Shown piece by piece: positions 1 through 64,000 of a DNA stretch of 64,000 nt. This DNA is from Diphasiastrum complanatum (Eukaryota; Streptophyta; Lycopodiopsida; Lycopodiales; Lycopodiaceae). Below the pieces are notes generated by a model that saw only the letters and a list, made by a program, of their open reading frames with translations, searched no databases and was not told the DNA's origin. A program made the position numbers and the translations under genes. Numbering within the stretch: position 1 is the stretch's first letter; every line of letters begins with the position of its first letter. The stretch is from assembly GCA_029204225.1 (NCBI GenBank), contig CM055112.1, forward strand, positions 21,518,578-21,582,577, written 5' to 3'.

Positions 1-114
1 GTACCAATGTGGTAAGGAAGTCCCTAAAACATGCGAGTACTTTAGGATGAATGGGAACTAGCCACTTCGACACGCAAAGGATGTAAAATAACTCACAACC
101 AGCAATACAAAAAT

Positions 115-1932
115 GTAAGTGAATGACGAAAGACCGGCGCACCATTTCTCTGCTACATATAAGGTTGTGGGGGTGACAATGGTAACAAAAAGTCTACCCT
201 TACTCCGAGCATCCCAAATGGACTTTCGGAAACAAAACCTCTCCAATTGAACAAGGGAAGAGTGGCCCTTCCCAAGTCGAGTGGTAGCTACTATCTCATA
301 CTGAATGTAGGACCAATGAAAAGTATTGCCAAAAAAGTGTGTGAAGAAACCACATCTAGGGGCTGTCCGTTGAAAATAAGTTCTTGACATTGCACCAAAG
401 CCCTAGAAGTATGAAGTCCATAACCTTGGTGTTTGCAATGTTCACCCCCAAGCCCCAACAACTACAGAAGGCTTGTAGACAATCTAACTGTCGTTGTAAC
501 CCATATAGTACCACATCATCGGCACAAAGAAGAACAACAATTAAATGTCGCCTAGTCTACAACCCGATCCACCAGATCCAACCAGTGAAAGAGAGCAGCC
601 CTGCTTCACCCCAATAGTGCTCCAAATATGCTTAGAAATACCATTGCCATGTTGAAAATAACCCAAAACTCTCTCATAAAGAGCCATCACAGCCAGAATA
701 ATATAAGTGGAGAAGCAAATGTCACGAAGTCTCTGAATGAGCAAGGAGCGTGGGATAGAATCAAAGGCTTTCCTGAAGTCTAACAAACAATAGTAAACCC
801 TCTCTTTTTTGTACCTAGCTCCTCAATAAGAGCTTGAAGGGTGAAGATATGATCGGTAGTAGAGTGATGGGCTTGGAACCTTGCATAGCCCAAAGCATAT
901 AATCTCTTATACTCAGCCTCTGAACTCACTGCAGATTGAAGGATGGTACCATGTAGATTCGCAAGAACACCCAAAATCATGATAGTGCAATAGCTACCAG
1001 GGATAATGGGGTCACCATTTTTGTGAATAGGGTGGATGATGTTGGTTCACCAAGAGGATGGGAAGCCAAAGACAACAATGTGATTGAGGAGAGCGGCTAG
1101 GGTGGGTGCAAGTAAGTCAGTAGCATGAATCGGTAGTTCAGGTTCAAGGTCCTTGATGTCTCTTGCCCGATGGGTCTTTAGTCTTGTAATGGCTGCAAAG
1201 ACCATATCAGAGGTGAAGAAGGTGAACTCAGATGGTCAGGGAGAGATAGATGGGTGAGTTTGTGGGGTGTATTGTCTAGTAGCATAGTCGGCCCAAATGT
1301 GGAGGTCATCCAGTAGAGGTGGTGGGGCACAAGGAATAAACTCACGCCAAAAAGTGCCAGAGCAAGAGCTAAAAAGAAGGTCAACAAGGCATTTTCCTTG
1401 GAGTCATCATAGGCACGCTTTTATGACGAAGTGTATGATTATATGATTGTTGGGAGGAACGGAGGAGGTGAGGGCATGAGTATGTGCATGAATGACAATA
1501 TGATGAAGGGAGCGACATTCCACGTCATACCACGGGGGGTGTCGAGAGCGAGATAATGAAGAATGTGCCCGTGCCCTTATGAGGCTTAGAGGGAAAGGCC
1601 AGAGGCGCAGAAGTGTGAAAAGATGTGGTAAGGAAAGCAACTTGCGATTCTACTGGACTATCATGAGGAAAGGAGCGGAGTTATGAGGCAAGAGACTCTT
1701 GGTAAACTAGCAGATATAGGGGGCTGAATGTGTATCTTGGTGCACAGGCAAGTGTGGGGTGAGAAGATGACTGAGTGGGTGGAAGGTGGCCAATAGCGAA
1801 AGAGAGGAAAGAATGATTAGAGAGGGTGGTGAGAGAGATATGAAAATTAGAGATGAGAGATATTGAAGATGGTGACCCATGAGGTAATCAACGACACTAT
1901 GACCGCCATTGTGAGGGTGACAAGTATCTTTG

Positions 1933-1934
<2 letters not shown>
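115..1934 (-). mobile_element. LINE B, truncated and decayed
   Basis: Reading the minus strand from right to left, this starts in the C-terminal part of the endonuclease (HSVVDYLMG near 1,880-1,900), passes through the linker and the reverse transcriptase (DFRKAFDS near 770, KQGCSLS near 600, a CADD version of the YADD motif near 520) and fades out near 115 after the conserved TRLGKGHSSLVQLERFCFRK segment. ORF1, most of the endonuclease and the C-terminal knuckle are absent. Frameshifts are frequent, so this is an old copy. Its right edge abuts a GA tract. Positions 1-114 show nothing recognisable. Confidence 0.85.

Positions 1935-2005
<71 letters not shown>
1935..2005. repeat. (GA)n microsatellite
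   Basis: Uninterrupted GA dinucleotides lying exactly between LINE B and a short LINE 3' end. Confidence 0.97.

Positions 2006-7119
<5,114 letters not shown>

Positions 7120-7184
<65 letters not shown>
7120..7184. repeat. (GA)n microsatellite
   Basis: Perfect GA tract between the 5' end of LINE A and the 3' end of LINE N. Confidence 0.97.
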
Positions 7185-7188
<4 letters not shown>

Positions 7189-9250
7189 TTTATTAATGTC
7201 TTTTCCATGCCAAAAGGCATATAAGATAGGTAAATGTACATGTCAAGTATGTAGTAACCATAGGAGCGTATGAAACGTCTCCAAAACAGTAACAAAAGTA
7301 GCAAATCTAGAGTAAAGCTATAAACTGAAATAGATGTGACGCTATAAGAAACATGTGGGAGCATGTATACTGCTAAAAGTCATGAGTGAGGTATGACGCT
7401 ATCATCTAGTCCTGTCCTGCTGATGCAAATGCTATAGAAGGATGTAATACGGCCTGCGGCATGAAGGGCCACTGGTGGTCTCTGACGTCGTCTGGGAGGA
7501 TGAAGAGGTCTCCTCGTGATAGGTCGTGTAGCTCGTGCTGCAACATGGGTATGTGTGGGACGCTGTCTCTAGTCCCTGTGGGCAAATAGGTCATCATCAT
7601 CATCATCGTCACCGTCATCAAATCATCCTCTCCTCCTGGAGAAGAAAGAAGTGATCTGAGGCTGAGAAACCTGACTCTGCTGGGCTTTCTGATACAAATC
7701 CTGTCGTAGTATAAACATCTCTCTATCATGAGTGCCGCGCATCGGGAATCCTCATAAGCTATGAGCGACCGTAAGGTGACAGGTGTGTCTCGGAACAAAC
7801 AGTGGTATCTCCCTCTGATCTCGTAATATACTGGGCACCTAAAGATAAAGTGCTCCTCTGACTCCACTTCCTCTAAAGAGCATAACTGGCAAATCCGCTC
7901 CTCTCTCGGGAACCTACCAGTCTCAATAGCCAACTGATGTGATGATACACGGAGCTGTCCCAATGTAAATCTGAGGCAATGTCATAGTCTCGAGTCCAAA
8001 TAATGTGGTAAGACCGGGAACCCTGCTATGTCAAGCTCAATAAAATGAGTCAAGTAGTAGCCGGGTTTAACCCCAAGCTAAGTACGGTCGAGATATGCCC
8101 GATATAAGATGCGCTTGATATATTGATGAGTACCTGAGGGGAGCTCTGTATTGGAGATACCAAATGACTCAAGGAGGAAATGGGATGCCTGAGAGAACCA
8201 CGATAGTCGATAACCCTGGTCATGAAGAAAGTGTGAGTGTCTGTGTATATCTCATATCCTCATCGACGGGCAGAGCTTGGATTCTCTCAATGTATGCGAT
8301 AAGCTGGAACGCGGCATATATCTGAATGGGTGGAATGTCAAACTTTGCAAGAAGGATCTCATGTGGAACCGAGGCTTCGCCTGAATCATACGAGCTAACA
8401 TGGTGGTCTGCAATTGTGAAATGCTGGCCCGATGTGATGAAGGGAGGCCGGTACACCATGTCTCTGCTGCATATAAGGCTGTGGGGGTGACAATAGTATC
8501 AAAGAGTCTACACTTACTGTGAGCATCTCGGATGAGCTTTTTGAAACAGAACCGCTCAAGCTGAACAAGAGAGGAATGCCCCTTCCCAAGTCGGGTGGTG
8601 GCAGCCTGCAGGCTGAAGGTAGGACCAGAAAAGAGCATCTCCAAATAGGTATAAGAGGAAACTACCTCTAAGGCCTGTCCATCTAGGATGAGCTCCTGGC
8701 GCTGCATGAAGGCTCGAGAAGTGTTGAAGACCATAACCTTGGTCTTCGCAGTGTTCACCCCCAACCCCCATCTGGTACAAAATCCCTGTAAACAATCCAG
8801 CTGCCTCTGCAAACCCTCTCTGGTCAGGGATACTAGTACTACATCATCCGCATAAAGGAGAATAGCAATCAAAATGGTGCCAAGTCTACAGCCACCCCCG
8901 CCACACTGTGAGATGACTCGCTCTAACTCATCAATATACAATCCAAAGAGAACCGGTGAAAGAGAGCACCCCTGTTTCACCCCAATGGTGCTCCAAATGT
9001 GATCAGATAGGCCACTGCTATGTCGGAAACATCCCAAGACCTTCTCATAAAGAGCCATCACTGCTAGAACAATGTCTATGGAGAAACCAAGGTCACGAAG
9101 TCTCTGAATGAGCAGGGAACGTGGTACAGAATCGAAGGCTTTCCTGAAATCCACAAAACAACAGTAAACCCTCTCTTTCCTATACTTAGCTTCCTCAATC
9201 AAGGCTCGAAGTGTAAAAATATGGTAAGTGGTAGAATAATGAGATCGGAA
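7185..9250 (-). mobile_element. LINE N, 5'-truncated
   Basis: The 3' end (AAAGCTTTATTAATGTC, hairpin 7,198-7,227) is intact. Going right come the 3' UTR, C-terminal region, Cys-His knuckle near 7,880 and a reverse transcriptase (YADD near 8,845). It closely resembles LINE D. The first PIP motif (QPQITSFF) is readable near 7,650 but lies in a shifted frame. The copy stops abruptly at about 9,250 within the RT, where gypsy sequence begins; ORF1 and the endonuclease are absent. Confidence 0.88.
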
Positions 9251-12200
9251 TACTCAAAGGTAAAGGGGTTAGCGTTCCTGAGAGAGTCAGTGGTACAACT
9301 TTGGAAGTAGAAAGGACATTGTCAACGGGCCATGAAGCTGAGTTGGGGTTTCGAAAGAGAAAGCTACCTACTATCAAAGATTTAAAACCTCCGAAGTTCA
9401 CTGGAGCAGTATCTATGAGAACTACTGATGCCGTTGAGAATTGGTTGCAAAAGTGGGAGAAAGCATTCCAGATGTGTGGCATAGACGATGAAACTGAGAT
9501 GATTGCTGAAGCCACATATCGTTTTCAAGAGTCAGCACAAAGGTGGTGGAGGAAGGTGGAAAAGGATGACCTAGTTCCAACCACATGGGAGGCATTCCGG
9601 CAAATGTTTGCGCAAAACAGGGTGCCTATGGATGAAGACAACAGAGCCATGCAACAATGGTCTTATTTGAAGCAGGGTAACTTGAGCGTGCAGGATTATG
9701 CAGACAAGTACTGAGAGGCTTTGTTACGCATTCTCAGGAAGTTCCTATGTACATGCAAAATATTTCACTTTGTGGAGGGACTTCGAGAGAGTATTCGCCC
9801 TTTCGTGCGGAAGGAGCAATCTCATGATTTGTGGGGAGCCATCCAGATGGCTTTGTATTATGAAGATGGGAAAAAAGGCCCGGATCTTGGTGCGGTAGCT
9901 GGTACAAGTGGTCAGCAACCTTGGGGACGCAAGGGCAAATGGAACAAAAAGAGAAAGTGTGAAGGTCAAACCAATCAGTGGCAAGCTCGGGGTGACCAAA
10001 GGAAGAAGGGTGTAGGGGCTCCAGAAGGCAAAGGGTTGTATGGGCAGCCCAATGCCCAAAAGGGTCAGCGTCCTTCAATGTTGTCGCCTCAGGACCAAGA
10101 ACGTGACCTCTGTTTTGGATGTTTGGGACAACATAGGTGGAAGGAATGTCCACGAAACTTGATGCGGACCACATATAATCTTCAGGTGGATCAGATGAAC
10201 CAGGTGATGACCCTATGACAGTGGACGAGATCGAGCAGGAAGCCAATCCAGATGTTCCACGCCTCATGAATGTTTCGGTGGTCAGGAGAGTGGACACGGC
10301 TCCACCAGCGCTTTTGTCAAAATCGGCTCGCCAAGGGTATCAATTTCCTAACACTTCTCTTATTGTTATGCGAGGACAGCTGTGTGGTAGAGATGTTCAG
10401 GTTCTATTTGACACTGGGTCCTCTCATAATGTGTTGAATTCAACTTTGGTACGGAAGTTAGGTGTGAATACTCAACCATCCCAGTACCAGTACACAGTGG
10501 AAATGGCTGATGGAAAGGGTACAGAGATTTGGGATAAGAGGGTTGTGGGCATTCCTCTAACTGTACAAAGTTACACAGAAGAGTTAGATTTTGAAATAAC
10601 ACGGCTTGCGCGGTTTGATGTGGTGTTGGGCATTTGTTGGCACACGATGCGGAAGCCACACATAGCCTGGGATACTCATGTGTATGAGTTCCAGTTTGAT
10701 GGTGTGATGCATTCCCTTCGTGGTGAGCAGGATGTGCCTCCTGGACCGCTTGTTTCAGCTACGCAGTTGCGTAGGATCCATGGTGAGTACATGTGTGTTT
10801 GCTTTCTACTTGATATGTCTACTAATACTAGTCAGAGTAGCATGCAGTGTGTGCAAACCAGTACTATTGCCAATTTGGATCAAGAGATTAGGAGAGAGTT
10901 TTCAGATGTGTTCATAGATGATCTTCCATCTGTTTTACCTCCTAAGAGGAATGTTGAACATAAGATTGAAGTAATACCCGGATCATGTCCTGTCAATAGA
11001 CGTCCTTACAAAATAAGTCTTAAGGAGGAAGAGGAAGTGAGACGGATGGTCGATGATTATCTGGCCAAGGGGCAGATACGACCTAGTTATTCCCCTTTTG
11101 CCTCTCCGATCATTCTTGTAAAAAAGAAGGATGGATCATGGCGTATGTGTGTGGATTATCGAGGTTTGAACAAGATAACTGTTAAACATCGATATCCTAT
11201 GCCACGTGTAGATGATTTGCTTGATGCCTTGAACTCGGTTCGGTCACTATGAGTATCTTGTGATGCCATTTGGATTGACTAATGCCCTAGCTACATTCAT
11301 GATGATGATGAATGATGTGCTCAGACCGTATATGGGTAAATTTGTCGTAAACTTTGTTGATGACATTCTGACTTACAGTGCAGGTGAGGTCAAGCATATG
11401 GCTCACCTTAGGACTGTGTTGTCTACTTTGAGGGAGAACACTTTGTTTGCCAATAGTAAAAAAAGTGAATTGTTTAAAAAAGAAATTGAGTATCTTGGTC
11501 ATGTAGTGTCTGCTGATGCAGTAAGGCCAGATCCTAAGAAGGTTGCTGTGATCGTTGCGTGGCCTGTGCCAGCTGATTTGACAGCACTCCGTTCTTTTCT
11601 TGGATTGGCAGTATTCTATAGAAAATATGTTAAGAAATACTCCTATATTGCAGCACCTTTGACTGATTTGACTCAAAAGAATAGATTTGGTGAGTGGACT
11701 GAACTGCAGCAAGCAAGCTTTGATCAGTTGAAGCAAGCTATTGCTGAGTGCGTCACTCTAAAGATTGTAGACCCTCAAAAGCCCTATGTTATAGATACGG
11801 ATGCGAGTGACATTGCTGTGGGAGCTGTTCTGATGCAAGAGGGTAGGCCTGTGGCCTTTGAGAGCAAGAAGCTCAACCCTGCTCAGAAAAATTATTCAAC
11901 TCATGAGAAGGAGTTGTATGCCATAGTTCATGCATTAAAGGCATGGAGGCATTATTTGTATGGATCGGAATTTGAGGTATTCACTGATCATGATACCTTG
12001 AGATACTTTTGTAAGCAGCCAGACCTTAGAGGTCGGCAAGCAAGATGGTCTGAGCTCATGCATGAATCCCTAATGGAGATTCGGTACAAGAAAGGTGCCG
12101 AGAATCGTGTGGCAGATGCACTATCTCGTGTGATGTATCAGATGTCATTTGTAGTCATTGAAAATGACTTACTGTCTGAGATAAGAAAGGCTCAGCAGGA

Positions 12201-14335
12201 AGATCCTCACTGTAAGAAAGTGGAACAGGAGGTGAGTCATGGCCATGCCGAGTCTCAAAAGGAGAGCTCTTCTACCTTGGTTCGCACTTATCTTAAGTAT
12301 TCCATAGAAGATGGAATAGTGATGAGAAATGGCAAGGCTCTTATTCCAGCTTGTGAGGTGCTGCGAAAGAGGATCTTGCATATCTGTCACGATAGCCCTA
12401 GTGCTGGTCATCCTGGTGTGGATAGGACCTATGAGTTGGTACGACGTAACTTTTGGTGGTCGAGACTTAAGAAAGAAGTAAACCATTATGTGACACATTG
12501 TTTTAAGTGTCAAGTTAATAAGGCTGAAAGGATTAAAGTGCCTGGATTATTACGCCCGTTACCTATACCAGAAGGGAGATGGGAGAGTATTTCCATGGAC
12601 TTTATTACATGTTTACCGCGTACGCAGCAGCAACATAATGCTATCCTAGTTGTGGTTGACAGACTCATGAAAATGGCTCGTTTTATCCCAACTAGTAATA
12701 AGATTGATGCACCTGGTACGGCTGATTTGTTTATACAGCATGTATTCAGACTTCATGGATTACCTAGATCCATTGTGTCTGACAGGGATTCTCGTTTTAC
12801 TGGCAATTTCTGGACTGCAGTATTTGAGAAGTTAGAGGTGCAGTTGGGAATGAGTAGTTCTGATCATCCTGAAACAGATGGGCAGACTGAGAGAGTTAAC
12901 CAAACCTTGGAAGACATGCTTAGGGCGTATGTGAGTGAAAGGCAAACGCAATGGGAACGTTACCTACCATTGTTGGAGTTTGCCTATAATGATAAAAAGA
13001 ATGCATCTACGAAGATGAGTCCTTTCGAGCTAAATTATGGTTTTAGACCAGCTAGTCCAGTTACTATAGGTATGCCTCATAAGACACCTAGTGCTATGGA
13101 ATTTCTAACTCACATGCAACAGATGTTGGAGTTAGCTAAGGAAAATGTAAAAGCGGCGATGGATCGGGCAAAGACATATGCTGATCTGGATCGTACGCCA
13201 AGAGAGTTCGAGGAAGGAGATATGGTATTTCTCAGGATTCCAAAGGACTCGAAAACCCTAAAGACAGGGAAGTGGTATAAGTTGTCACCTAGATATTGTG
13301 GACCTTGGAAAATTGTTAAAAAGATTAATAGCGTTGCTTATGAATTGGATTTGCTTGGTGGTTGTAAGGTTCATCCTGTTTTTCATGTTTCACGCTTAAA
13401 GAAGGTTTTACATGATGGTGATAACTTGTTGGCTGATGGCCTTGTATTGTTTCAGGAGCATGGGGAGGTGATGCATGGACTAGCGAGAGTATTGGACCGG
13501 AGGCATAGACTGTTGCGGAATTGTTTGCTCCGTGAGTACTTGGTTGCATGGCATGGACGACCTCTCAGTGATGCTACTTGGGAGACCGCGCATGGGTTGC
13601 ATGCACAGTATCCAGACTTTGCCATCGAGGATGATGTCATCTGAGGAGGGAAGGGATGTCACATGTACTTTGAATCCCCTTGCCCAATGTATGGTAAATT
13701 ATAATTATTAAATTGTAAATGGCTAAGTCACCGGCCTGTGGAGACAATTGTAAATTGCAATGTAAATATTTGTTATAGTGACTAAATACGAGATGGCCAA
13801 GGAAGTACTGGGTCTCATGAGAGTCTGCTGGACTGACCTCCTAAAAAGTAGGAAGGGTTGACTGGTCAACGTGACATGTGTCACATGCTCACTGGGACAC
13901 TTGGTCCAGTGCATGAGTGACACTTGTCAGATGGTCAATGGACGGGTCAACAGGACATGTGTCATATGCTCATTGGGACACTTGGTCCAATGCATGAGTG
14001 ACACGTGTCAGACTGTCCACCTACTAGCTTGCCTATGTGTCAGGGTACTGCCAAGTGGCAAGTGTCGGCTGTGCATGGAGTTTGCCATGTGTCGACGTTA
14101 GGATGTGTCAGGGTTAAGGGGTGCTTGAGGGGATATAGGGTGAGCCTTGTCAGGCATTCCTCATTATGATGATGATTATGGTATTCCTATGCAGCTATGG
14201 TTGGGAGGAGACTTGCAGCAAAGCTCTCATGTTTGCTTGTTGATCTATGTACATTCGCTTGAAATTAATAAAGTGACGGATTTGCTGGGTAATTCTGTGT
14301 ATTTACTTAGGGTTTGTGAGCTTGTGTGCAACATC
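9251..14335 (+). mobile_element. Ty3/gypsy chromovirus fossil, 5' end missing
   Basis: Parts in order: gag (from about 9,300), zinc-knuckle-like motif (about 10,110-10,150), protease with DTGS (about 10,410), reverse transcriptase (about 10,970-11,500), RNase H (about 11,780-12,060), integrase zinc-binding and core regions (about 12,380-12,930), chromodomain (about 13,480-13,640), a purine tract, then a 3' LTR-like region starting TGTCACATG at about 13,656, with an AATAAA near 14,265. No matching 5' LTR is present. It is broken, with roughly three interruptions besides the lost 5' end, yet the integrase region is long and clear, so it is not very old. Confidence 0.88.
13866..14025. repeat. 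Tandem duplication of about 80 bp in an LTR-like region
   Basis: Two adjacent copies of a block containing GACATGTGTCA..GCTCA.TGGGACACTTGGTCCA, about 85-90% alike by eye, rich in short GTGACA/TGTCAC inverted words. They lie in the U3-like part of the chromovirus 3' LTR, where duplicated enhancer-like blocks are common. Confidence 0.75.
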
Positions 14336-14339
14336 TCTC

Positions 14340-17235
14340 CATTGTCCCTTCGTCTCCTCGTCCTCCGACATGCTTTTGTCCGACGTTACAGGTCTGCAGA
14401 GTTCGTTAATCTTCAGCAGAAGCGTCTTTGCTTTCGTTGTAAGAGTCCTGACTATTTTGCCCGTGGTTGCCGTCAGCCTCTCCCTACTACTACTGCTGCA
14501 TTTTACCATGAGGGCACTACTCCAGATGATTCTGATATCTACATTCATATTTCTGATGAGCCTGACCTATCCTCTGAGCCTTCCATTGATTTACTTCCTG
14601 CTACTTGCCATGCTCAGCTTGCCTATGCTACTTGGACAGGGTGTCCTAGTCCTCGTTCCATTCGGTTACGTGTACGTATTACAGGTCGTGAGTATATTGC
14701 TTTAGTTGATACTGGCAGCACTCATTCTTTTATTAGCAGTTATATCACTAGTCGGATCCGTGCTTCACCTGTTCCTGCTTCACAGCCTCTCACAGTTGAG
14801 GTTGCCAGTTCCCATTCTTTTCCTAGTTCTCAGATGTTTCAGCGTTTACCATACCGCATTGGAGATTTTTTTGGACAGGCAGATCTTTACATTATTCCTA
14901 TGGAGCGTTATGATCTTATCCTTGGTGCTGATTGGTTTGCATCTCTTGGAGCCGTTACACTGGACTTGACACAGCAGACATTGACATTTGTACATGATGA
15001 TGCAGTTACCCACACTTGTTGGCATTGATTCTCAGGGAGACTTCCAGTTGATTACTGGGAAGCAGTTTATTCGCAGCCTGCCGAAAGCTCATTGTGCAGC
15101 CTTATTATGTGTTCAGCGGGCAGTTCCTCCAGTTCCTCCAGTTTCTACTCCAGCAGCTGTTCCTCAGGCGATCTCTGACTTATTACATCCGTATGCTTTT
15201 GTCTTTTCAGAACCTACGACGCTACCACCATTACGTCACGTGAACCATCATATTGACTTGCGTCCTGGTTCTGCTCCTCCTTCCCGTCCCCCTTATCGTA
15301 TGTTTCGATCTGAGCGTGATGAGCTTGAGCTCCATATTACTGCCTTGTTAGATCAGGGTCTCATTGTTCCTAGTCACAGCCCTTTTGGTGCCCCTGTTCT
15401 CCTTGTTAGTAAGAAAGATGGTACCAGACATCTTTGTATTGATTACCGTGCTTTAAATAAGTTGACTATTCGTAATCAGTACCCTATTTTACACATGGAT
15501 GACCTCTTTGACCAGCTTGGTACCTCTAAAATCTTTTCCAAGATAGACCTTTGTTCTGGATATTACCAAATCAGGATGCACCCTTCTGACGAACATAAGA
15601 CCGCTTTTCGTACTCATCTTGGTTTATATGAATTACGTGTTCTTTCTTTTGGTGTTACTAATGGCCCTCCTACGTTCCAGAATGTGATGAATAACGTCAT
15701 GCGTCCGCTTCTTGGTCATTGTGTCTTGGTTTATTTTGATGATATTCTTATTTTTAACCAGTCTCTTGCTGAGCACGTTTCCTATCTTTCCTTTGTATTT
15801 CAGTTACTTGTACATCACCAGTTATTTGCTAAGTTGTCTAAATGTTCTTTTGCTGTTGCCGAGATGGAGTTTCTTGGTTTTCTTGTTTGTAATGGCCACA
15901 TTCGTCTGGATCCTCATAAGGTTCAGGCCATCCAGGATTGGCCTATACCAACTGATATTCATCATGTTCGTATGTTTCTTGGGTTAGCCACTCACCTTCG
16001 TCGTCCAGTTCCTCATTTTGCCACTATTGCAGCTCCTCTTCATGCACTTTTGAAGAAGTCTAGTACTTTTCTTTGGACTTCTGATTGTCAGCCCGTGTTT
16101 GATACTCTTCGTCGTGCTGTTGTTGATGCTGCCGTTACGTGTTTATCGTTGTTTGATCAGAAGTTTCTTGTTGAGACTGATGCTAGTAATGTTGGTTTGG
16201 GTGCTTTACTTCGCCAGTCACAATGCATTATTGCTTATGAGTCGTGTCGTCTTCGCTCTTATGAGCAACGTTATTCTGTGCATGAGAAAGAACTTCTTGC
16301 TATTATCTATGCTCTTAAGAAGTGGCGTCATTATCTTTATCGAGTTCCATTTGACATTATTACTGATCACCAGTCTTTACGTTATCTGTTTTCTCAACGT
16401 GACCTTCGTGATCGTCAATTTCGTTGGTTGCAGTTTTACAGTCTTTTAATTTTTCCATATTGTATCGTCCTGGTCGTGCTAACACTGCTGCTGATGCATT
16501 ATCTCGTCTTCCAGCTTTGTTGAATACACTCGTTTCTACTATTCCTACATGGTTTGATGATCTACCTGCAGCATACCTTACATGTTTTGATTTTCGTGAT
16601 GTTTATAATTCTGCCCCACCTGTTTCGTCCCGTCCTCATCAGGTTTACTCCATTGTTGACAACCGTCTTTATCGTTATGATTCTCTTTGTATACCTAGTT
16701 CCTTGGTATCCATTCCCAATTGTTGTCGGATGCTCATTCCTCTGCTGTTGGGGGTCACTTTGGTTTTCAGAAGTCTTATGCTCGTCTCAAAGACCATTCT
16801 ATTGGCCCTCTTTTCGATCTGAGCTTGCTGTACTTATTCGTACCTGCCCTTTCTGTCTTCGTAATAAGTACTCCCGTGCTAAGTCTGCTGGTTTGCTCCA
16901 AAGTTGGCCTATTCCTCATCGCCAGTGGACTGATATATCTATGGACTTTATCCTTGGCCTTCCCCATACCCAGCGTGGTCACGATTCATGTATGGTGGTA
17001 GTTGACAGGTTCTCGAAACAGGCACATTTTATACCAGTTTGCAGTACTATCACAGCAGTGTGCACATTTGTTCCTATCAGAGATTTTCCGCCTGCATGGA
17101 TTTCCTCGTTGTTGTACGTTCGCATCCTCCGTTGGCTATGGCTCCATCTAGCATGACTATGGCGGTCTCCCAACTAGTCTACACTATGGCTTCTCCAACT
17201 AGCTTGAGCAAGAGGATGGAAAGAGCACTATGAGC
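14340..17235 (+). mobile_element. Ty3/gypsy fossil, truncated at both ends
   Basis: Parts: gag end with zinc-knuckle-like motif (about 14,435), protease (DTGSTHSF, about 14,710), reverse transcriptase (about 15,240-15,800, YFDD near 15,735), RNase H (about 16,150-16,440), then partial integrase (about 16,720-17,100). It is a different lineage from the left neighbour and related to the element at 43.5-46.35 kb. No LTRs recognised. It is broken, with a few interruptions and loss of both ends. Confidence 0.85.
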
Positions 17236-19334
17236 ATAGGGTGAGTATTCTGATGGATAAGATCCACTCTTCTGAATCTCTTTTCTCTACTTAGCAACTA
17301 AAAATGACGGCTTAACCTAAATGATAAAACCCTAATCTAAATCTCCTCCTCTAAGGCTTACCCTACTAGAGAATGGAGGGCCTGGATTAACTTAACCTGT
17401 TGCCAGATAAATAGTGTACAGTACAATGTGAAGTAACACAATACATGAAACCACACAAGGGAGAACACTCAGACAAGATAGGCATGCATTGTAAATGAGG
17501 TTCTTCTCGAAAAATGGACTCTTCCACTCCTATTTATACTTGGAGTGGTGGTCACTTACAGAAATGCACTGTGGGACAAGTAAGCCTCGTAGACTAACTT
17601 AACTTTGAATCACACTGGTGCCATGGGACAAACCCCCAATAGGCCTTTGTGACTAACTTTTACATAACTTGAAATCACATATCTATGTGCAGTGCCCATG
17701 ACAGTTTAAACTTAGAACTAAATAACTTAAGCCATTACGGATACCGCAAAAGCCTAAACTTGATGGGCAAGTTCTACGTTTCAATCCTATCCTGGGTGCA
17801 GCTTGTAGATGTGGAACTTTTTGTAAAGTGCTGCTCTGTAGGAGATGAAGCTTTGAAGAAGTATGAGCGTCTCTAGAAGATTTGATGTGGATCATATGGG
17901 AGTTGGCTCTTTGATGGGTTGTATTTCCAAGTGCCCACGCTGATGATCCAATGGATGATGTACATGACCTTAGTATTTTTTTATTTTTTTATTTTTTAGT
18001 TTTAGACATGATGTGAATGCCACACAAGAGATTACTGAATGGCGGTGAGAGGAAGATGGAGTGGGTGTGACAGGGGGTGTTGTAATCTCAAAAGTGGTAA
18101 AGGTGGATAAATGGATGTTGTTGGATGGATCAAAATTCCTTTGCTCATTACTGTCTTGCAAAAGCACTTTTGTCAGCAGAGGTTTCCCGTTTGACGTTTC
18201 TTGCAACTGTTAGAATTCTTCACGGAGTTCGAGAGTTTTTTTTTTTTTTGTTTTGGATTTAAGACATGGCTCATTATAATTGTTGAGAACCTCTAACATC
18301 CTTGAGTTTGTTGCTTCAAGCGCCACGAACTTCATGTATGCTGCATATGTCGTAGATTTGTCTACTTCACAAAGTACTGTAGTTGATAAACTAGAGCACT
18401 GCAGATTGATCCATCGGGGAGGAATGAAGACTTGAGACAAGGATGGGGGAAGTGAGATGAAGCTGCAAGATGTATTATATGGTGGAACATGAGGGAATGA
18501 ATGGATGATAAAAAGGAATGAGATGGGTCTTGTGTGGATTTCCATATCTGTTCATAATATAACCAATACTCTTTGTAAAATTCTCCATGGAATCATCATT
18601 GCTCGCCTTTGAAAATAGCTTTGTCATTGAGGTTGTGCGCTCATAGCTTCAATCTCTAATTGACTTGAGATTTCTTCAATTTACGTAGGCCTATGGGATG
18701 TCGCTCTGACAAAACTTGAAATAACAAAAAAAATGAAAAATTATAGCAGATAACTCTATAGAAGGATTTGCATGACACTGTTAGACCAAACTCTTGCAAT
18801 CCAGTATCGAACTTGGCACAAGGCCATAGCTACAGTGTTACAAAAGAAAAACAAGTGATAACATATAACATTTACGTAGCATGTAATAAGACAATTATGT
18901 CTTAGATTACTTTCACTCAGATAAAACATACAGGTTATCATCTAGACACAAAACTCATGATTCATCAGGCGGTAGCTCAAAACTTGGCTCCAGGGTATGA
19001 TATCAATTGCTTGGTCATAGAGACGTAATGAAGACACAGATATGAGATGGTACATTCTCGGTCTTATCTATGAATGATGTTTGAGATAGACCTTACTTGA
19101 TTGCTAGATAGGATGTAACTGTATTTGGATTGGAAGCAACTATGTATCCGTGGATGACAAACGAATCAGTAAGACTAGACGAGCCTAGACACATCTAATA
19201 CTACTAATTTTAGTAAGGTGCAAATGGATCAACTTGATGAGCAGGCACATTGGTATCTTCTAGATAATACATCGCTGGGTCTATGTAGTCAGAATCAACT
19301 TGTGTGATAGACGATGTAGCAATATGTTGACTCT
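17236..19334. other. No recognised gene
   Basis: AT-rich sequence with short poly-T runs (about 17,975-17,998 and 18,235-18,250). No coding similarity or structural RNA recognised in either strand. It may be old transposon or intergenic DNA. Confidence 0.5.
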
Positions 19335-19860
19335 CTACAAAAGACTGTTGTTTTGGATGGGGAGCGATCGACCTTGGATAATAAGACTTTGGTAAGAGTC
19401 TGCGGGTTTCAAATATCTTCTAATGGTCTTGGGTAACCCGACTAGGAATAATTTAATGGCCATTTTTTTTTTTTTGGTGATTGTATCGTCAGCACACTCT
19501 ACCTTGAGACATTTAAAACGCTCAGAATAGGTGCGTACCAACTCCTTGCCCTTCATTTTGATCTGAGTCATTTGGCTAAATGGGCTTTGGGTCAGCTTAG
19601 ATGGTTTGAATCGCTTGATGAGAGATTTTTCTATGGTTTCCCATTACTCAATATTGGTACTCTCTAGATACAAATACCACTCTTTCACATCGCCATTGAG
19701 AATCATTGGAAACAACCTTAATTTTTCAGCTTTAGAGCTGTCTCCATAGAACTTACAAGCGTTATCAAAATCTTGGAGGAACCTGACTGGGTCCGATTAT
19801 CCATCGTACTTTGGGCATTGATTTTCGGAATCCTCTTATGTACTTGTGGTGGAGGCGGAT
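19335..19860 (-). mobile_element. Gag-like scrap of an LTR retrotransposon
   Basis: The minus strand has a segment reading like retrotransposon gag (MTQIKMKGKELVRTYSERFK..., then a GLPKTIRRYLKPA-type end). It is short, broken and has no recognisable LTR. Family assignment is uncertain. Confidence 0.5.
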
Positions 19861-19939
19861 TGTTTGTCTCCCCTGACATTGTGATGTAAGATAGATGATT
19901 CTACACACAGTGGTTAGATGATGAATGTGGAAGGTATTC

Positions 19940-20330
19940 ACAAGATGGTGATCTTGTCACGAGGAATCTATGGCTTTCTACTAGGTCACATCTAAGGCGC
20001 TTCCCTACTAGAGTGCCTAAAGTTATTTCCAACTAGATTGTCTCATGATAGGATGTGGAAAGTGGATTGGTACATGGCTATGTGTAGTGCATCTGATGAT
20101 AGATCGACTTATCCTGTTGAAATAGTTTCTTTGCGCAACCGAGGGTGATACTAGGATTCAGGTTTTCTCAGTGAATGGTGCTACTCAGGCTCATTAGTGT
20201 ACTCTTTTGGAGAGAATTCACACACCTACCTGGGAACTTGCACAAGTCTAGGGCTTGCCAAAAATAGACTATGCAATTACTATTTGAGGAAGATCAAGAA
20301 TTTGTACTGGGGCCTTTTTCGAATTCTTGG
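19940..20330. repeat. Diverged direct duplication, copy 1
   Basis: Shares ordered words with 20,885-21,290: GGAATCTATGG/GGATCTATGG, CTACTAG, TTCCCTACTAGAG, TCATGATAGGAT, GAATTCA, GACTTGCACAAG/AACTTGCACAAG and CTATGC. Similarity is moderate by eye. It could be LTR-derived because it flanks the gag-like scrap on its right, but no defined ends are seen. Confidence 0.55.
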
Positions 20331-20884
20331 TCAAGAGATGTAAGTAGAGTATTCACAAGGAATCGTTTAGAGATATTTTACCTCTGTGAGAATACTTACC
20401 ATGATGAAATATGCAAAAATAGCCATTTTTGCTTTGTATCTTACCACTGGTGATGGCATAGAGTCTCACAATGTTTTCGAGTGATTCCAATGAAATCTGA
20501 TCCTGGTTTGACATGTTTGGCATTGTTGACACGCCACTGTCATTTGCCTCACTAGAGTCTCCCGTTTTCATATTACCACGTGAGGGTGGCAGTACCTGGA
20601 CAAGCCTCTTCATCGGCGGTCTTGAGATTTGAAGGCAATGGATTGATCCCCACCGGTCAGTAGTAACTCAGGATACAAAACTTTCACTCAGAAAACTCAA
20701 CGTTTGTTAGCTTGAGATTATGACAGTCCATATGCTCCTTGCCATCTGAACGCTCTTAACATACCATTGAACTCCTTACGAGAAAAGCAGCTGTCTCAGG
20801 CAAACTTGTTACAAAACAAGCGCTCTCTATGTTGAGATTCTATGCACTTAGGTGATGGGTGATGGATGTTGATATCGACAGATT

Positions 20885-21290
20885 TGGCAAACTTATCGTG
20901 TCGGATCTATGGTTTCCTACTAGGACACTTCTAACCTAAGGCATTCCCTACTAGAGGTGCCTAAGGCTATCAAAACAGATTCATCATGATAGGATTGTCG
21001 GCGATGGAAGATGGATATGTATAATTCTAGGTGCAAAGTGTATCTGCAAGAGCTTGGATTTTTCTGAGTGGAACCATATGATGTTGATCTTAGAGGATTT
21101 TATTAAGTTTCGAGTGCTTGAAATTATGGGTCTTCATTGTGATTCAAATGAACCTCTGGATAGAATTCATATGCATGCTTGGGACTTGCACAAGTTCAGA
21201 TCTTGCCAAAAAACAGGCTATGCGACTACTAGATAGTTCTATTTTAGGAGAGATCAGAGATTTTGCACTTGAAAGTATTTCTACTCTGGG
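20885..21290. repeat. Diverged direct duplication, copy 2
   Basis: Second copy of the 19,940-20,330 block, offset by about 945 bp in the same orientation. Confidence 0.55.
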
Positions 21291-21386
21291 TTTTCTTACC
21301 TTATTTGGGAGTTTTTTTTTTTTTTTGAAATTACTCACCTCCTCTAGGATTCTTGTAGCTGACAAAAGTCGTTGCGAAAATCAGGG

Positions 21387-22050
21387 AATGACTCGTATAG
21401 TTGTGCGAGTTATTTCGTACTTAGTCAACTCAAATGGACCACAGAGCAAGAAAATTACTGGGGACTCGTACAAAAAATGACTCGTGGATGGAAACGGACG
21501 ACTCGCACAGGACTCTCTCAGAAGATGACTCGCGCAAAAAAATGACTCATGGACGGAAACGGACGACTCGCACAGAAGATGACTCGCGCAAAAAAATGAC
21601 TCGTGGACGGAAATGGACGACTCGCTCAGGACTTGCACAGAAGATGACTCGCGGACGAGAATAGGACTTGCACAAACCTATACCCGTGGAGCTAGAGCCC
21701 GTGGGAATGATTCGCACAGGAAGTACTCGCACACGACTCGGGGTGAAAAATGACTCGTACGCGGGAACTTACTCTCACACTATGAAAATGACTCGCCCAC
21801 AAGATGACTCGCACAAGAAGCTCAGTACCCGCACAGGCTAAAATGACTCGTACTCGCACACTATGAAAATGACTCGCCCACAAGATGACTCGCACAAGAA
21901 GCTCAGTACCCGCACAGGCTAAAATGACTCGTAAGAAGAGCAGTACCCGCACAGGCTAAAATGACTCGTAAGAATCTCAGTACCTGCACAGGCTAAAATG
22001 ACTCGTACAGGTCAAAAGAAGGTGAGAAAGACCTCGAAATGACTCGTATA
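21387..22050. repeat. Irregular minisatellite built on ATGACTCG
   Basis: About 18 copies of AATGACTCG or AGATGACTCG with variable spacers such as CGCACAAG, TGGACGGAAA and CAGTACCCGCACAGGCTAAA. A longer unit of about 81 bp is duplicated at about 21,772-21,933. No coding potential. Confidence 0.85.
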
Positions 22051-22789
22051 GTTGGCTGAGGGGTGAGGAATTCACTCAGACACTAACACCCAGTTGGGTT
22101 TGATGCGCACGACCAGTCCGCAGGTCTGCTACCTTCTCAATCTCTGATTTTTCAACACTTGAGAATGTTGTTTCTTATGTAGGTATGGAGAGGTATGGAG
22201 TGAACCAGCGCCCAGGGTAGTTCACGCCTGTCAGCAGCCGTTGGAGAGCAAGTTCTTCCAGCTAGGGCGTCGTGGTGTCTACGTTTACAGCTCTTCAACA
22301 CTCGCTGTATAGAGAAAGCAATCCACTTTTGCAATTTCAAACCCTTAACTAGGGTTTCCCAACCTCTTCAACAAAGAGTATTTGAGATTACCAGCATTCT
22401 ACCTGTCAGAATTTTGTCACAGTGAGGTCGCCCCACAGCCAGATAGATTTAGCAACAGACTGCTCATCAGTTGGTGTAGTAAGAGGCTCACACTAGCTGG
22501 AACAAAATTCTCTTGAGAATTTCCGTTTTCAGGAAACTCAGAACTTTGAGTTACCTAGACTCAAATCCTGACCAAATTCACAACTATTTGATACAGCAGG
22601 AGGCTTTAACTCTCCAGAGAGCGTTCCATTGAATCTCTAACCGTCCGGTTTGATACATCACACCTTCCAAACGATCTTGTTTGCAGCTCTTACAGCTTCT
22701 CTTCCAAAGCTTTCTCAAACCATCGTTGATTCGTCTCAGATTTCCCACGAATCTGATTCTCGTCGTTGTCGTCTGATTGCAATCACCTC
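22051..22789. other. No recognised gene
   Basis: Unassigned sequence. It would be the internal region next to the primer-binding-site-like motif at 22,790 if a copia element once ran leftward on the minus strand, but no domain is recognised. Confidence 0.4.
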
Positions 22790-22974
22790 GCTCTTATACC
22801 AAGTTGACAAAACGATTTGAAAGCGATCGATTCAATCACCACAACACACCATCAAGTGTTTCAAGACAAGACATAATAGAATTGCCCTCACACAAACTGT
22901 ATATTCACAATACTCACAAGTACAAGAAAAAGTTGCTTAAAGACTCAATAGGGGCTCATAAAAGAAATGGCCAA
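22790..22974 (-). mobile_element. Possible LTR end and primer-binding site of an LTR element
   Basis: The minus strand at 22,790-22,801 reads TGGTATAAGAGC, one base from the initiator-Met-tRNA site TGGTATCAGAGC used by many plant LTR elements. The sequence to its right would then be a truncated LTR. Only one boundary is visible. Confidence 0.4.
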
Positions 22975-23330
22975 TAAATCTAGAGTAAAGCACACGTAAT
23001 GTCATCGATGACCTCCATGGAATTTGAGTTGATGTGGACAAGTCTCTTGTGCCATAGAACATGGTTGGATAGCTTAGTCTCCTCGGCTAGCATCACAACA
23101 TTAGCATCCACATAGGCATCTAGCTTGAACAATCTTCCAAACCTTATGCCTCTAGCAATGATCTTGCCATCCTTTTTGATGTTACATGCATTTGTGGTGA
23201 ACTCCACAATAAAACCATTGTCAAAAAGCAATTGTCCTACACTAAGCAAGTTCTTAGTGATACTAGGAATGTAAAGTACTCTATCAATCTTGATCTTCCT
23301 TCAAGATCCCAAACACAAAGGTATGGATCC
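22975..23330 (-). mobile_element. Ty1/copia scrap (protease / gag-pre-integrase region)
   Basis: The minus strand reads VLYIPSITKNLLSVGQL then a segment ending LWHKRLVHIN, the hallmark of the copia gag-pre-integrase domain with its His-Cys region beginning. Only about 350 bp survive; broken. Confidence 0.8.
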
Positions 23331-23511
23331 TAAATAACTTACGTGTTGATTATTGCTATTTTAACTGCAACACCATCTGGCAACGCAGCTGCCTGCCTAC
23401 ATGGCATTGGGCAGGCAATGTTGTTTGCCTTGTAAGGGAATCTCCAGTGAGGAGTGCGCGCACGCGCACTCGAGAGAGAGAATTAGAATTAGAATTAGAA
23501 TTATTATTAAC

Positions 23512-23540
23512 GTCTTTTGGTGCCCAGGGGCACATAAGAC
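23512..23540 (-). other. LINE C 3' terminal two-stem hairpin
   Basis: On the minus strand GTCTT pairs with AAGAC outside, and GTGCCC pairs with GGGCAC inside with a CT loop. It is the same fold as the other LINEs with a different inner-stem sequence. LINE reverse transcriptases often recognise such 3' structures. Confidence 0.8.
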
Positions 23541-23721
23541 AAAAGAGAGTACAAAATGTGAGAAGCATTGTCCGCATAAGGACTTATTTACCAATGAAAA
23601 GACAGTAAAACTAAAACTAAAATATCGATCTCTCTGTCTCTAAGAGAAAAAGTATCCAAGCTTGACCACCAGCTGGTGAGGGTACAAAGCAAGAGCTTAA
23701 CCACCTGCTCCGCGGAGGAAA

Positions 23722-26700
23722 CTAGCTACGAGCAAGCCGAAAGTAATGAGTGATGGTAGTAGTGGGTCGTGATGTAGGCTGGTGGGAGGCGTATGAAGAT
23801 CTAGTAGCACTGGATCGAGCCGAAACTCTCTGTGTCTTCGATCTTCGGACGGGGACGTCAAAATCCGCAACCGAAATATCCACTCTGTCTCGCTTCTGGA
23901 AGAACTGAGTAATGTGAGCCTGACTGGAATCCATATCTGAGAGCGTAGGTAGAAGTGAAGCTCGTAAAATATACATCTCTCTCAAAAGAAGACCCACACA
24001 TCTAGCATCTGGATACTCGAGGAAGGAGCTCAACGTGAGGGGAATATCTCGGTATAAACAATGGTATCGTCCTCTAATCTCATAGTATACTGGGCAGCGA
24101 AAGATGAAATGAAACTCATCTTCCACCTCCTGAAGAGAACAAAGCTGACATATCCGCTGCAATCTGGGAGTGTCTGTGTATCTACCTGTCTCGATAGCAA
24201 GCTGATGAGAAGAGACTCGAAGCTGTCCTATACGATATCTCAGACCAAAAGATAGCGTCTGTGTAAGATAAACTGGAAGAATAGGCAAGCCCGAAACGTC
24301 CAGCCGTAAAAGATGTGTGCCATAATAATGTAGCTTGACCCTATCTGGATCAGGATGTGACCATATAGTGCGTATGTAGCTCCGGTAGATCTGCTGTCTG
24401 ATATAAGCATGGGTTCCATTCGGAAGATCAAGTGCGGATAAACCCCAAGTCTGAAGAAGGGCTGAGACACTGCGATACCAAGAGTGCTTGGCTCCCTGAT
24501 CTGCAATGGTACAAGATGAAGTGAGAGCAGCAACAATGTATCTGGAGGTATCTAGATCTGATACCCTGTGAAGAAAGGTGATGATCTGAAACATAGCACC
24601 AACAACTAATGGAGGAGAAGCAAACTCGGCTAGTATGATATCATGTGGTACTGAGGGCTTAGCCCGGATTATCCTACTGAGCATGAGAATCTGGATACGA
24701 GTAAGATCTCTCCATGTATCGCGTGATAAATCAGGGCACCAAGTCTCAGCCGAATATAGCACAACTGGGGAGACAGTAGCAGAAAATAGTAGGCATCTGG
24801 TAGCAGGATCCTGCACATAATAAGTAGAGCAAAATCTCTCCATATGCACAAGAGCGGTATGCCCCTTGCGGAGCCTGGCGGTGGCTGCTGGTCGAAAAGT
24901 GAGTAGCGGACCAGAGAAAAGAACTCCCAAATAGGTGTAGGAGGTCACGATCTCAATCGGTAGCCCGTCATAATAGAAAATCACATCTCTCATATGCTGT
25001 CTGTTGGTGTTAAACACCATAATCTTAGTCTTCTTAAGGTTAACCGTCAATCCCCAACGCTGGCAAAAGTGATGTAAAGCAGAAAGGTGACTCTGTAAAC
25101 CAGCTGCAGAGGATGAGAGGAGAACCACATCATCAGCGTACAAGAGAATGGGGATAATAATGTCTGCTAGGGGACAGCCCTCTCCACCTTCCTCGCGAAT
25201 AATCCGCTCGAGGTCATCTATATATAGTGCAAAAAGAGTGGGTGATAAGGGGCAACCCTGCTTCACCCCAATGGTAGAATGTATCTGTGAGGACCAGCCA
25301 CTACCATCTCTGAAACGTGCCAAGACTCGCTCATATAAAGTAATGATCGCAGCAATAGTATCCTCTGAAAAGCCAAGTGAAGACGGTCTCTGGAAAAGAA
25401 GATGTCGTGGAACAGAGTCAAAAGCTTTGCGAAAATCCACAAAGCATCAGTAAATTCTCTGTTTCCGATGTCGAGCCTCCTCAATAATGCATCTCAAAAT
25501 GAAGATCTGGTCTGAAGTAGAATATCCCGGTCTGAAACTAGCTTGACCCATAGCGTGTAAACCCTCAGTTTCAGCAAAAGATCCAGTGACTGTCTGTAGT
25601 ATAGAGCCATATATCTTAGCTAGAGTGTGGCCAATCATAATGGTGCGGTAGTTTCCTACATTCATGGGATCACCTGCCTTGAGGATGGGGTGAAGGATAT
25701 TAGTACACCAAGCCGTAGGAAAACCAGAAGTAACAGCTGTGTTAAAAACATGAGCAATGTAAGGGGAGATGAGATGTGCTACGGGCTTTAGGAAGTCTAC
25801 ACTTAAGGAGTCATAGTCAGTGGCTTTATTTAGTTTGGCATGTTTAATGGCGTTTTCAACCATGTCAGGGGTGAAAAGTGAGCAGTGGTCAAGTCTCGGT
25901 GAGAGTGAGGTAGGAGGAGAGTCCGTGGTATATAACTCCGTGGCATACTCGATCCAGGATTCGATGGCTATGGGGGCCAATGTTGAAGAGTGTCTGGTGA
26001 AATGTTTCCAGAAAAAAGAGGAGGAGGGTGAATCTAAAGAGTTGATCATTTTTTGGCAGAGTGATTGTAGGTAATTGATCTTCTTTGTTCTGGTGGTTCT
26101 ATGATATTCTTTCTGGCATTGTTTGAGTGTGGCAGGGGAGTGTGACCTGGCATATGTCACATGATTGTGAAGAGAGCGGCATTCTGCATCATACCATCTG
26201 TTGTGAACACTTCTGTGAGATGATGTCGTTTTGGTGGGGAAGGATGAGGAAGCAGCAGCTAAGAGGGATGTAGAGAGAAAAGTGGCTTGCTGGTCAATTG
26301 GTGCCATGAACGGGAAGTTAGCGAGTAGTTGGGATAAGATTGTGGTGTAATTAGTGAATCCAGATTGGGTGAAAGGAATACGTTTATGAGTGGGAAGAGA
26401 GCAAGAAATTTGCAAAGAAGAGGTTATGTGACCAAGTGAGATGTGTAAGAGTGAGTGATCGGAAATGGTAGGGGGTGTGATGGAGAAATCAGAAATGTGA
26501 GAGATCAAAGCAGGTGATCCAATGAAGTAGTCGACCACACTATGTCCTCCACCATGAGGATAGCATGTATATGCTGATGAGGAAGGCCACCGTGTGAGGC
26601 CATTCAAAATGGCAAGAGCGTGTGTCTCTGCTAGAGTGATCAACTGCTCCCCGAAAGATGTAGCTGGAGTGTCTGCATCCTGTGATACCCGGTCTAGCCC

Positions 26701-27273
26701 CATATCCAAAGGGTAAAGCCTGAGAAGATCCGTAGCTGCATGAAATTCGGTTTGTCTAGAGCTTGTGCGGGCGTTGAAATCACCTGCTAGTAAAATGGAA
26801 CCCTGCTGAGAAAAGATAGCAATATCATCTGAGAGAGCCTGAAAAGGGTCCCCGCCAAACTCAGCAAACACTGAGGTCTGTGGAGCAAAATAGCATACAG
26901 CTATATAGATGTCCTGAGGTAATCCCAATAGTGAGCCAATAATGTGTAACCAAATATAGCGAGCGTATGGATCTTGTTTAACCATCTGAACTGTGGTGTC
27001 TCTGTATAAACAAGCTACTCCTCCAGATCCTCGACAAGTTTTTCCCCTAACAAATGGACGAAAAGCAGAATGCCAAGAGTACTCCTGTATATTTGGAAGA
27101 GGATGATATAAGGACTCATGAGTTTCAGCCAACAACAAAATGTCGCATTTTCTAATAAAATCAGCAAAGTCTCCGGCTGATGACGAAGATAAAAAACCAT
27201 TACAATTCCAGAAGCCAAGTCTCAAATTGGTAGGGGATCTTGGGTAGCTTCTATATCCGGGGGCCCCTAGTTC
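23722..27273 (-). CDS. LINE C ORF2: endonuclease and reverse transcriptase, one nonsense codon
   Basis: The open frame runs from the ORF1 stop. Domains: APE-type endonuclease (GFWNCNG, LLLAETHES, GDFNARTS, GGGHSVVDY, TISDHS; about 27,200-26,440), linker, reverse transcriptase (DFRKAFDS, GVKQGCPLSP, ILLYADDVV with YADD at 25,129-25,140), then a CX2CX9HX4C knuckle (about 24,090-24,150) and a tail with PIP motifs QAHITQFF (23,899-23,922) and TTTITHYF at the end. One in-frame TGA replaces the second residue of the conserved YCCFVDF motif (TGT in relatives) near 25,441. Otherwise the frame is open for about 1,170 codons. The protein would nick target DNA and prime reverse transcription there. Confidence 0.92.
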
Positions 27274-27276
27274 CTA
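27233..27276 (-). promoter_or_regulatory. ORF1 stop and junction hairpin (LINE C)
   Basis: TAG (27,274-27,276), six bases GAACTA, then a 35-nt element whose outer GGGG/CCCC pairs remain but whose inner stem is weakened compared with LINEs A, D and F. Spacing matches the other copies exactly. ORF2 continues in the ORF1 frame with the linker ELGAPGYRS, and the first in-frame AUG comes only about 80 residues into the endonuclease. Confidence 0.65.
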
Positions 27277-28182
27277 TTGTGGAAGGTCGAAAAATCTCGG
27301 TTTCCCGTCAATAAAAACAACCCTTTGCCCTTTCTCTTTCGCTTCAAGGATAATCTTTTTTCTTGCCAACCATTGAGTATTTGTTAAGTCATCATCCATA
27401 TAAATGAAAGTACCTTTAAGCTTTGCCCTAAGCCGAAGGGTAGCATTGCGTTGTGAAAGCGAGCGGAACTTGATAAACAAAACATTGTCATCAAATTTAC
27501 TGCGCCAAGCAGTATCAAAACCGTCAGCCACATGAGATAACTTGGAAATGAGCAAATCCGTAGCTTCTTCCAACGGTTTTCCACCATTGGCAATGCCTCT
27601 TACTCTAATGTTAAAGGCTTTTTTGGCCCTTCTGGCTTGTTCACCCAAAACTGTCTCCAAATCGTTTTCCTTCGGAAAAGATGAAATCTGAGAGTGATTA
27701 CCTTGCTTAAGGATCGATGTCGTTTCTTCAACCTGTTTTGCGAGTGATGAGAGTTTGCTGCCCATATCATCCGGTTTGAAGAGTGCTGCCCACGTTTTCG
27801 TCTCCTCGACTTGTTTCTCCAAGCTATTGATCTTGTTGGAAGTCTCCTCCAAGGCACTTTTTTCTGCAATTCGTTGCTTAAGATATATATTTTCTTGCTC
27901 AAGCTGCTCCACACGTTCCGTGACACCAAAAAGATCCTTAGCTAACTTGCTATTTTCAGCTTCAAAGAGGTGTAGTTGTTTCTTAAGTCCAAGAATTTCT
28001 TGCCGGATAAAACTAAGATCATAAGCAAAAAGACTTTCGGTAGGTTTGGAAGGAGTGTAGTCAATGGCAGCCATGTTGATAGTTTCTGTCACCGAAGACG
28101 GCTCCTCCATCACTACCGGTGATGGGGGGGTGTCCAACAGGGAGGGGGGTGTAAGAACACCCTCCTTTTTCTTAGGTGCCAT
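27274..28182 (-). CDS. LINE C ORF1 protein (nucleic-acid chaperone-like)
   Basis: Intact frame of 302 residues starting at ATG. After a low-complexity N-terminus comes the motif YTPSK (about residues 42-46), then a long Leu/Glu/Lys coiled coil (about 55-160), an RRM-like part beginning FNIRVRGI (about 195) and a C-terminal part with YMDDDLT and RVVFIDGKPRFFD. The coiled coil, RRM-like and C-terminal order is that of L1-type (Transposase_22) ORF1 proteins, which trimerise and coat the element RNA. No Cys-His knuckle is seen in ORF1. The stop TAG sits in the context CAA-TAG-GAA-CTA, and the frame beyond it is open into ORF2. Confidence 0.88.
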   Translation of the reverse strand: MAPKKKEGVLTPPSLLDTPPSPVVMEEPSSVTETINMAAIDYTPSKPTESLFAYDLSFIRQEILGLKKQLHLFEAENSKLAKDLFGVTERVEQLEQENIYLKQRIAEKSALEETSNKINSLEKQVEETKTWAALFKPDDMGSKLSSLAKQVEETTSILKQGNHSQISSFPKENDLETVLGEQARRAKKAFNIRVRGIANGGKPLEEATDLLISKLSHVADGFDTAWRSKFDDNVLFIKFRSLSQRNATLRLRAKLKGTFIYMDDDLTNTQWLARKKIILEAKEKGQRVVFIDGKPRFFDLPQ

Positions 28183-28365
28183 AGGAGGCGGTAAGCAGAT
28201 GGAGGACCAGCGCAGGGCAGCGTAGGGCAGGTGCGAAGGTCAGCACTGCAGCGCCAGCAGGGCGGACAGCAGCGCCAGCAGGGCGGGTGGGCGCACAAGA
28301 GAGAGAGAGGGCAGCAGCGCTAGCAGGTCGGGCAGCGCACCAGCAGGCGGGCAGCGCACCAGCAG

Positions 28366-28368
<3 letters not shown>

Positions 28369-28428
<60 letters not shown>
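28369..28428. repeat. (GA)n microsatellite
   Basis: Perfect GA tract joining the 5' end of LINE C to the 3' end of LINE D. Confidence 0.97.
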
Positions 28429-28432
<4 letters not shown>

Positions 28433-28445
28433 AAGCTTTATTAAT

Positions 28446-28475
28446 GTCTTTTCCATGCCAAAAGGCATATAAGAC
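28446..28475 (-). other. LINE D 3' terminal two-stem hairpin
   Basis: Minus strand: outer GTCTT/AAGAC and inner ATGCC-TTTT-GGCAT, followed closely by ATTAATAAAGC and the TC tail. Identical in LINEs N, J and (as far as present) L. Confidence 0.82.
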
Positions 28476-28627
28476 TAGTAAATGTACATGTCAAGTATGT
28501 GGTAACCATAGGAGCGTATGAAATGTCTCCAAAACAGTAACAAAAGTAGCAATCTAGAGCTAAAGCTATAAACTGAAATAGATGTGATGCTATTAGAAAC
28601 ATGTGGGAGCATGTATACTACTAACAG

Positions 28628-31600
28628 TCATGAGTGAGATATGACGCTATCATCTAGTCCTGTCCTGCTGGTGCTGATGATATAGAAGGATGTAATACGG
28701 CCTGTGGCATGAGGGGCCACTGGTGGTCTCTGACGTCGTCTGAGAGGATGAAGAGGTCTCCTCGTGATAGGTCGATTAGCTCGTGCTGCAACATGGGTAT
28801 GTGTGGGACGCTGTCTCTGGTCTCTGTGGGCAAGTAGGTCATCATCATCATCGTCACCGTCATCAAAACGTCCTCTCCTCCTGGAGAAGAAAGAAGTGAT
28901 ATGAGGCTGAGAAACCTGACTCGGCCGGGCTGTCTGATACAAATCTTGTCGTAGTATAAACATCTCTCGTATCATGAGTGCCGCGCATCGGGAATCCTCA
29001 TAAGCTATGAGTGATCGTAAGGTGACAGGTGTGTCTCGGAACAAACAGTGGTATCTCCCTCTGATCTCGTAATATACCGGGCACCTAAAGATAAAGTGCT
29101 CCTCTGACTCCACCTCCTCTAAAGAGCATAACTGGCAAATCCGCTCCTCTCTCGGGGTACCCTGGAATCTACCAGTCTCAATAGCCAACTAATGTGATGA
29201 TACACGGAGCTGTCCCAATGTAAATCTGAGGCAATGTGATAGTCTCGAGTCCAAATAATGCGGTAAGACCGGGAACCCTGCTATGTCAAGCTCAATAAAA
29301 TGAGTCCAGTAGTAGCCGGGTTTCACCCCAAGCTGTCGCCCCCAAGTACGGTCGAGATATGCCCGATATAAGATGCGCCTGATATACTGATGAGTACCTG
29401 AGGGGAGCTCTGTAATGGAGATACCAAATGACTCAAGGAGGAAATGGGATGCTTGAGAGAACCACGATAGTCGATAGCCCTGGTCATGAAGAAAGTGTGA
29501 GGAGACAAGTGCTGTCTGTGTATATCTCATATCCTCATCGGGCAGAGCCTGGATTCTCTGAATGTATGTGATAAGCTGGAACGCGGCATATATCTGAATG
29601 GGTGGAACGACAAACTCTGCAAGAAGGATCTCATGTGGAACCGAGGGCTTCGCCTGAATCATACGGGCCAACATGGTGGTCTGCAATCGTGAAATGCTGG
29701 CCCAATGTGATGAAGGGAGGCCGGTGCACCATGTCTCTGCTGCATATAAGGCTGTGGGGGTGACAATAGTATCAAAGAGTCTACACTTACTGCGAACATC
29801 TCGGATGAGCTTCCTGAAACAGAACCGCTCAAGCTGAACAAGAGAGGAATGCCCCTTCCCAAGTCGGGTGGTGGCAGCTTGCCGCATGCTGAAGGTAGGA
29901 CCAGAGAAGAGTATCCCCAAATAGGTATAAGAGGAAACTACCTCTAAGGCCTGTCCATCTACGATGAGCTCCTGGCGCTGCATGAAGGCTCTGCCTCTGC
30001 AAACCCTCTCTGGTCGGGGATACTAGTACTACATCATCCGCATAAAGGAGAATAGCAATCAAAATGGTGCCAAGTCTACAGCCACCCCCGCCACACTGTG
30101 AGATGACTCGCTCTAACTCATCAATATACAATCCAAAGAGAACCGGTGAAAGAGAGCACCCCTGTTTCACCCCAATGGTGCTCCAAATGTGATCAGATAA
30201 GCCACTGCTATGTCGAAAACATCCCAAGACCTTCTCATAAAGAGCCATCACTTGCTAAAACAATATCTGTGGAGAAACCAAGGTCACGAAGTCTCTGAAT
30301 GAGCAGGGAGCGTGGTACAGAATCGAAGGCCTTCCTGAAATCTACAAAACAGCAGTAAACCCTCTCTTTCCTGTACTTAGCTTCCTCGATCAAGGCTCGA
30401 AGTGTAAAAATATGGTCAGTGGTAGAATAATGAGATCGGAAACCTGCCTGCCCCAATGCATGTAATCTCTGAGCTTCCGCCTCTGAACTCACTGCAGACT
30501 GGAGTATGGTACCATAGAGCTTCGTGAGAACATGTCCGATCATGATGGTGCGATAATTACCAGGAATCATGGGATCACCATTTTTATGAATAGGGTGGAT
30601 GATGTTGGTGCACCAGGATGAGGGGCCAGAGGCAACGGCGGAATTGAGGAGAGTGGGTAGTGTGGGAGCAAGGAGGTCGGAAGCATGGGTTAGGAGTTCA
30701 GATTCAAGGTCTTCGATATCTCTTGCTTTATGGGACTTCATTCTCTTGATGGCCGTAAGTACCATGTTAGATGTGAAGAAGGTGAACTCAGAGGGGCGTG
30801 GGGAGATAGAGATGGGTGCGTCAGTGGGTATGGTATATAGTTTGGTAGCGTATTCGGTCCATATGCGAAGGTCATCCAGGAGGGGTGGTGGAGCACGAGG
30901 GATAAACTCACGCCAAAAGGCGCCTAAAGAGGAACTGAAGAGAAGATCAACAAGACGCGTTCCTTCGGAGTTATCATATATACGCTTTTTTCGGCGGAGT
31001 GTGCGACGGTAAGAGCGCCTGGCGGAGTGGAGGAGATGAGGATCGTGAGTGCGGGCATGGGTGACAAGCTGACGAAGAGAGCGACATTCAGCATCATACC
31101 ACGGGGGGTGTGGGGGTCGTATCGATGAGGAGCGGGTGCCTCTGCTTTTATGGGGTTTAGATGGAAAAGCAAGGGAAGCAGCGGTATGAAGAGAAGTGCT
31201 AAGAAAGGCAGCTTGAGTCTCGACTGTACTATCGCGAGGGAAGGAATGGAGCAATGAGGTTAGGAACTCCTGGTAAACTGGTGTAAAGAGAGAAATGAAT
31301 GTATACTTGGGTGCCCGTGTAAGCAGGGGGTGTGAGGATGGCTGGGGAGGTGGGAGGCGGCCGATAGCGAAGGAGAGAAAGGAATGATCAGAGAGAGTGG
31401 TGGGAGATACATGAAAATCAGATATGAGAGGTATGGAAGATGGTAATCCCATGAGATAATCCACAACACTATGTCCACCACTGTGAGGGTGACAAGTATA
31501 ACTGCCAGATTTTGGCCAACAAGTTAGGCCATTGTAAATGGCTAACTCATGGGCCTCTCCAAACTGCGATAAATGCTCACCGTAAGGGGTAGTAGGTCCC

Positions 31601-32223
31601 AAGCTGTGCTCTGAAATCCTGGTAACTCCCATATCATCGCTGTCAAGGGCATGAACGCGGAGCTGGTCGGTGATGTCATAGAACTCTGACTGTCCTGAAG
31701 AGGTTCGGGCATTAAAATCTCCAGTGAGGAGAATATGCCCCCGCTCTGCAAATCTGATAATATCAGGCGATAAATCAAGGTAGGGTGTACCTGTGCCCTC
31801 AGGAAAGGACGAAGACTCTGGAGGAAAATAACAGGCCGCCACAAAGAGGTCCCTGTCCAACCCAATATCCTGCCTAGTAATATGAATCCATATATACCGT
31901 GCATGCTCGTCGTGTCTGATGAACTCAATGCTCGGATGAAGAGACTCTCTGTATAAACATGCAACACCTCCGGATCCACGACCTCTAGCTGATCTAGTCT
32001 CAAGTCTGTACACGGAATCCCATCTGTATCCTGGAAAAATAGGTAATCCTCTCTCTTGACTCTCATGAGTCTCCATAAAGAGCAGCAAATCCCTGTCAGT
32101 GATGAAATCGATCAAGTCGCCAGCAATGGAGGATGAGTGTAAACCATCACAGTTCCATACTCCAATCCGGAGATGGTGTGGGTGGGGCCCCGGGGCACTC
32201 CCAAACCCCGGGACCCCAAATCC
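28628..32223 (-). pseudogene. LINE D ORF2, broken
   Basis: Endonuclease and the N-terminal half of the RT are open to about 30,240 (GVWNCDG, METHES, GDFNARTS, GGHSVVDY, TLSDHS, DFRKAFDS). A one-base insertion near 30,250 shifts frame. About 108 bp are missing near 29,995 compared with LINE N, just after YADD (30,033-30,044), and a TAG replaces the Gln of SSHQLAIETG at about 29,190. The tail is informative: knuckle CX2CX9HX4C, then QPHITSFF (28,886-28,909), a run of Asp, a basic Arg/Pro stretch and GRITSFY near the end. Confidence 0.9.
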
Positions 32224-32226
32224 CTA
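32184..32226 (-). promoter_or_regulatory. ORF1 stop and near-perfect junction hairpin (LINE D)
   Basis: TAG, six bases GGATTT, then GGGGTCCCGGGG pairing with CCCCGGGGCCCC (12 pairs with one G-T wobble) around a 10-nt loop, 32,184-32,217. The frame beyond the stop is open: GFGVPGFGSAPGPHPHHLRI leads into GVWNCDG of the endonuclease, in the ORF1 frame and without an AUG. Confidence 0.82.
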
Positions 32227-33194
32227 GCACTGGGAGCTGCTAGGTGCACTATCAAGAAAACGCACTCGTCCATCTCGGTAAATGACTCGTCTGCCAGACT
32301 CACGGGCTGCCTGAAAGGCCTTACGCCTCTCCTCTACCTGGATATATGTGAGGTCGTCGTCCATGTAGATAGTGGTACCACGTAGCTTAGCTCTGCACCG
32401 CAAAGCATCTCGACGGCTCTCGAGGGAGGTGAAACAAAGAATGAGTGTGGCTGCATCTCTAGTGGTCCTCCATGCGGTGTCTAACCCCTCTGTCCTGTGC
32501 CTGAGAGTGATGTCGAGAAAGCGTTTAGCTTCAGCCAATGCATCCTGTGTATCTAGAACTCCACGAACTCTAATATTGTGGGATTTTTGGTCTCGAGATT
32601 TCTCTTCCGAGATGGTGGCTGAGCTGAGGAGATGGGAGCGCTGGGTTTGGTGCCCTTTTTCAAAACTGATGCCCAGGAAAGGGCCTCTTCGTGTTGCTTC
32701 TCAATCTTGGTTTCTAGCTCCCATAGCATGTTGGTGGTGGATTCCGAAGCTGCGGCCTGTTTGATTCCGATGGATTGTTCGAGTGAGGCAACCTTGGACT
32801 GCAATAGCTTCTTCTCGTTGACCAAAGAAGTAACCGTTCCTTTCAGCTGTGAAATTTCATACCGCAAAAATTGGAAATCTGCCTTGAATTGATCAATCTG
32901 CCAAGATGAAAAAAGTTCATTTGATTTAGAAGGCGTATACGGAATATTGGCTGTAGACTGTGGTGCCGTGAAGGAGGAAGAGTGAGCAATGATTGGTGTG
33001 GGAAGAATAGGGTCAGAAGACAGAAGAGGAGCTGAATCAGGGGAGCAGCCATCAGAGAGGGGGGTGAGAGTTGTAGTAGGAGAGGGAGATGGGTCATCAA
33101 GGGGGTGAGGTGAAGTGGCAGCGAGGGGGGGGGCTGGAATGACAATGGGGTGAGGTGAGAGATCAGCGAGGGGGTGAGGTGAGGGGGGTGACAA
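32224..33194 (-). pseudogene. LINE D ORF1, one frameshift
   Basis: The N-terminus is a Pro/Ser/His-rich low-complexity stretch, then IPYTPSKSNELF with the family YTPSK motif, a coiled coil, and after a frameshift near 32,545 the RRM-like and C-terminal parts (IYMDDDLTYIQVEERRKAF, RRVIYRDGRVRFLDS). It ends with TAG at 32,224-32,226. The same fold and role are expected as for ORF1 of LINE C. Confidence 0.85.
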
Positions 33195-33503
33195 GGAGGG
33201 GTCAGCGAGGAGGATGGGTGAGGTGGTGGCAGCTAGGAGATCAGGGAGGTCAGCGAGGGGGGGGGGGATGGAACAACGAGGGGGTTAGGGGAGGGAGCAG
33301 CGAGGGAAGGGGCAGCGAGGGGGGAAGAAGGAGCAGCGAGGAGGTTACAGGAAGGGACAGCTGGGGATCGTGCTGATCTACGAGCAGGGGCGCGAGGAGG
33401 AGGAAGGGCCATGGTGGAGCGAGAGAGAGAGAGGACGGACCAGGGTAGGGCGATCTAGGATAGGGCAGCAGCAGCCATCACCATCGCGAGGCAGCGAGAG
33501 AGA

Positions 33504-36500
33504 AAGAAAGAAATTGTATTAATGTCTGTCGGGTGCCTGCTCTGCTGAGGAAAGGAAAAGGAAGAGTAAAATATCAATCTCGAAAAAAACGTCTGATACT
33601 CATAGAAGCTGTGATCTGTGGTCGAGGAGCTCAGGTAGCTTTGGAGGCGCATGTAGATCTGGCAAGAGGTGGTGGCTGGGCACGCTGGGCCTTCGCCCTC
33701 ACTGGTACGACTACCTCATCATCTGATAGGTCATCGCGCTCCCGCTTCTGAAAGAAGCTAGTAATGAGATGCTGGCCAGAATCAGTAATACTCTCCGATG
33801 GTAGCAAAGAGGCTCTCAACATAAGCATCTCTCGTAGTAAAAGGCCGACACATCTAGGATCCTGATACTCCAAAAAGGTACTGAGGGTAATAGGGGTGTC
33901 CCGATATAAACAATGATATTGGCCACGTATCTCAAAGTATGTAGGGCATATGAAGATAAAATGGAACTCATCCTCCACTACACCCAATGTGCATACCTGG
34001 CATATCCGATGCTCTCTCAAAATGCCTGAATATCTGCCTGTCTCAATAGCAAGCTGATGCGAAGAGACTCATAACTGACCCAATCGGTATCGGAGCCCAA
34101 AAGAAAGAGGAAGAGATAGATATAAAGGTCTAATAGGATGTCCCAAACTGTCTCTGCGTAATGCATGAGTTCCCTGTGGGAGATCCATCATCGAGAAGCC
34201 CCATGACTGAAAGAAAGCGACCACATCACCGTACCAATAAGCTCTAGCCTGCTGTCCAGCTATAGTCTGAGGAGAATTAAGTGCTGCCATCACGTATCTG
34301 TGAGTATCCATGGTCTCAAGTCGATGTAGAAAGGTAACAATCTGAAACAGAGCCTCAACCACCATGGGGAATGAGGCGAACTCTGCTAAAAAGAATCTCA
34401 TGAGGAACTGATGGCTTCGCACGGATCATCCTTCTCAGCCATGTTAAAAGTGTGGGCAATGTAAGGAGAGAGAAGTTGGGAGACAGGTTTGAGGAAGTCC
34501 AAGTTAAGTGAGTCGACATCTTTCGCTTTATGGGGTTGGGCTTAGAAATCGCGGATTCAACTTGGTCAGAGGTAAAAAGAGAGAATGTAGCGGGTCGAGA
34601 GATAGGGATAGGGGGAGCATCTGTAGTGTGTAATCGAGTAGCATATTCCACCCAAGAGTCGATATCAATAGGTGAAAGTAAGGAAGATTTCTTAGAAAAG
34701 ATTTTCCAGAATAGAGAGGGGGAAGAGAAAAGGGAGTCTATGAGTTTCTGACCATCTCTTGTTAGAGAGTCTCTTTTCTTTTTATTAACTACATGACGAT
34801 ATTGCTTTTGTACGTGCACCAAAAGATCAGGAGAGTGATGCATCGCGAATACCACCTGGTTATGTAAGGCGCGGCAATCATGATCATACCATCGGTTATA
34901 GGTCTTTCGATGAGTGGAATATGTCTCAGGGGGAAAGGCCTGGGTGGCGGCTTGTATAAGGGAGAGCGACAAGAAGTTGGCCTGTTGCTCAATAGGAGAG
35001 GAGAAGGGAAAATTGCAGAAGAGTGTTGAGCGTGAGTATGTATCTTGGGATGAGATGTGTACGAAAAGAAAAGTGAGGTGTAGTGGTCTTGGGTCGAATG
35101 GTTGGAAGGGGAGTGGTCTGACCAACAGAGAGTAAGAGCAGCGAGTGATCAGCAAGGGTGGGAGAGAGAATGGTAAAGCTGTGAATGAGAGGAATCAATG
35201 CTGGTGAGCCAATGAAGTAATCCACCACACTATGTCCGCCCCCCCCCCCCCCCCCCATGTGGATGACAAGTGAATGCTGTTGATTCTGGCCACTGTGATA
35301 AGCCGTTCAGAATAACCAAGGAATGTGCCTCGGAAATCCTGAGTAACTGCTCACCAAATGTAGTAGAAGGGGTAAAAAGAGAGAATGTAGCAGGTCGAGA
35401 GATAGGGATAGGGGGAGCATCTGTAGTGTGTAATCGAGTAGCATATTCCACCCAAGAGTTGATATCAATAGGTGAAAGTAAGGAAGATTTCTTAGAAAAG
35501 ATTTTCTAGAATAGAGAGGAGGAAGAGAAAAGGGAGTCTATGAGTTTCTGACCATCTCTTGTTAGAGAGTCTCTTTTCTTTTTATTAACTACATGACGAT
35601 ATTGCTTTTGTACGTGCACCAAAAGATCAGGAGAGTGATGCATCACGAATACCACCTGGTTATGTAAGGTGCGACAATCATGATCATACCATCGGTTATA
35701 GGTCTTTCGATGAGTGAAATATGTCTCAGGGGGAAAGGCCTGGGTGGCGGCTTGTATAAGGGAGAGCGACAAGAAGTTGGCCTGTTGCTCAATAGGAGAG
35801 GAGAAGGGAAAATTGCAGAAGAGTGTTGAGCGTGAGTATGTATCTTGGGATGAGATGTGTACGAAAAGAAAAGTGATGTGTAGTGGTCTTGGGTCGAATG
35901 GTTGGAAGGGGAGTGGTCTGACCAACAGAGAGTAAGAGCAGCGAGTGATCAGCAAGGGTGGGAGAGAGAATGGTAAAGCTGTGAATGAGAGGAATCAATG
36001 TTGGTGAGCCAATGAAGTAATCCACCACACTATGTCCGCCCCCCCCCCCATGTGGATGACAAGTGAATGCTGTTGATTCTGGCCACTGTGATAAGCCGTT
36101 CAGAATAACCAAGGAATGTGCCTCGGAAATCCTGAGTAACTGCTCACCAAAATGTAGTAGAAGGGGTAGCCTCATCATGAGATGTCCGCTCAAAACCTGT
36201 ATCCAAAGCGTGAAGCTGGAGGTAATCCGTCATCACATGAAATTCCGTCTGTCTGGTGGCCGTGCGGGAGTTAAAGTCACTTGCTAAAAGTACATATCCC
36301 TGGGGAGAAAAGATGGAAATATCCTCAGACAAAACCTAAAAAGGGTCCCCACCATAATCTGCAAATGTCGAACCCTGAGGAGCAATATAACATACTGCCA
36401 GAAAGATATCTCTAGCCAAACCTAGGGAATGCCCCAGTAACGACAACCATAAGAGTATGACTATACCGGTCCCTATATAAGCATGCCACCCCACCTGAGC

Positions 36501-36620
36501 CTCTGGAGGTCTTCCCCCGTAGGAATGGTCTAAATACTGAGTGCCAAGAGAAATCTGTTACCATAGGAAGAGGACGAAATTGAGACTCATGAGTCTCTGC
36601 TAGAAGTAAAATATCTGTAT
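33504..36620 (-). mobile_element. LINE E, internally deleted and partly duplicated
   Basis: The 3' end begins AAATTGTATTAATGTCTGTC; the C-terminus keeps a Cys-His knuckle (RICQVCTLG, near 34,000) and QHLITSFF with a KR tail. The RT catalytic core is missing: near 34,440 the N-terminal RT region joins directly to RRMIRAKPSVPHEIL. The endonuclease-linker region is duplicated in tandem (about 34,570-36,167). The right edge stops at LLLAETHES of the endonuclease, against a GA tract; ORF1 is absent. Confidence 0.88.
34570..36167. repeat. Tandem duplication of about 800 bp inside LINE E
   Basis: The unit at about 34,570-35,371 recurs at about 35,372-36,167, nearly identical by eye. Each unit runs from the GGTAAAAAGAGAGAATG word to CTCACCAAATGTAGTAGAAGG. 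The C-run in the GGGHSVVDY codons is 18 in the first copy and 11 in the second. Confidence 0.9.
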
Positions 36621-36641
36621 GAGAGAGAGAGAGAGAGAGAA
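36621..36641. repeat. Short (GA)n tract
   Basis: Between truncated LINE E and the 3' end of LINE F; continues into an ATTAGAATCAGAAATAGAATT tail. Confidence 0.9.
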
Positions 36642-36669
36642 TTAGAATCAGAAATAGAATTATATTAAT

Positions 36670-36699
36670 GTCTGTTAAGTACCCGAGGGCACATAAGAC
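36670..36699 (-). other. LINE F 3' terminal hairpin
   Basis: Minus strand: outer GTCT/AGAC and inner GTGCCC-TC-GGGTAC, with one G-T wobble. Different bases, same fold. Confidence 0.75.
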
Positions 36700-36888
36700 A
36701 AGTAGAGAGTACATCAAAAAAGAAGCAGCGTTGTCCATGTAGGACTTATTCCTAACAGCTAAACCAGCACTAGAAAACAGAGAGAAAAACAAAGCTTAAC
36801 CTCCAGCTCTGTTGAGGGTACAATATCAGTAGCTTAACCACCAGCTACACAGAGGGAAAGGGAAAACTGAAATAAGTTAGCTAACTGG

Positions 36889-39800
36889 CTAAGTGGATAT
36901 AAAAAACTGCGTGATACGGTGAGAAGCAGGTGTTGGCCTCCGGTGAAGAGCCCTGGGCCTGGAGGAGCGAAGAGGATGCTGGAGCTTCGGTCGTCGTACT
37001 GGAATGTCTAACTCACTGTCATAAGTCTCATCTCTATTCCTCTTCTGGAAAAAGTGCGTAATGTGGGACTGGCTATGATCCATATTAGAAACATCCAATA
37101 AAAAGGAAGATCTGAGAGTAAACATCTCTCGCAATAATAAACCAACGCATCTTGCATCTGAGAAGGCAATGAAAGAAGCAAGTGTAAGTGGAGTATCTCT
37201 GTATAAGCAACGGTATCTGCCTCTGATCTCATAGTAGGCTGGGCATCGGAAAATAAAATGGAACTCATCCTCAATCTCCTGTAAAGAGCAGCATTGACAA
37301 ATCCGTAGCGGTCGAGGTATGTTTGTGTATCTGCCTGTCTCAATAGCAAGCTGGTGAGAAGAGACCCTAAAGTGACCAAGACGGTAACGCAGGCCGAAGG
37401 ATAACGTCTGAGACAAATAACCCGGTCGAATGGGAAGCTCGGAAACATCCAGCTGAAGAAGATGAGTGTGATAAAATTTAAGCTTGACTCGTGCTGGATC
37501 TGGGTGAGACCACACTGTGCTGATGTAAGCTCTGTAAATCTGCTGGCGGATATATGCATGTGTCCCGTTCGGGAGATTAGATATAGATAAACCACCCCAC
37601 CTACTCAAAAGGTCAGAAACACATTGAAACCATGAGGACTTAGCCTGCTGACTAGCTAGAGTGTGAGAGGATGTGAAAGCTATAGCAACATATCTGGATG
37701 AATGAAGCTCCGAGACTCTATGAATGAATGTGATAATCCGAAATATAGCCATTAGTGGTGGTGAGGCAAACTCTGCCAGTATGATATCATGGGGAACTGA
37801 CTGCTTCGCACGGATCATCCGGCTAAGCATAAGGATCTGCAAACGTGAAATATCACTCCAGGTATCTCTGGACAAGCCAGGACACCATGTCTCTGCTGAA
37901 TATAGAGCCACCGGAGAGACAGTGGCAGAAAAAAGGCGACCGCGTGTATCAGGATCATGTACATAGTCAATAGAGGAAAACCTCTCCATCTGGACAAGAG
38001 CAGAGTGCCCGTTGCGGAGCCTAGACAGTGCAGCTGGTCTAAAAGTGAGCAATGGACCAGTAAAAAGGACACCTAAGTAAGTATAAGAGGCTACTATCTC
38101 CAGTGGAAGCCCATCATAGTAGAACACTGTGTCTCTCATATGCTGTCAATTGGTGTTGAACACCATGACCTTAGTCTTACCAATGTTCACCATCAAACCC
38201 CATGTTTGACAGAAAGTATATAAAGCATCAAGGTGCTGCTGAAGCCCAGATGCGGATCTCGATAGAAGTATCATGTCATCCGCATACAGTAGAATAGGGA
38301 TAATCGTATCTGCTAACGGACAGCCATCTCCACCCTCCTCCCTAATAATCCGCTCAAGATCATCAATATATAGAGCAAAGAGAGTAGGGGACAAAGGACA
38401 TCCCTGCTTAACTCCCACTGTACTATGAATGTAAGAGGACCATCCATCACCATCTCGAAAACAGGCCAACACTCTCTCATACAATGTGATGATAGCAACA
38501 ATGATCTCCTGAGAAAAGCCAAGCGATGCTAAGCGCTGGAGTAAAAGGTGTCTCGGAACAGAATCAAAGGCTTTGCGGAAATCCACAAAGCAACAATAAA
38601 CCCTCTGCTTCCTGAACTTAGCCTCCTCAATAATGCATCTCAAGATAAATATCTGGTCAGCCGTGGAGTAGCCAACGCGAAAACCTGCCTGTCCCATAGC
38701 ATGTAACCCTTCTATCTCTGCTCGTGAGCTGACAATAGAGTGTAAAACGGATCCATATAGCTTGGCCATAGTATGACTGATCATAATAGTGCGGTAGTTG
38801 TTGACAATCAAAGGATCCCCGGCTTTGAGGATAGGGTGTAAAAGGTTGGTGCACCACGATGTGGGGAGACCGAAGATGACAGATTGGTTAAAGATATGGG
38901 AAATGTATGGGGCAATAATGTGAGCAACTGGCTTTAGGAAGTCCATACTTAGGAGGTCAACATCAGTGGCTTTTTGGGTTGGACCAATTTGGATGGCGTT
39001 TTCAACCATGGACGGGGTAAAGAGGGTGAATTCTGAAGGGCGTGGGGAAAGAGAAATGGAAAGAGAGTCAACTGTATAAAGTTTAGTAGCATAATTTATC
39101 CATGATTCAATAGCATTAGGAGCGGGTTTATAAGGGTTTTTAGAGAACATCCGCCAAAAGAAATGGGAGGATGGGGAGGCAATAGCATCAACAAGTTTTT
39201 GTCCCAAGGACTGGAGATAAGTTGTCTTTTTTTTCAGAGTCACTTTGTGATATTCTCTTTGTTTCAAGACTAGGGTGTGAGGAGAGTGGTATCTAGCGTA
39301 TACAACTTGTTTATGCAATGAGAAGCACTCTGTATCATACCATTTGTTGTGAGTGCGTTTATGTGAAGGAAAGGTTTTCGAAGGATAGGTAGTATTGGCA
39401 GATTGCAAAAGAGACTGAGATAAAAAGATAGCTTGTTGGTCAACTGAGGAGGTGAAGGGGAAGTCTTGGAGAAAAGTAACTAGGGACTCGGTGTAAAGGG
39501 GGAAACCAGATGGAGAGAAAACCGGGCGATGGTGATGAGTGGGACGGTGTGTTGTGACTGTGGTACTATGATGACCAAGGGATAGAAGTAGGAGGGAGTG
39601 ATCCGAAATGGTAGGAGGTATAATGCGGAAGGTATGAAGAAATGGGATCAAAGCCGGTGACCCAATGAAGTAGTCAACAACACTATGTCCTCCTCCATGT
39701 GGGTGACAAGTAAAATGATATGACGAAGGCCAGTAAGGAAGGCCATTCAAAATGGTTAAGGAATGGGCCTCTGCTAAACCAATCAGCCGCTCTCCAAAGT

Positions 39801-40425
39801 GGGTAGCTGGAGTATCTGCATCCTGTGAGGTCCTATCAAAGCCCATATCTAATGTGTGAACCTGTAGAAAATCACTCTCTGCATAAAACTCAGCTTGCCT
39901 GATGCTCGTACGAGCATTAAAATCCCCTGCTAAAAGAATAAGGCCTCGCTTTGCAAAGCTGAACATATCATCTGAGAGAGCCTGGAAAGGGTCACCACCA
40001 AAATCTGCAAAAGATGATGTCTGTGGTGCAAAGTAACAAACTGCAAGAAAGAGGTCCTGAGAAAGCCCCAAACAGTGACCAGAGAACTGAAACCAAATAA
40101 AGCGTGCAAATGGATCACTTTTGACCAGTTTAAAATGAGAACTGAAAACATCCTTGGTGAGACAAGCAACACCACTAGAACCACGGAAGGTCTTCCCTCT
40201 CACAAAGGGCCGATGCGCTGAGTGCCAGGTGCAACCCTGGATGGATGGGAGCGGTCTATATAAGGATTCATGAGTCTCTGCTAACAAAAGGATATCACAT
40301 TTCAGCATGAAAGAATGGAAGTCACCTACTGAAGAAGATGATAGTATGCCATTACAATTCCAAAAACCAATATGTAAAGGCTGAGGGGATCTCGGGCTGC
40401 TCCTTTGCCCGAGAGCCCCAAATCT
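36889..40425 (-). pseudogene. LINE F ORF2, one nonsense codon
   Basis: Endonuclease (FWNCNG, LLLAETHES, GDFNARTS, GGGHSVVDYF, TISDHSLL), reverse transcriptase (CCFVDFRKAFDSVP, VKQGCPLSP, ILLYADDMI with YADD at 38,275-38,286), Cys-His knuckle (RICQCCSLQEIEDEFHFIFRC) and the tail motifs QSHITHFF and HRITQFF. A TGA replaces an Arg codon in FNTNRQHMRD at about 38,143, with the same frame on both sides. Confidence 0.92.
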
Positions 40426-40428
40426 TTA
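40385..40428 (-). promoter_or_regulatory. ORF1 stop and junction hairpin (LINE F)
   Basis: TAA, six bases AGATTT, then GGGGCTCTCGGGC pairing with GCCCGAGATCCCC (13 positions, one mismatch), 40,385-40,419. The stem sequence differs strongly from LINE D but pairs, a compensatory pattern. The frame beyond is open: RFGALGQRSSPRSPQPLHIG, then FWNCNG. Confidence 0.8.
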
Positions 40429-41316
40429 TTGAGAAATTTTATCAAAAAATTTTGGTTTGCCTTCAATGAAAACCACCCACTGATTTCTTGCATTTGCATC
40501 CTGGATAATTTGTTTCCTGGCTTGCCAGTGTGTGTGTGTAAGGTCATCATCCATAAAAATAAAAGTCCCTTTCAATTTGGCTCTAAGGCGTAAAGCTGCG
40601 TTGCGGCTGTTCATAGAGCGAAACTTGATAAACAAGACATTAGTGTCAAACTTACTTCTCCAAGCTGTGTCAAATCCATCCGTGGTGTGTGTGAGCTTAG
40701 TTAAAAGGAGGTCTTTTGCCTCTTCAATGGGCTTATCCCCGTCGGGAATCCCCCTAACCCGGATATTAAAGGCTTTTTTGGCCCTTCTTTCTTGCTCGGA
40801 GAAGACATCTTCTAGTGTAGAATTCATAACTGCATGTTGAACCGAGCTTGAAGATTCAACCTTACCATCGTTTTTGAGACGCGCTTCGCATGTCTTCGTT
40901 TCTTCTACTTGTTTCTCAAGGCTGGATATTTTGTTTGATGTCTCCTCCAATATATTCTTTTGAGGGATATGTTCCGCAATCCGTTGCTTGAGATATACAT
41001 TTTCTTATTCAAGCTGCTCCATTCGCTTTTTAACCCCACAGAGATCCAAAATCAGCTTGCCGTTCTCAATGTCAAAAGAGTGTAATTGTCTTTTGAGTCC
41101 GATGATTTCTTGTCGAATAAAGCTGATGTCAAAAGCAAAGAGGCCTTCAGTAGGTTTGGAGGGGGTATAATCGACTGTGGGCAATTGATTAACTGCAAAT
41201 GTTTCGACAGTAGGGCGAGCATCTGTCTTGGATTCCGATGCAGATGCTGTGGACAGATCAGAAGTGGATGCGGTGGATACACTTAAAACAGGTACGATGG
41301 CAGGAGCAGGTACCAA
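40426..41316 (-). pseudogene. LINE F ORF1, one nonsense codon
   Basis: Ser/Thr/Ala-rich N-terminus, VDYTPSKPTEGLF, coiled coil, RRM-like FNIRVRGIPDG, and C-terminal FMDDDLTHTHWQARKQ with WVVFIEGKPKFFD. A TAA replaces CAA in LEQENVYL near 41,005; the frame is the same on both sides. It ends with TAA at 40,426-40,428. Confidence 0.88.
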
Positions 41317-41499
41317 AAACTCAGATGTGAGGGACAGGGGGGGTGTTTTCTGGGTCTCCCAAAGTAGGGCATGGTGGAGAGTGGGGGGAGTTACCTCCCC
41401 CTCGTTTGTTGCATGGAGCCATCGCTCCAGGGAATGGTAGTTGATAGACAGCTTCAGGTGTGAGAAAGAGAGAGGTCCGCTTTCCCAGATGTCCGTTCC

Positions 41500-41760
41500 A
41501 CAAAAGTGCGCTCCCCAGATGTCCGCTCAGATGTCCAGAGCTCAGACAAGCCCTGCTCAGAGATTTGTGCCCTTCAGAAATCTATGCTGCAGAGCGAGGT
41601 CCATGCTGTCCACTCAGAGATCCGTGCATGCTGCCCGTACAGAGATCCGTCCATGCTCAGCGATCAGTTCACTCAGAGATCCGTCCGTGCTCAGAGATCA
41701 GTCCGCGCAGAGATCCGCTCAGAGATCCATCAGTTAGGACCGTGTCAGTTAGGACCGTGC
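41500..41760. repeat. Repeated words in the 5' region of LINE F
   Basis: Many copies of CAGAGATCCGTCC, CAGAGATCAGTCC and CAGATGTCCG-type words. These may be promoter repeats of the LINE 5' UTR; similar words occur in the 5' region of LINE L (54,700-54,870). Confidence 0.65.
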
Positions 41761-41843
41761 CAGATCAGCTGGCCAGGGAAACAGTCAGCGAGCAGTCGCA
41801 AGGTCCATGCTGGTCGCGATGGTGCAACGCACTGGTCGCGCTG

Positions 41844-41845
<2 letters not shown>

Positions 41846-41893
<48 letters not shown>
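41846..41893. repeat. (GA)n microsatellite
   Basis: GA tract between the 5' end of LINE F and the 3' end of LINE G. Confidence 0.96.
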
Positions 41894-41895
<2 letters not shown>

Positions 41896-43203
41896 AAGCT
41901 TTATTAATGTCTTTTCCATGCCAAAAGACATATAAGACTAGTGAAGTACATGTCAAGTATGTGGTAATTGTGGAGCGTATAAAACAACTCTAAAACTGTA
42001 ATAAAGAAAAACATCTAGTGGGAGTTAAGATAACTACATAAATGAGAATGTCTGTGCATGGTAGTCAAATGTATCCATGTTAAGATGTCAGGTCTGTGCT
42101 AGTGCTGTAGAAGGATGTAATGCGAGCTGTAGCATGAGGAAGCGCAGGAGCCCGTTGATGTCGCCTGTGAACAGGAGCATGTATAGTGCATCTCTGTGTA
42201 GGAGGTCTAGTGTGGCGTGTAACTCTTGTGGCCGCCTGAGGTTGGGTGGTGCGTTGTCTCTGCATCCTAGGTCTGGGAATGTCATCGCAATCGTTGTCAG
42301 TCATGTTTGCATCAGGATGTGATCTCCTGCGAGAGAAGAAGGATGTAATCTGAGACTGTGTGTCTGGATAGGTATGCTGAGCTGTCTGACATAGGTCCTG
42401 ACGCAGGAGGGACATCTCACGCATTAGAAGGGCCACACATCGGGGGTCCTAATATGAGATGAGGGAGCGTAATGTAACTAGGGTCTGACGAAAAAGGCAA
42501 TGATATCCCCCTCTGATCTCATGGTAAACTGGACATGTGAATAGAAAATGCTCCTTTGACTCGACCATAGATAATGAACATAACTGACAAAGCCGCTCCT
42601 CTCGTGGGGTACCCTTGAAGCGTCCAGTCTCAATCGCCAACTGGTGTGAAGACACTCGAAACTAGCCCGGTATAAACCGAAGCCCATGAGATAGTCCTGA
42701 GGTGAGATAGTGTGGCAAAACTGGAAATCCCGCTGTGTCTAGCTCCAAAAAGTGTCCTGTAATAGTCGGGTTTGGATGGTGCCATATAATTAGCAATGAT
42801 ATGCCCAATCATAATGGTGCGATAATTACCAGGGTCCATGGGGTCAACCAGTTTTGTGGAAGGGAAGCTGGAGACAACTGCTTGATTGAGCAAAGTGGCT
42901 AGGGTAGGTGAAAGTGTATCTACAGCATGGATTAATAGTTCGGATTCAAGGTCGTCAATATCATGGGTGCGACAGTCTTTTGATGGCCGTCACCATGTCC
43001 GGGGTGAAGAAAGTGAAAGTAGTCGGCCGGGGAGAAATGGAGATGGGTGTGTCCATGGGTGCAGTATATAAGGTAGTGGCATATGTAGTCCAGGTATGAA
43101 GGTCAGTGAGGGGAGGAGGTGGGGTACGGGGGGGGGGGGATGAATTCTCTCCAGAAGGCATCGGAGGAGGTACTGCAAAGGGAATCGACTAAGCTTTTCT
43201 CTT

Positions 43204-43206
<3 letters not shown>
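41894..43206 (-). mobile_element. LINE G, RT core deleted
   Basis: The 3' end (hairpin 41,909-41,938, with a G-T pair from ATGTC/GGCAT), tail motifs QSQITSFF and ARITSFY, and the knuckle are kept. Near 42,772 the C-terminal KPDYYR region is joined straight to the N-terminal RT region, removing the catalytic core. The copy ends in the endonuclease-RT linker at the GA tract. Confidence 0.85.

Positions 43207-43273
<67 letters not shown>
43207..43273. repeat. (GA)n microsatellite
   Basis: GA tract between LINE G and the 3' end of the next LINE. Confidence 0.96.
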
Positions 43274-43276
<3 letters not shown>

Positions 43277-43486
43277 TTTTATGTCTTTTGTCAAGTGTGT
43301 GGTGCAATTAGGAGCATATAAACTGTCTTCAATAACAGTAAAGAAAAATATACTAAGTATGACTGCTAATATCACAAAGTGGAACTAGAAATGAATGTCT
43401 AACTATCAAAACGATAGCATCAGGGATGGTGTAATATGTTGTCGTCAAGTCCTTTGATGATTGAAGAAAGATGTAATGGGTAGAAG
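43274..43486 (-). mobile_element. LINE 3' end, interrupted by an LTR element
   Basis: Begins GAGCTTTTTTATGTCTTTTG, with the 3' hairpin lost, followed by the 3' UTR and a C-terminal ITSFF motif. The LTR element at 43,487 cuts it; LINE sequence reappears at 46,353. Confidence 0.7.
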
Positions 43487-46352
43487 TTATGGACTCGGCT
43501 CATTACATGCGTCACGTCCATTCTTTTATTCTTTTATTCTTTATTATGAATAAGTAGGCCTATGGGTCCTTTTTATTCATGTACTGGCTTTGGGGCCCTA
43601 TTTGGTCAAATTTTTAGGACTTAGTCATATTGATTTGGAGTGGGGGTCCTCCTATTTGGGGGCCACACTATTTTCCCTCCAAAACTTTTGCCTCCCTCTA
43701 CTTCTGAATTCTTACTTTGGTTCATCGGTAGGGTATATGTAGGGCAGCAGTGTAGTTTTTTATTCAGTTGATGATGATTGCTCTTCTTTAGCCTCATTAA
43801 ATATTCTTTCTTTCATGCTTTCTAGCCTAAGTCTTGCTTTCTAGCATAGCTAGTGAAATTTAGCTTAACTTGGTATCAGAGCACCTTCTTGGCTAGTTGG
43901 CGCCCACTTTGGAGGAGAAATTTTTGCAGGAGAAGATTGCTTGTGGCTGGCACCCTACCTTCTATGCTTGGATCTTGGCTAGTGCCCACTTTCTCCAACA
44001 TTTTTCTCCCTTTTGTTGGCTGGTGCCTTCCTACATTTGCATGGTGGAGGCTAGTGCCCACCGTTTTCCTCTGTTTTATGGCTGGCCCCTGTTCTCTTGC
44101 TATGATTGACTGTTTTTGACATACCTCTTTTATGCTGGCGCCCACTGTCTTCTGCATTTTCAGCCTATTCTTCTTCATTTCCAGCTTGTGTTGACAGGAT
44201 TTCGGTAGCTGGTTGGAACCTATATTGGCTTCATCATCTTCAGCTTTCCACCTATCTTGTTGGCACTACCGTTGGATGATGGATCGACATCCACCCAGGT
44301 ACTTTGCTTGCTCCTCTTTTGCTTGCTTTTTCGCTTTCCCTGCACACTTTTTGTAGTTCCTTTTTACCGCAGTCCTTCCTGCCATCTTCAGACCAATTTT
44401 CCACCCTCTTTCTGCGCATTTCCAGCCTTTTTCAGCCCTTTATTTGGCTGTCTTATTCCATCTTTCTTGGCTGTTTTTGTGCCATTTCGGTGTTTTTGGA
44501 AGATAGACTAAGTTGGGGTGACGACAAACGTCTTCTCACTCAGGTTTTATCTTTTCCTTATTACCTATGGCTACTTCTTCAGCGGACGATCCACCACTTT
44601 AGATGATCCTTTTACGCACATTGATGCTCGCATGGATCGCTTTGATAGTCGTATCGATTGTATCCTTTATTTCCTCTTCTTGGTGTTTTTGCTTTAGTCT
44701 ATTTTGATGACATTCTTGTTTTTAGTACTTCTTTGTCTAACCATGTGTTGCATCTCTCGTTTGTGTTTGAGTTACTTGCTAAGCATCAATTGTTTGCTAA
44801 ATTGTCAAAATGTTCCTTTGCTGTTGCTGAGATTGAGTTTTTGGATTTCCTTGTTTGTGATGGTTGTATTCATCTTGATCCTCGGAAGGTTCAGGCTATT
44901 GAGGTTTGGCCTGTTCCCGTTCATTTATTCGTATGTTTTTAGGTATGGCTACCCATCTTCGTCCTCCTGTTAAGTATTTCGCCACTGTGCTGCCCCGCTT
45001 CATTCTTTGTTGAAAAAGCCTCATAAGTTTGTTTGGACTCCTGAGTGTAGACTGCTTTTGATGCTTTATGTCATGCCATCGTTTTTGCCGTCGTTATGTG
45101 CTTGCCACTGAGATTGAATTTTTGGATTTCCTTGTTTGTGATGGTCGTAGTCATCTTGATCCTTAGAAGGATCAGGCTATTGAGGTTTGGCCTGTTCCCG
45201 TTCATTTTATTCGTATGTTTTTAGGTATGGCTACCCATCTTCGTCGTCCTATTAAGTATTTCGCCACTGTGCCACCCCGCTTCATTCTTTGTTGAAAAAG
45301 CCTCATAAGTTTTGGACTCCTGAGTGTAGACTGCTTTTGATGCTTTATGTCATGCCATCGTCCAGCAACGTCATCAGACTTCTCGTGATCACCATCGTCA
45401 TCATGTCCTGTTTGAAGTTGGTGATATAGTTTATCTTTGGCTACGTTTTGCGCGACATCATTTTGTTCAGGGCCACGCTTTTACTGAGAGGCTTGCACCA
45501 AGTTATTATGGGCCTTATCGTATTCTGGAGTGCCTCAGTCCTGTTACATATTGCTTACAGCTGCCTGATTCTACACGTGTCTATGATACCTTTCATGTTA
45601 GCTTGTTACGTGCTGCCATTGAGGATGATGCTCCTTGCGATCTCACATTTCCTATAGATCCTGAGCTATTTCCTTTCTTACCAGCTGCGATTCTCCAGAT
45701 TCGCCTTCAACATAGTCGGCACCGCCGACAAGTTTAGTTTTTGGTAGAGTGGGATGGTCGTCCTATCGAGGAGGCCACATGGAAGCCTATTGATGATATT
45801 TATCATTCACCATTATTGGTAGATTAGGCTCGAGCCCTCATGGCCTTGGTTATTTCCTCTACCACGAATATCATGCGGATGTTCCCTCTACCTGGTGATT
45901 CGGCTAGCCATGGCTATTTCTTTTTTGCATCTATATCACATTACTATAGTATTTGCTTTAGTCTTGTATGTTGCTTGTGGGGTATCTGTTGTGACGACTT
46001 ATGCCCTCTCCATCAATATTTCCATTAGTTCATGCTTTTTAAGTATTTAGTGTACTTACATTGTTGTTTTTGAGATAGTCTTAATGCTTGCTAGTCGATG
46101 GAGGGCTTTGTTTTTCTGCAGTGGAGAGTTATGGGGACTTGGCTCATTACATTCGTCATGTCCATTCTTTTATTCTTTATTATGCATAAGCAGGCCTATG
46201 GACCCTTTTTATTCATGTACTGGCCTTGGGCTCTATTTGGTCACATTTTTAGGACTTGGTCATATTGATTTGGAGTGGGGGTCCTCCTATTGGGGAGGGG
46301 GGGGTGCACTATTTTCCCTCCAAATCTTTTGCCTCCCTCTACTTTTGAATTC
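43487..46352 (+). mobile_element. Ty3/gypsy chromovirus fossil with two LTRs, internally shrunken
   Basis: The 5' LTR is about 43,487-43,868, followed by the primer-binding site TGGTATCAGAGC (43,871-43,882) for initiator Met tRNA. The 3' LTR copy is about 46,126-46,352 and incomplete. They share long words such as TTTTTATTCATGTACTGGC and CATATTGATTTGGAGTGGGG and are about 90% alike by eye, so the insertion is not recent. Internal parts are an RT segment (about 44,690-44,930) and an integrase end with chromodomain (about 45,400-45,825). An internal block of about 275 bp is duplicated (about 44,830-45,360). Broken and much shortened; inserted into LINE sequence. Confidence 0.85.
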
Positions 46353-46505
46353 CTGGCTGACGTAGTTCCTACCGCAGTAAGAACATCTCCCTGACCATGA
46401 GTGCAACACATCGTGGATTCTCATATGTCATCAAGACCTGCTACTACTGAAGAAAGATGTAATGGGGGGTCGACGAATCGGAATCGGAATCGGAATCAGA
46501 ATCAG
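46353..46505 (-). mobile_element. LINE fragment on the far side of the LTR element
   Basis: Contains words of the LINE C-terminus (AAGAACATCTCCCTGACCATG, minus-strand REMFLLR, and PPITSFFSS), then a GAATCG hexamer run (46,470-46,497) like the tails of LINEs C and F. The order is scrambled relative to an intact LINE. Confidence 0.55.
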
Positions 46506-46529
46506 CATCAAATCGTGATTTAGTGAAAC

Positions 46530-47165
46530 TATAGTCACTCATGATTGCAATGCTTGTTGCTTAATTTGCACCTTAAATGGTGAGCAACTTCTATGTGCTT
46601 GCTCCTTGCATGGAAGTTTGGATTTGAAGCAAGTGCTTGGGCTGGGATGTTGTCACACATTATCAATGGAACGTCTTCAGATCTGATGATTTCGAGTTCC
46701 TCCAAAAGCCTCTTGATCCACAAGATCTCTTTTGTTGTTGTAGTCAATGCTTTGTGCTCGGCCTCAGTGGAAGAGAGAAACCGTGTCATGCTTTTTAGAG
46801 AGTGAAGAGATGACGCTTCTCCAATGAAAATAGCGTGAGCACTTATGAATTTTCTATCCATCTTATCACCTGCAAAATGCGAATCTGAAAATCCAATCAA
46901 ACAAATTTTTTCTCCCCTATAAAAGATTCCAAGCTGAGGGTGCTAAAAATGTATCTCAGCACATGTTTTGCCAATTTCTAATGATAAATCATTGGAGATT
47001 GCATGAATTGACTCAACCTATTGACACTATACCTCAGATCTGGTCTTGTAATGGTTAGCGAGGATGGATTGTACTCAAAAGTGAAATTAAGAGTGAGAAG
47101 GTGAGTATCATGAGGACCCCAACCTCGCATCACTATAATCAATACACAGGTCGAGCTAGGCCCCT
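46530..47165 (-). mobile_element. Ty1/copia scrap (RT end and RNase H)
   Basis: The minus strand reads SLTITRPDLRYSVNRLSQFM, the end of a copia RT, then IGFSDSHFAGDKMDRK and SSTEAEHKALTTTTKEILWI, the copia RNase H signature. Short and broken. Confidence 0.82.
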
Positions 47166-48053
47166 TGACCACCCACGGGATTTTATTCCAAGGTTAGGCA
47201 GGGGCACAACAGTAAATGAACTGCCTATGGAAGATAAATAAATGTGTACCAAATGTATACAAACTTTGTGAAACGCTTCGAAGAGTAGCATAAATAAAAT
47301 ATGAGTAACTTAAAATAGACATTTCACTTCCATTTCATGACTAAGAGATGTATCATATATTCATTAATAAAAGTACCTAGGGATGGGCTAGATGGGTTGG
47401 TGGAGGACCTGTTGGGGCTCCAAATGATTGATGGACCTAACCGCCCCCCGCCCCAAAAAAAAAACAAAAGCACTTGTGTTTTAAGAATCATTTTTCCAAT
47501 GTGGCTTATGGTCAACAATTTGTCATCTACATTCATTGTGAGGAAGTTGAGCTCGTAAGATCTCTTGTACTTTTATGTTCGTCTACCAATAAATTTTGTC
47601 TTGTACTTTCAGCTGTAACTTGTTCTGCATTCTCCTGCGCTGTGTATCATGTTGTTGTTGTGCTACATTGTTGTAAGATAGTGCTGCATACATACACCTT
47701 CAATTTCCCAAATGTTATCAGGGTTACCTGTGTTCCTGTGAGGCTGTGACTGTCAGTTGCAACTTCCCACCATGGTTAGAGTTTTTCCTATAAGTATAAG
47801 GTTTCAGATATTCAGATAAAGTTTCAATTCTGCAATTTGTACTACAAGCCAAGGTCTAGAAACACTACTTTATAAAAACTACAAACTATACGAGAGGTTT
47901 TATATGGGTTTCAGATTCTGGCACATGCTAAATTTCAGATCATGCATTGCTGATTGTGATCCATCCCTTGTATGGTTTTTGGCTGTTTAAATTTGTTAAC
48001 TTTCTTATATTCTCTGTTATTGAGAATATTTTTGTTATCATGACGTTATATAG
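47166..48053. other. No recognised gene; presumed XPO4 intron
   Basis: I looked for an upstream exportin-4 exon here and found none. Earlier exons are probably left of the window's transposon block or unrecognised. Confidence 0.4.
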
Positions 48054-48161
48054 TGTATTGGAGGAAATGCTGACCCTACAGCTACCATGGAGGAGCTTCA
48101 CTGGTTATTGCTAACATCTGGTCATGTCCTTGCTGATTCTGGTGATGGAGAAACTCCGCTG
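48054..48161 (+). CDS. XPO4: Exportin-4 exon (a)
   Basis: Acceptor TAG at 48,051-48,053, donor GTATAT at 48,162. The 36 codons contain MEELHWLLLTSGHVLADSGD and GETPL, matching the exportin-4 segment EDIHWLILVTGYLLADD..GETPL as I remember it from the human protein. Exportin-4 is a HEAT-repeat karyopherin that carries cargo across the nuclear pore with Ran-GTP. Ends in phase 0 and joins exon (b) to give GETPL-VPETI. Confidence 0.88.
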
Positions 48162-48425
48162 GTATATTCCTGATTTTGTAGTTCTTACTGCTATGTGAAG
48201 CATAATGGAGAAGTTGTGCCAATGTGCTTGACTAATCTTGTCAACAACATTGAAAGAAAAGGATAAAGAAAGAACTCAACTATCTCTTACATGAGTGTCA
48301 GCTAGTCTTCTGAATGCTCCATGTCAGCTATGTATACAAGTTTCATATTTTCATGCATGATGTACCTTATTTGTAAGAGTGCTGGGAGCTAGTAGGTTGC
48401 TATTTTTTTTGTTCTTTGATTGCAG

Positions 48426-48499
48426 GTTCCAGAGACAATTTCAGCTTTGAGGCCAAACACTTCGAATTCGGCAGATCATCCTGCTGTACGTCTTTCAAG
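48426..48499 (+). CDS. XPO4: Exportin-4 exon (b)
   Basis: Acceptor TTGCAG, donor AG|GTGATC. It encodes VPETISALRPNTSNSADHPA followed by VRLS and ends two bases into a codon, which fits the start of exon (c). The intron before it is 264 bp. The segment follows GETPL in exportin-4. Confidence 0.85.
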
Positions 48500-50379
48500 G
48501 TGATCCACCATTCCTACCCTTTGGTCCCTTTTGCTAAATCAGTCCATCCTGAAATTAGTATTTGCGAAGCAAGGAAACAAGTAGAGCATGCAAAAGTCAA
48601 TAGTTTTAACATTTACGATTTGATCTTTTTTTGTGATTATTTGTCCTATTGTGAGCTAATGTATCTCAGCACTGGTGGCTAAAAGCTACTAGCCACTTGG
48701 TGACAGAAATCTATATTGAAAATATAGAAAATAAGTCTTTGCCTGAAAGGTGGTTGAGATCACCTGGTCAATGCCTTGTATTCCTTTTCGGTTTCAATAA
48801 AAAAGCCATATAAGCAAAGTTGTAAGCCAGCTAGCAAGAAAATAGACTTGCTATTTAAACTTTATGGTGAGAAGGCTGTGTTCAGATGGATAATCAGAGC
48901 TAACTGGTGCCAATTTGACATTGAACGAGCAAACACAAGTCGAATGGCTCAAAGATTGGAAGTTTCTCATACGTAATGATGTGGTAGCATGTGTTGCCAT
49001 GAATTGAGTGCTGAAACTGAAGGCCAAGCACAAAGTTATCAACAACAATAAGAGGGAAATCTTTCAGTTCATATCAGTATGAAAGTAGAACAAATGAGGC
49101 CAACTGTGTCGCTACAACTCATAGGCTAGTTTTGAGGTCACAATTGAATACAGAAGGTTTGCACGACCATGACGTTTTAGTGCACGAGCATCAATCATGA
49201 TCAACTATTCCTATTAGGAACAGATGACAACGATGAATTTGATAATAGGAGTTGAAGAAGAAATGGGATGTGAAAAAGGACGAGAAGCACGTGAAATGGA
49301 AGTAGACTGAAGGTCAGGATATCTATGCTGTAGAGGATTGCCAAGGGACATAGGATGAGAAAGAGATGTAGGATAGAAAGAAGAAACATCATGCTTGAGA
49401 GTGCCTTGTAGACCAGGTACCTAGTGTGAATGAGCTGTGTCTCATGAAGATCTAGGAATAAGAAAGATAATCTTGTAAAGCAAGCAGTTTAGTTAGACAA
49501 ATCACTCCTTTGGGAGTGTACGGGATAGATATCAACCAAGCCATTGAGGGTGGTCCCTACATTTCACGACTGATCGCACATGACAGGACATGAAATATGG
49601 AGTTGTGCTCCATGATCAAGAAAGATATTGATAATATTCAATGAGAACAATCGATTCCACGCATTTTTCCAGAATAGCTACCCACAAGTTCTCTCAGTGC
49701 ATCCAACTGATGCCACACCTTGAAAACAATGTGCAATATTTACCTCGACAAGTGGGGTATCCAAACCAATGAAGTATAACTTCCTCTCCATGCAGTCACA
49801 TGATGTAACTAGGAGAAAAAGTTCTTTTTCAACAAGGCCAATAATATAGAAGGTTATTCAAGCAAAAAACCAATTTTTTTTTTCTGATTACCACAATTTA
49901 TGCTAGTAGACCCTGCTTTACCACCAGTTCAATCCAATAATCACACCCACTCTTCAAATACATCTTTAAATAGAGTTGAAAACATATGCCAACATATAGG
50001 AAACTGATGATTCTGCGACTAGTGGACCCCACTTAAAGTGATGCCATGTAGTGAGTCCCGCTCCAGAAGGAATCTGTCAATAAACGCGCCACCAAGTAGT
50101 AACACATCCATCCAGATGCGTTGCAGCTAACCAGACACATTGCGGATTACCTTTCAAAATCATAAGGAAATTAGGTCAGCAAAATATATCTCGAGCTCAG
50201 AAGAACTAAAGTGCATGGAATGCTGTTCTGAATAACCAATGGTTCAAACCAGAACTAGTAGAGCCAACTGCGGCGCTGATGATGTAGATGGAAGGGAAGG
50301 GAGTATAACTGGATCTGAAATGGATGAAGCAAAAAGAGGGGCAGCTTGAGAATTCAGAGAGGTCACTTGAGCCTGCATA
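48500..50379. other. XPO4 intron, no recognised feature
   Basis: Left part of the intron between exons (b) and (c). Nothing recognised on either strand. Confidence 0.5.
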
Positions 50380-51790
50380 AAAAGCATACTGGATTGGATG
50401 TTGGCAAGCATCTTTTCAAGGATTGTCCTCGACGCGCAGGCAAGAAGCTCTGTGTATTACAGTAGTGTCAAGATAAGGACAAGGATGACGAAATTTTGGA
50501 TGATATTGGTAAGCGATGATCAGGACACTGGACTTGTCATGGCTATCTCGGTGCTTCCCGGTGCGGAAGCTTTTTCCACAGGCACCAGTTTGCTTTTTGT
50601 CCACCAAGGTGCGTGGACCCTAACATTTTCCAGATAGTGAGCTGATACGCATGAGGGGGAAGCTGGAAGGTCATGACGTGCTCATCCTATTTGACACTGG
50701 TTCCTCACATAATATTGTTAATTCATGCGTGGTGAAGAAGTTTTGCTTAGCTACTATTCCTTGTGATTAACGGTATATAGTTGAGATACCAAATGGCAAG
50801 GAAACAGAGGTTGGGGATGAGAGTCTCTCAGGCACCTTTGTCTATTCAAACATATGCCAAGAAGTTAAACTTTCAAATGATTAAACTAGCTAAGTTTGAT
50901 ATTATACTTGGTAAGGGCTGGCATGCGAGTAAGCAGCCTGCTATAGATTTTGTATCGCATGTGTATAACTTTAGACATAACGTTATGTCTCATGTCTTAA
51001 AGGGGGAGAGACCATCTATTGAAGGTTCCTAATAGGATGAGCCTAAATAAGGAGGAAGCCAAAAAGATTTTGCATACCTCAAGTTGGGGTATGTCTGTCC
51101 ACAGTCCTAGTTATTCACCCTTCGCCTCTCCCATTTTGCTTGTTAAAAAAAAAGATGGTAATTTTTGGATGTGCGTTGATTACAGAGGATTGAATAAGAT
51201 CATTGTAAAGCACGGATATCCGATGCCCGTGATTGATGATCTACTAGATGTGTTGCAAGGTGCAACCAGTTTCAGTAAGATGGATCTCAAAAGTTGGTAC
51301 CATCAAATACGGATGAGATGAAGACGGCCTTCCGAACCCATTTTGGGCATTATGAGTTTGTGCTTATGTCGTTTGGGCTAACCAATGCACCAGCCACGTT
51401 CATGATGCTCATGAACGATGTTTGTTGTCAATTTTATTGACGATAAACTTTTCTATAGTAAGGCAATAGCTGAGCATGAGATTCATCTCTAGACTGTATT
51501 TGGCTAGTTACAAGCTTCTGTCCTATAGAGAAGTCCCACGCACGAGTAGAGTTGTATGCGATCTTACATGCGCTCAAGGTGTTGGGGGGATTATTTATAT
51601 GGTGCCGAATTTTATGTGTACATAGACAATCATACTTTGAAGTTTTTTTTATACTCAGCCAGATTTGAAGGACCTCCAAGCTTGGTGGGCCGAGTTGATA
51701 TAGGAATTTCATTTGGAAATTCGCTTCTGAAAAGGGAAAAAATGTGGTCGCCAATAAACTTTCGTGTATTGCATCATATTTTTATATTAA
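50380..51790 (+). mobile_element. Ty3/gypsy scrap inside an XPO4 intron
   Basis: Parts: zinc-knuckle-like end (GKHLFKDCPRR, about 50,410), protease with FDTGSSHN (about 50,690), reverse transcriptase (about 51,100-51,420) and a piece of RNase H (about 51,590-51,690). Related to the chromovirus at 9.25-13.65 kb. Broken many times; old. No LTRs seen. Confidence 0.82.
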
Positions 51791-51925
51791 GCACCTATGA
51801 TATTAATCACAAAACTTAGCTTGGGAACGCATGGGCTTAAATGTTTATGATATTTTTGGTCTTTTTTTACTAGCTTTGAGTTGTTTATGCTCACTTATAC
51901 TCGACGTTGATTGTTGATCACGCAG

Positions 51926-52001
51926 TGCTGCAATGGAATTGGCTCACCAAAGCTTGAACGTACACACTCAATCTGAAATCTTCAGTCCTCGTCTGATGGA
52001 G
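51926..52001 (+). CDS. XPO4: Exportin-4 exon (c)
   Basis: Acceptor ACGCAG, donor GAG|GTATGT. It completes a Ser codon from exon (b), then AAMELAHQSLNV and SEIFSPRLME. In exportin-4 this LSP/SPRLME segment directly precedes the VVWFLARW motif. The 3.4-kb intron before it contains a gypsy scrap. Confidence 0.85.
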
Positions 52002-52209
52002 GTATGTTTTCAAGCTGTAGTTTTATTGACTATATAACCCATACTTTAGAATAAACCCTTCCATTTCATAAATTCTCTCTCTATAACTATTGTGCTTCAA
52101 ATAACATAAGAAAACTAGAGAACGTCCAAGCCATGCATAACATGGGATAAGCAAAATGAAAAAAATCAGCTTGACATAGAACTATCTATGCCAAGCATAG
52201 CACACAATA

Positions 52210-52617
52210 AAAATGGGAGAACATTTGGGCACTACAAGGGATGAGGAATTTGGGGGAGATGAAGAAAATAATTTAGATAGCTGTTTCCCAACCTCCATCA
52301 CTATGGTCCGATGCCCGAGTCGGATTGGAGAGGTTAATTATTTATGGTTTTTTGAGATCCAATCTCATTTGTATCTTTCACTTCAAGATCTATGTCGATC
52401 CGATGGTTATTTCGGTCGCATCTGGCTATAAGTCATGGCAGGAAATTCTAGATCTAGTGAGGACCTTGGGATGCAGGATCCCAAGAAATCTCAAAATGAT
52501 AAGATACTAAATGGCTATTCCATAAGGAATGGCTTGCTTTTCTTTTGGGTCGAAATGGATGCTGCTGACTATGTTGCAGGAGCGGTCATTTATCAAGATG
52601 GTAGACCAATTGCGTAA
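52210..52617 (+). mobile_element. Possible gypsy scrap
   Basis: Near 52,550-52,615 a segment reads like the start of RNase H (VEMDAADYVAGAVIYQDGRP). The rest is unassigned. Old and broken. Confidence 0.5.
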
Positions 52618-52878
52618 ATACCAATGGCTATAAAAGAGTAAAAGATTCATCTCAAGTGTGTATGACATCATGGCAGTGTCAAAACATTTCCATAACAAAG
52701 CAACTAATAACAGAAGAAGAAAATGAAATGGTGAAGTACATAGACATGACTAACTATGTTGATACTAGCTAATCAAAAAATGATCTATGAACTACACAAG
52801 GTCGAAAGAATGTAGTGATGACAACCAAGGTAGGAGCTAGTAGGGTACCATGTCAAGACAACCATCAATGAGCGACTC

Positions 52879-52880
<2 letters not shown>

Positions 52881-52955
<75 letters not shown>
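52881..52955. repeat. (GA)n microsatellite
   Basis: GA tract at the left edge of the LINE stack in the XPO4 intron; unrelated intron sequence lies to its left. Confidence 0.96.
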
Positions 52956-52958
<3 letters not shown>

Positions 52959-54873
52959 TATGAATGTCTTTTCCATGCCAAAAGGCATACCAGCCTGGCC
53001 CATAGCATCTAACTCCTGAGTCTCCGCAAAAGATCCAGTAACCGTCTGTAATATAGAACCATAAATCTTAGCCAGAGTGTGACCAATCATAATGGTGCGG
53101 TAGTTTTCTACACTCATGGGATCACCTGCCTTGAGGATGGGATAAAGGATATTAGTACACCATGACGTGGGAAAACCAGAACTCACAGCTATGTTAAAAA
53201 CGTGAGCAATGTAGGGAGAGATAAGGTGTGCTACAGGCTTTAGGAAGTCTATGTTTAAAGAGTCATAATCAATGGCTTTATGAAGTTTGGCATGTTTAAT
53301 GGTGTTTTCAGCCATGTGTGGAGTACAAAGCGAGCAGTGGGCCTGTCGTGGTGAGAGTAAGGTAGGAGGAGAGTCCATGGTATCAAGTCTCGTGGCGTAT
53401 TCGATCTAGGATATTCGATGGCTATGGGGGCTAATGTCGAAGAGTGTCTGGTGAAGTGCTTCCAGAAAAAGGAGGAGGAAGGGGAATCTAAAGAGTCAAT
53501 CAATCTTTGGCAAAGTGATCGTAGGTACATTATCTTCTTTGTTCTGGTGGTTCTATGGTATTCTTTCTGGTATTGTTTGAGTGTTGCAGGGGAGTGTAAC
53601 CTGGCATATACCACATGGTTGTGAAGAGAGCGGCTGCATCATAGCATCGGTTGTGAACACGTCTATGAGATGGTATCGTCGTGGTAGGGAAAGATGAGGA
53701 CGCAACAATTAAAAGGGATGTAGAGAGAAAAGTGGCTTGTTGGTCAACTGATGCCGTGAATGGGAAGTTAGTAAGCAGTTGGGACAAGGTTGTGCTGTAA
53801 TTTGTAAGTCCAGAGTGGGTACATGGGACATGTTTACGAGTGGAAGAGGAGCATGGAACTTTCGAAGACGAGGTTATGTGACCAAGTGAGAGGTGTAAGA
53901 GTGAGTGATTAGAAATGGTAGGAGGTGTAATGGAGAAATTAGAGATGTGAGGGATCAAGGCAGGTGATCCAATAAAGTAGTCAACTACACTATGTCCTCC
54001 ACCATGAGGATAACATGTATATGCTGATGAGGAAGGCCACTGTGTGAGGCCATTCAAGATGGCAATAGCGTGTGTCTCTGCAAGAGTGATCAACTGCTCC
54101 CCAAAAGATGTAGCTGGAGTGTATGCATCCTGTGATACCCGATCTAGTCCCATATCCAAAGGGTGAAGCCTGAGAAAGTCAGTATCTGCATGAAATTCCG
54201 TCTGTCTAGAGCTTGTGCGGGAGTTGAAATCTCCTGCTAATAAAATGTAACTCTGCTGAGAAAAGATAGCAATATCATCTGAGAGTGCCTGAAATGGGTC
54301 CCCACCAAATTCAGCAAACACTGAAGTCTGTGGAGCGAAATAGCATACAGCCATACAAATATCCTGAGGTAATCCCAATAGTGCCCCAATAATGTGTAGC
54401 CAGATATAGCGAGCGTAAGGATCTTCTTTAACCATCTTAACGGTGTCTCTGTATAAACAAGCTACTCCGCCCGACCCTTGACAAGTTTTTCCCCTCACAA
54501 ATGGGCGAAAAACAGAATGCCAAGAGTAATCCTGTATATGTGGGAGAGGATGATATAAGGACTCATGGGTTTCAGCCAACAACAAAATGTCACATTGCTA
54601 ATAAAATCAGCAAAATCTCCTGCCGATGATGATGATAAAAAACCATTGCAATTCCAAAAGCCAAGTCGGAAACAGCAGCAGATGGCGGAACAGCAGTGAG
54701 CAGATCTCAGACAACTCGTTGCATGGCCCGTTGAGCAAACCTGCTTAGCTGGATACTCAGATCATTGCTACCCCGCTCAAAACCACGCCAGATAGTTTTG
54801 CGCCCAGGTCCCGCTCAGCAGCGCTCAGATCTGCGCTCCAGGTCCTCTCAAATCCGCGCTCTAGGATAAACTC

Positions 54874-54874
<1 letters not shown>
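52956..54874 (-). mobile_element. LINE L, ORF1 and C-terminus deleted but both ends kept
   Basis: The 3' hairpin (52,966-52,990) is followed immediately by the N-terminal RT region: DAMGQAG runs into the hairpin's MPFGMEKT reading. Endonuclease and linker follow (LLAETHES, GDFNSRTSS, GGGHSVVDYF) to about 54,680, then 5' UTR-like words (CAGATCTCAG, CCGCTCAGCAG) up to the GA tract. ORF1, the RT core and the C-terminus are gone. Confidence 0.86.

Positions 54875-54947
<73 letters not shown>
54875..54947. repeat. (GA)n microsatellite
   Basis: GA tract between the 5' end of LINE L and the 3' end of LINE M. Confidence 0.96.
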
Positions 54948-54953
<6 letters not shown>

Positions 54954-55619
54954 GCTTTATAAACGTCTTTTGGGCACTCGTGGGTGCATAAGACCAAAAA
55001 GAAAATATGTACAAGCAATAGTGGGAGCATCATCCATAGGAGGACGTGGCCGTAAAATGCTATAATCTAGCTACGAATGAAAGTAGAACAAAGAAAAAGT
55101 GAAATAAGCCCACAACCCGGGCCAGGTATAACAGAAGAACTACAGAAAAAGTACCAATGCCCACAACCCGGGCCAGGTGGAGAATAAGTCCATATCAGCG
55201 AAAGTAAGTGTGAAGTGTTCGCTGAGTGGAGCGTACAGTGGGCCCCGATGGAGGCGAGTGCCGACTACATATGGGCTTTTTCCACGGTGGCACAACGATA
55301 GGATTCTCATCATCGGAGTCATCAACATGTGCTCGAGTCCAAAAGAAGCCCGTGAGAAGCAGCTGTTGGGACCCTAGGTGATCTGGTACAGGCAGATGAG
55401 ACTGACGGAGAGTAAGCATCTCACGAACAAGAAGTCCCAAGCAACGAGCATTAGGATAGGAGACAAAACTAGTGTATGCGGGCCATCGCGAAAGAGACAA
55501 TAATACCTCCCCCGTATCTCATAATACAACGGACATTTGAGGAGGAAATGGGCTTCATCTTCCACCTCCTGCAACAAGCACAAGCGACATAGACGACGCT
55601 CCCGGGGGATATCAAGACA
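54948..55619 (-). mobile_element. LINE M, 5'-truncated (K-type subfamily)
   Basis: 3' hairpin (54,965-54,994) with inner GCAC...GTGC arms; 3' UTR containing CCACAACCCGGGCCAGGT twice; C-terminal tail ending QRTLHTYFR with an upstream QLLLTGFF; and part of the knuckle. It stops near 55,619 in the knuckle region. Confidence 0.85.
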
Positions 55620-55639
55620 TTAATTAAGCAGGACCGTTC

Positions 55640-55990
55640 CCTCTCCCCCATACTTTTTGGTTTGTAGGTTGATGAGCTTGAGAAAGCCATCAACCAGGAT
55701 GGTGGTCTTGGATGTAGGCTTGGTGATATACTCATTCCCATTTTACTTTATGCTGACAATGTGGCATTGCTTTCTCCCTTTGATGAGGGGCTGCAGCGGC
55801 ATTTGGTTATGTTATAGGTTTTTGGGGATTAGACTGTGCATACTAGGATAACCTAGATTATAATGTTTAGTACCTCCAGGACCTATATGTGGCGGTAGGT
55901 GTTTAATCTGAGAGGTGGTATCCTCTTATACTTATTTTGGGACATCCTTCACTGGTCCAGCTTTTTTGAGAGAGGCTGCCATGACTAGAG
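55640..55990 (+). mobile_element. LINE reverse-transcriptase remnant on the plus strand
   Basis: The plus strand reads VDELEKAIN, GLGCRLGDILIPILLYADN and EGLQRHL, the YADD region of the same LINE superfamily, then decayed FSTSRTY. It is the only LINE piece here in this orientation and has no GA tract. Old. Confidence 0.82.
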
Positions 55991-56776
55991 ACTAGAAGCA
56001 CTGCAACAAACATTTTGTTTATATTCAAACTTGCCTGGCCATTGTTTCATACGTAACAACAAAAGGTGTTTGCTGTTGAACGACTTAAGGGTGGAATAGA
56101 GTTTCAAACGTTTCGAGGATTTTGCCAAACATTTAAAACATGTCTCATGTTTGGAAGAAACGTTTGGTGCAACTATGATTAGGAGAAGACCGTCACAGCT
56201 TAACAGAGTAGCGAGATGGTTTTAAATGTATAGGCCAAGCACAAAAGAACAATGATGATCAATGGGAGATCAATGATCTCTACTAGAAATCGCTCGTATC
56301 GAAGCTAAACTTGCATTTTGCATAAGCTAAGCTACAGTTAAGCTAACTGATCCAACTGAACTAGGAAAGAATCTCTTACCTCCAGGCCCCAATAATGGCT
56401 AATAACCAATGAGTGTCTTTAACAAATGCCAAATAGTACACGGTGGGCCTTATTGCATGAGATTATAACTATATGGTCCAAAATACATTTGATTCAAGTT
56501 TGGACACATGGTCCATATAGATGCCTTGTCCAGACTATTTAGCCTGTAATTGTAGTATCTTTACATGGTTCAATTTCTCTGTTCTACCATAAATTTTATC
56601 ATACTTGGTAGAAGCTAAAATAAAAAAGTAACAGTGCCTCAATTGATTACTGGGACTTTCGCTGAAACCAGTAACATTCTCTTTATCTCATCAACTGAAG
56701 TTGTTTATTTTATTGTTTTTGGTTAAAATTAGTGAACAAACAACTTATGGAGCTAACCTGTTGTATGCCTGTGCAG
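55991..56776. other. XPO4 intron, no recognised feature
   Basis: AT-rich; a short polypyrimidine stretch precedes exon (d). Nothing else recognised. Confidence 0.5.
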
Positions 56777-57031
56777 GCAGTTGTGTGGTTTTTTGCAAGG
56801 TGGGTGAATACTTACCTTATGCCAGTAGATGCTGGACGAGGGCCAAGCTCTACTCCGTCAGGCCATGATGGTGATCAGCAGCATTCCACAGTCACAGGCA
56901 TTCAGTTTGAGGGAAGAGATGCTCTAGTTATTGCCTTTGGGAAAGAAGGTGGAGGCAAAGCTATTTTGGAGATTCTGGTACATGTTGCTGTAACCGCACT
57001 CACAGCTTGGCCTGGAGAAGTCCATTTACAG
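56777..57031 (+). CDS. XPO4: Exportin-4 exon (d)
   Basis: Acceptor GTGCAG, donor CAG|GTAGTA; 85 codons, phase 0 at both ends. AVVWFFARWVNTYLMP matches the exportin-4 signature IVWFLKRWAKTYLL; IAFGKEGGGKAILEILVHVA and ALTAWPGEVHLQ match the following helix pair. A Gly/Ser/His-rich loop between them is not conserved. It is the best diagnostic exon. The 4.8-kb intron before it holds LINEs L and M. Confidence 0.92.
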
Positions 57032-57954
57032 GTAGTATGTGGTTCTTTTGTTTTTTCTGAACTAACCTTGTGGCAAGCAGTTTTTAGTTGCAAAGGCGCT
57101 TTAATTTCCTGTGCTGCTGGTTCATTCTATTAGTTCTGGATAATGTTACTGTTCCTGACTTTCGATATGCCAATGGTACAAATAATCAGGTTAGTAAACT
57201 GTGATAAGCTCATTTCTGTCTTAATTGATTAGCTGTGACCCGTGGATATTTTTAGTGTATATTGTCTTACGCTCGTGGATCCAGCCATCAGATGTAGGCT
57301 ATAAAGCATTCATCTGATCTAAGTGCTACAAATCACCATGATTTTGTCTTGTATGTTCTTGTTCACGTGTAAAGCTTGTTGTAGAATTTTAATTTGCAAT
57401 CCATTCTTCAAATATGTTCATTAACCGTAAATTGGCATTGGAATAACTGTGTGCAAGCTGAGACGCTTGTGTGATGTCTATAGTTATGTTGACCATAGTT
57501 GGCACAAGATATCATCCAACAACACACAAAATGTCTTCTTCCAAACGCAACCACTTGTGCTAACAAGTTTTCATTTTTGGCGAATCCAGTTTCATGTCCA
57601 TTCAAAATGGTTACTTGAATTTGTTTACAAGGATTATTTTTTGTTTGGCCATGTGTTGATAAGCCTTGGAATTCAGTGTGATTCCAGTCGCATGTACATA
57701 CATTCAAAATAGCTACCCGGTCTTACATAAAATGGTTATTTCTTGTTTAATGGAATCAATTGTCTGAGACTTTCGTGGGTGACTCAAAGTGGAAGATTGC
57801 ACGTCTCCTTTGTTATTGTGACTTTAATACTTACTTTTACACATGACCACATCATCAGTGACACATCAACATAGAGCAGAATAGAAATTATTAAGTCACA
57901 TAAATTATATCCCTCACCTCCATCCTACACAATCAAAAGTCCATCCAAGATTGA
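57032..57954. other. XPO4 intron, no recognised feature
   Basis: Nothing recognised on either strand. Confidence 0.5.
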
Positions 57955-58150
57955 TCTTTGGTTGGACTTTAATAAATACATATCAGTGCAATACTCCCTT
58001 CCATGCTTCATTATATTTTTGTGAATCTCGTATCACGTCTTTTAGAGTTACTAATGGTCCTCCTACCTTCTACAATGTCATTACTAATCTCCATCATCCT
58101 CTAATTATCACATCTTTATTGGTCTATTTTGAAAATATTCTTATTTAATA
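57955..58150 (+). mobile_element. Gypsy RT scrap in an XPO4 intron
   Basis: The plus strand resembles the RT segment around FGVTNGPPTFQNVM and LVYFDDIL of the 14.3-17.2 kb element (here RVTNGPPTFYNVI, LLVYFENIL). About 200 bp; old and broken. Confidence 0.65.
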
Positions 58151-59819
58151 CTCCTTTTGTGTTGACTACCTCGCCCATTTGGATTTAATATCAGCTTTAT
58201 GCTAAGTAGTCCAAATGAGTATCTAAATTGTAAGTCGACTTTTCTCATATCTAATGTCACTGTCAAACTTGAACATTCCAAATTTCACTCCATCCAATCT
58301 TGGCCCCTATGTAATCAATACTCAAGATGTTGCAACACCACTATAGTGGAGTTGTGTGCATGATTGTTCATGTCAAATATCTTTTGGCTACATGCATTGC
58401 TTAGGTTCATTCTTGAAGAAAAAGACAATAGGTTTACATTAGACTTCTTGATAGAGTTGATGTAGATACTACATATCCAAGTATTGTTGATATTGCTAAT
58501 CATTCTGAATTTGATAAAAGAATAAGCTCTTTAGTTGCATTGCAAATCAATGTTTGTGGCTATTTCTCCTTCTAGTCCAGATTTAGATCACCATTCCTTT
58601 TTCTCATAGCATAGTTGTATTAGTTCACGAAGTAGCATCACAAGCGTTTTTCTTTTGGCACATGAATACTTTTAGCATTAGTTCTTCTCTTGATTGACAC
58701 ACTAACTACATACAAAGGAAAATAGTAGCTACGACCTATATTGTGCGATGTAGACTAACACATTGATTTGATATACCCAAGGGCTGTGGTATTACATGTA
58801 TACAATCACTTGCATAGAGTAGGTAACCTGCAACTTTCAATGATCCTACATTCACACTAAGTTTCCACACATCCTCTGAGGACAAGTAATTGTAATGAGT
58901 AGCTACCCTTTTAACTCATGTTATAACATGGCCGTTTCCTATTCTTTTGAGAGTTTACATGTAGATACTTCTGTTTAGGCCAATCAAACTTGACTACAAG
59001 TGAAACACTAACGGTTTGTACATAAGCAAAGAACAGGTTTGAGACACTGTCTATTTGTTCTAGGGAGATGAAAAAACATGGAATTGGAAATAGATTTGGC
59101 AGTCAATTTTACATCTAATTTTTGTTGATGTCTTTCTTTTGGACTTTAGGGAGTTCCAAGTCACCTATCAGAGAGCTTGCTGAGCTGGAAAACCAAAACT
59201 TATGAAGGGTTGTTCCTGAGAGAGTCCGTAGGAGAATGAAACGTTGTTGGGGGTTATCACTACATTATCTTTTGGGTTTTAGCTTGTAACTTGATATAAT
59301 AGCAAGTAACTGACAAGTTATATGTCAATGGTGTGTCTAAGAGCAATGACATTTCAATGGAGGCAATTATTAAAGCTTGACTATTTAGAACATTAGAACA
59401 TTGAGTTATGAGGATGAAGGCCACCACGTATCTCTAAGAAAAAGCTTTGAAGCAAACCTCGCGGACTAGTCCTTTGAGCCTAAAACGCAACATGGTATTT
59501 TTTCATCACCTAGTGGTAGTTCTAGCTTTAGCTTTGAACTTGCTTCAAAGCACAAATCAAGCTATCCATTCAACAAAAGTCTTGCTGACTAGATAAAAGG
59601 TAATATTGTGCTGACATTTAGTTCCCACTACTACAACTTTGCAAGATAGAATTTTACATCTTGCTATCACTTAATTATGGTTCGGACGCATAGATATGGT
59701 ATATGCTAAAAATATATAGTCCTCTCAAGGGAAAACCATGATGAAATTGTGTATTCATGATCACTATTGTTTTAAACGTATCAAAGTGTTGACACATATC
59801 TGTTCTACACTTTGTACAG
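58151..59819. other. XPO4 intron, no recognised feature
   Basis: AT-rich sequence with no domain or structural RNA recognised. Confidence 0.5.
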
Positions 59820-59891
59820 GAGCTTGTGTGCTTACAATTTCTTCCTGCACTTGTACGGAGACGCAATATTTGTGCAGAGCTAGTGACCATG
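59820..59891 (+). CDS. XPO4: Exportin-4 exon (e)
   Basis: Acceptor TGTACAG, donor ATG|GTTGGT. It encodes ELVCLQFLPALVRRRNICAE then LVTM, aligning with the LLVTLVERRERANLVIQ segment of exportin-4. The phase matches exons (d) and (f). Confidence 0.85.
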
Positions 59892-60023
59892 GTTGGTTCA
59901 AAAATGCTACATTTTTTTAATATTGTGTTTTCTAGCTCTTTGTACTAGTTTGTGTTGGATTCTTTGGTACTTCAACACTTTTCAATGACATGGGTTTCAT
60001 ACATTGTGTATTCTTCACTCCAG

Positions 60024-60098
60024 GATGTGTGGCAGAAGCTTGCAAATGCTTTTGCGGTTCAAGATCAAATATTGCTTTCTCTTTCAACTCCCTTTCAG
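60024..60098 (+). CDS. XPO4: Exportin-4 exon (f)
   Basis: Acceptor CTCCAG, donor CAG|GTTAAA. It encodes DVWQKLANAFAVQ then DQILLSLSTPFQ, aligning with NWWNLAKQFA...LNFLSSPVQ. The intron before it is 132 bp, typical of plants. Confidence 0.85.
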
Positions 60099-60229
60099 GT
60101 TAAAATCTTTGTCATATCAATCATTTAGTGAGATAACAATCAAAAGGGAGATGGTGCAATATAAATATACCATTCTCGTGTCCAATAAACCATATTTTCT
60201 ACTAGTATTAACATGTTGGTGATTCTCAG

Positions 60230-60294
60230 CGAGCACTTTCAGAGTCGTTATGTCGATCAGCTGCGGGATTAACTACTGGAGATGCTACTAACCA
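60230..60294 (+). CDS. XPO4: Exportin-4 exon (g)
   Basis: Acceptor TCTCAG, donor CA|GTAAGT, a consensus donor. It encodes RALSESLCRSAAGLTTGDAT, aligning with RTLMKALVLGGFAHMDTET, and ends two bases into a codon. The next exon is not found before 64,000; the following intron is at least 3.7 kb and filled with LINEs. Confidence 0.83.
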
Positions 60295-60379
60295 GTAAGT
60301 TTAGTGGACTATTGCTTCTAACTCTTGAATAATTTTATCTTATGAACTAGAAATGTCACAAAAGAAATTCATCTCTATG

Positions 60380-60384
<5 letters not shown>

Positions 60385-60436
<52 letters not shown>

Positions 60437-60460
60437 GAGGAGAAGAAGAAGAAGAAGAAG
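60385..60460. repeat. (GA)n, then (GGA)n and (GAA)n
   Basis: GA to about 60,432, three GGA units, then six GAA units right against the LINE 3' end CTTTATTAATGTC. Confidence 0.95.
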
Positions 60461-60684
60461 CTTTATTAATGTCTTTTCCATGCCAAAAGGCATATAAGAC
60501 AGATAAAAGTACATGTCAAGTGTGTGGTAACCATGAGAGCGTATATAAACGTCTCCAAGAAAGAACTATGCATAAAAGATGAACAACATAACTGTAAACT
60601 ACAAAGTGTCAGTAAGTGGGAGCAAAATAGCTGTTCGTCGTTGACGTCATCTAGGGGGGTGAGAACTGTGGTCTCATGATAGGG

Positions 60685-60686
<2 letters not shown>
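60461..60686 (-). mobile_element. LINE J, about 225-bp 3' end only
   Basis: 3' hairpin (60,471-60,500), 3' UTR and the last part of the C-terminal region, then the next GA tract. An extreme 5' truncation, D/N subfamily. Confidence 0.8.
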
Positions 60687-60735
<49 letters not shown>

Positions 60736-60750
60736 AGGGAGGGAGGGAGG

Positions 60751-60815
<65 letters not shown>
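60687..60815. repeat. (GA)n with an internal (GGGA)n block
   Basis: GA interrupted by several GGGA units near 60,729-60,756. Confidence 0.96.
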
Positions 60816-60819
<4 letters not shown>

Positions 60820-61860
60820 GAAAGAAAGCTTTATTACTTCTTTTGGGCACCCGTGGGTGCATAAGACCAAAAATAAAATATGTACAAGCAACAGTGGGAG
60901 CATCATCCATAGGAGGACGTGGCTGTAAAATGCTATAAACTAGTAGAACAAAGTAGAAGTGAAATAGGCCCACAACCCGGGCTAGGTATAACAGAAGAAC
61001 TATAGGAAAAGTACCAATGCCCACAACCCGGGCCAGGTGGAGAATAAGTACATATCAGCGAAAGTAAGTGTGAAGTGTCTGCTGAGTGGAGCGTACAGTG
61101 GGCCCTGATGGAGGCAAGTGGCGACTACATCTGGGCTTTTTTTGCGGTGGCACAAGGATTGGAATCTCATCATTGAAGTCATCAGCATTTGCTCGAGTCC
61201 GAAAGAAGCCAGTGAGAAGCAGCTGCTGGGAGTCTAACCCCAGGTGATCTGGTACAGGCAGATGAGACTGACGGAGAGTAAGCATCTCACGAACAAGAAG
61301 TCCCAAGCAACGAGGATCAGGATAGGAGACAAAAATGCGAAGTGTATGCGGGCCATTGCGAAAGAGACAATAATACCTCCCCCGTATCTTATAATACAAT
61401 GGACATCTGAGGAGGAAATGGGCTTCATCTTCCACCTCCTGCAACGAGGACAAGCGACATAGATGACGCTCCAGGGGGATATCCCATGCACGACCGGCCT
61501 CAATAGCAAGCTGATGAGAGGACTCCAATCCGAAGGTGGTGTGGATGGGGCCCTGGGGTGATCCCAACCCCGGGCACCCCAAACCCCTAGCACTAGGAGC
61601 TGCTAGGAGCACTATCAAGAAAGCGCACTCGTCCATCTCGATAAATGACTCGTCTGCCAAACTCAAGGGCTGTTTGATAGGCCATACGCCTCTCCTCTAC
61701 CTGGATATATGTGAGGTCGTCATCGATATAGATAGTGGTACTCGCTGCGGTAGGGGAGATAGCAACAGGGGGCGGCACACCAGCAGCGAGGGGGAGGGGA
61801 GGTGACATCGGGGGTGGGTGCTGGAACCATCCGTGTGTGAAACAACTAGCATCTAGTAGC
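60816..61860 (-). mobile_element. LINE K, large internal deletion
   Basis: 3' hairpin near 60,838-60,867 and a C-terminus ending QQTLHTYFR with QLLLTGFFRTRA upstream; knuckle near 61,440. Near 61,525 the SSHQLAIEAG region is joined to the start of ORF2, so endonuclease and RT are gone. Then come the ORF1/ORF2 junction (61,547-61,589) and the end of ORF1 (DDDLTYIQVEERR, RRVIYRDGRVRFLDS), then a Pro-rich leader. Confidence 0.82.
61547..61589 (-). promoter_or_regulatory. ORF1 stop and junction hairpin (LINE K)
   Basis: TAG (61,587-61,589), six bases GGGTTT, then a GGGGTGCCCGGGG arm and a CCCCAGGGCCCC arm pairing with small defects, 61,547-61,580. An extra TAG lies two codons upstream. The frame beyond reads GFGVPGVGITPGPHPHHLRI, as in LINE D. 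Confidence 0.7.
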
Positions 61861-62235
61861 GGGATCAAAAATATGATTCATTGTACAACCACGCTCGAAC
61901 TGTACCAATGCTGTTAGGCCGGAGGAAATGTGTGCAAATGTAGCCTAGCGGAAACCAAGAAGGGGCGCAGTAAACAGGACTCCCAAGTAAGTATAAGAGG
62001 CAACAATGTCAACTTCCTGGCCGTGATAGAAGAATTGATAATTGTGAAGGCTTTGTCGATTGGTGTTGAAAATCATGATCTTCGTCTTTTTTAAGTTAAC
62101 ACCCCTAACTCCGCATTGCATTAGAGCTGCGCGGTAAAGAAACGGCAGGAAGAGCTATGTTATGCGATATTACAGCATCGCAGTTTTTCCCTTTGTAAAA
62201 ATGTACGTTTTTTAAAAAAAAAAAATCTGGTCTTG

Positions 62236-62273
62236 TTCCGGAACGGAATGCGTTCCAGAACGCTGTTCTGGAA
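62236..62273. promoter_or_regulatory. Cluster of three TTCNNGAA dyads (heat-shock-element-like)
   Basis: TTCCGGAA (62,236), TTCCAGAA (62,253) and TTCTGGAA (62,266) occur within 38 bp, next to an A-run. The dyads match half-site pairs of heat-shock elements, but spacing between dyads is not the regular 5-bp phase throughout. Function unknown. Confidence 0.35.
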
Positions 62274-62637
62274 TGGGCAACTAATGTGCATTGCAATATG
62301 GAATGTCCTTGTCCAAGCCTATAATTGTCGCTTTGAGTCGGATCTAAAGATATTTGGCCTGATCACCTCTATACGTTATCTCTAGTCCTCTCTGAATAAT
62401 ATCTCTATATAAGCATGCCACCCTACTTGAACCACGTCCTCTTGCTAATCAAGTCTTTGCTCTAAAATGGATTCCCACTGAGATCTTGGAAAAGAAGTAG
62501 ACCTTGCTCTGCGCTCTTACGTGTCTCTGTGAAACATAGTGCATCTCCGCTATCTATGAGGTCTATCAAATCACTTGTTGAAGATGAAGTGTATATTCTG
62601 TTACAATTCCAAACCCCAAAACATAGTGAAAATGGAT

Positions 62638-62680
62638 GGGTCTTTGGGCTACTTGCACCCCTGAAAGACCCAAAATGCTA
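62638..62680 (-). promoter_or_regulatory. ORF1 stop and junction hairpin (LINE H)
   Basis: TAG (62,678-62,680), six bases CATTTT, then GGGTCTTT pairing perfectly with AAAGACCC as outer stem, with GGG/CCC possible inside, 62,638-62,671. The sequence is unlike the other copies but the position, span and pairing are the same. The frame beyond reads HFGSFRGASSPKTHPFSL, then GVWNC. Confidence 0.72.
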
Positions 62681-63537
62681 TGTCTTACCATCAATGTATT
62701 GCACGTTCTCGATAGATTACTTTGCTTTATGATATTTAGCTTCTTCAAAAGCTTTGTTTCTTTTTTGGCACTTGCATGAAAGCAAGATCGTCATAACACA
62801 AGTGCCTTTCAACTTATTCTTTGACCTCAATGTGGACCGTCTCTTCTCAAAGTTTGAACTATCCTTTTTAGTTCTTCAAGCCCTTTCCATTCCTTGTCTA
62901 TTATGCCCTTGCACCGTTTCCAAAAATCTTGTTGCTTTTTGAATGGCGTCTTGTGTATCCACAATGCCTCTTACCCTCACATTACACTCATTTTTTAAAA
63001 ATAGTTGCTGAAATAAAAATAGACATTTGTGACTTACCATCAACTCCATTGAGTAGAGATGCCCACGCTTTGGTGGATTCCTTGTGTTGGGCTAGATTTT
63101 GCTCCAATGTTTAGTTTTTTGTCATTGTGGTGGATGGCTCTCCATATGTTTGGAAATTGTCTTTGTATGTTGCAACCTCCAATCTCAGCTATCCATTCTC
63201 TTCCCAAAGAAGCTTGACTTCATCTCTTAGTGTTTGCACCTCTGTTTTCAGCACCACCATCTCATCGGCAATTAAAATTTGCATTGTTTTAGAGGGAGTG
63301 TAGGTAACAAAAGGATCGGTGCGCCAGAAACAACTCTATTTGAAGAAGAGGACTTGGCAGGACGAGGTAGAAGAGGGGGAGGTCTGCAGCAGCAGCAACT
63401 GCAAGAGGAGATGGGGTATGAGGAGGTGAGCGGGTGGGGGGAACGCATGGGAGTTGATGGAGATGGAGAGGGGGAGAGCTGGGATGGGGAGATGGCTTCT
63501 TTCAAGGAGCCATGGAGAGGAGAAGAAGAAGAAGACG

Positions 63538-64000
63538 AAGCTTTATTAATGTCTTTTAAATGCCAGAAGGCATATAAGACCAATAAGTACATCTCAAGTA
63601 TAATAAGAACCAAAAGGAGCATATAAATGTGTCTAGTAAAACAAACAACTACTAGATAAGAAAGACTACTCTACTCTCATAGTAAGTAAATATGAGAGGT
63701 GATACAACAAGTGTGGATGTCCATGCTGAGAAGAAGTGTAAACCCTCTCAGCGAAGACGCTTGAAAAAGGATGTGATATGTGTGCTCGATGAAACCAGAG
63801 GATCTAGTGCTATAGTGATCCGCTGATGATGACTATGTCTCATTCCTTGGTGCTAATAGGGGCGACATCTCCTAGTAGATAGTCTCTCTCTGGAAGTCTG
63901 AATATCAAGTCTGTGAGGTACCGTCCACTAACGTTGATCGCAATGTCGATCTCGCATAGGGATAGAAATATCCTCATCATCCGTCTCTGCATCCGCCCGT
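63538..64000 (-). mobile_element. LINE I, 3' end running off the window
   Basis: GAA-rich tail, CTTTATTAATGTC, 3' hairpin (63,551-63,580, inner ATGCC-TTCT-GGCAT), 3' UTR and a C-terminus ending THITSFFKRLR-stop near 63,745. An acidic stretch (ETDDEDISIP) follows upstream. Continues beyond 64,000. Confidence 0.8.

Follow-up and report, generated by a model that had tools for sequence, protein, structure and literature searches.

Programmed readthrough of the UAG codon that ends ORF1 probably produces a minority ORF1-ORF2 fusion protein in an L1-type LINE of the lycopod Diphasiastrum complanatum, judging from the features of the junction between its two open reading frames. The original prediction for this region, a LINE whose ORF2 is reached by reading through a single stop codon, is the best reading of the data, with new support from a covarying RNA hairpin located 6 nt behind the stop codon and from a UAG-G context in most of the junctions. 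The hairpin is a feature that was absent from that prediction. It has long been asked how LINEs obtain ORF2p from an mRNA with two genes, and reinitiation is the usual answer.

Identity of the elements

The window, i.e. the whole stretch of 64,000 nt that was analyzed, contains many copies of one LINE superfamily on its minus strand, of which six (A, C, D, F, J, and K) retain the junction between ORF1 and ORF2 (Table 1). ORF2 of copy F matches the Pfam families PF03372 (Exo_endo_phos) and PF00078 (RVT_1), both above cut-off, and the best PDB relatives of ORF2 include human LINE-1 ORF2p and R2. For ORF1, a Pfam profile search returned no family at cut-off. The ORF1 of copy C, modelled with five relatives, shows a long coiled coil followed by RRM-like and C-terminal domains (mean pLDDT 68.7, pTM 0.41), and the four top PDB matches of this model with Foldseek are human LINE-1 ORF1p (E 1e-5 to 3e-4; TM-score by target 0.43-0.45, rmsd 10-12). 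Because ORF1 has a predicted ORF1p-like fold and ORF2 an APE-type endonuclease and a reverse transcriptase (RT), we class the element as an L1-type LINE. ORF2 identity between families is 48-49%. All six junction-bearing copies are disabled elsewhere, e.g. by a TGA within ORF2 of C and F or by frameshifts in D.

Outside this genome, a scan of genome_contigs retrieved three relatives (L001-L003), while none was confirmed in the IMG/VR scans and none was found among plasmids. L001 (CAKZGI010000406.1) and L002 (CAKZGI010000187.1) show 42-43% RT identity and lie on contigs titled as uncultured Trichormus MAG, Trichormus being a fern-symbiont genus; they are probably host-plant DNA in a cyanobacterial bin, and no ORF1/ORF2 junction was recognized in either of them.

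Table 1 Features of the junction-bearing LINE copies in the window.
Copy	Feature	Positions	Strand	Remarks
A	In-frame stop TAG	6016..6018	-	
A	Hairpin	5976..6009	-	Folding scans, recoding test
C	ORF1 (321 codons between stops) with a predicted coiled coil and predicted RRM-like and C-terminal domains	27277..28239	-	
C	In-frame stop TAG	27274..27276	-	
C	Hairpin position	27233..27267	-	Stem degenerate here; not above controls
C	First part of ORF2 (endonuclease)	25450..27273	-	TGA at 25447-25449 interrupts ORF2
D	3' part of ORF1, frame common with ORF2	32227..32640	-	ORF1 farther upstream in another frame (frameshift)
D	In-frame stop TAG, context TGC-TAG-GGA	32224..32226	-	
D	6-nt spacer GGATTT, stop to hairpin	32218..32223	-	
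D	RNA hairpin, 34 nt; candidate readthrough stimulator	32184..32217	-	Top 40-nt fold of the 4.1 kb scanned
D	ORF2, 662 codons open from the stop: linker, endonuclease (W-N = codon 23), start of RT	30238..32223	-	No AUG before codon 50
F	In-frame stop TAA	40426..40428	-	
F	Hairpin	40385..40419	-	Stem sequence differs
F	ORF2, 759 codons open, endonuclease and RT	38149..40425	-	
J (61.6 kb)	In-frame stop TAG	61587..61589	-	Copy deleted shortly after linker
J (61.6 kb)	Hairpin region	61547..61580	-	Partly degenerate
K (62.7 kb)	In-frame stop TAG, context ACA-TAG-CAT	62678..62680	-	
K (62.7 kb)	Hairpin	62638..62671	-	Third stem sequence

ORF1 and ORF2 share one frame across a single stop codon

Translation of the six window junctions gave, in every case, ORF1, a single stop codon, and ORF2 in one frame, as had been predicted. 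The frame behind the stop codon is open up to the W-N motif of the endonuclease in A, C, D, F, and K, and up to a deletion inside the endonuclease in J; the stop codon is TAG in five copies and TAA in F. For A, C, D, and F, the linker peptides given earlier agree exactly with the translations. In the earlier list of copies (A, C, D, F, H, and K), the identity of H is uncertain, since a copy at 54.67 kb is truncated at its 5' end and has no linker; we therefore equate the sixth listed copy with either the 61.6-kb or the 62.7-kb one.

Additional junctions were obtained from the flanks (20 stretches of 10 kb, ~200 kb adjoining the window) and from the host genome (1.745 Gb). Both junctions found in the flanks (L022 and L023) are in the same frame; the flanks also contain ORF1 ends without ORF2 after them (L021, and another at 9.4-9.7 kb of L022) and an ORF2 piece without a junction (L012). 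The genome search with the endonuclease of D gave 13,615 first-look candidates, of which 150 were scored, and 40 junction regions of the D family were fetched from these 150 best matches. This genome-wide sample is one of the D family. Among the 40 fetched loci, 35 retain the end of ORF1, with TAG at that place in all 35 and a common frame in 34; the query began at ORF2 codon 1, so the downstream frame was selected for, whereas the stop codon and the upstream ORF1 frame were not. The sole out-of-frame copy, L056, has an 8-nt deletion within the hairpin that breaks the frame, perhaps resulting from polymerase slippage on the stem. The sharing of frames thus goes beyond chance, as originally argued, and ORF2 was found in another frame in no copy except this one.

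All of the 43 compiled junctions carry a stop codon (41 TAG and 2 TAA, in F and L023), although they are not independent, because 35 of them are fetched copies of one young family. The base after the stop codon is G in 41 of the 43 (K has TAG-C), and the six nt after it are GGATTT in 31. The TAG is not a product of decay, given that the frames over the endonuclease of L035 and L043 stay open for 1227 and 1226 codons, respectively. A plant-virus leaky context, suggested from copy C, was absent: CAR-YYA follows the stop codon in 0/43 junctions, and type I (TMV-like) readthrough was ruled out on this ground.

The first in-frame methionine after the stop codon is at codon 50 in A, 97 in C, 50 in D, 40 in F, and 88 in K, where an in-frame stop at codon 72 precedes it. 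The W-N motif is at codons 22-23, i.e. ahead of the first methionine in each of these copies, in agreement with the claim that no in-frame AUG precedes it. The distance from the stop codon to W-N varies among families by whole codons (W is codon 22 or 23).

A stable RNA hairpin lies behind the stop codon

In each family, an RNA hairpin of ~11 bp (an inverted repeat of ~34 nt) is found 6 nt 3' of the stop codon. In four of the six window copies, namely A (4,021 nt scanned), D (4,101 nt), F (4,412 nt), and K (701 nt), it exceeds all other 40-nt folds of the scanned stretch in stability, and this best fold begins at +4 or +5 from the first base of the stop codon. For J, the best window of the 341 nt scanned begins at +2, and the junction of C is merely in the top 7%. 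Of the flanking copies, L023 has its best window beginning at +10, and the junction of L022 is in the top 0.65%, with the best window elsewhere. Compared with dinucleotide shuffles of the whole region, the z values were -3.9 for D, -2.1 for A, and -2.0 for F; the regions of C and J (-0.1 and +0.35) were not more stable than their shuffles.

As a control for the coding content, we compared each sequence with 3000 synonymous recodings of its own 15-residue peptide. None of the 3000 was as low as the real sequence for A, D, or F, and K (P 0.003) and J (P 0.016) also surpassed their recodings, making five of six window copies; L023 (0/3000 as low) and L022 (P 0.022) behaved likewise. Copy C was not above its recodings (P 0.65), having kept the stop codon with no good hairpin. 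Since the real sequences surpass synonymous recodings, the stem is no by-product of the peptide.

We do not claim a pseudoknot: short complementarities between the loop and downstream sequence, noted by eye, differ between copies, and with a stem of ~11 bp the crossing loop of a pseudoknot would be very short. A search of positions 32000-32500 against Rfam gave two matches only, both far under their gathering scores.

Paired substitutions in the stem

With the six window copies alone, the count over eight pairs was weak or suggestive, 14 to 190 of 500 shuffles being as high, depending on the measure. We therefore rely on two larger sets, in both of which the tested structures were derived from the same sequences, so that the comparisons lean toward structure. 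The D-family set comprised D and 23 of the 34 in-frame fetched copies (24 sequences, 21 distinct), omitting ten copies with the L032/L035 linker as well as L045, which has a 3-nt insertion. Over its 11-pair stem, 96.1% of the cells are paired and 9/231 are mismatched. Three pairs changed on both sides, in about three events in all: C17-G37 became U-A in L057 (and U-G in L067 and L071), C18-G36 became U-A in L047 and L065, and G19-C35 became A-U in L064. On four of five measures, 1-4 of 500 shuffles were as high, and six slid versions of the stem showed zero double changes; the fifth measure, further pair types, was not above the shuffles in this family (314/500 as high).

The diverse set (n = 12) contained A, D, three covarying copies and one plain copy of the D family, L022, L023, F, K, C, and J. 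Over nine pairs, 92.6% of the cells are paired, with 8/108 mismatched. Changes on both sides occurred in five of the six inner pairs, compared with 1-2 pairs when the stem was slid, and 0/500 shuffles were as high on four of five measures, counts that lean toward structure because 3 of the 12 sequences (L057, L047, and L064) were chosen by eye for their paired changes. The measure of pair types was again not above the shuffles (230/500). Copies L023, F, and K, included merely as junctions, bear further, different stems. On these alignments, a hairpin with compensatory changes is well supported.

Selection on the linker

The original prediction held that the linker is conserved as protein rather than evolving neutrally. 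This view stands to the extent that dN was below dS in all four pairs compared (dN/dS of 0.26/0.51 for A-D, 0.07/0.78 for D-J, 0.46/0.98 for C-F, and 0.26/0.49 for A-J), but the constraint is weaker than in the endonuclease, as the A-D dN of the linker is about half its dS while the next 60 codons of the same pair gave 0.14/1.7. In addition, part of what had been taken for a conserved peptide is the RNA stem, because Gly-GGN and Pro-CCN codons make up much of both arms. The extension is thus in the frame of ORF1, begins with a linker in which dN is below dS, and continues into ORF2 as a long conserved enzyme.

Synonymous change is also reduced at the junction, the A-D dS being 0.51 in the linker and 1.7 in the next 60 codons. 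When synonymous difference was scanned in sliding windows of 13 codons, the junction window, set in advance, was among the lowest 4.6% for A-D, 4.5% for A-F, 7.3% for C-F, 17% for D-F, and 18% for D-C; the best of seven neighbouring windows gave 1.1, 0.2, 4.5, 11, and 18%, respectively. This drop in synonymous change is moderate and comes from small samples; it fits an RNA constraint layered on the protein constraint.

Proposed readthrough and its alternatives

We infer readthrough, its efficiency, and the role of the fusion as a working enzyme from four features read in the sequence, i.e. the common frame, the stop codon, the hairpin, and the selection on its stem. In the proposed mechanism, most ribosomes would halt at the UAG codon and release ORF1p. 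The hairpin, located at the mRNA entrance, would tip the competition from the release factor toward a near-cognate tRNA, and a minority of ribosomes would thereby continue and produce an ORF1-linker-ORF2 fusion carrying endonuclease and RT. The stop codon would then set the ORF1p:ORF2p ratio, as in the case of Gag:Gag-Pol in gammaretroviruses.

The main rival is AUG-independent termination-reinitiation, in which the hairpin would help to keep terminated ribosomes on the mRNA until they resume translation at a non-AUG codon of the linker, so that ORF2p arises as a protein of its own. Such a route has been proposed for mammalian L1, and SART1 couples stop and start with a structure downstream of the site, according to PMC5972666. 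For the present LINE we consider it unlikely. Within 40 nt of the stop codon, no AUG position is common to two of the 7 copies checked; the AUGs that some copies do share, at -47 in A, D, and J and at +76/+79 in A, C, D, and F, lie outside the ORF2 frame; and an AUG overlapping or touching the stop codon, as in SART1-like stop-start coupling, was seen in 0/7 copies, the nearest starting at -11 in K only. Moreover, a downstream restart does not need the linker to be in the ORF1 frame, yet all families seen keep it there, with length changes of whole codons, so reinitiation leaves the shared frame unexplained.

It is still less probable that the hairpin serves another step (RNA binding by ORF1p, pausing of RT, or RNA stability) while ORF2 is translated by internal initiation and the shared frame is ancestral. 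Given their common descent, the families do not provide independent frames, and five fetched copies end near the hairpin (L052-L055 at its 3' base and L062 just past the stop codon), indicating that RT may meet it. However, with flanks common to L052 and L055 and to L053 and L054, these five loci represent about three events, and they come from a search that favoured breaks near the start of the query. Against this explanation are also the position of the hairpin, which begins 6 nt past the stop codon in each family as is typical of readthrough structures, the presence of the stop codon in every junction, and the restriction of linker length changes between families to whole codons. Finally, it is hardly credible that the element has one long ORF in which a sense codon decayed to a stop in dead copies, even though all six window copies are disabled, as the stop is at the same place in 43/43 junctions, including copies with 1226-1227 open codons after it, is shared by families with ORF2 as divergent as noted above, and is replaced by a sense codon in 0/35 D-family copies.

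Insertion sites and neighbouring repeats

All 12 AG/GA runs of at least 16 nt lie on the plus strand of the window (2175-2500, 7121-7184, 28369-28428, 36621-36640, 41846-41891, and seven more), and no CT run was found there. Read on their own strand, LINEs A, C, D, and F each pass into (CT)n at the 3' end, and an AG/GA run is located ~130-630 nt beyond ORF1 of A, C, and F, with none near D. Microsatellites of the (CT)n type, entered in one orientation, may be the insertion target of this LINE, as with Kibi and Koshi, which are microsatellite-specific elements. The truncated copies L052-L055 and L062 are all without ORF1 and joined to (CT)n. RT may stall at the hairpin, a clustering of break points being unproven given the search bias.

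The window also contains Ty3-type LTR elements at 10179-16523 (plus strand), with protease, RT, RNase H, and integrase zinc-binding domains and with integrase-core and chromodomain matches under their cut-offs, as well as tandem arrays at 13860-14012 and 21472-22007 with periods of 81, 54, and 37 bp among others.

Comparison with known systems

According to PMC3542737, type III readthrough combines UAG with a G or purine-rich octanucleotide on its 3' side and with an RNA structure that typically begins ~8 nt on. The viral cases described there (gammaretrovirus gag-pol, epsilonretrovirus, and Tombusviridae) resemble the LINE in having UAG with such a 3' context, a nearby 3' structure, and a polymerase as the extension, but here the element is a LINE rather than a virus, the spacer is 6 nt rather than ~8 nt, and the structure is a simple hairpin with no pseudoknot or long-range pairing established. 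TAG and a following G each occur in 41/43 junctions (the exceptions being F, K, and L023), and the 3' structure takes the form of the covarying hairpin 6 nt downstream, degenerate in copy C. Points against this classification are the TAA of F and L023, the TAG-C of K, the spacer of 6 nt rather than 8 nt, and the lack of a good hairpin in C. The Candida element Tca2, a gag-stop-pol arrangement with a predicted pseudoknot, showed no readthrough when assayed, as stated in PMC7175516; by analogy, this outcome is a fair warning for the readthrough reading.

Among LINEs, mammalian LINE-1 has a comparable coiled-coil ORF1, human ORF1p being the best structure match, and an APE-type endonuclease and RT in ORF2, but it differs in its 63-nt inter-ORF spacer and in the unconventional termination-reinitiation proposed for it in PMC5972666; here a single stop codon is followed by an open in-frame linker. 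The silkworm LINE SART1 has a structure downstream of the ORF1 stop codon, which is needed there for ORF2 translation (PMC5972666), but its stop and restart sites overlap as UAAUG, as given in a title cited in that source, whereas the present LINE lacks an AUG at the stop codon. Zorro3 of Candida is likewise an L1-like element with two ORFs, but it has multiple stops between them and requires the first ATG of ORF2 (PMC7175516 and PMC1965478). In the literature searched, which included few subscription papers and no Repbase notes, we found no LINE with readthrough of the ORF1 stop codon.

The third relative, L003 (JAAEPJ010000017.1), has at 382-1461 a LINE ORF1 that contains DVETNPGP, which we take to be a 2A-like peptide, and a same-frame TAG before ORF2. 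Its contig is titled as a bacterial MAG, and we infer that it is a eukaryotic contaminant. As in the LINE studied here, its long open ORF1 and its open ORF2 share one frame across a TAG-GAA, and W-N is reached ahead of any in-frame AUG; the differences are a weak candidate hairpin (P 0.07, 0.007, and 0.08 at the three lengths tried) and the 2A-like peptide in its ORF1 region, possibly giving two recoding devices in one element. Because L003 has the one-frame TAG-G layout without an early AUG, the same-frame layout with one stop codon may be wider than this genome.

Implications

Somewhat more tentatively than readthrough itself, we favour the view that a LINE lineage has a retrovirus-like readthrough switch with its own hairpin, which sets the ratio of ORF1p to ORF1-ORF2 fusion and is either newly evolved or kept from an old ancestor, the latter option being considered because a distant animal-like element has the same layout. 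The junction would form a small, testable reporter cassette, and since the family is large, its natural variants could be used to read which bases matter. If the readthrough reading is true, this compact covarying recoding signal would be a separate LINE solution that converges on that of retroviruses.
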